Assembly (NCBI RefSeq): GCF_964204865.1
Contig: NC_135260.1
Coordinates: 19,824,001 to 19,888,000 of the forward strand
Length of the DNA stretch: 64,000 nucleotides
Source: Styela clava
Lineage: Eukaryota; Chordata; Ascidiacea; Stolidobranchia; Styelidae
Direction: 5' to 3'
Of this stretch, positions 1-64,000 are shown one piece after another. Every line of letters starts with the position of its first letter. Positions within the stretch are counted from its first letter, which is position 1. The notes beneath the pieces were generated by a model. It saw only the letters and a list, made by a program, of their open reading frames with translations, was not told the origin of the DNA and made no database searches. The position numbers and the translations under genes are program-made.

Positions 1-2576
1 GAAATTTCTAAAGCGTCTCTCAAGTTTCGGATCTTTTTTTTGTATAAGCCTTTCTTTATAAATATGAAAATTTGGTTGATTGTGATATAGACAGTCAGTG
101 TAGCCAATATCGAGTTGGTGCAAATAAAGGAAATCTGAGTTTTAATGGTATCAGTCATAATGATATTATGGAGCTCTAGTCTTGTCATATCTATAAAATA
201 TAATATAATTTTATAGATTAAAACTATTTTTATAGATGGGCATAGAGAAATATTAGAATATTTGTGAATTTTATCATTAGTGTGAGAGACGACCAAGTTG
301 AAGGAGAAATCACGCACTGTCTTATTAGTTCCATGTTATCGTTCAACGAGCTTTCGTTACTTGAAACGCAAACGCCGCGAGTGTTTGAGAAACAAACAAC
401 AGTATAGGCCTTCAACTGAAAAAGTTACCAATAAAATAATTCCGAACGACCACTCCTAAGCCTAAGGAAATGACGCTAGTCGATGGGCTAATAAACTATA
501 TTCTGTGACCAACGTACGCCTATCGACGTTCCGGCTCGCGAACAGTTTTGATATAGATCATGAAAACCTCTCGGACTTCATAAATGTTAGGATTCAATTC
601 CGGGAAAACATGTTCACTACAAAGAACAGAACTAAAGGTCAAATTATATGACAGTCACGGTAAGCGTGACGCGTTTGCAGTACGTGGGAATACTCATATT
701 CAGAAACTTACTGTATGTATGTTTATTTGGCTCAAAAAATGTAACAGTATCTGAATAATAACTACACAGTATTGTAGCAAGTACACAAGGATAGCTACTG
801 CATGTTTCAATATTTGTACCATGTATTGTTAATAGCGCATGTTATTTGCCTGAAACAAGGTCGTTGCTCCTATTTATTTCCCTTATGATGTTTTTCCCTC
901 GCTCAGTATTGTTCGTTTTTATCGTTCTCTGTTAGTTAGAAATTCAGTTTCATCACCATAACTGCGTTAAGGGTTCAAGTGTAATTCAATATATCTGTAT
1001 TTGGATTGTGAAACTTTACAATAATATATATATACGAACATTTGGTATTCAATATATTGTGTGCTCATTGACTTCTGGGGAGTTCAGATCGGAGTTACAC
1101 TCGATTAAACGTGTGTCAATCTAATAACACGTGAGTGAATGCACAGATGGGGCCAAACAGTCCGCTATACGCATGCGTGGCCAACCTACCTGCGAACGCG
1201 ATCGACTAAAATTCTCAAAATAGCTCGAGATCGACTGATCAGTAATAAAGTCATACACAAAAACAAATTAGTTTAAATATGCAGATAACTGCACACGCGC
1301 TCAAAAGAAATTTCGCCGATCCCAAGTGCCAATAAGCTCGGTTCTTTGGGCGCAATCCTAATAAAATCGCCATAAAAAGTCGTGTTTTTTACGTCACGGT
1401 TAATTTGATTATGTAATTTTATGCGGATTAAATGTTTCATCATTCATTCAAATCATACAATCCAGTATTAAGACCTGCCTAATTTTCTGTCGCAAGTGTT
1501 GAAAATTCCTCAGAAAACCTTGCAAAGTATCCACGTATTATCTAAACAGCAAAAAATAAACATTCCCAAACCATAAATGTTAGATGACTGCCCAAACTTC
1601 CTAATGTACAATTTCCTCCAATTCCGATTCTGTGCTCGCTTGGAATTAAAAAGTAGTAGGCCTTTTGATGCTACTGCGAGTGAGACAAATACTTTAGAGC
1701 ATACTGCAGAAGTTATTTTACGATCGTTCGTCAGTCAAGGCACACGATATTTGGCAAGTTCATTTCTTAAAATTGGCAGCGGCGAAACTTGCCTTTGTTA
1801 CGTAATAATATGCCCTATTGGCCTTGCCCAGGCATAAATACTATATGTGTATACTGTATCGTATTCTGCCTGTGAGCGGTACTGTATTATTCATGTTTTG
1901 AAAACACATAACATGCGCTGCAAACTTGTTAAAGACAATATTTTGAGATATTTTACCGAATTCTCAGGCGTGGTGACGCGTTCGACTGTATAGTCAAGAC
2001 CCGACCGGTCGATCGTGATCAACGTGTTGGCCACTCTTGACTTTGGTTACTTTTATTTTGGTACATCGCCAGCAACCCTGCCTATACACAAATAAATACA
2101 AATGATATATAACATGAATAAAAAAAAATTAATTAAACATGTAGTGAAAATACCACATGTCAAAATAAAAGGAAATAATGCGGCTTATCTAACTGGACCA
2201 GCCCCTCAAAGAAAATAGGAAATAAATGTCGGATGCTCGTCGAGTGGCTCGCGATCTGGGGATATATATATATGATTGAAGTGTAAACATTTGAATCAAC
2301 GCCAGTCGCGGCCAACTCGCCGAGCAAAAAAGAAACAACAAAAAAATACGCGAAATTTTTATTTGATGAAAACGACTGTATAATTATAATAGGTACCACT
2401 CGCCTTTTACTATCGACCAAATTGAAGTGAGGAAAAGTGTGAAGTGGTCGCATAAAAAGAAAAAAAAGACAATTGATCAAAATTATAAGTTGGTGACATG
2501 ATAAATCTACAAATTAAAATAATAATGGTGGCGAGCGGTATAAAACTAATATATATACAAATACATGGCATATAGG
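1..2576. other. AT-rich intergenic sequence, no gene seen
   Basis: No reading frame here looks like a known protein and none is joined by convincing splice sites. The longest frame (1577-1837, +, 86 codons) has no recognisable domain. I see no RNA gene or clear repeat structure. It may be upstream flank of a gene outside the window. Confidence 0.5.
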
Positions 2577-3120
2577 CAGTGGCGTAGCATCCACCCCCGC
2601 AACCCCCGCGGTCGCGGGGGGAGGGGGGGGGGGCACAGCGAAAAGGGGCCCCAAGCGGTTAAAATTTAGATATTTAAGAAAACCAAAAGCTGCATTGCAA
2701 AAGGAGTAATGCACATCCTATAATGTTGATGTTGGTTCTGCTCAAATCGTTTCGTTATGTAACAATGCCGGAGTCGTCGATTTTCGGTGTCGTGTGGTTT
2801 GATCGCACCGGCCGCCGGCACGCACAATTACGAAGGCTGTCAGATTGATGTCGAAAGCAAAACTTCTTAGTGGCGCACAAAAACGAAGAATAAAGGGCAG
2901 AAGAGGAAGAACGTATGAAAAAAATTAAAGTAACCAATATAAACGAAATATTTAAACCAAAATTGAAACAATTAGACTTAGGAATACCGAACGTGACTGA
3001 GGAGGAATTAAGCCTAGCACCTGTTCGGTAGAAAACCAGATGCGTGTTCAATCTCCAAAAGTGATGGCGCTGGCGCAAATGAATTTACTTCCAAAACTTA
3101 CGCGACAATTATCACAGGTA
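2577..3120 (+). pseudogene. hAT transposon 5' fragment (transposase N-terminus, broken)
   Basis: The left end begins CAGTGGCGTAGC and is followed by a G/C-rich run (about 2590-2660) and GGGGCCCC, a layout common at ends of hAT elements. From an ATG at 2848 the frame reads LLSGAQKRRIKGRR, very like the conserved KLSGAQKRK start of ZMYM1-type hAT transposases. The frame then shifts; about 2910-3030 reads on in another frame to a TAG near 3030. A good splice donor (CAG|GTAAGC) lies at 3117/3118. No catalytic core or dimerisation domain follows, so this is a dead 5' remnant. The N-terminal motif is the main evidence; the right boundary is uncertain. Confidence 0.6.
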
Positions 3121-3396
3121 AGCTACTGATTTTTGAAGCAAATTAAAAAAATTGATATGACAGGTCGGGATGAATTACAAACAAACAAATTTGAAGCCAC
3201 TGGATCAGTGGAGGTATTTCAGTGAGAAAAAGGCTCAAACTACATCGGGAAATTGCTAGTGGGAATCAACCGGGTGATTATGATCAATCAAATTATAAAA
3301 CAATCACTCATAAAATAACACCTCATACACAAACTAAGAAAGGAGAATAAATTCAATAAAGAGTAGAATGCAGTGTCGGAAAAGAGGGTGAAGTCA

Positions 3397-4074
3397 GATT
3401 AGCCAACACTGCCAGGAAGTTCGCACCAAACCCTCCGGACTTGGTGGGAACCCCGGATGGATTTCCTGACGCAGTTACGGGAGACCGCCGTAGCGACCGT
3501 TTCAATCACACCCAAAGCAAGAAGAGCAGTCTGGTTTCCAACGGCATAACTGCTGAGAGAACCAACCACAAATGCGTAAACTCCACTACTTTGCCAAAGG
3601 CAACAGCAATGGAGCGACATAACTCTTCATACCGAAAGTGCTTCCGACGGGCCGCGTCATCTATAGCGGCTCGCCGTTGTCGAATGGTCACACCACATTG
3701 ACCACTACGATCCGATTCGTCCAGATTTTCTTGAGAATCAAATCGGACCGCAGCATCTCAGCTGTTCTAGCGGTGTGCTCACGACAAACTACGTCGACAT
3801 CGCACCTAGAAAACCTGGCTGGAGGTAGGTGAGCCAAGATCTCTTCCTGCTGCACCGAATCGTGCCGCTCTTTAATGATATTCATGACTGGGTGACAGTG
3901 ATTCAGCATATGAGGAAGAGTCTCGTTTGCATACCCACACTTGCTACAAGTCACCCGTGGTTCCGCATATGCCGTAAACCGTCTACGAACGGATCGCAGC
4001 GGCAGAAGATTTAATCGAGCTTTCAAAAACCACGAACACTGATACTGGGCGAGAGAGACAGACGTGAAGAGCAA
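3397..4074 (-). pseudogene. R2-type (RLE endonuclease) non-LTR retrotransposon, 3' end remnant
   Basis: On the minus strand a 128-codon frame (4074-3688) carries a C-x2-C-x8-H-x4-C knuckle (CSKCGYANETLPHMLNHC), which follows the reverse transcriptase in R2/NeSL/CRE-like LINEs. It is preceded by a hydrophobic/Arg-rich WFLKARLNLLP stretch and followed by LRSDLIL and VVVNVV, which align in my reading with the restriction-like endonuclease motif (usually RPDL ... DVTVPF). The family aspartate is Asn here. The frame then breaks: PFDNGEP, AIDDAARRKHFRYEELC and VVGSLSSYAVGNQ continue in two other frames down to about 3397. The RT domain is missing, so the copy is 5'-truncated, which is usual for LINEs, and multiply frameshifted. 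Confidence 0.75.
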
Positions 4075-4315
4075 CTTAATTTATGTGACTAAATACAAAA
4101 ACAGCAGTTATCATTCCATTTGGACTACAATACAACCCTAACCTGTATCCCTACGTTATATTACAACCCTAGTATAAACCTCTTACTTTTAAACCCAATT
4201 AATAACTTCGATCCGAATCGTTTATCCTAACCGCAGATAGTAAACCCAATATTAAACACGATAAACAACTCCTAGCGCAATAGATTACACTGAATACAAG
4301 ACAGAAGGTGCCAAC

Positions 4316-5010
4316 CAGGGCTGCCACTTTTGCCTGACTAAAAACATCTAGATTGACCTCGAAAAACATCTAGTAACATCCCGATTGAAAAATAAAACAT
4401 CTAGAAAATACATCTAGATATCAAATCCTTGAGTTTAATGCAAAGTAACCATAATACAGTAATATTAGATGTCGAAGAAGCTAACATCCTAACCTAGAAC
4501 TCAATTCCCACCTGCAGAACTTACAAAATACCTTATTCTTATCATCTGAAGGGGCAAACCATTCCTTAATTAAGCCAATCTTTTTTAAATTTTTGCTGGT
4601 AGTGTATACACTTTGGCATTTTGAAAGGTTGATGTTTAAAGAGAGACACATTCAATAGCCCTAGTTAGCAATAGTTTCTATTTAACGTTAATTAAAACGT
4701 CACATGTTTTGAACATGTTAAATTCGTTATTCAAATATTTTGAGTACATATGGCTGTATGGTACCAGTGGACGAATACAATATGAGTGAGTTTTATCAAT
4801 CTTAGTCAATACTTATAAATAATGAAACAATATTCATTCACCTATTACAGTATTATTTACATCTCTTTATTTATTTCCCACTGAAGAATATTTATAACCT
4901 TGAAAAAAATATCTAGAAATTATAGCTAACATATAGGCTCCAAATTTCACATCTAGATTTCGAAAAAAAAAAAAAGTTGATCTAGATGTAAAACATCTAG
5001 GGTTTTATTT
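4316..5010. repeat. Repeat with clustered CATCTAG motifs (possible hAT MITE)
   Basis: The left end reads CAGGGCTGCCAC, a hAT-like terminus. ACATCTAG recurs at about 4344, 4367, 4398, 4410, 4950 and 4995, concentrated in the two ends as subterminal repeats often are. No clear inverted terminus or target duplication is visible at the right end, so the class is a guess. Confidence 0.4.
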
Positions 5011-7070
5011 CAAATGGACACTAGACATAATAAATGAGTTGATACATACTGATATGGATGGGCAATGAAGATTTACTCCAACACAGAGGAGCACTCTGCA
5101 CGTGGTTTAAAGAAAAGTGTAGCTTACGTTCGGATGTACATCTTTCATATTTGGTGTATCTTGAAAGCATGGATGAAGTGCTTCAGTCGCAATAAAAATC
5201 AGGAGCTAAATATAATTCAGATATCAGAGTACTGTTGTAAAGCAAAATCTTTTTTCAAGCCTCATGTTTTGATAGACTCAGTAGCTGCAAATTCATAAAC
5301 AACATAATTGAAAGTGTTATGACAAAAAAAAGAGATGCCTGAAATAATTGCCAGTAAAATGATTAGATCCGAAAATGACATTTTGGAATATTTTAGGGGT
5401 GCTGTGTTAAAAATGTTGGAAAAAATTTAAATATTGCGGTCATCCAGAAGATGTCTGCTACCACTTTTAGAGGATGGAATTTAGTTTGCTCATGTGTCCA
5501 TCTACAGAATACCTGTATTCATTAAGCATACCTCAATTGAATTTTAAAAGAATGAATATCCCAATAAAATTCAGTTTTTGAGGTGCGAGTAAAAATCCCA
5601 ATAAAGTTTAGTGCAATACAGCGGTGAGTAGTGACAGATGTTCTTCCTAGTCAATATTTCAAAAACTTCACATTGAAAATCGGTCTTGTGAAGAATTGTC
5701 AGATGATATCGAATAAGTGATATCATATAGATTTTCGTGTATTATGGATTCAAAATAACTTTTATTAAAGTGTAAGTACGATACGGTTCTCAACCTTTTT
5801 TAGTGTCAGAGCTTGTAATTGGCCTTGAATTTTAACTCTGACGTCTGGGAAAACCGCACTCGTGATGGATGTAGCAATAAATATTACAATAGCTAGATTG
5901 ATATTTATATCATGACATCTATTTCAGTCCGAAACATTTTTCTTTCCAATCACATTGAAACGCCCGATTATATTTATAAAGCGTTGCGAGCCTTTTTAAA
6001 GGTTTGCTTGACAAAATAAGAATTAAATATTTTGTTCGAAAATACCTAATATTAGCACAGTGTGCGCAATAACCTTCTTGTGATTAATGGAAACAATCTG
6101 AAACGTAGACTGGACATTGGGGGGTATTATGACATCATAATGAGTCGTTCCTTATATTTTCGAGCAACGTCTGGGCAAAGTATGAATCAATGTGTAATCC
6201 TTTGTCATTGAATGATTTCCAATATTTACGGTACCTTATATACAACCTTCCAAACAATTTTATATTCTAATTTTCACACCCAGAGATAACATAGGAGTAA
6301 CTTTGAACGTATATCACCCAAGACATTTCGGGGAGTCAACAACCGTATTTGATAAAGGAGATTTTCAAACTAACTAAACGAACAAAGCCACATTTGTCGT
6401 GGTTTGAAACACACCTATCGAAACCTGCAAAAATGATCGGATTACCTAAAAAGTCCTCCTCACTATCGGCCCTACATAATTTCCAGATAAACGTGCTATT
6501 ACAGTTTTCCAGGTTAGGATCGTGTCGGCCGTTGATTGGTCGTGGGACGTGATGGCGAGTGGCGACGTTTTGAATTTGGAGTTAGGTTTTCCAAATTTAG
6601 GGACACTCGATTCGGGCTACACACATCTTTCAATTGTCTCAAATTTTAAGTTGTTTTACTGTTTTATTATCAATTCTTATATCAATTTTACCGTTGTTTT
6701 AATTGAAGAATAATACCACACAATAGCAGTACTAAACAATCAAAGATTCACTCGTTTTACATTGTAGACAATAAAGCGGCCGTCAAAGAAGCCTCGTCTC
6801 GCAAAGAACCGTAGGTGAAATACCTGCGTACTGTACAACTTTTCTGTGATTTAGTTTCTGCGTCCACATTACAAATAATGTGTGTTCTTTCAGCTTAGAT
6901 TCAATTAATTTCAGCTGCAATATTCCCTAATTCCCCAAATCCCGCATTTGCTGAGTAAAAATCCGGAAACGTTGGTTCCAGAAATTTCAAATAGACAATC
7001 CCGAAGTGTGGAGTGGACTTTTGAACTTAGCTTTCTGTGCAGTGAAACTGACGTTACTTTGTGGTATGCA
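5011..7070. other. Intergenic; one possible transposase scrap
   Basis: At 5065-5298 (+) there is a 77-codon open frame. In another frame about 5085-5195 reads TWFKEKCSLRSDVHLSYLVY, which has the feel of the core of a hAT transposase, but I cannot confirm it. The rest (to 7070) has only short frames without recognisable domains or paired splice signals. Confidence 0.3.
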
Positions 7071-7074
7071 AGAC

Positions 7075-7330
7075 AAGGTAGGGTCGGATTTACATATTTA
7101 TGCTCGGGGAGAGGAAAGCCGATAATGCGTATCAACCATACGGCGAACCACGGCCTCTCGTCCGGTTACCAGTCCATGTTGGGTATGGGATTAGTTAGCT
7201 AGATATTTGTTTTCAGATACATGGACTTGATGACGGAGGAAGCCGTGTACCACCATACGGCGTAGAGGATTCCAGCAATCCTATCACACATAATTTACTC
7301 CTCCTGATATTCGAACCTACGAACCAAGGT
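7075..7330 (-). repeat. Partial copy of the SINE-like repeat at 7511-8028
   Basis: It shares with the next element the block that begins GGATTTACATATTTAT, the GAGAGGAAAGCCGATAA segment, the GAACCACGG..CTCTCGTCCGG segment and the GGAGGAAGCCGT segment, then a TCCAGCAATCCT..CACA block near 7275. The tRNA-like head is degraded (TTCGAACCTACGAACC near 7310 remains). Confidence 0.6.
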
Positions 7331-7510
7331 AATCAAAAAATATTCATTTGTCGATACATTCACTTGTCCGTTCTCAATCCCTTCTTGATCATTGCGTTTT
7401 TTCTTTGAATGCTGGAACTAAAAGTTACTATTGCATGTGCTTTCATACATTTGCCATAGTGCCAAAATCATAAATCCGGTATACAAAAGTACTTAGTTAA
7501 ATTTAACGAA

Positions 7511-8028
7511 GAGAGGATAGGATTTACATATTTATCCCGGGGGAGAGGAAAGCCGATAAGATGGCTTATCAATATGGCGAACCACGGACTCTCGTCCGGT
7601 TACCATTCCAAGTCGGGTATGGGATTAGGTATATTGTTTGTTTTCGGAAGCATGGACTTGGACTCTCGTCCGGTTACCATTCCAAGTCGGGTATGGGATT
7701 AGGTATATTGTTTGTTTTCGGAAGCATGGACTTGGTGGTGGAGGAAGCCGTAACCGACCAGCGGTTACGTGAACCACCCAACGGCGGCGAGGAGTCCAGC
7801 AATCCTCTCGCACATAAACATCTCTGCATGGGATTCGAACCTGCGAACCCACGCAGAGTAATTAGAGGTGCGGAGGCGAGCGTATTCCTAATGATTAGCC
7901 CGTTGAGCCACACCGCCGCGCCGGCGACTTGGATGTTATTTGAATTAGTAATCTTACCATTGGATTCATCCCATATAAACTTGTTATTTAGCATTGATCG
8001 CATTATGCAATTTTTTTAAATCCTATCT
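7511..8028 (-). mobile_element. tRNA-derived SINE-like element with internal duplication
   Basis: Read on the minus strand from about 7925 it begins with a tRNA-like head: an A-box-like TGTGGCTCAACGGG and, about 60 bases on, a B-box-like GGTTCGAATCCC, as expected for an RNA polymerase III promoter. A tRNA-unrelated body follows. A block of about 70 bases (GGACTCTCGTCC.. to ..AAGCATGGACTT) is repeated in tandem at about 7587-7660 and 7660-7733. The outer edges carry an inverted pair, AGGATAGGATTTA (about 7513) and TAAATCCTATCT (about 8017), that flanks the tRNA-like unit. The SINE body is clear from the boxes; whether the inverted pair is part of the element is uncertain. Confidence 0.6.
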
Positions 8029-8609
8029 CGCGACCGCATAAAAAGCTTTCGCAAGCAGTGTGCGCCCGCCAGCCCTACGTTATGTAGCCTATAATAGCCT
8101 GCGCCTACCGTATCCTGATTTCATAATCGGTTTTTATTTATTTGTTCCAAACAATCACTTTATTGCCTTATTTTGCTGATTAGGAGGTTGAAATAAACTT
8201 ATACTTCACTGCATTTAAAAACTTCATATTTTATATACTTTTCTATTAGTTTATAATTTGGCTCGTCATTTAGTGGTGCATCGAGTCATATGCGAATTTT
8301 TCTATAACTAAAATATTTTGATTCCATTTAGTACGATATCCACACTACTATTAAAATAGCATAAAAGTTGATAAAAGAATATTTATATATAATTTAATTC
8401 TTAATTTCTCAAAGATCTTGATTATAACAACCCTTTTGTAATTACACATCTCGAATCCGGTACCGGTATACGCTCCTGCACATTATGCCTTTGTTCTGAT
8501 TTGCGATTTCCCAAATCCCAATGGCTTATGTGGTTCTGCCATCTTTCTAAAATCCTAGTCCATTTTTACAAATTTCAAGTTTTTTGTTGCTTTTGTGGTT
8601 TGTCTTCAG
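8029..8609. other. 5' flank of SIRT1
   Basis: There is no gene. The sequence is AT-rich with no obvious TATA box or CpG-rich promoter. It ends in a pyrimidine-rich tract leading to a strong acceptor at 8609. Confidence 0.5.
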
Positions 8610-8647
8610 GGCGTTCCAGCGTTAGATAATCAGCTTTTGTAAGTGTC
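8590..8647 (+). promoter_or_regulatory. Splice acceptor and 5' leader of SIRT1
   Basis: A T/G-rich tract ending TTTGTCTTCAG|G places an acceptor at 8609/8610, only 38 bases before the SIRT1 ATG. Either a non-coding first exon lies upstream, or this is a trans-splice site for a spliced leader, which tunicates use. The sequence cannot tell which. Confidence 0.45.
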
Positions 8648-11600
8648 ATGGCGGATAATATGGATGAAGATGATTTGGTTGTACCGTACAAAAAACTAAG
8701 AAAAGAGAAGGCCGGAATTGAGGGTGAAGATTTTGGAATTCAACCCAATTTAAGTGAGTTTATTTTAAAAGTTTTTATGGTACCGGTATATTGTGTACCG
8801 TACAGCCATATAGTCTACAGAACTCGAATGAACTGGATGAGGATATTCTGACAAGTCCAGAAGTCCTGTTGTTTCTAGCCATCACCCTCTAAATTCTAAA
8901 ACAAAAGTCGCAATCGCTTGTTTCTCTATTAATTTGTTACACAACTGATTATGTTAGTCTGTGACTGCTAGGCTAAAACCTCCTCGAATATTTATCAAAA
9001 TTCCAAGCACATTAATACCGTCAGACCGTATTTACTTTGACTTCATGTTAACATCATGGTTAAGATGACATTGCTGGGCTAATTTTCACTGTAGATTATT
9101 TACTTGTCATGTATATTCCTGTATTCTGTACCGTAATTTACAAAAATACAATGCATTATTTCAAAGTGTCTAGTGATGTCATTTCTGTATTATAATACTG
9201 ATAATATGTCCAAGTCCAGAGGTCGTAATGAAAAAAATCATAATATGAGTCTAATTTTCAATGCATATCTGCGTATGACATCATTTATGTAGTCTTGATG
9301 CGGCAGATTCAAAGATTGATAGTCGTAGCCCTGAAATACCAAGTCACAGATCAACTACAAACACGTCGATTCAGTTGGTTGGCTTTGGGTGAGCTTATAA
9401 TGTTAACCCTCGGACATAGAAAAGGTATTAGAAATGCATCAAGTGGGGAAAATTTCACTCTATCAATGCTTTATGTTTATATCAATTTGTTTTTTTCTCG
9501 TATTTACAGGTTCTCATTTCTCCAATGGGCTTGGTGATTCAAAGTATAAAAGTGGAGAATCAGCACCAGGACGTCATCTACGTTTTCATTCCGTTGAACA
9601 AGATGATGTCCAGAGTAGTTCAGGCAATAGTAGTAATATAGAAAATGAAAATCCCAATGATGAAGATAGCGGCAACATAAGTGATTCATCATCTCATGCA
9701 AGCTCTGGGGATTGGCAAAGAAGACCAGCTGGTTTGTAGCGGAGTTTTATTCAAAATTACGCTTTTTCAGGGTTCATTTTATTAATTTCAAATACCTTTC
9801 CCTCTTATTCTTAAGTAGTGAATAATTTGGTAATGATGCTTTTTTTTATTACAAAGCTGTATCCAATTCGAGTTAAAAGAATTTCGATTCAGATTCCAAG
9901 TTTTCAACATTATTTTATTCAAATGCCTGAGCCTTATTTCGATTAAAAAACTTGACTCGACTACAGACTGACTAGTCTCAAGACTCCAATGGCTTGTGAT
10001 CCACGGTTTAGGGACTACCCGACAATTATTATTAAACACATTCATGCGATCCACTCTGCAGCGCCGTAATATTGTATCATAAAAAGTTTAAAAAAAGTGA
10101 TATTATTCGTTCCTTTGACAAGGTATCTTTCTTCACAGGTATGATTGGATGGGTTCATGCACAGATGTTGTCAGGCGTCGATCCTAGAGAAATTCTTCAC
10201 CATCTTGTACCAAGTTTATCCAGTAGTTTACCTGTAGACATCAATCCATTTACGTTATGGAAACTTGTGAGTTTTTTTTTACCTTTTAACCCTAACAAAG
10301 CTGTCTTACAACCCATACGCTGGTGAAAAATCTTATTGCTCAAACATAGTTATATTTATGAAATTGATGCTGGCATTTTAAAACAAAATTTGTTTTGAAA
10401 AGTCTCTTTGCCATTGGAAACATGCAACTGCATCTTTTTTAATACAACATTGTTGAAGGGCCGCCACACTCTAATTCTAAAATGAAAGAATTGGTATTTG
10501 ACTCGACTTGGCACCGACCTAACGTGTATTGCCATAGCCTCGGGACTCTGTTGTCGTTATCTCCTAAATGAAGATGAACCATCCAACCAACCAAAGCGTC
10601 GTACGGCTGTACCATAAAAATAAGCAACCACTATAATTCGAGGTGGCACCTGGCCAACTTTGCATGCTTGGTGATGATCGTGATGCAGACACTATTCGAG
10701 GATTGATATGAGATCGCAATTTAAATTCAGAAGGTCCACGTTAAATCACAATCATATTCAGGCTATCAAAATCTTTGCTCTTTTGGTTGTCTTTTTCAAA
10801 CTTATACTTTTTTTGCTATTTCAGGTTTTAAACATTCTGAGTGAGCCACAGAGACGACCAAAGTTATCCCACATCAATTCATTGTCTGATGTTGTCAATC
10901 TGATAAAAAATGCAAAAAATATATTAGTACTAACTGGAGCAGGGGTGAGTGATGTTCTATCATCAGAAAATGTAAATCTTCAATAAGGCAAAGTGAGAAC
11001 TGAAGGGACATGATATATATACGTAAATGACTTCATCGAAAAAAATTGTCACCATCAAGGTTTATCAGAAAGCCGCCCGTCTTTAGTCTGGCCATCGATT
11101 ATATGGTGGCCATTCGGTGCCCTCATTATAAGTTTATATCTGCCCTAAAGTACAGAAATGAGAGGGAAGACAAGCCGTGAAGCGAAACATCTCTTTGTTT
11201 GACATGAATATTTATCTCGGAGCAGCTAGACGCCATATTTACAGATATTATAGCTTAGTTCTGGTTAGTTCATAGCTCATTTATAACTGAGTTTAATTGA
11301 ACTCAGAAAATTCTTCCCTCTGTCTGTTGTCACTAATTTAAATCTATGTTTGCAAGGTTTCAGTATCATGTGGAATTCCAGATTTTCGTTCCCGCGATGG
11401 AATATACGCTAGACTTGCAGTTGATTTTCCTGACCTACCAGACCCACAGGTTTGACTTATACTGTGTAAAAGTTTTCATGAGCAAATTGCATGACATCAT
11501 AAATAATATTTTCTTTGTTTCTAGGCGATGTTTGATATATCATATTTCACACAAGATCCTCGACCATTTTTTAAATTTGCAAAGGAAATATATCCAGGAC

Positions 11601-14600
11601 AATTCAAACCTAGCAGAAGTCACAGGTAGTTTTCAAACTTTTAAATTTTAAGAATGATAGATCATAGATGATAGTACTTTTTAGTGTTGGGGCAGTGCAC
11701 TCAAGTCATGATTTGTACTTGTAACCACCAGTACTCGACTTAACTTCGAACACTCGGACGAACTGTGACTCAAAAACCCTTAAAAAAAATGTTTTCATAT
11801 TTTGCGTAACTAATTCAATTTTCATATAGGTATATGTTTAATGACTCTTGTATCACATATTTTTTCACAATCACTTGCTAAAAGTCGCTACAAATGAGGG
11901 TGCTGCAGAAGTGTGTGTACCAACTACCAATATGGAGATAACTAATTTTGTCTTCCTACTTTACATCAAGTTGTGTGAAGCGACTGAAACCTATGGGCAG
12001 GGGGTATATTCACTGGGCTAAGGCAGACAGTCTCTGAACTTGTAATAGAACTAAAATGCGGAAAATGTGAATATAATTATGGCCTAACCCTAACCTGGTA
12101 CCAGGGCTGGGGAGCTGGTTCGAAATCATGATGGCTCCGGCTCCAGCTCCGGAGTCGCAGTGTATTCAATCTTTAGTTCCAGCTCCGGCTCCATAGCCAT
12201 TATCAGTAGTGCAGCCCAATAACGCATTTTGCTAATTGTTTTCTAAGTGTGGCATGTTATTTAGGCTGTAAACACCCTTCAAGTTGGTGTCATGATAATT
12301 CCTTTTTGTTCCTGCATGTAACTTTTGAATCCACTGAGAGTTATTTTATGCTGTATTTCCGGGCGAATCGATCTACCCAGCATATAAGGGTTTTACATAT
12401 AACCCACCCCACAATAAGACGGGAAGGAATATCGGCTTCTGGAATGGTCGCAGCGTTTGCGCATTCGGTAAAATAGCTCATAATGACTTTTTCTACCACA
12501 TAATATTTAACCCATAATAACTGTCTTTTTATTTTAATTTAATTGTGTTCAACATAACTGGCAATCATGCCGGCCAAATAAAATCTGTCGTGGGCCATTC
12601 TAAAGCAAAAATTATGGTGTTTTCTGTTTTATTTTCAGTATTTTATAATGTCGCTTTTTAATCAGGAAAATTTGGTTTGCGTATTGACTTCTTTATTTAT
12701 CTTAGAATTTCATCACCGGTGATTATGTAATAACTCGTTTTCTCACAAATATGGTGCGCGACACAAAACATATGTCTTGAGAAATTGTGATTAAGGGAAA
12801 AATAAACACTGAAATAAAAGATGTTATGGCCTAATGTTTATGGCGACTAAAACAATTGACGCTTTTCACGAAATGCAACGCACATGTGATAGTAACGGCA
12901 ATAGCCCTTCAACTCATGATAATTTAAACTGGCCTGACGGAGGGCAGGATTTTATGGTCCAAATTGAATAAGCAGACCCAAAATAATGGAAATTACCATC
13001 GTCACCCAATTAGATGCCGTCCCCCTCTCCCAAATCAGGCCAAAAGTTGGTTCTAGAATCGAGGCGTTTTCATAATTATCAGCGATGAGATGTTAAAGAT
13101 AAATAGAGAAGTCAATTCGCAAGCCGAGTTTCCACATTGGAGAGTTATTATAAGATACTAAAATGAAAAGGAAAACACTATAAACTTTGTTCTGGGAGAC
13201 TCCCAACAGCTAAAAAAAATGCCTTGTTAATCAGGTTAATCTCATTATATTTTTTGCCTACGACATATTATTTACCGGTTGACTTTGAAAATTATACAGT
13301 CACTAAAATAAATACTCGCGATATACTTTTTATATATTCAAAAAATAACAACGGAAATTGATGAGACTTTTCTCCAGAACATGCTATTTTATAGATCAAA
13401 ACAAGATATAATGGGGCACTTTGCCATACATTTTTATGCCAGGTGACTGCTGCGGAGCATTTTGGAGTAGTTAAACCTTTCTTTTGTCGTAAAACGACTC
13501 AATCTCGAGATATGTTGAACAGAATTGAAGACATTTGAAATGGATTGGATATTCAACGCCACGAAAAAATCATAATATGTTACATGGAAATTCCAAAATC
13601 ACTTCTTCGAAAATCCCTGGCCGTTAGGGTTTTTGAGCTTGACCGCAATCATGAAAAATTGCAGCTTAGTGGAAATGAGAATCAAAATTTTGATAAAAGT
13701 GAACCGCTTCAAATTTTGATACTAAACTTTCAAACATACAGAATAACTGAAAACTTTTTAAAAAATAGTAGGAACTAAAATTTTTAAAATGAATTATAAG
13801 CTGAAAAGAAAAGATTTTATCATTTGTAACGCTATCAGAAAAAAATTATAAATTTGAAAAACAAAAAATGAGATATTTAGGAGCTGGAGCCTGGAGCCAC
13901 TAAATTTTTGGTAGCTCCAGCTCCATCTGTTATGAAAAGCTTGGCTCCAATTCCGACTTCGGCTCCATCAAAATGTAACGGCTCCAGGCTCCGACTTCAG
14001 CTCCGGCTCCCCAGCCCTGCCTGGTACACACACTACGAGAGTACCCAAATAAGCACTGCTTTTATATTTTTCCTCCTATATGAGAAACCTGTTAAATACT
14101 CGCTTTGTCCCATATGGCAGAAATTGAGGTAGATTACCGGTTAATTGTTTCAAATCCGAATACATGTGGACTGTTATGTATTCAAATATTTGACATTTTT
14201 GATTTAAGATTTAAATTTTGATGAACTAAAATCTTAGTAGGATCCGATGTTCTTTACTTAATTTCCATCTTCCCCATTTCCAGGTTTATATCATTGCTAC
14301 AAAAGACTGAAAGATTGCTCAGGAATTACACTCAAAACATTGATACTTTAGAACAAGTTTCGGGTATATCAAAAGTTATTCAATGCCATGGTAAGTTAAT
14401 ATAGAAGATGTTAAAGAAAATTTAGTATTAAACTCGAAGTAAAATCTTGAAATGTCTGGAACTTTCCACAAATTATTTATTTTATATTCACTTTTTTCGA
14501 ATATATTTGGATATCATCTATCATCAAAATATAAACTGAAAACTAATGATTTGCACTGCAGATAACTATTTCATTTTACCTGTAAAAGTCAGTATTTAAT

Positions 14601-17600
14601 GAAATGAGGCCTTTTCAATATTAATATAATGCATAGAACATGCTATTGTAAAAAGAATGCACATCTTTTGTAATGAAAATACGGCGCTCCCGAAGTATAT
14701 GAACCAAGATGGCGCACAACCTGAACCCCAACCTGGTACACATAATATGTTAAGGTTGTGCGCCATCTTGTTGCACATACTTTGGGAGCTCCGAAAATAC
14801 AATACCAAAATTGACCAAATCCTATTCATATACTCAGTACATATACTCAGTTTCGAGCGTTTATTATTGTATTTGCTAATTCACGAGGAAGAGCAGCCAT
14901 ATTTTTTGTGCGAATTAAATAGTTCTGGGAGTGCTTGGAGTTGCAAACCTAAGTAAACCCAGAATTTTTCATAGTTTTTCTACGTTAGGAATCATTCATG
15001 TTAACTGAGTAAGCCAATGTACATCTGATTTTTCTAAAAACTTATATATTTTTTAGGCTCATTTGCTACTGCATCTTGTCTAAAGTGTCATTACAAGGTG
15101 GATTGTGAAGTGGTCAGAGAAGATATATTCAACATGGTTTGTTAATTTTCAATGTGAAAGCATAGATATAATTCTTATTGTCACAGCTACAGACGTTTAT
15201 ATTTTAACCCTTTCCGGTGGGCACGTATACGTACCAACGACAAAAGTCGCTAGATTGTGGCGGGTACGTTGATGTACTCCACTGTTTTATTTAGCAATCG
15301 GTCGCAAACTGTTGGTCTAGTTTTTTCGGGTTTTAGTTTATTGATAAGAAGTCTTCTTCGAGATTAACATAAGCGACGGTAAATCTCGCTTTCGTTTACG
15401 ACGGGAATTTTATTTGCGGGAGAACGATTGAGTGTTTTTGAAATTTATGCAAATTTCGGTGTTTTTTGGGTGGTAATAAAAGACATATTATCCCTTCCAA
15501 GTACCAAAGTATTTTTAGATACATCACGAAATTGCTACAGCAATATTATGCTATTGTTTGCCAACCACGAAGCGGTAACAGTCAAGGATTTAGCGAATAT
15601 TTCTTTTTTTTTATCACGGTTTGAAGTTTCAACTCTCAAGAAAAAAAAGCCTTTTTTCTATCCGGTTTGTGACTCAGACCACCACTTAGAATAAAACTTT
15701 TTTTTTTAATCGCCAATTGCAAGCTCTTTAAATAAGCTTTCCAACGAGCCGTCAGTGGGCAGCAGAGGATCATTAGTTTTTCGTTAGTCGATCGATTAGT
15801 TGTGGGGGTACAAATGCATAAAATCGGCGTAGCAAATAACGATTATTTAATAAAAAATAAAAATCGCACGGAAAGGGTTAATGATCTTGATTTTGAAATC
15901 TGATTTGATCAAATGTTAGGTGGCATCATTTCATAGATATCATATTATTTTAATAAAAAAAATATTTTAATTTCTGAATTTTTAATATTCTTATCTACTC
16001 TTGAATTATTTTGGAAATACTTTGCTTTTCTCTCTCTATTTCTTCAGAACGAATCTCAAAAACTTGGTGACTGGGTGGCCACTGTGCCCTACAACAAACT
16101 CAGGCTTTTTACCCCTCAGTCCTATGTTATATTAAAATGGTCCAGCTTCTCTGAATTTATATGAATTTATCTGAATGAAAGTATAGCTTTGTATTACCGG
16201 AATATTTATCCTTTTAGAAAGTACCTCGATGTCCGAAATGCCCTCCTGATGAAGAACTATCAATAATGAAACCTGACATTGTGTTTTTCGGAGAAAGTCT
16301 ACCTGAACATTTCCACAGGCAAATGTCAAAAGATAAACACGATACAGACTTACTCATTGTCATCGGATCATCTTTAAAAGTTAGACCAGTGGCCTTGATA
16401 CCAAGTAAGCATTATCTTTTATCCGAGTTGTTCGTAATTGGTAATAAATTGGCACTTCTGTATTTACTACTACTAGTAAGAAAAATATTGGTTTGCCTGT
16501 CAAAAAGTGATACCTAAGGCACTATATGTGTTTAGTTTGAATACTATTGTTGACGTAGTAGACTTAAAACACAATGTGAAGGAATGGGTTTATCTTAAAA
16601 ATTTCTAAGGGACGGTCTCATAGGCATTGGACCTAATTGTTGTTCTTCAAATGCTGAAGATATTGAGATTTGACAAATTGGCGTCGCAGGTTCGTCTTTG
16701 CCCACTTTCTCACCCAGGTTGCAATAAATTGGGTAAGCAAGGCAGAACAGGAAAGTTTTGGATCTTTGAAAATCAATAGCTGAAAACACCCCATAATAGA
16801 ATTGACTCTAATTTCTTTATTTTTGCAACTTTAGATTTTCTTTTTCATACTAAATACTATGGTCTTTATAATAAGGTAACATTCAAACTTTCATTTTTCT
16901 CCCAATTCACTCTCTAATTTTTAGATGTAGAGCATGCGGTAAAAGCTGACCACTATTTTGCAATTCTTGGATTTTTCCTCATTAAATCTTTTTTTATTTG
17001 CCCAGGTTCTCTCCCTGACCATGTGCCTCAAATACTCATTAATCGAGAACCTCTACCCCACGTACAATTTGACGTTGAGTTATTAGGTGACGGTGATACA
17101 ATTGTAGCTGAGATCTGCAGGAGATTGGGATCTGAATTTCTAGATATCGCAGAAGAACGTGATCCGTAAGTCATAGGCCTACTTGCTTTTATAAATACTT
17201 TTTTTTGTCAGGGAAAGTGGCTTTCAGTACAGTTTATTTTTAAAAAGACTAAATACTGTCAATAAGCCAATTCACCAGTTTTCTAATTTTTCTTTGCTAC
17301 CACCCACTCTATAGTCATATAATCTACCTAGAAGTAAAACAGATTTGAATGATAAAATAGTCTTATATGGATAATGGATATGTTAAACAAAGAAAGGTTT
17401 TTATGAAGGTTATATATTTTCCAAAAAAGGGGAATCACTAGTAAGTACAGAAAGTTGGCAAATTGTATCGGGTATTCCAGCCCAGAATAAGTTCTGTGAA
17501 TGAATTAAATATACATTTTTACTTCAACTATGAAATCTCCCCAAACTGTTTTACTTTAAAAAATTAATTTGTATATGCAACCACCAACATAAAAACCAAT

Positions 17601-20600
17601 TCTACAATCTTTTCAGACTTGTCGAAATTGACGTCTTACCTGATGAAAGTTCTCCATCGTCAAGTCAACAAACCTCAACAAAGACTTCAAATTCTGAAGA
17701 AAATGACCTGAGTCAAGAAGATACCAAACAAAATACAGATTCTATAACTTCTACATCAGAAAGTCAAGCGATCCTCACGGGTGACAAAAACAATATTTCA
17801 TCATCAGATTCTGAAAAAGTCTCTAGTGCCACAGATGTCACACCTTGCCAAACAAATACTGATAATGAAGATTCACAATCTTCATCTAATGTTCAAAATA
17901 AACCTTCAAGTTCAGCAAATGTCAATGTAACAGATGGCAAGAACATTTCCTCTTTACAACAATCAAATGATTCCAAACTTGTAGAAAGTGGTGATAAATT
18001 ACATGCTACGGAATCAAATGATGAAAAACAAACAAATGAAAAAGAAAAAACAGAAAAAATTTTCAATAACATGTGGAAAAGCAGATGGAAGCAGTCCATC
18101 AGCAAAAGATTACCAGGTACATTTATATATATAGACTCTATATTGGCATCAGCTTAGCTAAATGAATGTACCAATGGTGTAAAATAAGGCTTGGCTGTTT
18201 TGTTTAGAATGGCTTATCCAGTTTTTCACATCTATGTCTGTGGTGATATCTCATATTATATTAGATTTTTCTAATAATTATAGCAGGGGTTGGCAACCTA
18301 CTGCCCGAGAGTGAAATAATCCGGCTCGCGATGGATCATTTTGTTAATATGTTATTGTTCTTGTTCACATCGATGTTTGGAAGTACATATGTGTGTGGAC
18401 AATTATTTTCGAAAAAGAACAAGCGAAGAACTAGGCTTAGTGATGCCCATTTAGAAAATGTTCTAATCTTGACTTCATCCAGTGTGTCACCTGATGTCGA
18501 AAAGCTATCAAGCGTAATGCAACAAAAAGTGTCACATTAAATGGCATTTGTAAATTTTTTGCAGTCAGTCGTCACATTGTTCGCTTAATATTTAAAGTCT
18601 AAAATTTCCACTTCTGATCTGTGTAAAAAATGTGATTCATCAGCCACCCGTTCGTTTTTTTAACTTTCTTAAAAAATATGTGCGGTCCACCAAGATTTGC
18701 AACCCCTAATTCTGGACCACGAGCGACAAAAGGTTGTCGACCCCTGAAAAATAGTCTTCACCAAGCCACTTTGGTGCCAAGAACCGGTTGTGCATTGCCT
18801 ATCTGATTATTATTGTCCATGTTAGGTGTGGGAGCCTCCTTGTATGTCGGGTCTCAAAAAAGATGATGCATAAGAGTTGTTGATGCCACATAAAAACAAA
18901 CAGAATATCTAAAATATTATTTTTGAATAACAAGTTCCCCCCCGTTGATTTACTTACAAGTCATCAGGGAATAAAAAAGTTCTCTAAAAGATTTTATATT
19001 TGTCTCGAGTGTATCAACTTTCCTGATCTTTTTATCGCCACTGACAATCACAGAACATGATTTACGTCAATTTTGGCCATCTTAAAATCAATGATTTTCG
19101 TTATAGTTGGTTCGTTTTACTATGACGGAAAATACCGATACATATTCCCTGGTGCGGAAGTTTCTCCAGAAGAAGTCGATGATGATGATGATAGTGATAC
19201 GAGTGATATAAGTGATGACGAAGTTGGTGAAAATAACCAAGATCAGTCGAGTTCCTCTGATGAATCAGAAGAAGATATTAAAGGTATAGGCCTAATTCTT
19301 GATCATGATATTGACTATCCAGAGATGAATTTTATTGTTTTTTGGTAAGGAACTGCAGAAATTGTACTCTGTATCAATCTTTTTCATTAGTATTAGTACC
19401 GATCTCAGTAGTATCTGAAACAAACTTAACAAGTATCTGAAGTTTCTTGGCCTGACTTTGCCTTCTTAGGCAAATACATGAGGTGGTTTGTCATATTATT
19501 GAATTTTTTTCTGGTTTTCCCTCTCTAGGTAAATAAAAAAATTGTATTCTTTAATCCTATATACTGCAATACTTTTGTAGGTCCTGGTGGTCTCTCGTCA
19601 ACTAGAAGAGATTTAAGGACAAGTTCAATGAAATCTGGTCATCATCATCATTTCCACGGTTTATCATCGTTCGTTCATGATCATGATGTTGTGATGATGA
19701 ATCATAGCAAAGATTGTTGTTCAGATAAAGAAAGCTCATGTGTGAAAGGCAATTCAAGCCATAAGACATCTGAGGTTAGTATTTATAACCAACCATTTTA
19801 ATTTGTTTCATCTTTTTTTATTTTGTTTTGGGTTATTATATAGATACTCTATGAATGAGGCTTAGTACAAGCGGTTTACGGTCATGTCATGGGACAGTAT
19901 TTTTTAAAGAATCAAAAGCTTTATGATTTGGCATTGCTTGCCCAATTTGTGACATTCTGGGCCAAGTGGTGGACATAGGACTCGAACCTGTGATATTAGA
20001 GTTGTGGTGCCTAATTTAATTTATTTAAAATATTTGAAACAAGTAGGTCATCACAGCCACAAGTTTGGACTAAGTAATGTCACATGGTATTTGAGTGAAA
20101 AAAGAAATATCAGAATCTTGCGCTTGGGACACATTTCCAGACATTTTCTAGATTTGGTTTTGATGCTAACAGGGTCAGAAAAAACAGATTTGCACAGATA
20201 GGTTGTGGCGAATTGAACTAGCAGTGAAGAAGCTTTCTTATTAAGTAGTGGGTAAGGATCGCAAAAGGATAACCAGAAACTCATTATTACTCAAGAGTAA
20301 TAACACAAAGTGTTTTAATTTTTTTACTACATTGCCACATCTAACACAAATAATTTATTTCAAAGCCCACACAAAATACCACAACCAGTACTGATTCGAA
20401 ATCTCATTTTGAACCAATAAAAGAGGAATCGGATTCTATCATTCCTGATGAATTACATGAAGATATTATAACTCTCAGCACCACGAGTCACTCAAGTCAT
20501 TCACCGTTACCAGAAAATTTACACAAATTATTTAGTAGCGATCATTTACACAATGAGAAGGATGATGCAATATTAAGTAAGTTTATTAATGTTCAATGCT

Positions 20601-21433
20601 TTTAATTAATTAATTTTTAATTAAGCAAGCACTTGTGAGCATAATTAGTTTTTGGAAGTTTGCCATTCTAGCAATAGTGTTTTCACTTCGAAATTTCATG
20701 AGGTATTTTTGTATATATCAGAGTTTGCTGTACAAGTAGTACCAAGGCAGTAGGATCTTCAATTATATTTTTGCTCTTGCTTTTACATCAATATGAGTGA
20801 TTTGTGTGAGCCATGCTCACCAATTTCACAACAAATTCATATCATTAATTATATTTTTGGTACTCCCGTAGTATATGTACCAGTTTAGGCCATAATTTTA
20901 TTCCGATTTTCCTTAAGCTTTCTGATTCAACTGAGAATATTTTGGTTCTATTAAGAGTTCGGGGACTGTCTGTTTTAGCCAAGTGAATATACCCCCTGCC
21001 CATAGGTTTCAGTCCCTTTATACAACTTGAGGTAAAGTAGGCGAACAAAATTAGTTACCTCCACATAGGTACATACACTTCTGGAGCGCCATACTTTCTA
21101 ATATTCCTAAAGTCTGGGACCCCTTCCCAATTAGCAGATGCTTAATCATTGACATAATTTGTTTCTGTACCAACTACCAATACCAATTTGGTTATATATA
21201 TGTACATTGCTATCTCTTTTCGTACGAGTGCCAAATTGCTATTTTATTTTTTCATTATATGTATACCTTTGAATTATTTTTTAGTCAAACCAATTCTGGA
21301 AGTACCTGACACAGCACAGATCCTCGACCTTCCATCGTCGTCTCTCTTACCTCCGATAGATGACAAATATTCAATTTCAAATCAAGATTCTGTATCTGCA
21401 GAGGAAAAATCAAATGATAACCAAACATCTTGA
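8648..21433 (+). CDS. SIRT1: SIRT1, NAD+-dependent protein deacetylase (16 exons)
   Basis: Class I sirtuin that removes acetyl groups from lysines of histones and transcription factors, using NAD+, mainly in the nucleus. Exons: 8648-8753, 9293-9388, 9510-9731, 10139-10266, 10825-10944, 11357-11449, 11525-11625, 14284-14390, 15057-15136, 16218-16404, 17006-17165, 17617-18116, 19107-19283, 19581-19774, 20366-20576, 21285-21433. All phases agree and give 876 residues (human 747). Seen in order: acidic Ser-rich N-terminus; the allosteric-activator domain (TLWKL..ILSEP); NAD+ site [28 protein letters not shown]; catalytic His in IQCHG; zinc ligands CLKC and [23 protein letters not shown]; a long Ser/Thr-rich tail in exon 12; then [13 protein letters not shown], the conserved C-terminal ESA segment that completes the Rossmann fold. 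Exon 14 adds a His-rich stretch absent from vertebrates. Exon 2 (96 bases, RLIVVALKY) is doubtful: exon 1 also joins exon 3 in frame, giving 844 residues. Introns hold several transposons. Confidence 0.95.
11899..14045 (+). repeat. Family A repeat (GGCGCTCC/TGTGTACC), split by a hAT insertion
   Basis: 11899-12101 and 14020-14045 are the two parts of one repeat, with the family end-motif GTACACA.ACTACGAGAGTAC at the right and GCAGAAGTGTGTGTACC at the left. Other copies are at 14683-14792, 20859-21090, 25673-25872 and 29411-29625. They share CAAGTTGTGTAAAG, GGGCAGGGGGTATAT and CTAACCTGGTACACA, on either strand. It lies in SIRT1 intron 7. Confidence 0.7.
12102..14019. mobile_element. Non-autonomous hAT element, 1.9 kb, with perfect 8-bp target duplication
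   Basis: The ends are perfect inverted repeats, CAGGGCTGGGGAGC and GCTCCCCAGCCCTG, flanked on both sides by the 8-bp duplication CCTGGTAC (12094-12101 and 14020-14027). Both are diagnostic of hAT. Subterminal sequence at both ends is packed with GGAGC/GCTCC motifs, likely transposase-binding repeats. The interior shows no transposase; frames at 12249-12476 and 13545-13778 are unrecognised. Because the duplication interrupts a family A repeat, this insertion is the younger of the two. Confidence 0.85.
14683..14792. repeat. Short family A element with long inverted ends
   Basis: In SIRT1 intron 8, GGCGCTCCCGAAGTATATGA..CCAAGATGGCGCACAACC is inverted at the right as GGTTGTGCGCCATCTTG..CACATACTTTGGGAGCTCC. 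The whole unit is a 110-base MITE-like hairpin, an internally deleted family A copy. Confidence 0.65.
15208..15877. mobile_element. piggyBac-type MITE flanked by TTAA
   Basis: In SIRT1 intron 9. The element begins CCCTTTCCG and ends CGGAAAGGG, and a TTAA lies directly outside each end (15204-15207 and 15878-15881), the exact target duplication of piggyBac. Just inside the left end GGCACGTATACGTACC is palindromic. An 88-codon frame (15428-15694) shows no transposase motif, so the element is non-autonomous. Confidence 0.8.
18284..18746 (+). mobile_element. hAT remnant with transposase C-terminus (SIRT1 intron 12)
   Basis: Ends CAGGGGTTGGCAACC and GGTTGTCGACCCCTG are inverted, with an imperfect 8-bp duplication (AATTATAG / AAAAATAG). 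The + frame 18331-18540 includes CGQLFSKKN and [17 protein letters not shown], matching the end of the hAT dimerisation domain of GTF2IRD2/EPM2AIP1-like transposases, and stops at its natural-looking end (KVSH). The remainder of the transposase has been deleted. Confidence 0.75.
20859..21090 (-). repeat. Family A repeat, inverted copy
   Basis: In SIRT1 intron 15. It reads GGTACTCCCGTAGTATATGTACC at the left and CACTTCTGGAGCGCC at the right, the reverse of the copies at 11899 and 29411, with the shared TATACCCCCTGCCCATAGG block. Confidence 0.7.
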
Positions 21434-23958
21434 TGACAGGAAATTTATGAACTATATTGTGACTGCCAAGTTTTAATATTCTGTTGTATGTTTACAACCG
21501 AGTGTTCCTTATCAGTGAAAAGTCACAATCTATCTAGTTAATGATCATGTAACGTATGTCTAATAATATAAGATGCAATGGATCGGTTTAAAAATATATA
21601 ATGAGAGAAAGGATGAACTGAATTTTTGGATGCGATATGAACATATGCCGATAGGTTGTTTTCATTTAAACAAAATATTGCCTCTTGTTTTTACTATCTA
21701 ACTAATTATTCGAAGACTGAAGTAGTAGGATATTATTTTTATTCAGATCGGGTATAAGGTGTATTATAGTCTGAATCAGTGATCGACAAACTGTGGGCCA
21801 AGTGTTTTCTCGGGGCCAATTTTTTGTGGACCTCTATTGACCTCACTTGTAATGTGTGAAACAAAAATTGCTCAAATTTATTATTATCTGTGCATGCATG
21901 TATTTCGTGACGATATCTGTTGTTGCAATATTCATGGCATAAGGGTTATCTAAAATTATGATTCAAAAGTATCTGAATAAAAATAGTTTGCATTCTAATC
22001 ATGATCTATAGAAAATTTTATTCTATTATCATATGATGTAAAATTATTGATGTTAAGGTTTCTCAGTATATCCCCAGATGCAAAGGGGGATTCTTCATAA
22101 CTGTCGGGACAATTGAAGAATATTTGAAATTTTAAACAAATCGGATGCTTTGTTCACTTGCTATTACCCCCGGCCAGGTCATAGTTGTAGATGCTCTTAA
22201 GTTTTACTTGCCTGATTTATATGCATATTTCAAGGATAACATAGGTCATTTTTCAATAAATTTGTCAAATCGATAAACACATTTGATCTCCACTCCATGA
22301 TATGATGAAACTTTGCTATGTAGCATGAATACAATACCATGTTGCATTTATCATATAAATAATATACCGTAATATGATTGATGTCTACACTCAATTCAAA
22401 GTTGGTTATGTTTTGCCAAGCAGGACGTAAAATAGTATCATTGTTTAATATAAAATTTGTGAAAAGATTTTTACAATTATTTGTATTTCGTTGATGAAAT
22501 TTTTTGCTAATTTGTCTGACAGTATAATATTTCGTTTTTTGCATATCATTCAGTGTGTGTTCCTTTTTTTAAATTTGTATTTTTTTATTTTGAGGACACA
22601 CCTATATGTATGATACATATTGTATACTTTTTTAAATTTTATTGTTATTGAAGTCATTTGATATTTGTGTAAGAATTGTAGGAAAATTGTTAGCAAATTG
22701 ACATGATATAAGTCACAACACGCAACCCTGTAAAGTAGTAATCATATATTTTAGATATTTATTATCGAAACTACGTTGTCTATTAATTTATGTGTAAATA
22801 TTTCGCATTCATGTCCTGCAAAGATTTTTTCCTACAGTCTATTGCTTTTGTAACTGAACATACAATTGAATTCTATTTACCACTCCGAAGGCTTTATTCG
22901 ATAAAGGCGAAACCTGAAAAGGCTGTTTTAAGATAATGAGGAAAACATATTTTCGATTTTTAAACTCCTGTGACTTTTTATTGAAACTTTTTTTGGTGAA
23001 TCTCGCTCCAGTTTATGATTAGATATTAGGAAGGCATCGTTTTTGTTGATATTGACATTTTGTGAAAATAACCAAATTGGAATAAATGCCTTTTTACATC
23101 ATTACACATATCTAATTATGCCTTCATTTAAACATTTTCACTTTTTGTACATAACCTAGATTGAGTATTTGAAAACTTAAATTAGGGTTTTATCATTGTT
23201 TTGGTCGGTTTTGTGAACATTTCATACCTAAATTAGAAAATCATTTTTTTTCATTGATTCATGTTTCCAATTCGCCACATATCGATATTTTATATCACAA
23301 ATATATTGTGATAAAAGGTTGAATATCAAAATTTTGCCCCGTTTTTGCTTTTGTACCAGTGAGAAACTGCATATTTCCCTTTTTTCTGAAATCTCCCTTT
23401 AAAACAAAACTAATGGAGTTTGTAGAAATGAGGACTGCTCAGCTTAAGAGCACATATTTCTTTGCAATATTTTTGATTTGATTTTTTTCAAAGTTTAGTA
23501 TTCGCTTCTTGTTTTGAGACCCTCGACTTATCATCATGCTTTGAATCAATTTTTCACGCGAAAGGTTGATCATAAAATAAACGATCCCTGAATTTCGTTT
23601 GAGCGTCGTGGCTTAAAAGTGATTTTTTTAAAGTATGAAACCCAGAAACAGGAATTGAATATGTCATTTTTAATTGTAGCTATCGGTGTATACAATTTAC
23701 CACTAAATTCTGAACTAAAATATTGACCTTCAAAGTACGAACAATGTCGTCAACTGATGTTAAAAATTGATTGTAATGAAAAAAAAAAAATTCTGTTTAA
23801 TGTCGTTGGCTATTGCAGAACCATGTATTTTCTTTAATTAAACTGATCATAGAACAATGATGCATTGCCAATGGGTGTTTTCTTAATAAACAACTTCCTT
23901 TCATTCTTTTTATTTAAATGCAAATCAGAATGTGGTTGACGGTGAGGCTACTAGGACA
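21434..23958 (+). other. SIRT1 3' flank and intergenic AT-rich sequence
   Basis: Very AT-rich with no gene. AATAAA occurs at 21976-21981 and 23081-23086, either of which could be the SIRT1 polyadenylation signal; the sequence alone does not decide. A short hAT-end-like piece (GTGATCGACAAACTGTGGGCC) sits at about 21779-21800. Confidence 0.4.
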
Positions 23959-24303
23959 CTATTTTGTACTTCGCGATAAATTTTCAAGGCTGTCTATAAA
24001 CAATGATTCATTTTTATAGGTGTGGATTTCATTTGTGAGTATTGGTATGTTATTAAACAGGTGGTTACGTAACGACGACATTACAACACCATCTGTGTTA
24101 AATAGCCGCTCTGAAGGAGGCCGGTGAGCGGAAGCCAGTTCACAACCAAGACCTACATTCGCGCTAGTATTGTGGTCAAAAAATGACAAAATATATTTCC
24201 AGAATTGTTCAACAACAGCGCGGCCGGGAACTTTTTTCTTCTTTTTCACTATGACGTCACCGAGTGAAGATTCGGTCCCCTGTGATTGAAGAAAGACAAT
24301 CAC
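23959..24303 (-). pseudogene. hAT transposase dimerisation-domain remnant
   Basis: The minus-strand frame contains HRPPSERLFNTDGVV followed by SSLRNHLF, which fits the family signature (APSERxFSTAGxxxxxxRxxL) of the C-terminal hAT dimerisation region. About 110 codons stay open to a stop at 23959. The N-terminal BED finger and catalytic core are not next to it. It is unlike the C-terminus in the 18284 element, so it comes from another hAT family. Confidence 0.65.
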
Positions 24304-25672
24304 GAAGTTTTTCTTTACACTTGTTCTGGGTGTGTCACGTTTTTTAGCTTTTATTTTTCAAATATCCATTCATCATGAGTAATTGGTGTAACGTGCAGCG
24401 TGCCTCGTAAATAACATCGGCAATCAATTGCTGATGACAAGTCTTAATGACCAAACGAGAATATCGGTCAGAGACCGAAGAATAATCGATCGAAAGTTAG
24501 GGGATCCCCCAAAACATAAACTGCGATTTCGATTCATCCGCTCTTACTCCATAGCGACACAATGTCTTCTTACACTAATTAATTGTCCTATCACTAATTT
24601 ATTTTATAACTCGCTAATTATACGACATAATTCATCCAAAAACAATAGGCTTCTGGTCCGAGATATGATGAATGCAATTGCAAAATTTGGAGCAGATTCA
24701 ACCTCGCTTTCGTGAGATATCGCGTGTATATATAAATATACCTAATAAAAATACCTAATAACATACTTACCGATCAAGATCGATAAGTAATAAATTCCTC
24801 TCATGATATAATAGCAAGCAAGATTTATGGATTTCAGGGGTGGCATAGTTGTTTCTTATTAACACGCAATAAACTCAGCTAAACCATGTACGTTCTCATT
24901 TTATAAAATTTTTAATAATTTGTTTATTTTATTTGTCACCATAAAACCTAATTTTAAACGATCGTGACAAATAATTCCACTAGAAAGTCTTCCTCGTAAC
25001 TGCGGTGTTCCGCAGAAAGCCGATAGAAAATCAGTGTTATCGAAAATGCGCTTTGATTGACTTAAGAAGAATGATTTTTATCAATTTCCGTTTAAACTAC
25101 ATTTTAGTTCTGTTAGAATTACTTTCGAAAAAGTTCGTAAAGTATACTTTAGCTCATGTGTTCATTCATATTCTCGTGATACGAACGTCGATTATTTTTC
25201 GTGAAACACTCCTAGCTTATAATATTCATGAATAGTCCTAACTGTGCAACATATGCTTTCTGAATTGAAAGTTAACATACGCTGATCACATTCTTGTTAA
25301 GTCATTGCAGCACTTACCATCAATGTCACTTAGACGTTCGCTTCACGACGAAGGTAGTAGACTATATTTTATGTCAAGTTAAATATGAAGCTATCAGGAT
25401 TAAGAAGAGATCAAAAAATGGAACGTCTGTCTCGTGCTTTGCATACGATTATGTCAGTCATTCTCAATACCTGAGGCAATTTTACACAAAGTGTTCGTCC
25501 ATATTGATCCTTTCGCTAAATAGTTGTTTTGATTGGGTGAGTCTTTTCGTTGGGAAAAATCACACTTTTATCGCAATTTATGATCATCGTCATAGACGTT
25601 TATTTTTTCCAGTCAGCAAAATAAAAACGATATGAATGCAAAATTACCTATTTAATGTCGAACACATATTTC
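24304..25672. other. Intergenic, no gene recognised
   Basis: Open frames at 24428-24715, 25005-25235 and 25294-25635 have no domain, no ATG context or splice pairing, and amino-acid make-up typical of AT-rich noise. Nothing else is seen. Confidence 0.4.
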
Positions 25673-25872
25673 GGTACTCCCGTAGTATGTGAACCAAGAT
25701 GGCGGACACCGGAACGTAGTATGTGTACCAAGAGTTAAACCATAATTTTATTCCAATTTTCCCTATTTTAGTTCTATTACAAGTTCGAGAACCAGCCAAG
25801 TGACTTCCGTAGTATTTGCACCTGAAATTATGGCCTAACTCTAACCTGGTACACATACTACGTTCCGGTGTC
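25673..25872. repeat. Family A repeat with nested inverted ends
   Basis: Begins GGTACTCCCGTAGTATGTGA. Inside it, ACACCGGAACGTAGTATGTG (about 25714) is mirrored by CACATACTACGTTCCGGTGT (about 25853-25872), a 20-base perfect inverted repeat. The 3' part keeps the family block CCTAACTCTAACCTGGTACA. Confidence 0.65.
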
Positions 25873-26080
25873 CGGAACATAAGTTTGCTTTTCATTTTAT
25901 CTTGTGTCGATCAATCATGACCGTCTTTACCACGCTTGTCCTTCATTTTATTCAAAGAAGTCTCTGCTAAGCATCACCAACTCAACTCAAGCAGATCGAT
26001 GCAATCAAATGCATTTTGCAAAACTCAAATATGACATCGAAAAACATAGTCATAGACAGTGATATATATAAACGAGGGTG

Positions 26081-26690
26081 GTCCAAGGGTACGACTTTGC
26101 AGGGCCACAAAAACTTTTGAGGATGTCTCGCGGGCCGCAGTCTGATAAAAACCAAAAGTGATCAAAACATCGCGAGTTTGAGTAGCGTTTAGGGTTTTGA
26201 TAAGTTTTTATATTTTATATAAAGCCTTCCGTTATTTTAAAATTGCTTCCAGAGAAATACCGTGATACTTTTGGTATCTTTTCTCGTGTTTGATTTTGTA
26301 ATTTCGCTTAAAATTACATTCTTTCGTGACATATATTACTCGAAAACACACCAGACACTGTGGTTTAACGTTGTTGTGGGTAAGGAAATACGTTTCCTCC
26401 CAGTTTATCTCGAACACCACTTTTATTACACTCATTATTATGATGATTTGTTATATTTGACTAATTTTATTACTTGCAGGCGGCGTGAGCAGGCCTGGTG
26501 CAATCGCAAAAGAACAACCAAGTCCGTCCAAGTTGGGACTCAAGACCCAGATAAAATAAAGTTGGATCGCGTGGCGCTAAGTCAACTCTGCGGTTCGTCA
26601 CTGCTGTCACATGACCAACGATTGAAAATAGAGGAGTGTTTTACTAAAATAAAGTCACAAAGCGTCTCTCCAAAAGAGAAATGACTTGCG
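26081..26690. mobile_element. hAT-like element copy 1: BED finger (-) and a second coding stretch (+)
   Basis: It shares about 600 bases with 35505-36130. The left edge is rich in GGGCC/CGCGGGCCGC, as at hAT ends. On the minus strand, 26435-26232 reads WEETYFLTHNN, CLVC, KECNFKRNYKIKHEKRY: a BED-type zinc finger (C-x2-C ... H-x4-H class) like the N-terminus of GTF2IRD2/ZBED5-type hAT transposases, then a quick stop with no core. On the plus strand, about 26490-26690 reads SRPGAIAKEQPSPSKLGL then, after a frame change, SHDQRLKIEECFTKIKSQS, which I do not recognise. Confidence 0.6.
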
Positions 26691-27952
26691 CGACTCCTGT
26701 TATCGGCATGGTCCTGTCTGCGGAACACAATTCATTCCCATTGTACCTATTACAGGACGTCATCCCCATATTGCCACCGTCTTGAGGTTTATAGATACAT
26801 TGAAATTCTGTTATTTTTACACAAAAATCAATCTCGACGTCGGGATTAGGGAAAGGGCAATTTCCAGTTGGAATAGTTTTAGAATAACTCAAGAATGTTC
26901 TGCGAGCCGCACGGAATGTGCGTAGTTATTGGACTTTCGTATCCATATATTTGCGCATTGTCTCTTTATTCTATAACATTAGAAACGATACAAAATTACT
27001 TAAAAAAGAATGTCGTCTATGGATTATTAGAATACCAGCGACAGTACCGCTAGAACATAACAAAAATAAACAGTATGAATAACCTAGCATTAACAATAAA
27101 TCCGTGACAATCGCACCATTTGAACAATAAATATTGAACATTAGTTAGTGCAGGGACGAGATGTCCAGGGAATTAGTTTGAACGCATTAGCTCTAATCCG
27201 TCTTTGATTTCATGAATATTAGTCGTTTCGCAAATATGCTTCTGTCAAACAAAGCGTTCCACGACAACCAAGACAATTCTTCTACGGCTGTATGCCATAC
27301 TTTCAGCATGGCAATTTGTTATCCCATTCTTTTTGTTCCGCGTTCCTTAGTAATGGCAGAGCAGCCTGTCCCATGCAATATAACACCGGAATAAAGATCA
27401 CATCATCAAAAATACATTCGATCTGGAGTTTTTTTAGACTGATGCCACGTCATTCCGATGTAGATGACACTGCTGTGTCTGTACTGTCTGGGATTTGTAT
27501 GGACACTGTCGCCGTTCTAGAAATGTCGAATACAAAATTTTAATAATTATTTCCTAATACTAGCTACTAGTCGGATTAGGAACCAGTTGAAATTTTTTTG
27601 ATTAATTAGCAATAGACAAATTCTCCAAGATGAACAGCTTTTTGTATGGCCTATGAATTTAAGTTTTTTCTTTGAGAAAATTTGCTTAGCAAATATGCAA
27701 AACATACGTAAATATCAGATTGTGTCAAAATTTTACTCGGAAGAAAATATGTGCGAAACTTTCTCCTCGGACAAAAAATTTAATCGACTTGTCAATGTTG
27801 GTGGTCATGTTATCAGTCTTTTTTAATGTGTTTGCCAACCTTATAAACGATCAATGCATATTATTTAATATCACGTCATATCTTCCAGATCTAAAAGCGA
27901 ATTGACGGATCTTATAAAAATTTACAAACAAATATTTGTATATTTATAGATA
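26691..27952. other. Intergenic, no gene recognised
   Basis: Frames at 26686-26925, 27212-27543 and 27720-27905 have no recognisable features. Part of 26691-26900 may still belong to the transposon to its left, but that sequence is not shared with copy 2. Confidence 0.35.
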
Positions 27953-27958
27953 TTTATT
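27953..27958 (-). terminator. Candidate polyadenylation signal of the Shisa-like gene
   Basis: AATAAA on the minus strand, 90 bases after the proposed stop codon (28050-28048). Position and orientation fit, but the motif is common in AT-rich DNA. Confidence 0.4.
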
Positions 27959-28047
27959 CGCGCTTATTCTTCGAAATTGATGAATTACCTGAGTTAATTT
28001 TATGTTCGAATTAAATTCGGACTTGGTTACGTTAGGTTGTATTTAGT

Positions 28048-31000
28048 TTAGTTTAAAATGTATAGATTTGTTAACCTTTGCTCATTATGTTGTTTGTTCT
28101 CCTCTTCTATCGCAGAAAAAATTGAACTATATGACGGAGGTAATATATTTTCTTCAGATAATGTAGATGTTTTAATTTTTATTTCATCAACTTCCTGTCG
28201 GAATTAAAGCAATACAAAAATTATTGATAGTTTTTTTTCACTTCAAAAATATATTTTTTATAGGCAGAACGAAATGAGTATGAATTCATGCATAGAGATT
28301 TTATTTGGTTTGTTCGTCGTCTTTCTCCTGCCTATAATGGTAAATATTAATTCCATTTATGTCATGTATCGAAAACTGTTTGTTTACCTCTGTATGATGC
28401 AGTCGTTGAACATTTCTTGATTCAAGTTTTCGATAAAGTTGAATATCTTCATATAATGGAGGAAGTTCATTGACAGCAATTGTTGTTGTGTGTGGGTCAT
28501 TTCCGGTTGTACCTTGAATATAAATTTGCTTTTTATTTTTATGTGAAAATTATAGGAAAATTTCTCATAATTTATAACACTTGAACTTCTGTTTGTGTAT
28601 GATTGTACTTAAAATTTCACAATAATCTGAAATTCTCTGCACAAAAGTTTGCAAAATGATTTATTATTACAAACATATATTCTAATACAAATATTTTTAT
28701 TATCTATAAAGTTTGGAAACAATGAATTTAAATGAACTAAAAATGAGATATTAAATTGACTCGTCCATGTTATTCATACTTCTTTTATTCCCAGACGTAA
28801 AATGGATCCAAAATCACGAAAAAAACATATCAGTCAGATTTATTAAACAAAAAAGTTTATTTAAGCGTGGGAATAATATTTATGACCGAAGCCCACGAAT
28901 TTCCTCTAATTTTTTGAACTTGATAATACCGAAAATATTTGCCACACAAGTGAAAACTCACCGTTTCCTTGAGGTTGAAATCCATTCCTCATTTTTCGTA
29001 TTTTTTGAATTAATTTTTTTATAAGATACTGAGAACTCATTGCAAGAACAAAAGAACCAACCATTCCCCCGATAATAAAACCCAACATTGATGCCGACCT
29101 GTTGTGACAAATTTCGATTTGTTTAGAAATATTTATACATCACGGACAACTATTCATTCAGTTTAGATATTATCCAGCAAGATTTATCGATCGAACAATA
29201 TTGCAAATTTTAAACAAGTGCACACATGAAACGACGAAAAATTAAATTGCTAAAATGCTATGGGATATACTTGGTTGGAAACTTACTTGGGAAATTTTGG
29301 TTTCTTCCCAATTTGCAATTTAAAAAATTGAGTGAGTGATCACATAGTTCAAAATTGGTTGGTTCTTATAAGCTTTGCTGCAGTTTTCACAAACTCGAAT
29401 TTAAATTTTTGGCGCTCCAGGAGTATGTGTACCAATATGGCGATAACTAATTTTGTTCGACTATTTTAATCAAGTTGTGTAAAGGGACTATAACCTATGG
29501 ACAGGGGGTATATTTACTTGGCTAACACAGCCAGTCCCTGAACTCGTAATAGAACTAAAATAAAAAAAATCGAATTAAAATTATGCCCTAACTCTAACCT
29601 GGTACACATACTACGAGAGTATACCAAATTTTTAGTAATTATGTATGAATTACTTGCTTTGTTCGGCATCATACAATTTATTTGATAGCCACGCCGGTTT
29701 TGATAGTCACACCTATTATGAAACAAGATACACAGAGCCTGATTTGGATCATCAAAGGCATATATTTTGCGATATAATGAAAAATATTGGAAAATGGTTT
29801 ATCTTGATATCTTTTGATCCTTGTGAACATCCTAATTTATGTGTTTGCAGGTTAACATGATGGTATGTTTATATAGAAAAAAGTACAAAAATCTGAATTT
29901 TATCTAACATTTACGTTTGAAGAACATGTTACAAAATACTTTCATTTTCTAGTATACCTTGCGAGTGATAATTTTTTAAGTACAAACCCCAATATAGCTA
30001 AGTATTTAATGCGAGAACCTTTCAAAAATTGAATAAGGAAGGAAACAGGGTTAGAGTCTAGAATAAATCGCAATCAACTGAGGCTCATCTATTTGTCCTG
30101 ATTGTAAGTAATTTAGTGATCCTGGAGCCTGTATTCCGTTTTCCTATAAACTCGTCACTGTTTATATTTAAGCGAAGCCTTGTTTGGAGCGATATTAAAA
30201 CATCGTTGTAATATATATACATACGTTATGTTAGGGCTATATATGGATAAAGAATAGTACGAATAGACAACGGCAAATATTGATTTACTTGTTCAAGTGT
30301 TAGAGTTACATGAACAAAAATCGCAATTTTGTGCCGTTTTCAAGTTTCTTAAATACAAACATTGCTTGGGGCTGAGTGTGTACGTAGCAAAATTTCCAGA
30401 TATAATTAGATTATGTACTGCTGATGGGCTAATCTTGACTGTTAACATAAAAATACAAACTATGGCTTGAATGAGTGGAAATTAATAAACTGTGGAACTT
30501 TGTAAAAAAAACAAGTTAACGACAATTTTGCAAGCGAGTTGCATTTTGTCCATTCGTGTAACGTGACCCGCACACTTATCGCAACGTCACCAACGTAAGT
30601 TTTCAGTATTTATTAATCGTTATTTCGGCACGACGTAGAAGGCTGTAATTTGCATGCAAAACAAACAACATTATCACTAAATCGGATCTATTGTATACGT
30701 ATCCTTACGTGTAATTATTATCTGTTATATTGTCATATGTTTGTTTTTGATTTTAGAAGCTACAAAAGTTGAGTTCACGAGTTTACGTGGGTTACCGAAA
30801 TTAATTCGATGACAGCCACCAAACAAGAAATCAATGCGCGTATAGAAAAGTGGTACATTCACCAAGAATACAATCGATTACGAATCGACTCGCTTCCTGG
30901 AGCAATTGTATTCACAAAACAACATAATGTCACTTTTTCGATCTTCCACAACCATAAAAGGGATTTACCTGCAAAGCGATTGCTATCGTATTTACAAAAA

Positions 31001-31994
31001 AAGAGATTCTTTTTGTTTGAACAGTATGAACACCATCTCTATAACCAGGCTTGTCCATGTGACATATTTTTCTGCCCTATCTCATCCCACAGTAATTTAT
31101 GCCTGTCCTGTCCATACAATTCAGTTCAACCCCGAACCAGTTCAAAATCCAACCCCATTTTGAATTTTTTTTACTCCATCTCTACATGGTTAGCATGACA
31201 AATCTATTGAGGATATTCACTTACCCTTCGATTTCTTTTTTCTCCGCCTCACATTTTGAAACATTCAATTCTCTGGTTGAATTATTGCAACAAACTGATG
31301 TTCCACAATCGCCACAGCAGAACACTGACTCGCCGTTTGTTTTAATTTCACATTCTTTATTGTAGTCACATGTGTGATGTGGAACGTCGTCGAATGCGTC
31401 CAAAGTGAATAGTAAAGCTGTAAAAGTTATTTGAACCATGTTTCCTATCCATATTCAAAATTTTTAGGTGTTAGTAGCATCTCACAGAAAATTGTTTGAG
31501 CAAGCAACCGACCAGGTTATGGTAATACAATAAAGGACATACTTCATACAATTTCATAGCATTTTTAGATTTCTTGACAATGCCAAGTTGAAAGGTTTTA
31601 TAAGCTGTGTTATTTCTTAAATTACCCGGGTCGAATTTATAATGTTACGAATAGGGTAAACATTCCAGAGACTTCTGGTACATATGGCTCGTTCAACTAA
31701 ATTATATTCATACGGGTGGTGATACTGAATTACACCAGTGGAAATTTATCCACGTTAAATCGAATTATAAATTTCCTTCTTCAAAAAGTTCCACCCGCGA
31801 ACAATTTCTTCCATTTAATATTCTACCCAGACAAAATTCAACCTTAAATTATATTTTGAGTTTTTATTACTTTTACCAGACACCCTGAATGAATACATAC
31901 ATGATACAAATTCTTTAGTTCATCTCCCAAGTATGAAAAAGTACTCACCGACAAAGTAGCAGCAGAAGAATAGAAAACTTGCATTTGCAGACAT
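28048..31994 (-). CDS. Shisa-like single-pass membrane protein (five short exons)
   Basis: Exons in order: 31994-31949, 31417-31225, 29098-28962, 28512-28388, 28194-28048. All have GT-AG borders and the phases (1, 2, 1, 0) fit throughout, giving 215 residues. Seen: a signal peptide starting MSANASFLFFCCYFVALLF; a cysteine-rich ectodomain with the Shisa hallmark FCCGDCGTSVCC plus flanking Cys; one membrane segment (MLGFIIGGMVGSFVLA) followed by Lys/Arg; then a cytoplasmic tail with two PY motifs, LPPLYEDI and ILPPSYSSI. Shisa-family proteins act as adaptors that retain or tune receptors, and PY motifs bind WW domains such as those of NEDD4-type ligases. An alternative cassette (28331-28221, acceptor CCATTATAG) would end the protein early, before the second PY motif. 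The exact subfamily (Shisa, WBP1/VOPP1, others) is not settled. Intron 2 carries a family A repeat. Confidence 0.8.
29411..29625 (+). repeat. Family A repeat, most complete copy
   Basis: Runs from GGCGCTCCAGGAGTATGTGT to CATACTACGAGAGTATACC, 215 bases, in intron 2 of the Shisa-like gene. It shows the full layout: inverted GTATGTGTACC/GGTACACATAC ends, the CAAGTTGTGTAAAGGGACT block and the GGGGGTATATTTACTTGGC block. No coding capacity. Confidence 0.75.
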
Positions 31995-33748
31995 TGTTAT
32001 CCTATAAATTATATATTAATTGTGCAATAAATATCCTAAACTTTTGAAAAAAATGCAACAAAATGGCAGAAAGATTTCAGAAAAAATTAAGTCTGAGTTT
32101 TTGAATGAACCACAAAATAAAGTTTCCTAAACAAACCCTAATACCGATTACCGTTTTTGACACGTCTAATACTTTTACAGTCCTATTCAGAACATATATA
32201 AAGCCCATCAAACAGTAGTAAATAAACTTTCTGGAGTTTTCTTGAAGAAAAACGAATAGCTAAAACTGATATCGATACTCGACAAATATTCATCCGTTCT
32301 TCAAATCTTCAAATGAAAGTTCTTACTTCATTGCTCACCCGCTGACAAAACTCGATATAAAGTTATTTAAAATCGATTTAAGAATCCTTTTTCTACGAAC
32401 GTAATTCACCACGCACTTGAAATGAATGAAAATCTATTATTATATCACTGATCATATTCCACGTATCACCTATAATTTACGAAAGTGATATAATCGGTGG
32501 CAAAAAAGTTTCGTATTACATAAAAGAAAAAATCGCTGTAACAACGTAATCAATAGCGGTCACCAAAAAAGGCAAATCGAGACACATCTGAAGGTTGATA
32601 GGCCATGTATAAAATAAATTTACCACTAAGTATGAAATTTATGTGAGTGTAGTAGGATTAACTATAAACATCCTTGACCGATTAATATAAATTTAACTAA
32701 AATAGACAATTTATGAAAATGTGTGGAATTTTCACCGATTCTAAAACTAAAGCTTCATCGCGGAGGTCTGTGCAAATATATTTTAGAATTTTACTAGCGA
32801 ACTTTATTAGATTTGTGATGTCCTTCATTTTGTAAAGTCATTTACCAATGCTAAGAACAAAGCATATTATATAGTTCTACATTTTTGAACATGACAATTT
32901 ATGGCTTCGAGAGAAAATTATATTATTATTTATTATGAGTTAATATTTGCTAAATTTAGTACTAGTAACACAAGATATCTATATTTATTTTCATTTTTTG
33001 AACTTTTGACTCCAAAACTACTTATTTTGAAATGATATCGGTATTGTTGAAATTTCAAATACTTATCTAAATATTATAAAGTGCAAGTTAATTCATCCAT
33101 AGTCTCATCTATTCTGACGTATACCTAAACGAGCTCGGGGTAACGTACATTTAACTAAAAGATAATTTAAATCAAAAGTTGTTGTAACCAGCATAGGCTA
33201 CAATCTATTTTTGAAGGATGATCTGTACTTTTTTCTATCAATAAAAGACAATTAGCCTTGACATTTGGATGACAAAAACGTGTCTGTTGCCATATTATCG
33301 TTCTGCGATTGTGATCGTAACAAATCAATATATGAGGAATTACACAAGTAAAGGAAATGGAATTTCAATCATATTTTGAGTAATTGTATATTGCAAGTTC
33401 AGAAATGTCAAGTTCTAGGTTAAAAACTTCCTCGTGAAAATCGACATGCGGCAATCCAATTGTTCCCAAAAACGCAAGTAGTCAAATTTTATATATAACA
33501 CTTGGTCATCAATGCTATCATAGCATTGATGGCCAAAGGTTAAAGTTTTTGAATTGACGTTATTATAAAATGATTCGTACCAATATGCCATTATATCTTT
33601 TGTATGGTGTTCAGCTGATTCATTTAATATTTCAATTGTGACATCACATAAACGTATATTATGTATACTAAAAAATTGATCATTATTGTCTTTATCGGTG
33701 GTTTTCAAGCTTCATAGTAAAACGGAACCCCAATGAAACATTCTAGAG
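31995..33748. other. Intergenic, no gene recognised
   Basis: AT-rich 5' flank of the Shisa-like gene. A 97-codon frame at 33708-33415 (-) has no recognisable domain and no splice support. Confidence 0.4.
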
Positions 33749-34250
33749 CAATGGTTTTCGAGCTTCTTGAGCCACGCCCCCTTTTTAGAATAAGTCAAGT
33801 CTTGCGCCCCATTTCAAAAATAAGTAGCAAACAATAAGATACAAATAACAGATAGTAAGGTTAAAGTATGTTTTATTCAAAAAACACGTTGAAATACGTG
33901 GATGCAACGTAAATAATGAAATAAATGAAAAGTTTTAAAAACAAGTAAAATTATTAGTGCAGTTGTTTATGGTTGACAAAATAAGAAATGTAAATATCCA
34001 AAATAAGGCGGACAAGATCAAATCTAACAAATACTTTTAATTATTTTTACGCCCCCTCAAATATTTGTCATGATCTTTGAAGTGTTACAAATTTGATAAG
34101 AGTGACAAAGTGATAAATAAAATAGTTTCTTGATTATATTTAAACAATATATATATATACATGTAATAATAAAGACTCTAGAATTTGATTGGAAACTTAT
34201 GAAACCCCGCGACTATACTGGTGGACCTCTGGGGCTCCGACGAACCCAAG
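33749..34250. repeat. Possible hAT-derived repeat
   Basis: The left edge GCAATGGTTTTCGAGCTTCT followed by GCCACGCCCCC, and the right part with GGACCTCTGGGGCTCC and GTAAACCACTT, resemble degraded hAT ends of the CAGTGGTTCTCAAC type. No clean inverted repeat or duplication can be defined. Confidence 0.35.
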
Positions 34251-35504
34251 TAGGTAAACCACTTAACTAACTAGAAAGCGCTGAAAGATTCAAATGAATG
34301 TAAACCTTTGAATATGCAAGCATGCAAATTGAAGAAAAAGTTCGATAATTAGAAGAATTACGTCTTTCTCTTTCATTTACTAGCTACAATCCGATGGGGA
34401 TTTCCCATCGATGAACTGTTGCGTTGCCTTACATATTTTGCAGATATATACTGTATTTTGTCTGAATCCTCAAAAGACATATTTTAGCTGTCATACTCGA
34501 TTGGCAGTGAGCTCCCATCCGTTTTCGGCCAGTGAATCTATCAGACAAAAGTACTTATGCCAATATTTATATCGAGAGAATTGTTTTCCTGGCCGTATTA
34601 ACCCGAACTATTTCTAGTGTCAATTGTTGTCTACTGACGCGTTACTCAATGCTATAAGTCTCCCTAGCATCAGTAGCTCTCGGAACTTTTCAGGTCGCAC
34701 TTATCAAGCTCTCTCTCTTTCTCTGTCTCGGAACTATCTTTTACTTCAGAGTAAGTGCATATGACATTGCTGCAAGAAAATTCAGTATGAAAAATAATTT
34801 AATTTTATTATGACAGTTCACAGTTTTGTAAATGTCTGGAGAAGAGCGCTATTTTTAAACGAATTCTGTGGAAATTCCAAAAATACGTGCGCTTGTTTGT
34901 ATATACGTATTGAAGGTTATAGATATTGATCCGAAGTTCACTGTGACAAAATTTGGGAAATCAGAATTCATAATTAATCATGTTTCAAAGTTCCCATTAA
35001 ATCACACTAAATGTCCTTCAAGTTCAAATTTATATGCTATGACATTATACTTGGCATGACATTCGAGCATGACATTAGTATTGGTTGCTATTTTAGCGTT
35101 TGTTCCGTCGGCTATAGTGGATCTAGCTATATCAAACTTGAATGGTTTTTAAGTCAACCCAAACTACGACCTACGAATATATTGTAATAAATTCTGGTTA
35201 TGTTCGACTGCTTACTTTGAGCCGTGTCCGAGCGAGAAGTCATTGACAGACGATCAATTAGATCACGAAAAATAGACACGAACCGTCAAATCGTGATATT
35301 GTCAGTGTATATTATAATCGTTCATGTCAATTAAAAATTTTCTGCATAGTTTTAATAGCAAGAAGACAGTTTCATATCAAATCTAATTCCGGTTAGTGAG
35401 TTGCAGTTACGTCACAATACTTCAGAATGTAAACTCGGCGCAATGCCCGAAAAAAAAACGATTAGGCACGTGACTATTTTTATTTAATCAATCAAATATA
35501 TTAA
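34251..35504. other. Intergenic, no gene recognised
   Basis: No gene-like frame. A short CT-rich run (CTCTCTCTTTCTCTGTCTC) lies near 34711. Confidence 0.4.
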
Positions 35505-36130
35505 ATCAAGGCGCGAGGTTGGCGGGCCGCAAACACTTTTGATGATGACTCGCTGGCCGCTGTCGGATAAAACCCAAAAGTGATCGAAAGATAGCGAGTA
35601 CACTAACTTTAAATATGTTTAAGAAATAGAGTTTACGGTTCTGATCAGTTTCGAAAATTATATAAGTTATTTTAAAATTGCTTACGGAAAAATATCGTGG
35701 TATTTTCGGTATTTTTTCTCGTGTTTGGTTTTGTATTTTCGCTTAAAATTACATTCTTTCGTGACAGATATTACTTGAAAACACACCAGACACTGTTGTT
35801 TAGCGTTGTTGTGGGTAAGGAAATACGTTTCCTCCCAGTTTACCTCGGTCCCTTTTTTTATTACACTCATTGTTTGATGATATGTTATATTTGACTAATT
35901 TTATTACTTGTAGCATGAGTAGACCTTGTGCTATCGCAAAAGAACAACCAAGTCCGTCTAAGTTGGGACTCCGGACCCAGCGGATTGCGCGGCGCTAAGT
36001 CAGCAGCTCTGCGGTTTGCCACTGCTGTCACATGGCCAACGCTTAAAAATGAAGGAGGGATTTACTAAAATAAAAGCACAAAGCGTCTCTCCAGATGAGG
36101 AGTTACTTGCGCGACTCATCTCATCGGCAT
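35505..36130. mobile_element. hAT-like element copy 2: BED finger (-) and a second coding stretch (+)
   Basis: The paralogue of 26081-26690. The minus frame 35870-35682 repeats WEETYFLTHNN, CLVC and KECNFKRKYKTKHEKKY. The plus strand here has an ATG (about 35914) and reads SRPCAIAKEQPSPSKLGL, then in another frame LLSHGQRLKMKEGFTKIKAQ and DEELLARLISSAWSC, open further than in copy 1. Both copies share the same two opposed coding stretches, so this arrangement belongs to the element itself. Similarity ends near 36130. Confidence 0.6.
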
Positions 36131-39063
36131 GGTCCTGTCCCTTTTATAGCTCTTTATTATACGAACACGTCGGTGGTGTTGTCACAATGAATATACACAG
36201 ATTTAAAGCATTAAGTCTCCGACATCACTCATCGAAAAAGCGGATGCATTCTTGTTCAATCAGACCCAGAAAAATGTAGGGGAAAACAACTTGTTTCAGA
36301 GAGTGCAGTGAATATTCGTAATTTATGAATTAATTAATACCTATCTAAGAGATAGCACGACAACAACATGCACACCCCAGTAACAATTCAGAAAAACGAT
36401 TCACAGGTCTGCTTCCATTTCTAACAAGACCAAATAAAAATATATTATTTAGCAGAATTAGTAATTCAATTTTATGACCTTTACACGAATTTCGCTTCTC
36501 AGAGTAAGTAACGTATCTCCTCATAGATGACAAAAGTTGTACGACATAGGCAATTAAACAAATTCCCCTGCCTCGGGCACAGGCAGACACATAATACCAG
36601 CAATCATTAAGATAAACTTCATTTATTTTATATGGTAGAATCTTATTTTCTAAACCTTAAACTATGAATCATTAACTACTTTTCTTACAGATATAAATTA
36701 CCATTCAAATTTGACTACTGCTTTGAAACCTTTGAAACTTTCTAATAATAACCTCATGTTCAATATACCGTAGCCTACAGCACTTCGTAACAATGACTAA
36801 GGAAGACATTCCAAGTTCTGAACACCGGGTAAAAAGTTTGCTTCACTTTCTACGCGGTCTATAGATAAAAATAGCCGATAACGTAAACTCGATATTACTA
36901 TCACCTGACCGGAACATAAGGTAGTAATCAAATCAAGACTGATTAACACGGAATTCTACAAAACTTTATTTATGGCGATGTTGAAACATTATATTTCAAT
37001 TTGTTAGAATGTTTATATTGGTTTTAATTTTACATCAGATTCAAATGAATGCAAGTTCATGTGTGTATCTGGATCGATTATTTTGTCAGCAGTTTCATAC
37101 CTGATATAGACTGGAACCTAAACTCAAAGGCATGGTTCACCGTATATTCAAGCCCTCGTAACGGCTCCATCCCCCCTGAGGACAGTTAGAAAACAGATTT
37201 GTTCTTCGAAATAGAGTTCCGCGTACAACTCTGAAATCAGTATATTTACATTCCGTTTCTACTCAGACAAAACAACTTTTATTGAAGATAAGCAAGCCAT
37301 CATGAGAGTTAACGCTAATATACACATTTTTTTGCAAAAAACGCACATTTCATTATTTGAAAGCAAAATTAATACAAAAATTGCCTTCGGTTATGGCACT
37401 GGCTCTTTAGCACCGTAAGTGTCTAATAAGACGTCAAATTTTCTTGCTTATTTTTTTTTAAATAATTGTACTATACCCTTCTTTACCTACTTGGAAATAG
37501 GATCCTCTTATCACAATCATGAATACGCAACTACTGGTAACCCAATTGGGGGAACATGTATTTAGATGGCAAAACTATTTTGTCACAACCGCTATGCACA
37601 CGCTTGTAAACATATCATGCAGGCGGGAATCATACCCCGTTACGCACGGGGCAATTTAGTGGAAATTCGAAGCTGTTACCTCCACCACAACAGACGCAGC
37701 ATGGGTGCATTCGTGCTAACAAATGTAGCATCACTTGCTAAAAACGTGCTCAATGCGTGCCTTGCATAAGTTACTTGAGTAAAGTTGAATTTGACAAAAA
37801 TCAACGAATACCTCAATTTTTAATGGAATAATGCAAATTAATTGGTTAAACTAGTTACGTATCAGCCAGTAAAAATATTTTTGAATAGAAATATAACTAT
37901 GGAAATATATCGGTTATAATTAGGTTTTGGTGTGATATATTTTTATTGTATCGGCAATATTTAATCTTGTTATCACTACCTAAACATGATAATTAAAAAA
38001 ATAAAATAAAAAATAATATAAAAATAAACATAATAAAATACCCGAGATAATCGTAAACGAAACTCGAAATAAAATAACGAAAGTCGTTATTTGAAAATCG
38101 ACTCGAAGCAACAAAATAATGTTTTTGCACCCTATGCCTTAAGTATATTTAATATCTCAATTAAATATCTCAAAAAACACTTCTTTGAAAATGGCGATAC
38201 ATATATTGCTTCCCGGCGATTCTCTTAAAATCAGGACAGTATTGCCAATAATATGATATTGAGACATATGATTATTTATGGGGTAAGCTATGAAAGAACG
38301 AACGGTATTTATGCCAAATTGTTGAGGCAGTCTCTCATGTAAAATAATATTTTATTGCAACTGCCTTTGCTCATATTCGCTCATAATTTATTAATACTTC
38401 AGTCTAGTAGCCCATAAATTACAGTCTAATCATTCAGAATAATATTGGGATGTCTTCTTCGTTTCTAATAACTCAACAATAACTTTCCGTGAAATGTTAT
38501 ACATTACAAGCACAGGACAAGGCATCTTAGGTTCAAAAAGCATCACATTTTTTCATCATATTCACATCGCAAGAGGTTTCTGGTACATGAAGATTAAACT
38601 AACCTTCAGATTTTTAACGGCCGGCGATAGTCCAGTGTTGAAATAGCTCTATTCGATAAGAATTGGAATATAACAAAAATTTCATTACTTTTATATTTGC
38701 TTCTTAACTCACCCAGGAACGTTTCCAAAAATTCCTTAAAAGATTACTGTCAGTGAAACTCAACAGGCTTAGTTGCTAAGGGAATTTCGACCACTTTCTG
38801 ACTGTGGAAGTTGTTGTAGGCACTGACAGAAGACCTAATTGTACATTATATCACGATAAATGATGCGATGTTGAGAATGGCGTATGAAAATGTTTCTACG
38901 GCACAATCAACAATTGTCTACCACTAATTTCGCAACATCTTCCATGTACTCTAACAATAGCACCATTATTGAGATTACATGCCTGATATGACACAACGTG
39001 GTGCAAGCATAACATTACGAAACATGCATGCAACGAGACCTCGCGACATAGAAGCATTTATCT
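36131..39063. other. Intergenic, no gene recognised
   Basis: A gene-poor stretch. The 67-codon frame at 37566-37769 (+) and 36590-36345 (-) show no domain. An A-rich run lies at about 37995-38040. Confidence 0.4.
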
Positions 39064-39547
39064 CATGGGTCGGCAACCTTTTGTAACTCGCGGGCCAAAA
39101 TTAAGGGCTGCAAGTCATTGGCAGGCGCACATATTTTTAGAAAGTTGAACACCGAACGGATGATACTTTTTATTATAAAAATCAAGCAGTGATACTTCTC
39201 TAGAATAGAATATAGATTTATTTCCTCACTGTGCTGCTCAAAAAATTCCATTCGAATATTTTCGGCGCAATTGAACCCTTTGCACTTAGCATCAACTTTT
39301 ATTCGTTTTGTTGCCATTTGTCTAATTATAATTAAATTATAGGCTCATTAAACGAGTAATTGACATATTTATTCGTATTAGATTATAATAAAATTTATTC
39401 TACACGTGTCTCACACAATTCTTACGCAGAGAATATAATCGTCAAAAACGGCTGCTTTGTTACTATAATTCGGTGAAGCGTCGCGGGCCGGATTATATTA
39501 CTCCGCGGGCCGGCTCCGGCCCGCGGGCCGTAGGTTGCCGACCCCTG
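39064..39547 (-). mobile_element. hAT remnant with transposase N-terminus only
   Basis: Inverted ends (GGGTCGGCAACC at the left, with C-A-T for the usual C-A-G, and GGTTGCCGACCCCTG at the right) and an imperfect 8-bp duplication, ATTTATCT / ATTTACCC. A minus-strand frame from 39317 begins MATKRIKVDAKCKGFN, like the start of GTF2IRD2-type hAT transposases, then runs into unrelated sequence. The right end is rich in GCGGGCCGG, as in other family members. It shares its ends with 18284-18746 and is related to 45245-45515. Confidence 0.75.
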
Positions 39548-40673
39548 ATTTACCCGGTCGGGAATCTCTCCTTTCTCTATCGTATCTTGCTAATTACTCA
39601 GATATGCTTTCTATTACTCTGTAAAGTCTAAAAAAACATTGTGCAGCACGATGGGATTTACTTGTAACCTGTCCATTTCCTGTCGAATGTACAAGAAATT
39701 CACAAAACAATTCAACAGAATAATCTGAAAATCGGGTGAAAAACACAGTTACTTCAAGTCATTTAAAAAATTTCCGCATATACAATGTGGAGAAAAGTGG
39801 AAACTTAAATTGTTTTCCCAAAATTAAATATTTCTGAAAATTGAAATATTTATTTTCGTAAAAAATAACTTTCAAAAAGACAAAACCCGCATTGCTAGCA
39901 GCTTGAAATTAACCCATTCGTTCTACGTTGTCATGCTACAATGACATTTGGTGCAGTAACTTGTCGTAGCTCTTTGCTGTTCTATCACCGTCAATTTTAT
40001 CATTAAATATTAGGTTTTACACGACACAGTCAATAACTGCACCAACAACCTTCCTTGCACAACTCGAGCAGTAAGCATTTTCTCAAATAACGAGTTATTC
40101 TTCTTACTACCAATAGACATTATTCTGTGGCAATGTCGAGTCAAGGTGTGAAATAAAATGAAATAAAATTCACAATCGCGTTTCTTTTTTTTTCATCCGG
40201 TACAATTTTTTAACCGGTAATATTTTACATGTGAAACGAAACAGACCGGCGGGATTCCTATGAATATATTTTAAGTCTGTCGCGTCGGCCGGGAATGTAT
40301 TCATATGAATACCAAGATTGTATTATTCCTATTTCATTCGCGGAATGTGTGATTTATCTACGAGTTGTAGATCTACGGAATGTGTGATTTATCTACGGGG
40401 TGATATATGAATAAATGTGGTATGCTTAGTTGACCGACACGAAATTGCCGACAATTCCTCCAGTTACACTTGGCCCAGGCATGGGTGAACATGCGATGTC
40501 GGATTTTTGTGTTCCCCTCGACCTATGACTATCAGATTAAAGGCAATTGTGATTATAATTTAGATGTGAATGACTGATACTATTACATTTTAGTTATGGT
40601 GGCATATTGTAGAAAATACCATATTTAATTTTGCGAGTATGACGTAATGATTACGTCAAAATTATACCATTGG
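39548..40673. other. Intergenic; possible piggyBac-like end and a small duplication
   Basis: TTAACCCATTCGTTC at 39909 looks like a TTAA-flanked piggyBac terminus, followed by GTCATGCTACAATGAC, a near-palindrome. CGGAATGTGTGATTTATCTACG occurs twice, at about 40335 and 40376. No gene is visible. Confidence 0.35.
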
Positions 40674-41233
40674 GGAACACTTTGTGATTATCTTGAAAAA
40701 CGCACAGCTGAGTGTAGTTTACTCCGTGTTGTGCAATGTTGAAGAAATATGTTTACGACGTGTTGTGCAATGCGGTAGATAAACGCTGCTCTCTCTGTGA
40801 TAATAAAGAAATAGAACACTTTTTGATTATCTTGAAAAACGCACAGCTGGGTGTAGTTTACTTCGTGTTGTGCAATGTTGAAGAAATACGCTTACAACGT
40901 GTTGTGCAATGCGGTAGATAAACGCTGCTCTCTCTGTGATAATAAAGAAATAGAACACTTCGTGATTATCTTGAAAAACGCACAGCTGAGTGTAGTTTAC
41001 TTCGTGTTGTGCAATGTTGAAGAAATATGTTTACGACGTGTTGTGCAATGCGGTAGATAAACGCTGCTCTCTCTGTGATAATAAAGAAATAGAACACTTT
41101 TTGATTATCTTGAAAAACGCACAGCTGGGTGTAGTTTACTTCGTGTTGTGCAATGTTGAAGAAATACGCTTACGACGTGTTGTGCAATGCGGCAGATAAA
41201 CGCTGCTCTCTTTGTGATAATAAAGAAATAGAA
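40674..41233. repeat. 139-bp minisatellite, four copies, in a 2 x 278-bp higher-order pattern
   Basis: Four head-to-tail units of 139 bases, nearly identical. Copies 1 and 3 share GCTGAGTGTAG and GAAATATGTTTACGACG; copies 2 and 4 share GCTGGGTGTAG and GAAATACGCTTAC. The array therefore grew by duplicating a dimer. Each unit also holds two internal GTGTTGTGCAATG repeats about 36 bases apart. Each can encode a 61-residue frame, but 139 is not divisible by three and the frames stop in each unit, so coding is unlikely. It lies about 350 bases upstream of the piggyBac transposase exon 1. Confidence 0.9.
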
Positions 41234-41846
41234 AAAAAATCAGGAAAGAAAGAAGAACGTAGAATCGGCTTATAAAAACTAGTGTTCCCATTGTTATCAC
41301 AAAAATTGAAATAACGCATATCTCGAGGACAAAATAATTTTATAATCTTCAATTTTGGTCAATATAATATAATTAACGATTGGTGTATCTGATTCACGCA
41401 AGTTCGATTCATTTATTTTGCGAATTCTTTAGACAGGGTTTTATTGGGAACACTGCGGGCATCAAGCGCTTTACGACCTGCTGATGAGGGCATTTTCTCT
41501 AATCAATACTTTGTTACTTCTTTCTGCTTTGAGCAAGGTTAGTCGCATAAAAATATATCTGTTGTACCAAATCTGTTGTATTAAAATGGAGGAAGAGTTT
41601 CAGAAATATGAAGCAGAAATTAACAGTGGGAGTGAGGGCGTGGAAGATACTTCAAGTGAAGACGAGGAATCTCATTATATTTATGATGACCTTCTGGGTG
41701 AGTGAAAACATAATACTTCTTTTATCAATCAATTCCAACCTAAAATTTGTACCCTGACCCAACACAGCCGGATGGCATATATATAGTAATTTTATCTATT
41801 TTTCAAAATTGAGACTATAATAAGAGTTAGAACTTGATGTTTAAAC

Positions 41847-42507
41847 CAGACACGGGCAAAGTACGGCCCGCGGGCCAAATTCGGCCCGTTGGGTAATTCA
41901 ATCTTGCCGCCTAATGCTGCTGCCACAACCAATCTGAAATCAAATTTTGATGTTTTAGCTAATATAACTCAAGGAATTTGCTGACGATTGCCCCTAATTC
42001 GAGTTTGGCCAGAACTTATTGCTTTCCTCCTTTGCTTTGTAATACTATAAATATCGTTCATAAAATGTAACTTTTTACGTCACATTTTTATGGCCCTAAG
42101 TCAGGGGTTCTCAACCCATTTTTCTGTTAAGTACCCCCTGAGTCACAAAACATTCAATGCGAACCCCCAAAATCACAAAACAATCAAAGCGAACCCCTTA
42201 TCCTCCACCCAACTAATCAATTCTAATAAAGCCGCGCATTTCACATTGTCGCGTCACAATCACAACAACGCTACATCAAGGAAAAAATACGCTGAGTTTC
42301 AATTGGCATGCATTTTCATCTTGTGGTTACCTAGTTTTCCTTTGTTAATTAAAAGAAAAAAAAAACACGCAAAAACTCGACTGCCATCCAAGTACCCCTG
42401 GAAATCGTCTCGTGAACCCCTGGGGGTTCGCGAACCCCAGGTTGAGAACCCCTGCCCTAAGTAGACGAAATTTTTGGCTCTTTGTTTAAAAACCGTGCCC
42501 ACCTCTG
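41847..42507. mobile_element. hAT MITE (family B) in the transposase intron, itself carrying an insertion
   Basis: The left end CAGACACGGGCAAAGTACGG and right end CCGTGCCCACCTCTG are inverted, with 8-bp duplications GTTTAAAC / CTTTAAAC (one mismatch). It includes GGCCCGCGGGCC and GGCCCGTTGGGTAATTCAAT, shared with 49662-49945 and 54544-54845. A second hAT element (42102-42454) sits inside it. Confidence 0.75.
42102..42454. mobile_element. hAT MITE nested in family B, perfect 8-bp duplication
   Basis: 353 bases with ends CAGGGGTTCTCAACC and GGTTGAGAACCCCTG in perfect inversion, flanked by CCCTAAGT on both sides (42094-42101 and 42455-42462). The interior is Pro/Asn-codon-like noise with GTACCCCCTG / AGTACCCCTGG subterminal motifs and no transposase. 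Confidence 0.85.
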
Positions 42508-42941
42508 CTTTAAACCTTACTTGAGGTTTTGCTCGCTTTCTCAATTCTATAATAAGTTTTATTTATTTTGTTTTTATCAATCATTTCATCATCTATTGCT
42601 GATTACGTAGTTGAAATAAACTTATACTTATATTCTAGGGCCAAGAGGTTCACCTTCAGTTCAGCCGTCTTTTTCATCTGTATACACCACCCCAATCTCG
42701 ATGGGACCAGCAATAAATTTGGGATTGGATTTATTTGCTCAGCCATTTTCATCGGACTCAGATGAAGAGTTGAGTCAGTTTACAACACTCCAACCCATTC
42801 GGCCCGCATCCTATGCATATGTGGAACAGCAACAGAGCCCACAGCTGCAATTCAATTATCCCACAATCCAGACTTCTTCAGACATTCCTTCAACATCCAC
42901 GACTACACCACGTGTAGGAAGGCCCCCTTCGAGAAGATGGC

Positions 42942-43067
42942 GCCGTGGTCGTCCTAGGATGTCTAGAAGTCCTCAATATCAACAAACCTCACCGATCCAA
43001 ATATGCCGTGGTCGTCCTAGGATGTCTAGAAGTCCTCAATATCAACAAACCTCACCGATCCAAATAT
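42942..43067 (+). repeat. 63-bp in-frame tandem duplication in the transposase
   Basis: Two copies, 42942-43004 and 43005-43067, differing little if at all. Each encodes RGRPRMSRSPQYQQTSPIQI (the second is preceded by Cys). The unit is 21 codons, so the reading frame is kept. RGRP is the core of an AT-hook. Confidence 0.9.
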
Positions 43068-44685
43068 CACCAGCCACAACGCCAACCCATCCAGTTTCAA
43101 GTCCATTGCCATCTACCCCAAGATCTTCAGTTTGGGATGAAAATGAATCCGAACATCCTCCACAACCTATTCCATTCACAGGTCAGTCTCGGCATCACCT
43201 GGAAGGACCAATCTCTCCATTATCGGTTCTATTTCAATTTTTGGATAATGATTTTTGGGATAACATCACATCCCAAACCAACTTGTATGCGGAACAAGAG
43301 AAGCAAAGAATTGGAGATAGTGCGACCCCACGAAGTTATGTCAGTGAATGGAAACCAGTAACAGTGGCTGAAATAAAAGTCTTCCTTGGCCTCATATTGG
43401 TCATGGGACTTGTGAAAAAACCACTGCTGAGGACCTACTGGTCAAAAAAGCCAATGTATGCCTCCAGTTTTTGTTCAAGTCTGATGCCAAGAGATAGATT
43501 TCTGTCCATATTGACATTTCTCCACCTCAATGACAACACACAATGGGTACCATACGACCAAAATGGTTATAATCCACTCCATAAAATTCTTCCGTTTCTA
43601 ATCCTTTTAGAAGAAAAATTTAAAAGTTTATACAGTCCTGGAAAAGCCCTAAGTTTGGACGAAGGAACATGTCCTTTCAAAGGAAGAGTAAGATTCCGAT
43701 CTTACATGCAGAAGAAGCCAAAAAAATGGGGAATAAAAATTTATGAACTATGTGAATCTGAATCGGGATATTGTTTGGGGTTCAAGATCGCAACAGGAAA
43801 AGTTAGTGATGAGTCCAACACCACATATGCGGTTGTGATGCATCTCATGAGGAATTATCTAGGTGTCGGACATGAAGTGTATACTGATAGATACTATACA
43901 TCACCCCAACTGTTTAGTTGTACAGACAAAAAACTGTCGCGGTCGGTACATGCCGAATTGATAGGCGTGGCCTACCAAGAAGTACGATTCAAAAAAAACT
44001 CGAAAAAGGGGGGATAGTTTCTTCCAGAAAAGGCTCACTGCTTGTTTTGAAGTGGAAAGACAAGCGTGATGTACTTATGCTTTCCACAAAACATATAAGC
44101 GACACTAAAACAGTTCAAGTTCGTGGGCCTGGGGGATACAAAGATAAAGTGAAGCCTGTCGTTGTTCAGGATTATAATGACAACATGGCTGGTGTTGATA
44201 AGTCTGACCAGATGTTGTCTTACTACAGTTTTGAGAGAAAAACCAAAAAATGGTGGAAGAAACTTTTTTTCCATCTTTTTAATCTCACTGTTGTGAACTC
44301 TCACAAACTTTATACTATGGCGGCTCAAACAAACGACGATTTGAAGAGACTGAATCTTCTAGAATATGTTGAGGAAATAGTCAATAAGCTCACTTGTGAA
44401 GCTCATTCTGTAACAACAAGCCAAAGCCATCAAGTTGCGTCACACATCAGGCTATCCGGGCGCCACTTTCCAAAATTGAATGCTGCTAGTGCTGGAAGAC
44501 ATCATGTTCAAAGAAGTTGCCATGTTTGTAGTAAGAAAGATAGATCGAAGAGAAAAGAAGAGGGAGCTGGTCCCAGCACTAAAAACAGGAATTGGACTCA
44601 ATATCATTGCCCCATCTGCATCGTGTTCTTACATGTCGATCCGTGCTTCGAATTGTACCACACAATGGTGGAATACGACAAATAG

Positions 44686-45244
44686 GAAAGCGTTTGCATA
44701 TAGATTTCTTCATTTTACGTTTTTTCATATGTTATCTGTTTGTATATATTGGATTTCTCATATTTTAGCAGTGTTGTTTTTTGTATGCCCCCTTTTTTTA
44801 ATTCCGCTTATTCAAAACACTGTTCAATACATCATTTACACTGCTCATATTTGAAAGCTGTTAGTTTATTTCCGGTGTACGTTTTCTGCATTATGTTTTT
44901 GTTTCATACAAGTGTATATAATTTTTCATTCTATGTTTTTCATATTCAAAAAATTTTTCATTCCATGTTTCTTCATATTCAAAACATCCACTACACTGTT
45001 AGTATTCCAAAGCTGTGTCACTTTATATGTTCATATTAAAAAATTTGCTTGAAACACAATTGTCTTTGATAATTCAGAAGGGGGGAGGGGATAATTCTGA
45101 GCTGGGTTCGTCGAAGAAATCTTGAATTTTTTTTCAAACCTGGAGTAGGCAGCACAACACGATTGGTTCTTAGGCTCTACATCTGGGTAGACTAAATTAT
45201 CTTATAATCTAACAAGCATAAAATTAATGGGCCTATAATTTAAT
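44686..45244. other. 3' flank of the piggyBac transposase
   Basis: T-rich sequence with several near-repeats of TTTTCAT..CATGTTT..TTCATATTCAAAA (44710-45040). No gene is seen and no clear TTAA terminus could be placed. Confidence 0.4.
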
Positions 45245-45515
45245 TATAATTAGAAAAATGGCAACAAAACGCAGAAAAGTTGATGATAAGGGTTCAATGG
45301 CACCGAAAATACTCTAATGGAACTTTTTGAGATGCAATGTAATGAGGAAATAAATCTATATTTATTTGAGAGCTGTATCACTGCTTGGTTTTTATTATAA
45401 AAAGTAACATCCATCCGTTCAGTTTTCAACTTTGTACTAAAAATATATGCGGCCCGCCAATGACTTGCAACCCTTAATTTTGGCCCGCGACCGACAAAAG
45501 TTTGCCGACCCCTAC
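45245..45515 (+). mobile_element. hAT remnant related to 39064-39547, opposite orientation
   Basis: Begins near ATGGCAACAAAACGCAGAAAAG (MATKRRKVDDK in the + frame), the same N-terminus as at 39317 (-), then shares the TCTATATTTATTTGAGAG.. and ..GCGGCCCGCCAATGACTTGC blocks. It ends TTTGCCGACCCCTA. The left inverted terminus is missing. Confidence 0.65.
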
Positions 45516-45517
45516 TC

Positions 45518-45579
45518 TACATCTTCAGGGGTCAACATTGTTGTTTATTACATCTTCAGGGGTCAACATTGTTGTTTAT
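45518..45579. repeat. 31-bp tandem duplication
   Basis: ACATCTTCAGGGGTCAACAT TGTTGTTTATT occurs twice in a row directly after the hAT end. The unit includes CAGGGGTCAAC, which resembles a hAT terminus. Confidence 0.8.
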
Positions 45580-46088
45580 CGGCCGCAACAGTATCATAAA
45601 TACTGAAATAACATAGCCTCTCACTGGCGGCAAAAAGCATCGACACCCCCATGTTGAACAATCAATATCTCATGAATGGTCGAAACTAGAATTTTTATGA
45701 AACTTTCTATGAAAAGTATTAGTTTATATCTTCAATTGGACGAATTTTCACAGCTGTAAGTTGAATATTGGCGTCTTGAGAATTTCAGATAAATACTGCG
45801 GTTTTTGCTTCTCAAAGCCAAAAAATCGTTTTCTACCCCTGTTCAAGCAGTAATTTCTCCAATACGGTTCAAAATAATTTGTTTCTGCGAGTTTGCCTCT
45901 GCAGAATCAATCATGAACTACAAACTAACCAAATATTAACCGTATGCGCCCATCCAATATTGCACAAGTAATTTTGTAAGAGCGACACTTTTTGAAGCCG
46001 CGAAAACGTAACTTTTTATTTTACAAAATCACGTTGAGTTTGAGCTCTACCCAAAGACGTCTCACGCGCTCGGTCGCCATCTCGAGGG
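45580..46088. other. Intergenic, no gene recognised
   Basis: No coding or repeat structure that I can define. Confidence 0.4.
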
Positions 46089-46535
46089 TTGATTATTGTA
46101 GATATTGATTTTCTGCGCTCAGGGATATTTTCACTAAGTTTATGGGGTAGATGTTACGGATTTTGTGGGTGTTTAAATATTTTGAAATTTTGGAATTTAT
46201 CCGGCAGCTTGCAGCTATTTAGGCTCATTATCTCCGGTCTGAAAGAGTTAATTAACACTTTGCGCGAAATCGTCCGATTTGTAACGTCTTATATTACGTA
46301 TGTGGCTAAAAATCTTCACTGGTGGTACACCGGATATCTATCCAATGAATGCTTGCTTCGTCTATACAAATCACTTGTACGTCTTTCTACGTTTATCTGC
46401 CTCATTGGGGACACTGTCCTGGCCTTTTTAACTAAATTTAAAGTTGTGAAAAAAATATTAATTGAAAAGTGGCGGAATCTTCCTCATCTACGTGAGGCAT
46501 TTTCATTTAGCTTTGTCGCATATAAAGAGCAATGA
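46089..46535 (+). other. Unrecognised 148-codon open stretch
   Basis: An open frame with no ATG at its start (the first codon is TTG) and a reasonable acceptor-like site TTTTCTGCGCTCAG|G at about 46122. The encoded sequence is hydrophobic with several Trp and Cys (for example HWWYTGYLSNECLLRLYKSL, FICLIGDTVLAFLTKF), ending PHLREAFSFSF. It could be an exon of a membrane protein or noise. No partner exon was found. Confidence 0.25.
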
Positions 46536-49500
46536 TTATGTTAATTTAAACTTTCTATTCTCCTGCCCTAAAAAATTCGTGTTTTCCACTCGATTTGCAT
46601 CCAATTCAAACCAATTCTCATACTAAAAATTTTCATGTTAAATACTTCCCTTATAATTTCGTATTTGTAGAATTACCTTCCGCATTCCACAGTTTGTTGT
46701 TTACTTTCACTTTTGTCGCAAAAAAATAGATCTATTTATAACTTTTATCGATGGTTGTATTTTCTTGTTCTTTGTTTACTCTTAGCAGCACTTTAACCGG
46801 TTTTAGATGGAATATTACAATCTTCTTGAAGCAAACATGCAAAAAAGGTCTTTTTAACACATAAATCCAGAAAATGGATTCAGGCGAAATAATTATTTCG
46901 CTCTGGTAGTCTCGCTTTATATACAAACGAATTTATTCAAAAGTAAGCAGTTAGATTGAAATAAACACAGAAGTTGATAAACAAATCATCAACTTTCAAT
47001 CTCGTTTTCAGAAGCTATTACTCAAAACCCGACAAACAATTGGTGTATGTGACAAATGGAACATATGAACAGTGTGCAACGATTATAAACACTCTCATGT
47101 GAACCAACGCATTGTTTTGATTATAGTTCGTTAGCTCGTAATAAATCATAACCGTAATTTCAAAACTTGTGCAAAATTATTTTAATTTTCGGCGTATAAT
47201 ATATACAGAAACATACGCATTAAAAAATGTCATTTTCTCATTTCATAAAATTTTTTGTTACGCAAAAAGTTTGACTTGCTAAAAACAGATAGCTACAAAT
47301 TATGAAAACGGTAATTCAAGAAACAGTAATATACAGAAAACAAAGTGGTTTTAAATCAGATATACCAATTACGAAGAGGATGCAGTCTGCGTGTGTGGTA
47401 TTTTTTGACCCTGCCACGGCATTTTCAGAGACTATATACTCATTATTGACAGAACTAGAATTATTCTAGTATTTTGACAATAAATGTTTTCCAGTATATA
47501 TATATATATATTCTAAAATTTCATATTTTTTTAAAACATTATATTGGAAGTTTCAAAGAAACTGGCCACACAATACGAGCTTTTTTTTTAATAAGGCAAA
47601 GTAAGAAGATACAAACAGCCCAGAGAACTCGAATTGGAAGAATAATTTCAGCTTATCCTGACTGCTATAATCTTCGAAGCAGGATTAACAGCATATTAGA
47701 GCAGCCAATAAGCCAATCCAGTAATTAAGAATTAATTCGTGTCTTGTTTCAGACTGAGAATAAACTGACATTTTCAGAGCTTATCTTTGTTTTTGTTGCC
47801 TGAGGCTTCAATTGCCGTTCTACAAATATATGGATGCTATACTGTTTATGTATCCAATGAGGCTCATAATAAAGAGTAAACAAGCATGATGATAATCGCG
47901 AATCAGATCATAAACTTATCAACATTGCTTGTTTATATTTAACTATGAGATTAGTGGAATAAAGTTTGACTTCCGGAAAATGCGAAAGATGTATCAAAGA
48001 TAATTATCCAACACTTTACACCTTTGTCAATTTTAGTAAACATAGTCGTAGCAGAAAACAAAGTTGAATTCTTGACATTGGTTTTTCAGAGAAAATTCTC
48101 TCCTCAAACCGATGCTATGATCTGCCCGTCACGTTCTGCAGGTTTCAGGACATTGTAAAAAAGGTATTATCTTAAATCCAATGTATTAGACTACGTCATT
48201 GTTATTTCCGTTGTGGAATTACTATTGTCTCCACAATAAAATTACGAGAACGATGTGTATTTTTTGTTATAATTTGGTGAGATCTATTCTGCAGTGGATC
48301 TTGCTTCTATCTGATTGTGGTATCATCAAAAAAATTTATCTTTTTGGAATCTTTTTGTCTGAAATGCAGTTTTCCAGACATAGGCTACGTGACTTAGGCT
48401 TGTTCGTCATAGAACTTATATTATAGACTGAAACATGCTAGATTTTGGAAAAAAAGATTTCAGACGTGACGTAAATGCTACCAAAACAACGAAATCGCCC
48501 ATCTGTAAATGGGATGAAACGATTTAAGATTGTACCTGAGTTGAATATCACCAAGCTCATCCTTCTCATTGAAAAGCATCATCTTCTATAATTAGTATCC
48601 TTGTTGCTATTGTTGCATTTTTTGAATTAAGTGTGTCGTTCATAAATGTTAGCAAACCATTCCCATTACCTAGGTCATAGTCTTACCTCACGCCACGGTT
48701 TAGCCTGGACAGTCCCGATTTTAGCAAGTTGTCCAGCCCGATAGACCTAACAGTCCCGGCCATGCAGTATTGCAATCATAAATATTTTATTTATTTGATT
48801 TTCAAGGAAATTTATTTTTTCGAAGAGGCAGCTCATTTGCAACTTACCTCACTAGTTCAGATCGAGAGAGATTGTTATGTCATAGTTATGATATATTATG
48901 AAGTATGAAACTTACGTTCATTTAACACCCAACTGTACTGCCGTTGAATCATCAAAATGCCGAAACAAAGTGCAAGTTTTTTATTACGTAAAAAAATTCT
49001 AAGATTTTGAAGAATTCTTTTCAGAATTTGATAATTTACATTTTTTTGAAGCAACGACCAATAGAGGGTATCTTAATTCGATTTACAGCTAATTTTAATG
49101 CCCGTAATCTACCCAAAGTGGTACGGAAAAAATTCAAACTATTACTAAACCTCGGAATTAAACCAAGGTTGGCTTGTCATTGTTGTAATGTTGTTGTATT
49201 AAGTTACCACACTGTAAACCGTTTCATTGTTTCTCGTCCAAGTCGTGGATTTGTTAATAACGATATATACCTGATTTACCATCATTGGAGACAACTTCAA
49301 GATTTGGTAACCTGGATTAAAGAGGCAATTTTATTTTGATTCCAGACGGAACATGGACTACACAACACGAAGGTCATTATATCGGCGATTTTTTGTATTT
49401 TTATGAGACTTTTTCACTTTACGACTTGATTTTTAATTTCAAAAGCTATTTCAAGTAACCCTCGAATATTTCCTTCCCTACTTGATTTTTTGAAGTCTAA

Positions 49501-49653
49501 GGGGAGAATACAATAAGCATTAAAAGTTAGTTTTAAATTGTCAGTCACGAAGACTCAAATTGTTGAAAGCACAATATACTTTCATATTACGCGCGCGCAC
49601 GCCAAAATATATTTCGCTCATTATGTAGGCTATCTGCATAAATCTGTGTATTG
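46536..49653. other. Intergenic; no supported gene
   Basis: Only small frames (47474-47728, 48199-48426, 49007-49339), none with a domain. A (TA)n microsatellite lies at about 47495-47512. A patch at 48690-48765 (GACAGTCCCGATTTTAGC, GTCCAGCCCGATAG, CAGTCCCGGCCATG) looks like a degraded transposon end. Confidence 0.4.
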
Positions 49654-49661
49654 ATCTAGAG

Positions 49662-49945
49662 CACGCAGTGTTGGGCAAGGTTTATAAACCAGGGAGCCAG
49701 AAATTTTGCCATGTAAGTGTGCCGTAACGTGTAACAATTTAAGAACAGTATTTACAGTGTTACAAAGCAAAGGTAGAAGACTATATGCTTCGTGCCAAAA
49801 CTAAATTTAACCGCAATCTCGACAAATTCCTTGAGCTATTTTTAGCTAGAACATCAAAATTCGATTTCGGTTTGGTTGTGGCTGCATCAGGCGGGCCAGA
49901 TTGAATTACCCAACGGGCCCGCCGGCCGTACTTTGCCCATGTCTG
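49662..49945. mobile_element. hAT MITE (family B), perfect 8-bp duplication, at the 3' end of SPATA1
   Basis: Flanked by ATCTAGAG on both sides (49654-49661 and 49946-49953). The right end CCGTACTTTGCCCATGTCTG matches the inverted end of 41847 and 54544. The internal GCTTCGTGCCAAAACTAAAT and GGTTGTGGCTGCATCA blocks are shared with 54544-54845. The SPATA1 frame overlaps it (49887-49945). Confidence 0.8.
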
Positions 49946-51770
49946 ATCTAGAGCCAAATACTGATGAATCATCTATTATGTTTGAATCTTTAATTATTTC
50001 TACAGGCGACATATGAAAAAACCAACAGGGCAATGCAGTCGAACCAACTCTGCTTCGAGTTCTTCTTCTTCGATCAGAAGCATAAAAATTTATTGGTTTA
50101 ACCATCGATTCTCCTACTTGTCCATAGCCTTTATGTTTTTCTGTTATCTGACTTGGAATGCCTGCATTACTGAGTCTTTCCTGACTAACTTTTAAAATTA
50201 CCTTTGCTCTCCAAGATTTTGAATTCTGATCGTCCAGTGCAACTTTCGATATCCTTATATTGTGTATAAGTGCTAGATGTCTTTTTCTGTCTGTTTGAGT
50301 GTTAAAAACATAATAACAAGCTGGACATTTCACACCCGGATTGTTGACATCTGGTTGAAAGATCGCGTTTGGTTTTTTCTTTTTAATCGGAGTTTCTACT
50401 CTTTTCTTCATATTTTGTTGCTGATCACTAGGCTTGCTCACTTTTCTGGATAAGTTTTGAATTTTTTTCTGTGATGATAATCGATTTTCTCTTGCCTTTT
50501 GCAAGTCTTGCCACATTTTTTGCTGACTTGAAGACTCAGTGTTCTTCTTTTTTGTTGTTTTCCCCTCTTTCTTCACAGGTGGAAGTTTTGAAACTTTTTC
50601 CATTCTAGTCGAGGATTCTGCAAAACTCGGAATCGTAATCGGTGCTTCTTCAACACTATTTCGCCGATTTGTCTTCAATTCCGAATCCGCGCCTTTCAAC
50701 GAATCGATTTGTTTATGAAAACTCACTGTCTCTGTAATATTATTATTATCCTGAACATCATTCATACTTTCTTTGTGAAATACAGAATCAAGAATAGAAA
50801 TTGGTTCCAAATCTCTACTTCTGGATTTTTGAGCAAAATTTGTCCGAGAAGAGGACTTTTTCACTCTTGGAATCGTTGGAGTAATCCTTGCTTCAGAGCG
50901 GTTGTTATCTTTGTGTCCTAGATTCTCTAAACTCGTCTGGGAAGAAATAATGGAATCTATTCGGCGAGGTTTACGTACTTCTGGTTCCATAGAAAGTTCG
51001 GCCTTCTGTAATCTTTTTCCACGTGTGTTCATAAAATCTACTTTACTTTGTGTAGCTGCAGGTATGCCTTGTACTTTATCGTGACCATAATTTTTCCGAG
51101 ATTTTGAAGATTTGTATTCAGCGTTGTTATGATGAACTAAGATATCGGAATTTTTGTTTTGATTGCCTTTTGAAATTCTTTGTTGTTTTGTCTTTTTTCT
51201 GTCTATTTTATCCACTTGTTGCTTTTCATTCAGTTTTGAAGGCTGTGGTTGAATTATGGGACATTTTTCATTTTCGTTATTAGAGTCGCCCGTTTCCTTT
51301 CTATATTCTTTTCTATTCGATATAGAACTTGAAATTTCTCTTTTGAAATCTGAATGTTGTTCCAGAGATGGAAATTGCGTCGATGGAAGTGTTAAATGAT
51401 TATACGTACTAGGTTGAGATGGCAGGATGAAAAGTTCTGGCAAGATGTTCCCAGGACTGATGAAATTTTTAGCTTTCAAATTATCTTCTTGTTTCTCTCG
51501 TACCAGTGCTAAACAACGACCAACGTGTTTTAAAAATACATAATTAGATGGAAAGAGTTGATCTCCGATTTGTTCCGAAATGTCTTTTCTTAAAGATAAA
51601 ATAGTATTATCCGGATGTACTCTTATAAAGCCAACAGAAAAAGTTTCTGCAATAACTGTTTGACTCGCATAGTTCAGTCTCTGTATCCAATGCTCTGGAG
51701 GTACGATTGAAACGTGCAGATCGATTAATTCATCCGATGATGGTCTCTTTATTTCGAAATATTCATTCAT
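49887..51770 (-). CDS. SPATA1: SPATA1, spermatogenesis-associated protein 1 (3' end uncertain)
   Basis: One long frame, 627 codons from the first ATG (51770); the frame stays open 12 codons further up with no ATG, behind an acceptor-like TTTTAG. The N-terminal 110 residues match the conserved SPATA1 start: KRPSSDELIDLHVSIVPPEH, AETFSVGFIRVHP, FLKHVGRCLALVREKQE and LPELFILP. The middle is a long Ser/Lys/Gln-rich, probably disordered stretch, then a predicted coiled part (KMWQDLQKARENRL) and a single C2H2 finger, CPACYYVF..H-x4-H, near residue 510. The family is linked to sperm development in mammals and its biochemistry is poorly known. The last 20 or so codons (SDMGKVRPAG..) lie inside a hAT MITE, so the stop is either supplied by the transposon or the true exon ends upstream. 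In another frame about 50040-50090 reads LLIEEEELEAELVRL, which could be the genuine continuation after a missed intron. Confidence 0.8.
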   Translation of the reverse strand: MNEYFEIKRPSSDELIDLHVSIVPPEHWIQRLNYASQTVIAETFSVGFIRVHPDNTILSLRKDISEQIGDQLFPSNYVFLKHVGRCLALVREKQEDNLKAKNFISPGNILPELFILPSQPSTYNHLTLPSTQFPSLEQHSDFKREISSSISNRKEYRKETGDSNNENEKCPIIQPQPSKLNEKQQVDKIDRKKTKQQRISKGNQNKNSDILVHHNNAEYKSSKSRKNYGHDKVQGIPAATQSKVDFMNTRGKRLQKAELSMEPEVRKPRRIDSIISSQTSLENLGHKDNNRSEARITPTIPRVKKSSSRTNFAQKSRSRDLEPISILDSVFHKESMNDVQDNNNITETVSFHKQIDSLKGADSELKTNRRNSVEEAPITIPSFAESSTRMEKVSKLPPVKKEGKTTKKKNTESSSQQKMWQDLQKARENRLSSQKKIQNLSRKVSKPSDQQQNMKKRVETPIKKKKPNAIFQPDVNNPGVKCPACYYVFNTQTDRKRHLALIHNIRISKVALDDQNSKSWRAKVILKVSQERLSNAGIPSQITEKHKGYGQVGESMVKPINFYASDRRRRTRSRVGSTALPCWFFHMSPVEIIKDSNIIDDSSVFGSRSDMGKVRPAGPLGNSIWPA

Positions 51771-51806
51771 GTTTATTCTATAATCCGTTTCCAATCTTTT
51801 AATCAA

Positions 51807-54535
51807 GGGATGCCTAAAACAGATATGTACCGCTGCCCTAACCTAAAGCGTAGTGATATAGTAGCTAAAACATTTGAAGAAAAAGAATTCTCCTATAAAT
51901 GCATTATTTTGTCATAATGTGTGTATAAGCGAGACGCTGATGTCTATCTATCTAACTATTCTAACGTAATAAAAGAAATCATATGTTTATTTATATATCA
52001 GCGGATTCATCCCAGCCACTTATATATATGAGACTTCACCTCACGAGTAGCATACCGATGTTGTTGGTGCAGGCCTTTTGACCTACAAAGGCTAAATTGA
52101 AGTTGGGATATTTGAAAAAGCATTTTATACTATTAATCGTAGCATTTTCTTATAAACTTCTAATTGTAGAAGGATTTCTAGATAGATAAATAAGTCAGTA
52201 TATATTAGAAACGTTAGTATATAGTATATACTATGTATCAAAAGAAAACAATTTTATGGCCAACATTTTCCCCCAGAACGTTAGTTGTGTAGAATTCACT
52301 CCCTCATAGCTGTTCTTCTAATTCTATCGACATAAACAGCTTTACGTCTCTCGTCAATTGGTATTTGCCAATGCGCAAACATACATTATGATGATTTATG
52401 GCCTCAATATCTCTTGGCACTTTAGTGGGTGGACGTAACTTGGCTCATTGTTCAATATCCTACATTTCTAAGTGAGTTGCGTGATCTTGCTTCGAGCAAA
52501 TTTCGTAATAAAAAAATTTACCTCACGAAACGAATTTCAGTAACAAACTGACTGAAAATCGATCTGATGATTATTTTGTAATATACAAACTATTTTATTG
52601 AGAAACACGGCATATACGAAAAGGCTCTATTTTATCAAATTAATAATAATCAAACAATTGATCACTTAAGAAAACTTTCAGTGGTATAGTTCTTTGCATA
52701 ATATTGATAGTAGGTCATGTTGCGGTAATAAGTTGTACGTGCTCTGTTCCATGAATTTGTCATCAACTCAAAATGTGAACATAGAAATCATTCTTGGAGA
52801 TAAACACGTGAAGCGAGTGGGAAAACAAATATGGAAATAAACAACCACAATGGGGCTCAATATCGATAATCTATAATAGCGGTATTTCAAACATAAGATG
52901 TCCGATAGGCAGACTAAACAGAAAAGTACATAAAATAGTATTTCAATTCGTGATATAGAGTTCGTTAGATGCAATTGGACCCAAGTGGGACGAGGTCTTC
53001 ATAAGATATATCCACTGACATCAAAAGTCGGCGCATGGACATTTTTGCTTAAATACATTAGCAAACATAAACATTCATGTCTATGCCAATTCAGCATTTT
53101 CTGTCACTTGATGTGTGAAAATTATGTGATAAAAGAAAAAACTAGTCTTATCCATATTTATTGAAAAAACAAAAACAGTTTAGTGCATCGAGTATGTTAA
53201 ATCGTCCACGGAACTAAATTCTTCAAATGTAAATACGTAGCCGACAAGGTACAAGGATGAGAGCAGTCCTAGTCTTATTTTAAACTCTTTGGTGGGTCAT
53301 AATGAGTGTATTTATACAATATACATTGAACAAAATATCAAACATGTACTGCCAATCTAGTGCGAATACGCATGCGCCAAATGTAAACAAGGTCACATGA
53401 TTTAATTACGTATGTCCCTTCCTTTCATCAATGGCCGATCTCGTGATGTGAAACAAACGGATTCCGTTTCATGTTTCGTAAAATATCGCTCACCCTAGCG
53501 GTTGATGTTATCGTCCAGTATGGTCCACAGATACGGAGTGAATAAAAACACTTTTCATCTGTGATTATAACACATTCTACCACCATTCATTTATATATAT
53601 AAATAAAAGCCATTGTATAACAAAGGTATGGAAAGTCAAAATACTCAATCCCCCGTCGTGGTGTACGTTGTTTGGTGGGTACGAATGACTGAGCATTGTG
53701 TTGTTAAAGGGTGGTTCAACTCAAATAGAAGCTTCAAGGTTAGAATGAACGAATTTACAATATTTGACCTAGCATAGCAAACATAAGGGTAATGGTTTAC
53801 CGAACAAACTTTAATTTAGAGAACAAATAGTACGGCAATCTAAAATCATGCGATAAACGACAAAGTTGCAAGGATTAAGCTATTTCATTTGACTAAATTG
53901 GTACTGTGGTCGTTTCCGTTTACACGTTTATTAAATAATTTTCTCTAATTCCAGCGGAATATTTTGGTGAGACTTAGTTCATTTCCGAGTGCTGTTTTTG
54001 TTCATGTGATACTATAGCTTATCTCAGTTCTTGCAGCACCAAGTTGGAATGGAATCCTTCCATTTACGTCCGTACTCATACCAATCAATGTTTAGAAATG
54101 TCGAAGCACATGACACTGAATGTATTGAGTCCTTTTCCGTCCCAAACCTATCCCTCTCATTGAACCAACTACATATTTTAACGATAGCCATAAATAAACC
54201 GTGTTTACATTAGCTGAGTAGTACCGGCAGGTTAATAATTACCAGAGTCGTATGTTGTCTAATAACGATTTTTCATAACTGGATCAGAGAATAACTCAAT
54301 CCTCTATGTTTGATTTAATGATGATCTCAATACAGTGCTAAGGAACAGTACCAATACTTACCTCATGAATGAAAGTTGACATAATTGCGATGGCTGGAGG
54401 TGCCGTAACTTGCGTATACAGGTCACGGGACGAATAGAATTCAGTAGGCTACTGAGATTTAGCACCGTATTAATAGTGTCATTTTTAGATTGTATTTACA
54501 AGTCTATTATCAGTAACCGAACGGAAGTTTGTGCT
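51807..54535. other. Intergenic between SPATA1 and the MARVEL gene
   Basis: No gene-like frame or obvious repeat. Frames at 52974-52768 (-), 54031-54213 (+) and 54410-54739 (+) lack domains; the last overlaps a MITE. SPATA1 and the MARVEL gene diverge from here, so both promoters may lie in it. Confidence 0.4.
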
Positions 54536-54543
54536 TTCTATAC

Positions 54544-54845
54544 CAGGGACGGGCAAGGTTTTTGGACCAGGGGTCAAAAATTTTGCCCACTCAGACTGGC
54601 GGGCCATGTAAGTGTAACGTATATATTTTCAGCGTTACAAAAGCAAAAGTGTATAAGCCTCGTGCCGAAACTGAATATAAGCTTTCCGCCAGAACTAAAT
54701 TTGATCGCAATCTCAACAAATTCCTTGGGTCATTTTTAGCTCAAACATCAAAATTAGGTTTTAGTTTGGTTGTGGCAGCATCAAGCGGGCCAGATTGAGC
54801 CAACGGGCCGGATTTGGCCAGGGGGCTGTAGTTTGCGCATGTCTG
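54544..54845. mobile_element. hAT MITE (family B), third copy
   Basis: Ends CAGGGACGGGCAAGG and GTTTGCGCATGTCTG, with a degraded 8-bp duplication TTCTATAC / CTCTAAAC. It shares GGCGGGCCATGTAAGTGTAACG and the CAACAAATTCCTTG block with 49662-49945. Confidence 0.75.
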
Positions 54846-55145
54846 CTCTAAACTGTCCACTTGGACTCTAGTCAAACAGAACAAATGTAAAAAAAATGAA
54901 TAAAAGAAAGTAGAAATTCCGGTGAAGCGTTATTTTCGGAGTTGGTAATATACCCAACTAACAGTTTGGCATCATGAGCAGCCTTTTCTAGTTTGACATA
55001 TATTACATTAATTATGTTATGTTCTATATGGCCTTAAAACTGATTTTTATAAGTCAGAATATTCGCATTTTTCAGTTCTAATAACATTTTTCATTTCTAT
55101 TTAAAGTTTTCTTGCTTTGAAGTAAATATATTCACATTCATCTAA

Positions 55146-56566
55146 ATGGATGTGGGAGCGGCTGCTGCGGCTGCAACAACGCCTAGGCCTACTTTCAATG
55201 TGACGTTTTTTGCAAGTCCAGCTGGATGGTTTAAAATAGCAGAAATAATACTCGGCCTTCTGGTGTTCGCGCTTCTTGCACCCAATGGCTATTACAGACA
55301 AATTCCTGGACTTGAGTTTGTTATGTTCGTTGCTGTTTTCGTGTGGATTTTAACAATGTAAGTTTTTTGTTTTGTTGATTTAAAAAAAATATCTCACAAA
55401 TCAGAGTGGTGAACCGAAACGATTTTAGGTCTGGTTCAGACTTGAGTTTGTATAGCAGAATGAAAATTTACATAAAATATATTCCTCAATTTTTAGAACA
55501 TATATAGACATCAGACGCCATTCGATTGCCTTTGTCATTTTCACGCCCTGCAGCGTAAATTCCATTTTAGAATAATATTTCATTGGGCAAATGTAGTTCC
55601 AGGTCCCATTGCATTTGAACCCACGTACATTTGAACCCACGACAATTGCTCCTGCATACTATTGCACCTATGGAAATTTGCACCTACGGATATTCGAACC
55701 CATACTAACCCTAACCCACGAATTTTAGCACCCGCATATATATTGAACCCGCGGATATACGTGTGCAAATGTATGGGTTCAAATGTACGTGGGTTCAAAT
55801 TTGCTGTCACCGTAGTTTCATATTGAATGAAACTATTTCACGTTACATCCAATGTCTTTTATCCTTCATAAAACGTGCCTGAATAAAACACTTGAACATA
55901 CCTAATCAAATAATATCCATATTATATCACGTAATTGACATTGGGTACAACAACCGGTTTTCGATAATTTTTATTATTACGCTTATATCAGGAATAAAAT
56001 TTCATATTTTGATGTTAAAGATAAGAAGACAGGCAGTGGGCCGAGAATGCAATTTCACTGATCAGTTGATTTATCTCCCATGCATGAGTATGCGGCAAGT
56101 GGAAGACATTGTAATCATTGTGATGAAGTGGCCAACAAACATCTAACTGACGACCACCCCTTTTCTAGATTATAGCTTAAATTGTCCGTGCACGAGTGCT
56201 GTGGTGGTACGCGTGTCACAGGCGCTATTACAAAGCGCAAACTAATATCATTTATATTTAAATGCGTTTATTTTCAGAGTCCTCACTGTTATTTACATGT
56301 TTTCTCTTCATTCCACTGTTATATCTGGCGCACCATGGGATGTCATTGAATTCGCATTCAATGTATTTTGCACTCTCTTATATTTCATTGGAGCAATCGT
56401 AGAAGCCGCATTCGTTGGATCGTATTCGGTTTGGGTGGCATCAACTGTTTTTGCTTGGTTTCTTCTCATTGTTTATGGATGTCATACTCTCTATGCTTAT
56501 CGGGTTTGGAAAGGTGAACTGGCATGCTTGGGTGGTAGTAATGCAGGAAATGACGTCAACACATGA
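55146..56566 (+). CDS. MARVEL-domain tetraspan protein (CMTM / plasmolipin-like)
   Basis: Two exons, 55146-55357 and 56278-56566, with a phase-2 join (ACAAT|GTAAGT to TTTTCAG|A), give 166 residues. Four membrane segments are visible: WFKIAEIILGLLVFALLA, FVMFVAVFVWILTMVLTVIY, IEFAFNVFCTLLYFIGAIV and WVASTVFAWFLLIVYGCHTL, with short termini inside. The start of segment 1 (GWFKIAEIILGLLVF) and the length fit the MARVEL fold of CMTM and MAL/plasmolipin proteins, which act in membrane apposition and apical or vesicle sorting. I cannot place it in one subfamily: no chemokine-like or MAL-specific signature is seen. The ATG at 55146 is the first in frame and follows stops upstream. The intron carries a palindromic repeat. 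Confidence 0.85.
55613..55800. repeat. Palindromic repeat with 27-bp perfect arms and GAACCC motifs
   Basis: The left arm 55613-55639 (ATTTGAACCCACGTACATTT..) is the exact reverse complement of 55774-55800. Between them GAACCC, GCACC and CTAACCC motifs recur (GCACCTATGG, GCACCTACGG, GAACCCGCGG). The arms themselves are two copies of ATTTGAACCCA. It looks like a foldback MITE in the MARVEL gene intron. Confidence 0.8.
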
Positions 56567-57383
56567 TGTGAAAATATACACAAAACAGATGAAAACTGTT
56601 TTCTACCATAAAACTTGATTATATATTTATGGGAGAAATAGGTGTGAAAAAAAATTACAACAGATGCAATCTTGTTTTTATATCTGCTATAATACACCTA
56701 TACGAACATAGCATCTTTGACATAGAATCAACGACGTAAAATGTAAGTAATATATATTTTAAAAATTTGTCATGGTTTTCAACAAATATGTCAAAAATAT
56801 TATCACTTATCTAATTATTTGTAATTTGACTTTGTTTATAGTTTAGATAATGTCGTTAACTGTGATTCAATTTTGTATTCACATGTACTATCACATTCAC
56901 GTATTTTTTAACGTTTCATTTCCCCATAGTGAATATAATCATGAACAATATTATTGCGGAAATTGATATCATATGGCGAATATGAGGGCGAAAGAGCTGT
57001 GTGAAGAAAATAGCCTATCTCGGTAAAGTCCCAAGCACTGTCACTTCAATTGGCGTTAATTTTATATTTCCTTTATTCAACATTTTTTTGACAGTGATAG
57101 ATTGAGAATTAATTATATATTATACGCGATGCTTCCAGAGCTTGGCAGCTCCAAGTTTAGAAAAGCAGATACGGCCGTTTATGCATTCGGAGTATCACGA
57201 GACTTGGAGCGAATAACAACGTTTATAGTTTGTAGTATGCAAGATATTCGCACCTCGTATTTTTCCCTATTTTACTCTAATCAATCGTCAAAACAAATGA
57301 TCTATTACTAGCATCGGATATCTATTTTGATAAAATCAGAAAACTATATATTTATATATATATATTATCTTTGGTAAATAAAT
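56567..57383. other. 3' flank of the MARVEL gene
   Basis: AT-rich, no gene. A TA-rich microsatellite lies at about 57346-57366. No polyadenylation signal can be singled out with confidence. Confidence 0.4.
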
Positions 57384-58322
57384 AGTAGGGGGAGGTTGGG
57401 ACTCCTTTTTCTTTTCCATATTCATTTCACTTTGCGGGACTAATGCGGAGAGGCGTAAATGTAGTTTATATTTAGCGACTAGGAAAGTTCTATGCAGCAC
57501 TCATCTTACCACCAATGTGCTTTGAAAAACGTTTGTCAAGTGTCCCACTGCACCCCACTTATGGGGCACATTCGGACAGACCCTGTGACACAATGGGGCG
57601 CTCTGTTAAATTCAACGAAGTGTGCCCTTGAAAACAAGCTAAGAATCAGCATCATCATCCAAAGAACGGGGAAATTCCAAATTTAGAGATTTAATATTGT
57701 TGAATTAATGTTCAACCAAAATATGTCGGATATTTTTCCAAAAAGTTCCGTAAACAAACTAAATTATTTCCATTTTCGAATCTGAATCTGAAAATATTTT
57801 TGATTCTCGAATATATATATTCCATACTGGGCCATGGGTCGAAAGATACCATAATATTACACAAAACATAACTCATCTCTAGACCTCTAAGGACTTAATA
57901 GATCAAACACTGCCGAATTGTGCCCAGTGGAGCATGTCCCACTGTCCCCCATAGGAAACAAATATTTTCAGACTGTCCCACGGTGAGATTAATTAAGAAG
58001 GCACATCGACTTGCCAATGTTATGAATATTTTACAGTGCACTTAAGCTGAAAAATATCAGACGGTTGTTTGTCATGTTGGAAAGGCTGAAGTAGAAAAAA
58101 GAAAAAAACGGAACGGTGAAATTTTAGTTTGAACCCCCCAAAACCAATTTCACCTCATAACTTGCGTCGCTCTAGTCTACACAGCCATTGTCCGTTTGCG
58201 GAGACGTTGTAACTCACCTAAGGGCGGATCCAAGCATCAAACCCGCAGACCGGATATAGTACGAGTGTGGAAGCTGATTTTTCACTGTGCCCCATGCCCA
58301 CCGTGGCACACTTTCCCCTACT
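57384..58322. repeat. Probable MITE with AGTAGGGG ends
   Basis: Left end AGTAGGGGGAGGTTGGGAC and right end GTGGCACACTTTCCCCTACT are imperfectly inverted. Inside, CCCACTGCACCCCACTTATGGGGCAC and CCCACTGTCCCCCATAGG repeat the same theme and its complement (GTGCCCCATGCCCACCG). No target duplication is visible and there is no coding capacity. Confidence 0.5.
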
Positions 58323-60310
58323 CTCAGTGTGTTACAGAAACATACAATAGTATAACATACGTTATAACTTGTTCCTATAAATAAAAAAGATTTCACGAGT
58401 ATGGATAATGATATTTTGGTATCAAGTTTATGTGACCTAATGCATACTTTGGTCCACATTAAATCGCTTGGATCACCGCGCTTCTTTCATAACCTGAAGA
58501 ATTTCCTATATTATCAATTAAATAATTATCCTATGAGTTTAATAATGAATTAATAACAGCTCATTTTGTTTGAAAAATATGGTGAATCGGATGGACGTTA
58601 AATTTGATATAGAACCAATAATATCTTGAAAAGGATTCGCAAATTATTCTTTCCTTGTTGTTCTTAAACTTTTTCTATCACGGACCCTTAAAATAATTAT
58701 GTTATTGGTCTGGGCGGACCTCTTCGTGGCCTGTCTAAAACAGTAAAGTTAAAAGGGAAAAAAAACGCAACCTTAATGTGGAGAATGAAAAAAAAATTTG
58801 TTGTCGTTCGCGAGGCGGATGACCCAGTACTCTGCGCCAATTAAATACTCGGTACTGTGAGGTTTTCCAACATTCAGTTCCTTGTTTATTTGTGTTACAT
58901 TAGCCAATCGGCAATATGTCAATCATCATTTGTGACGTTAGGAAATGAATTGGGAATTGCTTGAACTGTTATGCTAGATCCCAAATGAAGGCGTATGGAT
59001 GAATTAAATCACAAGCAAAAATATTAACTATATTATCTAGAAAGTCTTTTCCAGTTTATGCTCATCTTGTACCGGACATCTCGGCAATTTTATTCTAACA
59101 ATTTCTACTGAATCTTTACGAATCCGTGGGTAGTCCGCGGACCCCAGTTTCAGAATTCCTGACTTAGAATAGAAACCTAGTTTCAACAGCATATTGACAT
59201 TCAAGATACAAGTACGATACAAACCAATTTAATAAAAGCAATGCAAAATGTATACAAAAACAGCTTTTAACAAATAATCAGAGAGAATATATTATATTTC
59301 ATATTTACAATAACACATATTGTTAAAAGTTCACTAAGACCTCTATCGCAATCGCATTTTATTCTAAAAAAAGACAAGAAATCCATTGGAAAAAATTGAA
59401 CTATAAAATATATCGTACTTCGCGTTCGGGTGGATAAATAGAGATGAACTAAATAGTATTATACTATATGCATTCGTTAGACAAGCAACATAAATACTAT
59501 TTACAGTTGTTACTATTTTTCTACCAGTGTAGGTAAAATCTTTCAGTCATTGCATGAAGCTTTGTTTTACCCAAATTTACACGCGAGCTTTATATTTTTA
59601 ATCTTAAAAAAAGTACAAAAATTTTCGAGAAAGCGATATGAATTTGGAATCTCATCTAATATTGTACAATAAATTTTGTTGATAATTTCATCTTTCAACA
59701 TTAGTATATTTAACATATTGAATTTGTATCGGATTAAATATTCTATATTGTCCGGTACTAATTTGGCTCCGATTTTGGGAAAATTATGAGCATTTTATAC
59801 TAAAATTGTAACAAGCGTTGGACAATGAAGGGACAAATAAATATTAAATTTTACAGTTTTCTTTTCTTCGCTTTTTATATAAAAGTTTTTTATAATGGAC
59901 TCAAAAATTGAATTGTAAGATAGATAGATGATATGATGGTTTTCATATCCAGAATCTTTATCTCCAACTTTTTGCGTTAACTAAAAGCACGCTATTGGTG
60001 AACGTACGCTAATAATCCAGTGTGGTCCGTTAGCAGTATCAACATTAAATTTACAACTAAAAAGGCCATTGGTTGGCCTTAAAATAACATAATTCACAAC
60101 AAATATCTGAATCTCAAAATTACCGATAATTTAATACAAAAGCAAGTAGTTTAAATTTTTTGGTACCGTACAACAATTACTCCCAACCGTACGTCTAAAT
60201 AATAACAAAACAGTTGAATCAGAGATTTTTTACAAAAAAGAACTTTAATAAAAAATCTCATTTACTGGCGAAATAAAAATAAAAAATGGCACTTTATATA
60301 TATGTGCTTT
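58323..60310. other. Intergenic and 3' flank of TBATA; one possible hAT remnant
   Basis: No gene. At about 58665-59162 TTCTTAAACTTTTTCTATCACGGACCC and GTCCGCGGACCCCAGTTTCAGAATTCCTG are roughly inverted, resembling a degraded hAT element. The rest is AT-rich. Confidence 0.4.
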
Positions 60311-63300
60311 TCATGAAGCGACTGCTGGTTGTTCATTGGCGTCTTGTTGTGTTACTTCTGCTGTTTCTTCTACAATTGCAGGTAGAGATAATCGACCTCT
60401 TGATGCAACGCTACCTGGAGTCTTTGTATATCGCATTATTGGACTTGCATTTTTGATATCATTCAACGCTGGAAGTACAAAAACCCCAAACACATAAATA
60501 GATGTATCATAAATGGAATTAACACTTCGTCATAAAAATACACAATTGAAAATTTGGCGTGATAGAGTGTTAGAGTCACATATTCATATGTCCACTTTAA
60601 TAAAATAAAATCCATTTCCAAATTGAAACTGAATAACAAAAGCCGATTTTTAATAAAGTTTCATAAATAAATATACAATTCTTTGAGTGATATGATACTG
60701 AAAGAGTTATATCCATAATCAGTCCCGCTCCAGGTCCACACAAAATTCAACTCTGACTGTGGGTACAAATAAATCCGATTAAAGCTCCCGACTCGACTCT
60801 GGACTAACCAGAAATTTGACTGTGGCAATTGAGGCTTCATGCAAGTCACTGATAATTTTGAAATTCTTTACTTCGACTCTCGACAGCGGAGGTCTATAAT
60901 TTAGAATGCGACTGCAATACTGATAAAAAAACGCCAAATGCGAATAATTTCAATAGAATTTTGTAGTTAACAAACCTTTCCTCGATGCAGGTCGTGAAGG
61001 TGTTCCGAGTGGTCTTGCTGAAGTTGGTTTTCTTGGTGACATAGGTGTTGCAGGTTTATCAAGGGTTAGAATCTCAGCCCCATCTGTGAACATAAACAGA
61101 CTGATTAGTTAGTCGAAATACCGAATCGGTAATTCAAATATTTTGCAGTACACAAAGTGCATGAAAATTTCAATTATATATATATTCTATCTTGACATAG
61201 AAAGTTTGGTCAAAATGTTCGCCAAACAAACAATTACCTTGCTGCACTTTCGTTGGTTTCATCGATTCCATTGTGTCTGGCCTACTGGTAACACTCATAG
61301 AGGTGTGTGGTCTACTTTGTGCTTGTACTGTTGGTGGTCTTGCTGCTCTTGCCGCAGCAGCTAACGCTTCTTGTCTTTCAGCTTCTTGCCTGCGCAATGT
61401 TTCTTCCTCTGAACTCATGGCGCTTCTTATCATATCGAGTACAAGACCCTTTTCTGTATAGATTAAAATTTATTGATAATATAGTTTATTTTATTTTTGA
61501 TGTCTCGTTGTCGTCCCCGAGAGTATCTTAGATTCATTGTATATAATGGGACTAGAATGATGTTTTTTTTTCTAATTTAAATTAATACAGGCTGAAGAAA
61601 TTTGCAAAATGATTGAGGCCTGTACGATACGACAAGTCGTTTGATCATCAGTTCAAGTAAGATGAGAAATATTTAACCAATTAAATAATACATACATAAG
61701 TTCAACTAAATAATACATACAACAACAGAAGATAAAGACAAATGCTTGAAGTTGAATAAATGTAACGATGTGGCATCTACGTATGACTTACCCCTGTCAC
61801 CAGCTGAAACAAGCCATTGTTGAACAGCGTGCACGGAGTCTGTTTGTAATATCTGACAAAGCATTTCAAGCATCAACGTCTCAGTGTCAGGATATGCAGA
61901 AATGTGCTGAAAACAATACGATTATACAAACATTTTGGCGTCAATAGCAGTTTATACAGTAAGAAAGTGACGGATTGTGGCAGTGTCTCCTTAACTCATT
62001 TATCTTAAGCTCATATAACGTATAAGGCAGCACAAGAACAACGCTTCAATTGAAAAATAACAAAAGTGAAATACAAATAATTTCCATTTCAAATATAATG
62101 AGAAAACCTTGGTCTATAAATTCTTCCCAGATATCAAACATTACGACGAGAACTGATGATATTAAAGCAGCTGTACTCATTTGGTTCGACGAACTTACCT
62201 GGTAAGAACCATACGGTCTTCCACCTTGTCTTGAAGCTTGTCTGGACATAGCACGTGACGGTGGCGGTACCAATCTCCCAGTTTCAGCTAAAACGAAAAA
62301 ATAGATATTTGCTAAATCTGCGCTTCTTTTTGTCAAGAAACATACATTCTCAGTTGTTGGCTCATCTTTACGCTTTATCATGGAAAAAATCAGAGTGATT
62401 CGACACTATATAAAAGCGAACTGTGGCTGGAATCTATGTCTGTCATTCTACATACCCGAATAAATGGTTCTTCGTTTCGTCTGTGGCAGAATACTAGCTT
62501 GACTGACAGGACGAGGAAGTTCTTCCTGTATTTCTGGAACCAACCCAGCTTTTTGACAAAGTTCTCGAAGCTCCTCTCTCCATGAATCTGTCACTGGAAC
62601 TAAAAGAAGATGATTATAACATGGATAAGGTATATTTCATCATGAATTTATTTAGCTGGAAATAATGACTGTAAGACAGTCCGTCGGAGAATAATATGTT
62701 TTAAACAAATACATGTGAAGAAATAAGACAATGCTATAGCTCAAATTTCCGTTGATGGGGAATTAATCATGATCGCCATGTTTGTGAAAATCATTTTGCC
62801 GTCTTGATTGCTGGTATTGGAAGTACAGTACCAAAATATACAACAAAAAAGCACTTACTTAATCCTATTCTTGGAACAGCTTTCTCGCGATATGGATAAT
62901 GTTGAAGGCCAGTGATTATATTGATTGGGAATGTCGTGCTACTTAATCCTAATGCATTTGGAGGAATATGTGCATTGAAGATATTCTCTCTTTCCCTAAA
63001 AAAATAAATTTAGAATTAATATGAGTGGACTACAAGGAAATCGTATCCTCTACAAATCTACATGGTGGCGCATTTTTTTTAAATCAGCAACATTACGGGA
63101 AACACGGGAGGAGGAGCTCAGAGAAATATGGAAAATGATTCGCTGAGAGACGCTTTTTCTTTAATTACTAGGATTTTCAATGTGGTTAAAGAAGTAATTT
63201 TCCCGACAACACTATCATGAACTATTTACCAGCACGGCCAATAAATCTGTCCTAGAGTTGCAAATTTGATTGAACAGTTATTACAATGTAAAGGTGATAA

Positions 63301-63986
63301 GGTTGTCCAACCATTATGCAACTTCAAGTTTCACAAAATTCATTCATTTATATTCCAGAGCTCTAACATTGATTGATCAATATTGAATATTGGTAAAATA
63401 TTAATCAGCAATAAAATCATATTGACAAGTTTTATTTGACAAAGTTACCTTGTGGAAGGAGTTCTGATGCTGAAACGTTGAGGTGGGAAAATATCATGGT
63501 CGTGTACTGCGCATATCGGCTGGCCGTTTAGTCCTGAAAAATAGAATTGAAATATGCAACATATGAAGGCTACAGACAAGTATATTAGATAAACTTATAC
63601 AGTTTATTATGATAAACACACAAAAAACAGAACGAAAAAGATCTAAGTGTGTATCTTTGACAACTTCACTTCGATACGTTATCCGATTTAGGTTTACAGT
63701 GCCTATTTTTTTCTACTTTTCGTTAAAATAACATTTAATGCCATAACCTTTAAAAATGTTTTTTACACCTTTGAAAAATTGTCGGAAGTAAATGGATAAT
63801 ACAAACAAAAATGAAGCTTTTCAAGTATTTTAAACCTCATGATATGAATTTATCACAAAGTTTCATACTCACCGGAAATATGTCGTACCCTAAAAGGATG
63901 TGGATTGTGTCTGGAGAAAAATGAAGCTTGGCTGTAAGCACCAAATCTTGAACTACTTTTCGACTCAGGACGTGATCTACGCGGGC
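60311..63986 (-). CDS. TBATA: TBATA (thymus, brain and testes associated), 5' end outside window
   Basis: Nine exons run from the right edge to a TGA at 60311: 63986-63873, 63533-63449, 62995-62859, 62599-62456, 62287-62199, 61906-61792, 61453-61238, 61083-60976, 60468-60311. All have GT-AG borders and compatible phases, giving about 388 residues. Family landmarks: SFFSRHNPHPFRVRHI, LNGQPICAVHD, VTDSWREELRELCQKAG, YSAETGRLVPPPSRAM, and MLEMLCQILQTDSVHAVQQW followed by GLVLDMIRSAM. These match the vertebrate protein in order and content. A Gln/Ala/Glu-rich stretch (RRQEAERQEALAAAARAARP) and Ser/Pro-rich tail follow. The mammalian protein is reported in testis and thymic stroma and binds cytoskeletal/kinesin and neddylation partners; the function here is inferred by homology only. 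The upstream start exon(s) lie beyond position 64000. Confidence 0.93.
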
Positions 63987-64000
63987 CTGGATACAAAATA

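Follow-up and report, generated by a model that had tools for sequence, protein, structure and literature searches.

A Probable, Divergent Tunicate Member of the Shisa Family Encoded by Short Exons

A stretch of 64,000 nucleotides of genomic DNA (here called the window; contig 14:19,824,001–19,888,000 of a genome of 376.6 Mb in 379 contigs, all of which was searched) contains a real gene made of short exons on its minus strand, at positions 28048–31994. We consider it probable that this is an intact multi-exon tunicate gene encoding a single-pass type I protein of the Shisa type, and a divergent member of the Shisa family. In vertebrates, Shisa proteins set the number of Wnt, FGF and glutamate receptors that arrive at the cell surface or function there. 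A clear tunicate Shisa would be a gene for asking what use the chordate ancestor made of this family.

Gene Structure

The initial annotation had described five exons of 46–193 bases that assemble into a protein of 215 residues. When the exons were joined by script at these ends, the reassembly was exact, yielding 648 bases and 215 amino acids, with GT-AG introns and a frame that stayed open, with no internal stop, as far as the TAA. Exon 1 as proposed (31949–31994, minus strand as for all features of the gene; 46 bases) starts with the ATG at 31994, encodes the larger part of a putative, hydrophobic signal peptide, and is uncertain. Exon 2 (31225–31417, 193 bases) completes this peptide and encodes a Shisa_N-like domain with eight cysteines, predicted to be luminal or extracellular. 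Exon 3 (28962–29098, 137 bases) encodes the one predicted transmembrane helix and, directly behind it, a run of basic residues. Exon 4 (28388–28512, 125 bases) encodes the first part of the predicted cytosolic tail, in which the PY motif LPPLYEDI is located. Exon 5 (28048–28194, 147 bases including the stop codon TAA) completes the tail and carries another PY motif, LPPSYSSI. A candidate poly(A) signal, AATAAA (27953–27958), lies 90 bases past the stop.

The introns are 531, 2126, 449 and 193 bases long, with phases 1, 2, 1 and 0, and all four have GT...AG borders. Among minus-strand GT sites, the four donors rank between the top 0.2% and the top 2.5%; among AG sites of the same strand, the acceptors rank between the top 0.75% (exon 5) and the top 16%. 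Phase is kept at all four junctions, as had been claimed, but the accompanying argument that this is hard to achieve by chance is weak when taken alone, because the splice sites could be chosen freely when the exons were proposed. The coding signal, calculated with codon statistics from other ORFs of the window, is weak for exons 1–3. In the ORF list of the window, no stop-to-stop frame of ≥150 amino acids overlaps the locus, and for this reason the claim that it is invisible to long-ORF scans holds. The locus illustrates how a small multi-exon gene can be missed by ORF-based annotation.

Start of the Coding Sequence

Exons were also predicted with a gene finder. Its codon statistics were taken from 1552 codons of other ORFs in the window, leaving out the Shisa-type locus, and its splice matrices were generic animal ones with approximate values. 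Intron penalties of −8.0 (the laxest), −9.5 and −11 were tried together with a minimum exon length. At −9.5 and −11, the finder chose exons 2–5 with junctions identical to those proposed, and opened the frame at an ATG at 31439. This codon lies in frame upstream of exon 2, which is thereby extended to an alternative first exon (31225–31439) that reads MVQITFTALLFTLDAFDD... At −8.0, the junctions of exons 2–4 and the exon 5 acceptor were retained, with spurious exons inserted between exons 2 and 3 and a different end. A first version of the finder, run at a penalty of −9.5 without a minimum exon length, recovered the junctions of exons 2–5 exactly with a score of 15.15; it opened at an ATG at 31984 and used the proposed exon 1 donor, followed by a one-base exon that is an artefact.

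We considered the possibility that the same gene, with the same function, has four coding exons, starting at the ATG at 31439, and that exon 1 is non-coding or 5′ untranslated. This reading is compatible with the Shisa-type explanation, and the probabilities of the two overlap. The four-exon model, a protein of 207 amino acids, scores 14.65 compared to 12.03 for the five-exon model; its start, which is the finder's choice at two of the three penalty settings, is also hydrophobic (MVQITFTALLFTL). However, the signal peptide of the five-exon model is the more hydrophobic of the two (best 11-residue mean of 2.68, compared to 1.88). Exon 1 has a coding score of −4.0, but its donor, GTGAGT, is strong (top 0.6% of GT sites) and was used both by the first version of the finder and at the laxest setting, though from a different ATG (31984) and by way of an additional exon. 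We judge the four-exon reading to fall slightly short of probable, and the choice between a coding exon 1 and a start at 31439 is close to an even one; the rest of the protein is identical either way. Both models begin with a hydrophobic segment that may be the signal peptide of the initial annotation, while exon 1, and hence the exact peptide, is not favored over the alternative.

The Cysteine-Rich Ectodomain

In Pfam, exon 2 alone matched Shisa_N (PF13908) best, with 22.2 bits, the cut-off being 22 (E = 1.6e-4). Shisa_N was also the best match of the whole 215-residue protein, in this case at 17.9 bits, below the cut-off. A match of the cysteine region to a Shisa-type profile had been set beforehand as one test of the Shisa-like interpretation, which is supported by the exon 2 result. 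The match spans positions 15–49 of the 50 in the profile, so that the beginning of the domain has to be regarded as divergent. None of five composition shuffles of exon 2 matched Shisa_N, and when the cysteines were held fixed, one of five did so, at 12.8 bits. The cysteine frame accounts for part of the Shisa_N score, and the real exon 2 exceeds the highest-scoring decoy by about nine bits.

The ectodomain cysteines are residues 32, 38, 49, 50, 53, 58, 59 and 71, which form the pattern C*C*CC*C*CC*C. According to the excerpted text of PMC10531659, every zebrafish Shisa protein has this pattern. The structure of Shisa-3 (5m0w) aligns with exon 2 without gaps, sharing the motif CC-x2-C-x4-CC-x11-C, so that six cysteines have the same spacing. 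In a phmmer comparison, the similarity to the Shisa-3 sequence of 5m0w was not significant (E = 0.36 for exon 2 and 0.67 for the whole protein). A profile built from exon 2 and the Shisa-3 fragment did match Shisa-3; this result is circular and was excluded from the evidence.

The ectodomain also contains the glycosylation sequons NNS, NST and NVS. An AlphaFold prediction of the exon 2 frame (71 residues, no alignment) was uninformative, with a mean pLDDT of 51 and a pTM of 0.26. In NCBIfam, the sole match was to a model of the IS91 transposase, with 7.2 bits where the cut-off is 125, and a search of the window with Rfam at gathering scores returned nothing.

Membrane Helix and Cytosolic Tail

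The single membrane helix that had been described corresponds to residues 82–100, a hydrophobic stretch with a mean hydropathy of 1.93. Apart from the signal region, it is the only stretch represented among the 12 best 19-residue windows. The following residues, 101–120, include six K/R and no D/E. A single helix with a basic stretch behind it would imply an N-out/C-in, type I topology.

Both of the PY motifs that had been described, PPLY and PPSY, are in frame, in exons 4 and 5, respectively, and the longer segments LPPLYEDI and LPPSYSSI have LPPxYxxI in common. In ENaC, the extended PY motif for NEDD4-2 is PPxYxxL. The PPxY motif itself is not enriched in the window, where four were seen (one of them across a stop) and 5.72 were expected. 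The unusual feature is that two of these four are in frame within a single tail of 272 bases.

By count, prolines make up only 6 of the 113 tail residues, and because the tail is not proline-rich, we call the protein a probable, divergent Shisa member. A proline-rich tail is usually listed for the Shisa family, and lies outside the Pfam domain that defines it. The protein ends in YILN, with no C-terminal PDZ ligand, and the predicted sequence contains no juxtamembrane cysteines.

Relationship to Shisa and Other Families

The founding comparison is that of Pei and Grishin in 2012. In common with the Shisa family (PF13908; Shisa-1 to -9), the protein has a hydrophobic start, the eight-cysteine pattern, a single helix and PY motifs on the predicted cytosolic side; it differs in that the first part of the domain is unmatched, the tail is not proline-rich and the PDZ ligand is absent. 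PY motifs and PDZ ligands each belong to a subset of Shisa proteins. Its features are mixed with respect to the subfamilies. It resembles Shisa-6 to -9 in being without juxtamembrane cysteines, and zebrafish Shisa-3, 4, 5 and 7 in having PY motifs (both from the excerpted text of PMC10531659), whereas the CKAMPs differ from it by the presence of a PDZ ligand (PMC6470934, excerpt). The protein cannot be assigned to any subfamily within Shisa.

An unlikely reading is that the protein, within the wider Shisa-like superfamily (STMC6), is a member of the WBP1/VOPP1/CYYR1 type, and is not a Shisa proper; it would then have a different cysteine spacing and be mainly a ligase regulator. Proteins of this group likewise have a signal peptide, a cysteine-rich ectodomain, a helix and several PPxY motifs. 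The combination of several tail PPxY motifs with no PDZ ligand is found in CYYR1 and WBP1L (PMC11399591, excerpt), and the unmatched first part of Shisa_N also points in this direction. However, WBP-1 (PF11669) was not among the Pfam families matched at E ≤ 10, which numbered four for the whole protein and two for exon 2, HMMER's filters dropping most matches with E above 0.1. Furthermore, the same genome has WBP-1 matches of its own on contig 10, of 42 and 29.1 bits and 2.4 kb apart (three candidates scored). The WBP1-type ectodomain encoded at one of these places, RCAVGHCCADANCC, has CC-x4-CC without the central single cysteine, compared to CC-x2-C-x4-CC in the protein described here. NDFIP and ARRDC, the PY adaptors of NEDD4 ligases, would act in a similar manner, as membrane-associated adaptors having several PPxY motifs for WW domains (PMC11399591, excerpt), but they are not homologous, and none of their domains was among the Pfam families matched.

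Splice-Chain Scores and Chance Resemblance

At a penalty of −9.5, the target scored 14.65, while 1000 dinucleotide shuffles had a mean of 0.44 and a maximum of 7.78; at each of the three penalties, none of 1000 shuffles reached the target score. With the first version of the finder, the maximum over 300 dinucleotide shuffles was 9.05, compared to 15.15 for the locus. The unshuffled 10 kb flanks, which possibly bear genes themselves, scored 1.8, 11.7, 12.2 and 13.4, and because they reach up to 13.4, the splice-chain score is not decisive on its own. Taken as an absolute value, the score is a modest one. When the whole window was scored with the first version, 12 of 52 segment-strand stretches exceeded the two that overlap the Shisa-type gene (15.9 and 15.2). 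Eleven of these overlap a SIRT1-like gene, a transposase or a 651-residue frame, which were partly used for training, and the twelfth is located at 57501–62101 on the minus strand.

It is homology, rather than the splice chain alone, that settles that the gene is real. Reading all six frames of the window gives a single CC-x2-C-x4-CC, compared to an expectation of 0.0033, and CC-x2-C-x4-CC-x11-C did not occur in 300 shuffled windows. That unrelated open stretches happen to splice in phase and accidentally resemble Shisa, or that the gene is a decayed one, would be in keeping with the flank scores, the weak coding signal of exons 1–3 and the non-significant phmmer comparison, but is very improbable given the shuffles at all three settings, the rarity of the cysteine motifs, the exon 2 score above the Shisa_N cut-off, and five exons out of five that are open with GT-AG borders and show the expected order of helix and PY motifs.

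Proposed Function

From the gene anatomy, the profile match, the cysteine pattern, the hydrophobic helix and the motifs, we infer how a Shisa-type protein expressed from this gene might work. The signal peptide would direct the eight-cysteine domain toward the ER lumen or the cell exterior, and the one helix would serve as the anchor, with the basic stretch as a stop-transfer signal ahead of a cytosolic tail of ≈110 residues. The ectodomain, presumably disulfide-bonded, would bind and choose a client receptor, while the two LPPxYxxI motifs in the tail would dock ubiquitin ligases of the NEDD4 family through their WW domains. Ubiquitination of the client, or of the ligase itself, may follow, with the complex being sorted to lysosomes.

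Individual steps of this scheme have counterparts in the excerpted texts of earlier studies. Immature Frizzled is retained in the ER by Shisa proteins (PMC11237130), and Shisa1–3 inhibit the ER export of Wnt and FGF receptors (PMC6470934). In CKAMP44, single-cysteine mutants of the domain lose the modulation of AMPA receptors and keep the binding (PMC6470934). A role as adaptors that connect PY motifs to NEDD4 was proposed for zebrafish Shisa-3, 4, 5 and 7 (PMC10531659), and the STMC6 protein CYYR1 was shown to recruit WWP1 via several PPxY motifs (PMC11399591).

The Shisa Family in Tunicates

A previous survey counted no Shisa proteins in C. intestinalis, and described the family as lost in this urochordate (PMC7653359, excerpt). 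According to the same text, mouse proteins were used as queries with E below 0.05, and matches shorter than half of the query were discarded. With these queries and these E and length filters, a short, divergent Shisa gene could escape detection. As described there, the absence from urochordates rests on one species, and would be revised by a clear tunicate member. A literature search by title and start of abstract found no report of a tunicate Shisa, although an earlier listing of one may exist.

The present protein is most likely a new, divergent member of the known Shisa family, which is a mild surprise in view of the published loss in Ciona. We lean towards the view that tunicates kept Shisa, with at least one lineage possessing a fast-evolving, finely split gene that is missed by BLAST with vertebrate queries and by long-ORF scans. 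If so, the loss reported for Ciona would either reflect a failure of detection or concern only some of the tunicates. A tunicate gene carrying two docking motifs of the NEDD4 type would then serve as a simple model, in a chordate, for the ancestral adaptor.

Genome Searches and Identity of the Host

A search of the whole genome with Shisa_N gave nothing at E ≤ 0.001. At E ≤ 10, two places were found, both under the cut-off: one of 16.5 bits (E = 3.45) and one of 15.6 bits (E = 7.53). One of the weak places (L001) has internal stops and was taken as chance; the other (L002) has CC-x2-C-x4-C without the second pair of cysteines, and was taken as chance less firmly. Because the window's own exon 2 was missed by these searches, in which three candidates were scored, they say nothing about the absence of paralogs. 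When the exon 2 peptide was compared with the genome, its own locus was the only place matched (one candidate scored).

A search for COX1, aimed at the mitochondrial code, gave no match. GH6 was found in the genome with 35.4 bits in the genome search and 42.4 bits in the exon frame, and ≈2 kb upstream of the GH6 exon, on its strand, lie matches to GT2 (60.9 bits) and cellulose synthase (28.3 bits). A hallmark of tunicates is the joining of cellulose synthase to GH6, and from this combination the host is very probably a tunicate.

A WBP1-Type Gene and a Probable Chance Match to Shisa_N Elsewhere in the Genome

The same genome contains a gene of the WBP1 type, the rival branch of the Shisa-like superfamily, on the minus strand of contig 10 (13524300–13526891, spanning loci L009 and L008). 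It comprises at least two exons, one encoding an ectodomain with a CC-x4-CC pattern and another a helix and tail. On the minus strand of contig 3 (22491881–22491970, locus L002), an open frame of 99 aa carries CC-x2-C-x4-C. In the Shisa_N profile search of the genome, this frame scored 15.6 bits with an E-value of 7.5, and its likeness to Shisa_N is most likely due to chance; that it represents a second Shisa exon, decayed or divergent, is less likely.

Other Genes and Elements in the Window and Outside It

A multi-exon SIRT1-like gene lies on the plus strand at 10824–21433, with exon boundaries defined solely by gene-finder prediction. Its Sir2 exon at 16218 matched a solved SIRT1 structure with an E-value of 2e-27 and the Pfam SIR2 profile with 54.6 bits.

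A transposase, which we take to be of the piggyBac type, is found on the plus strand at 42620–44685 (Pfam DDE_Tnp_1_7, 190 bits). It is split over two overlapping frames that meet near 43918–44014, and is therefore probably a broken copy. Two further plus-strand frames, at 26241–26681 and 35962–36276, share a similar peptide (LSQLCGSSLLSHDQRLKIEECFTKIKSQSVSP and LSQQLCGLPLLSHGQRLKMKEGFTKIKAQSVSP, respectively) and apparently represent a repeated element; neither had a match in the Pfam profile search.

The highest-scoring gene-finder segment in the window is a minus-strand open frame of 651 residues (49890–51842), which was itself part of the training set. It had no confident Pfam match, the best being GAGA factor at 13.8 bits, under the cut-off. 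Also on the minus strand, 57501–62101 received a gene-finder score of 42.5 that is not accounted for by the genes named in the window, and probably contains a further gene. An exon resembling the MARVEL membrane domain is present on the plus strand at 56246–56563 (30.1 bits in Pfam, slightly below the cut-off of 32.8).

Directly left of the window (locus L006, contig 14:19814001–19824000), a minus-strand open frame of 266 residues at 9202–9999 of the locus has many hydrophobic stretches and may encode a multi-pass membrane protein. The host was judged to be very probably a tunicate from another locus (L005, contig 9:16172001–16182000), where a cellulose synthase-type GT2 exon and, downstream of it in the same orientation, a GH6 exon occupy 5232–8170 of the locus.
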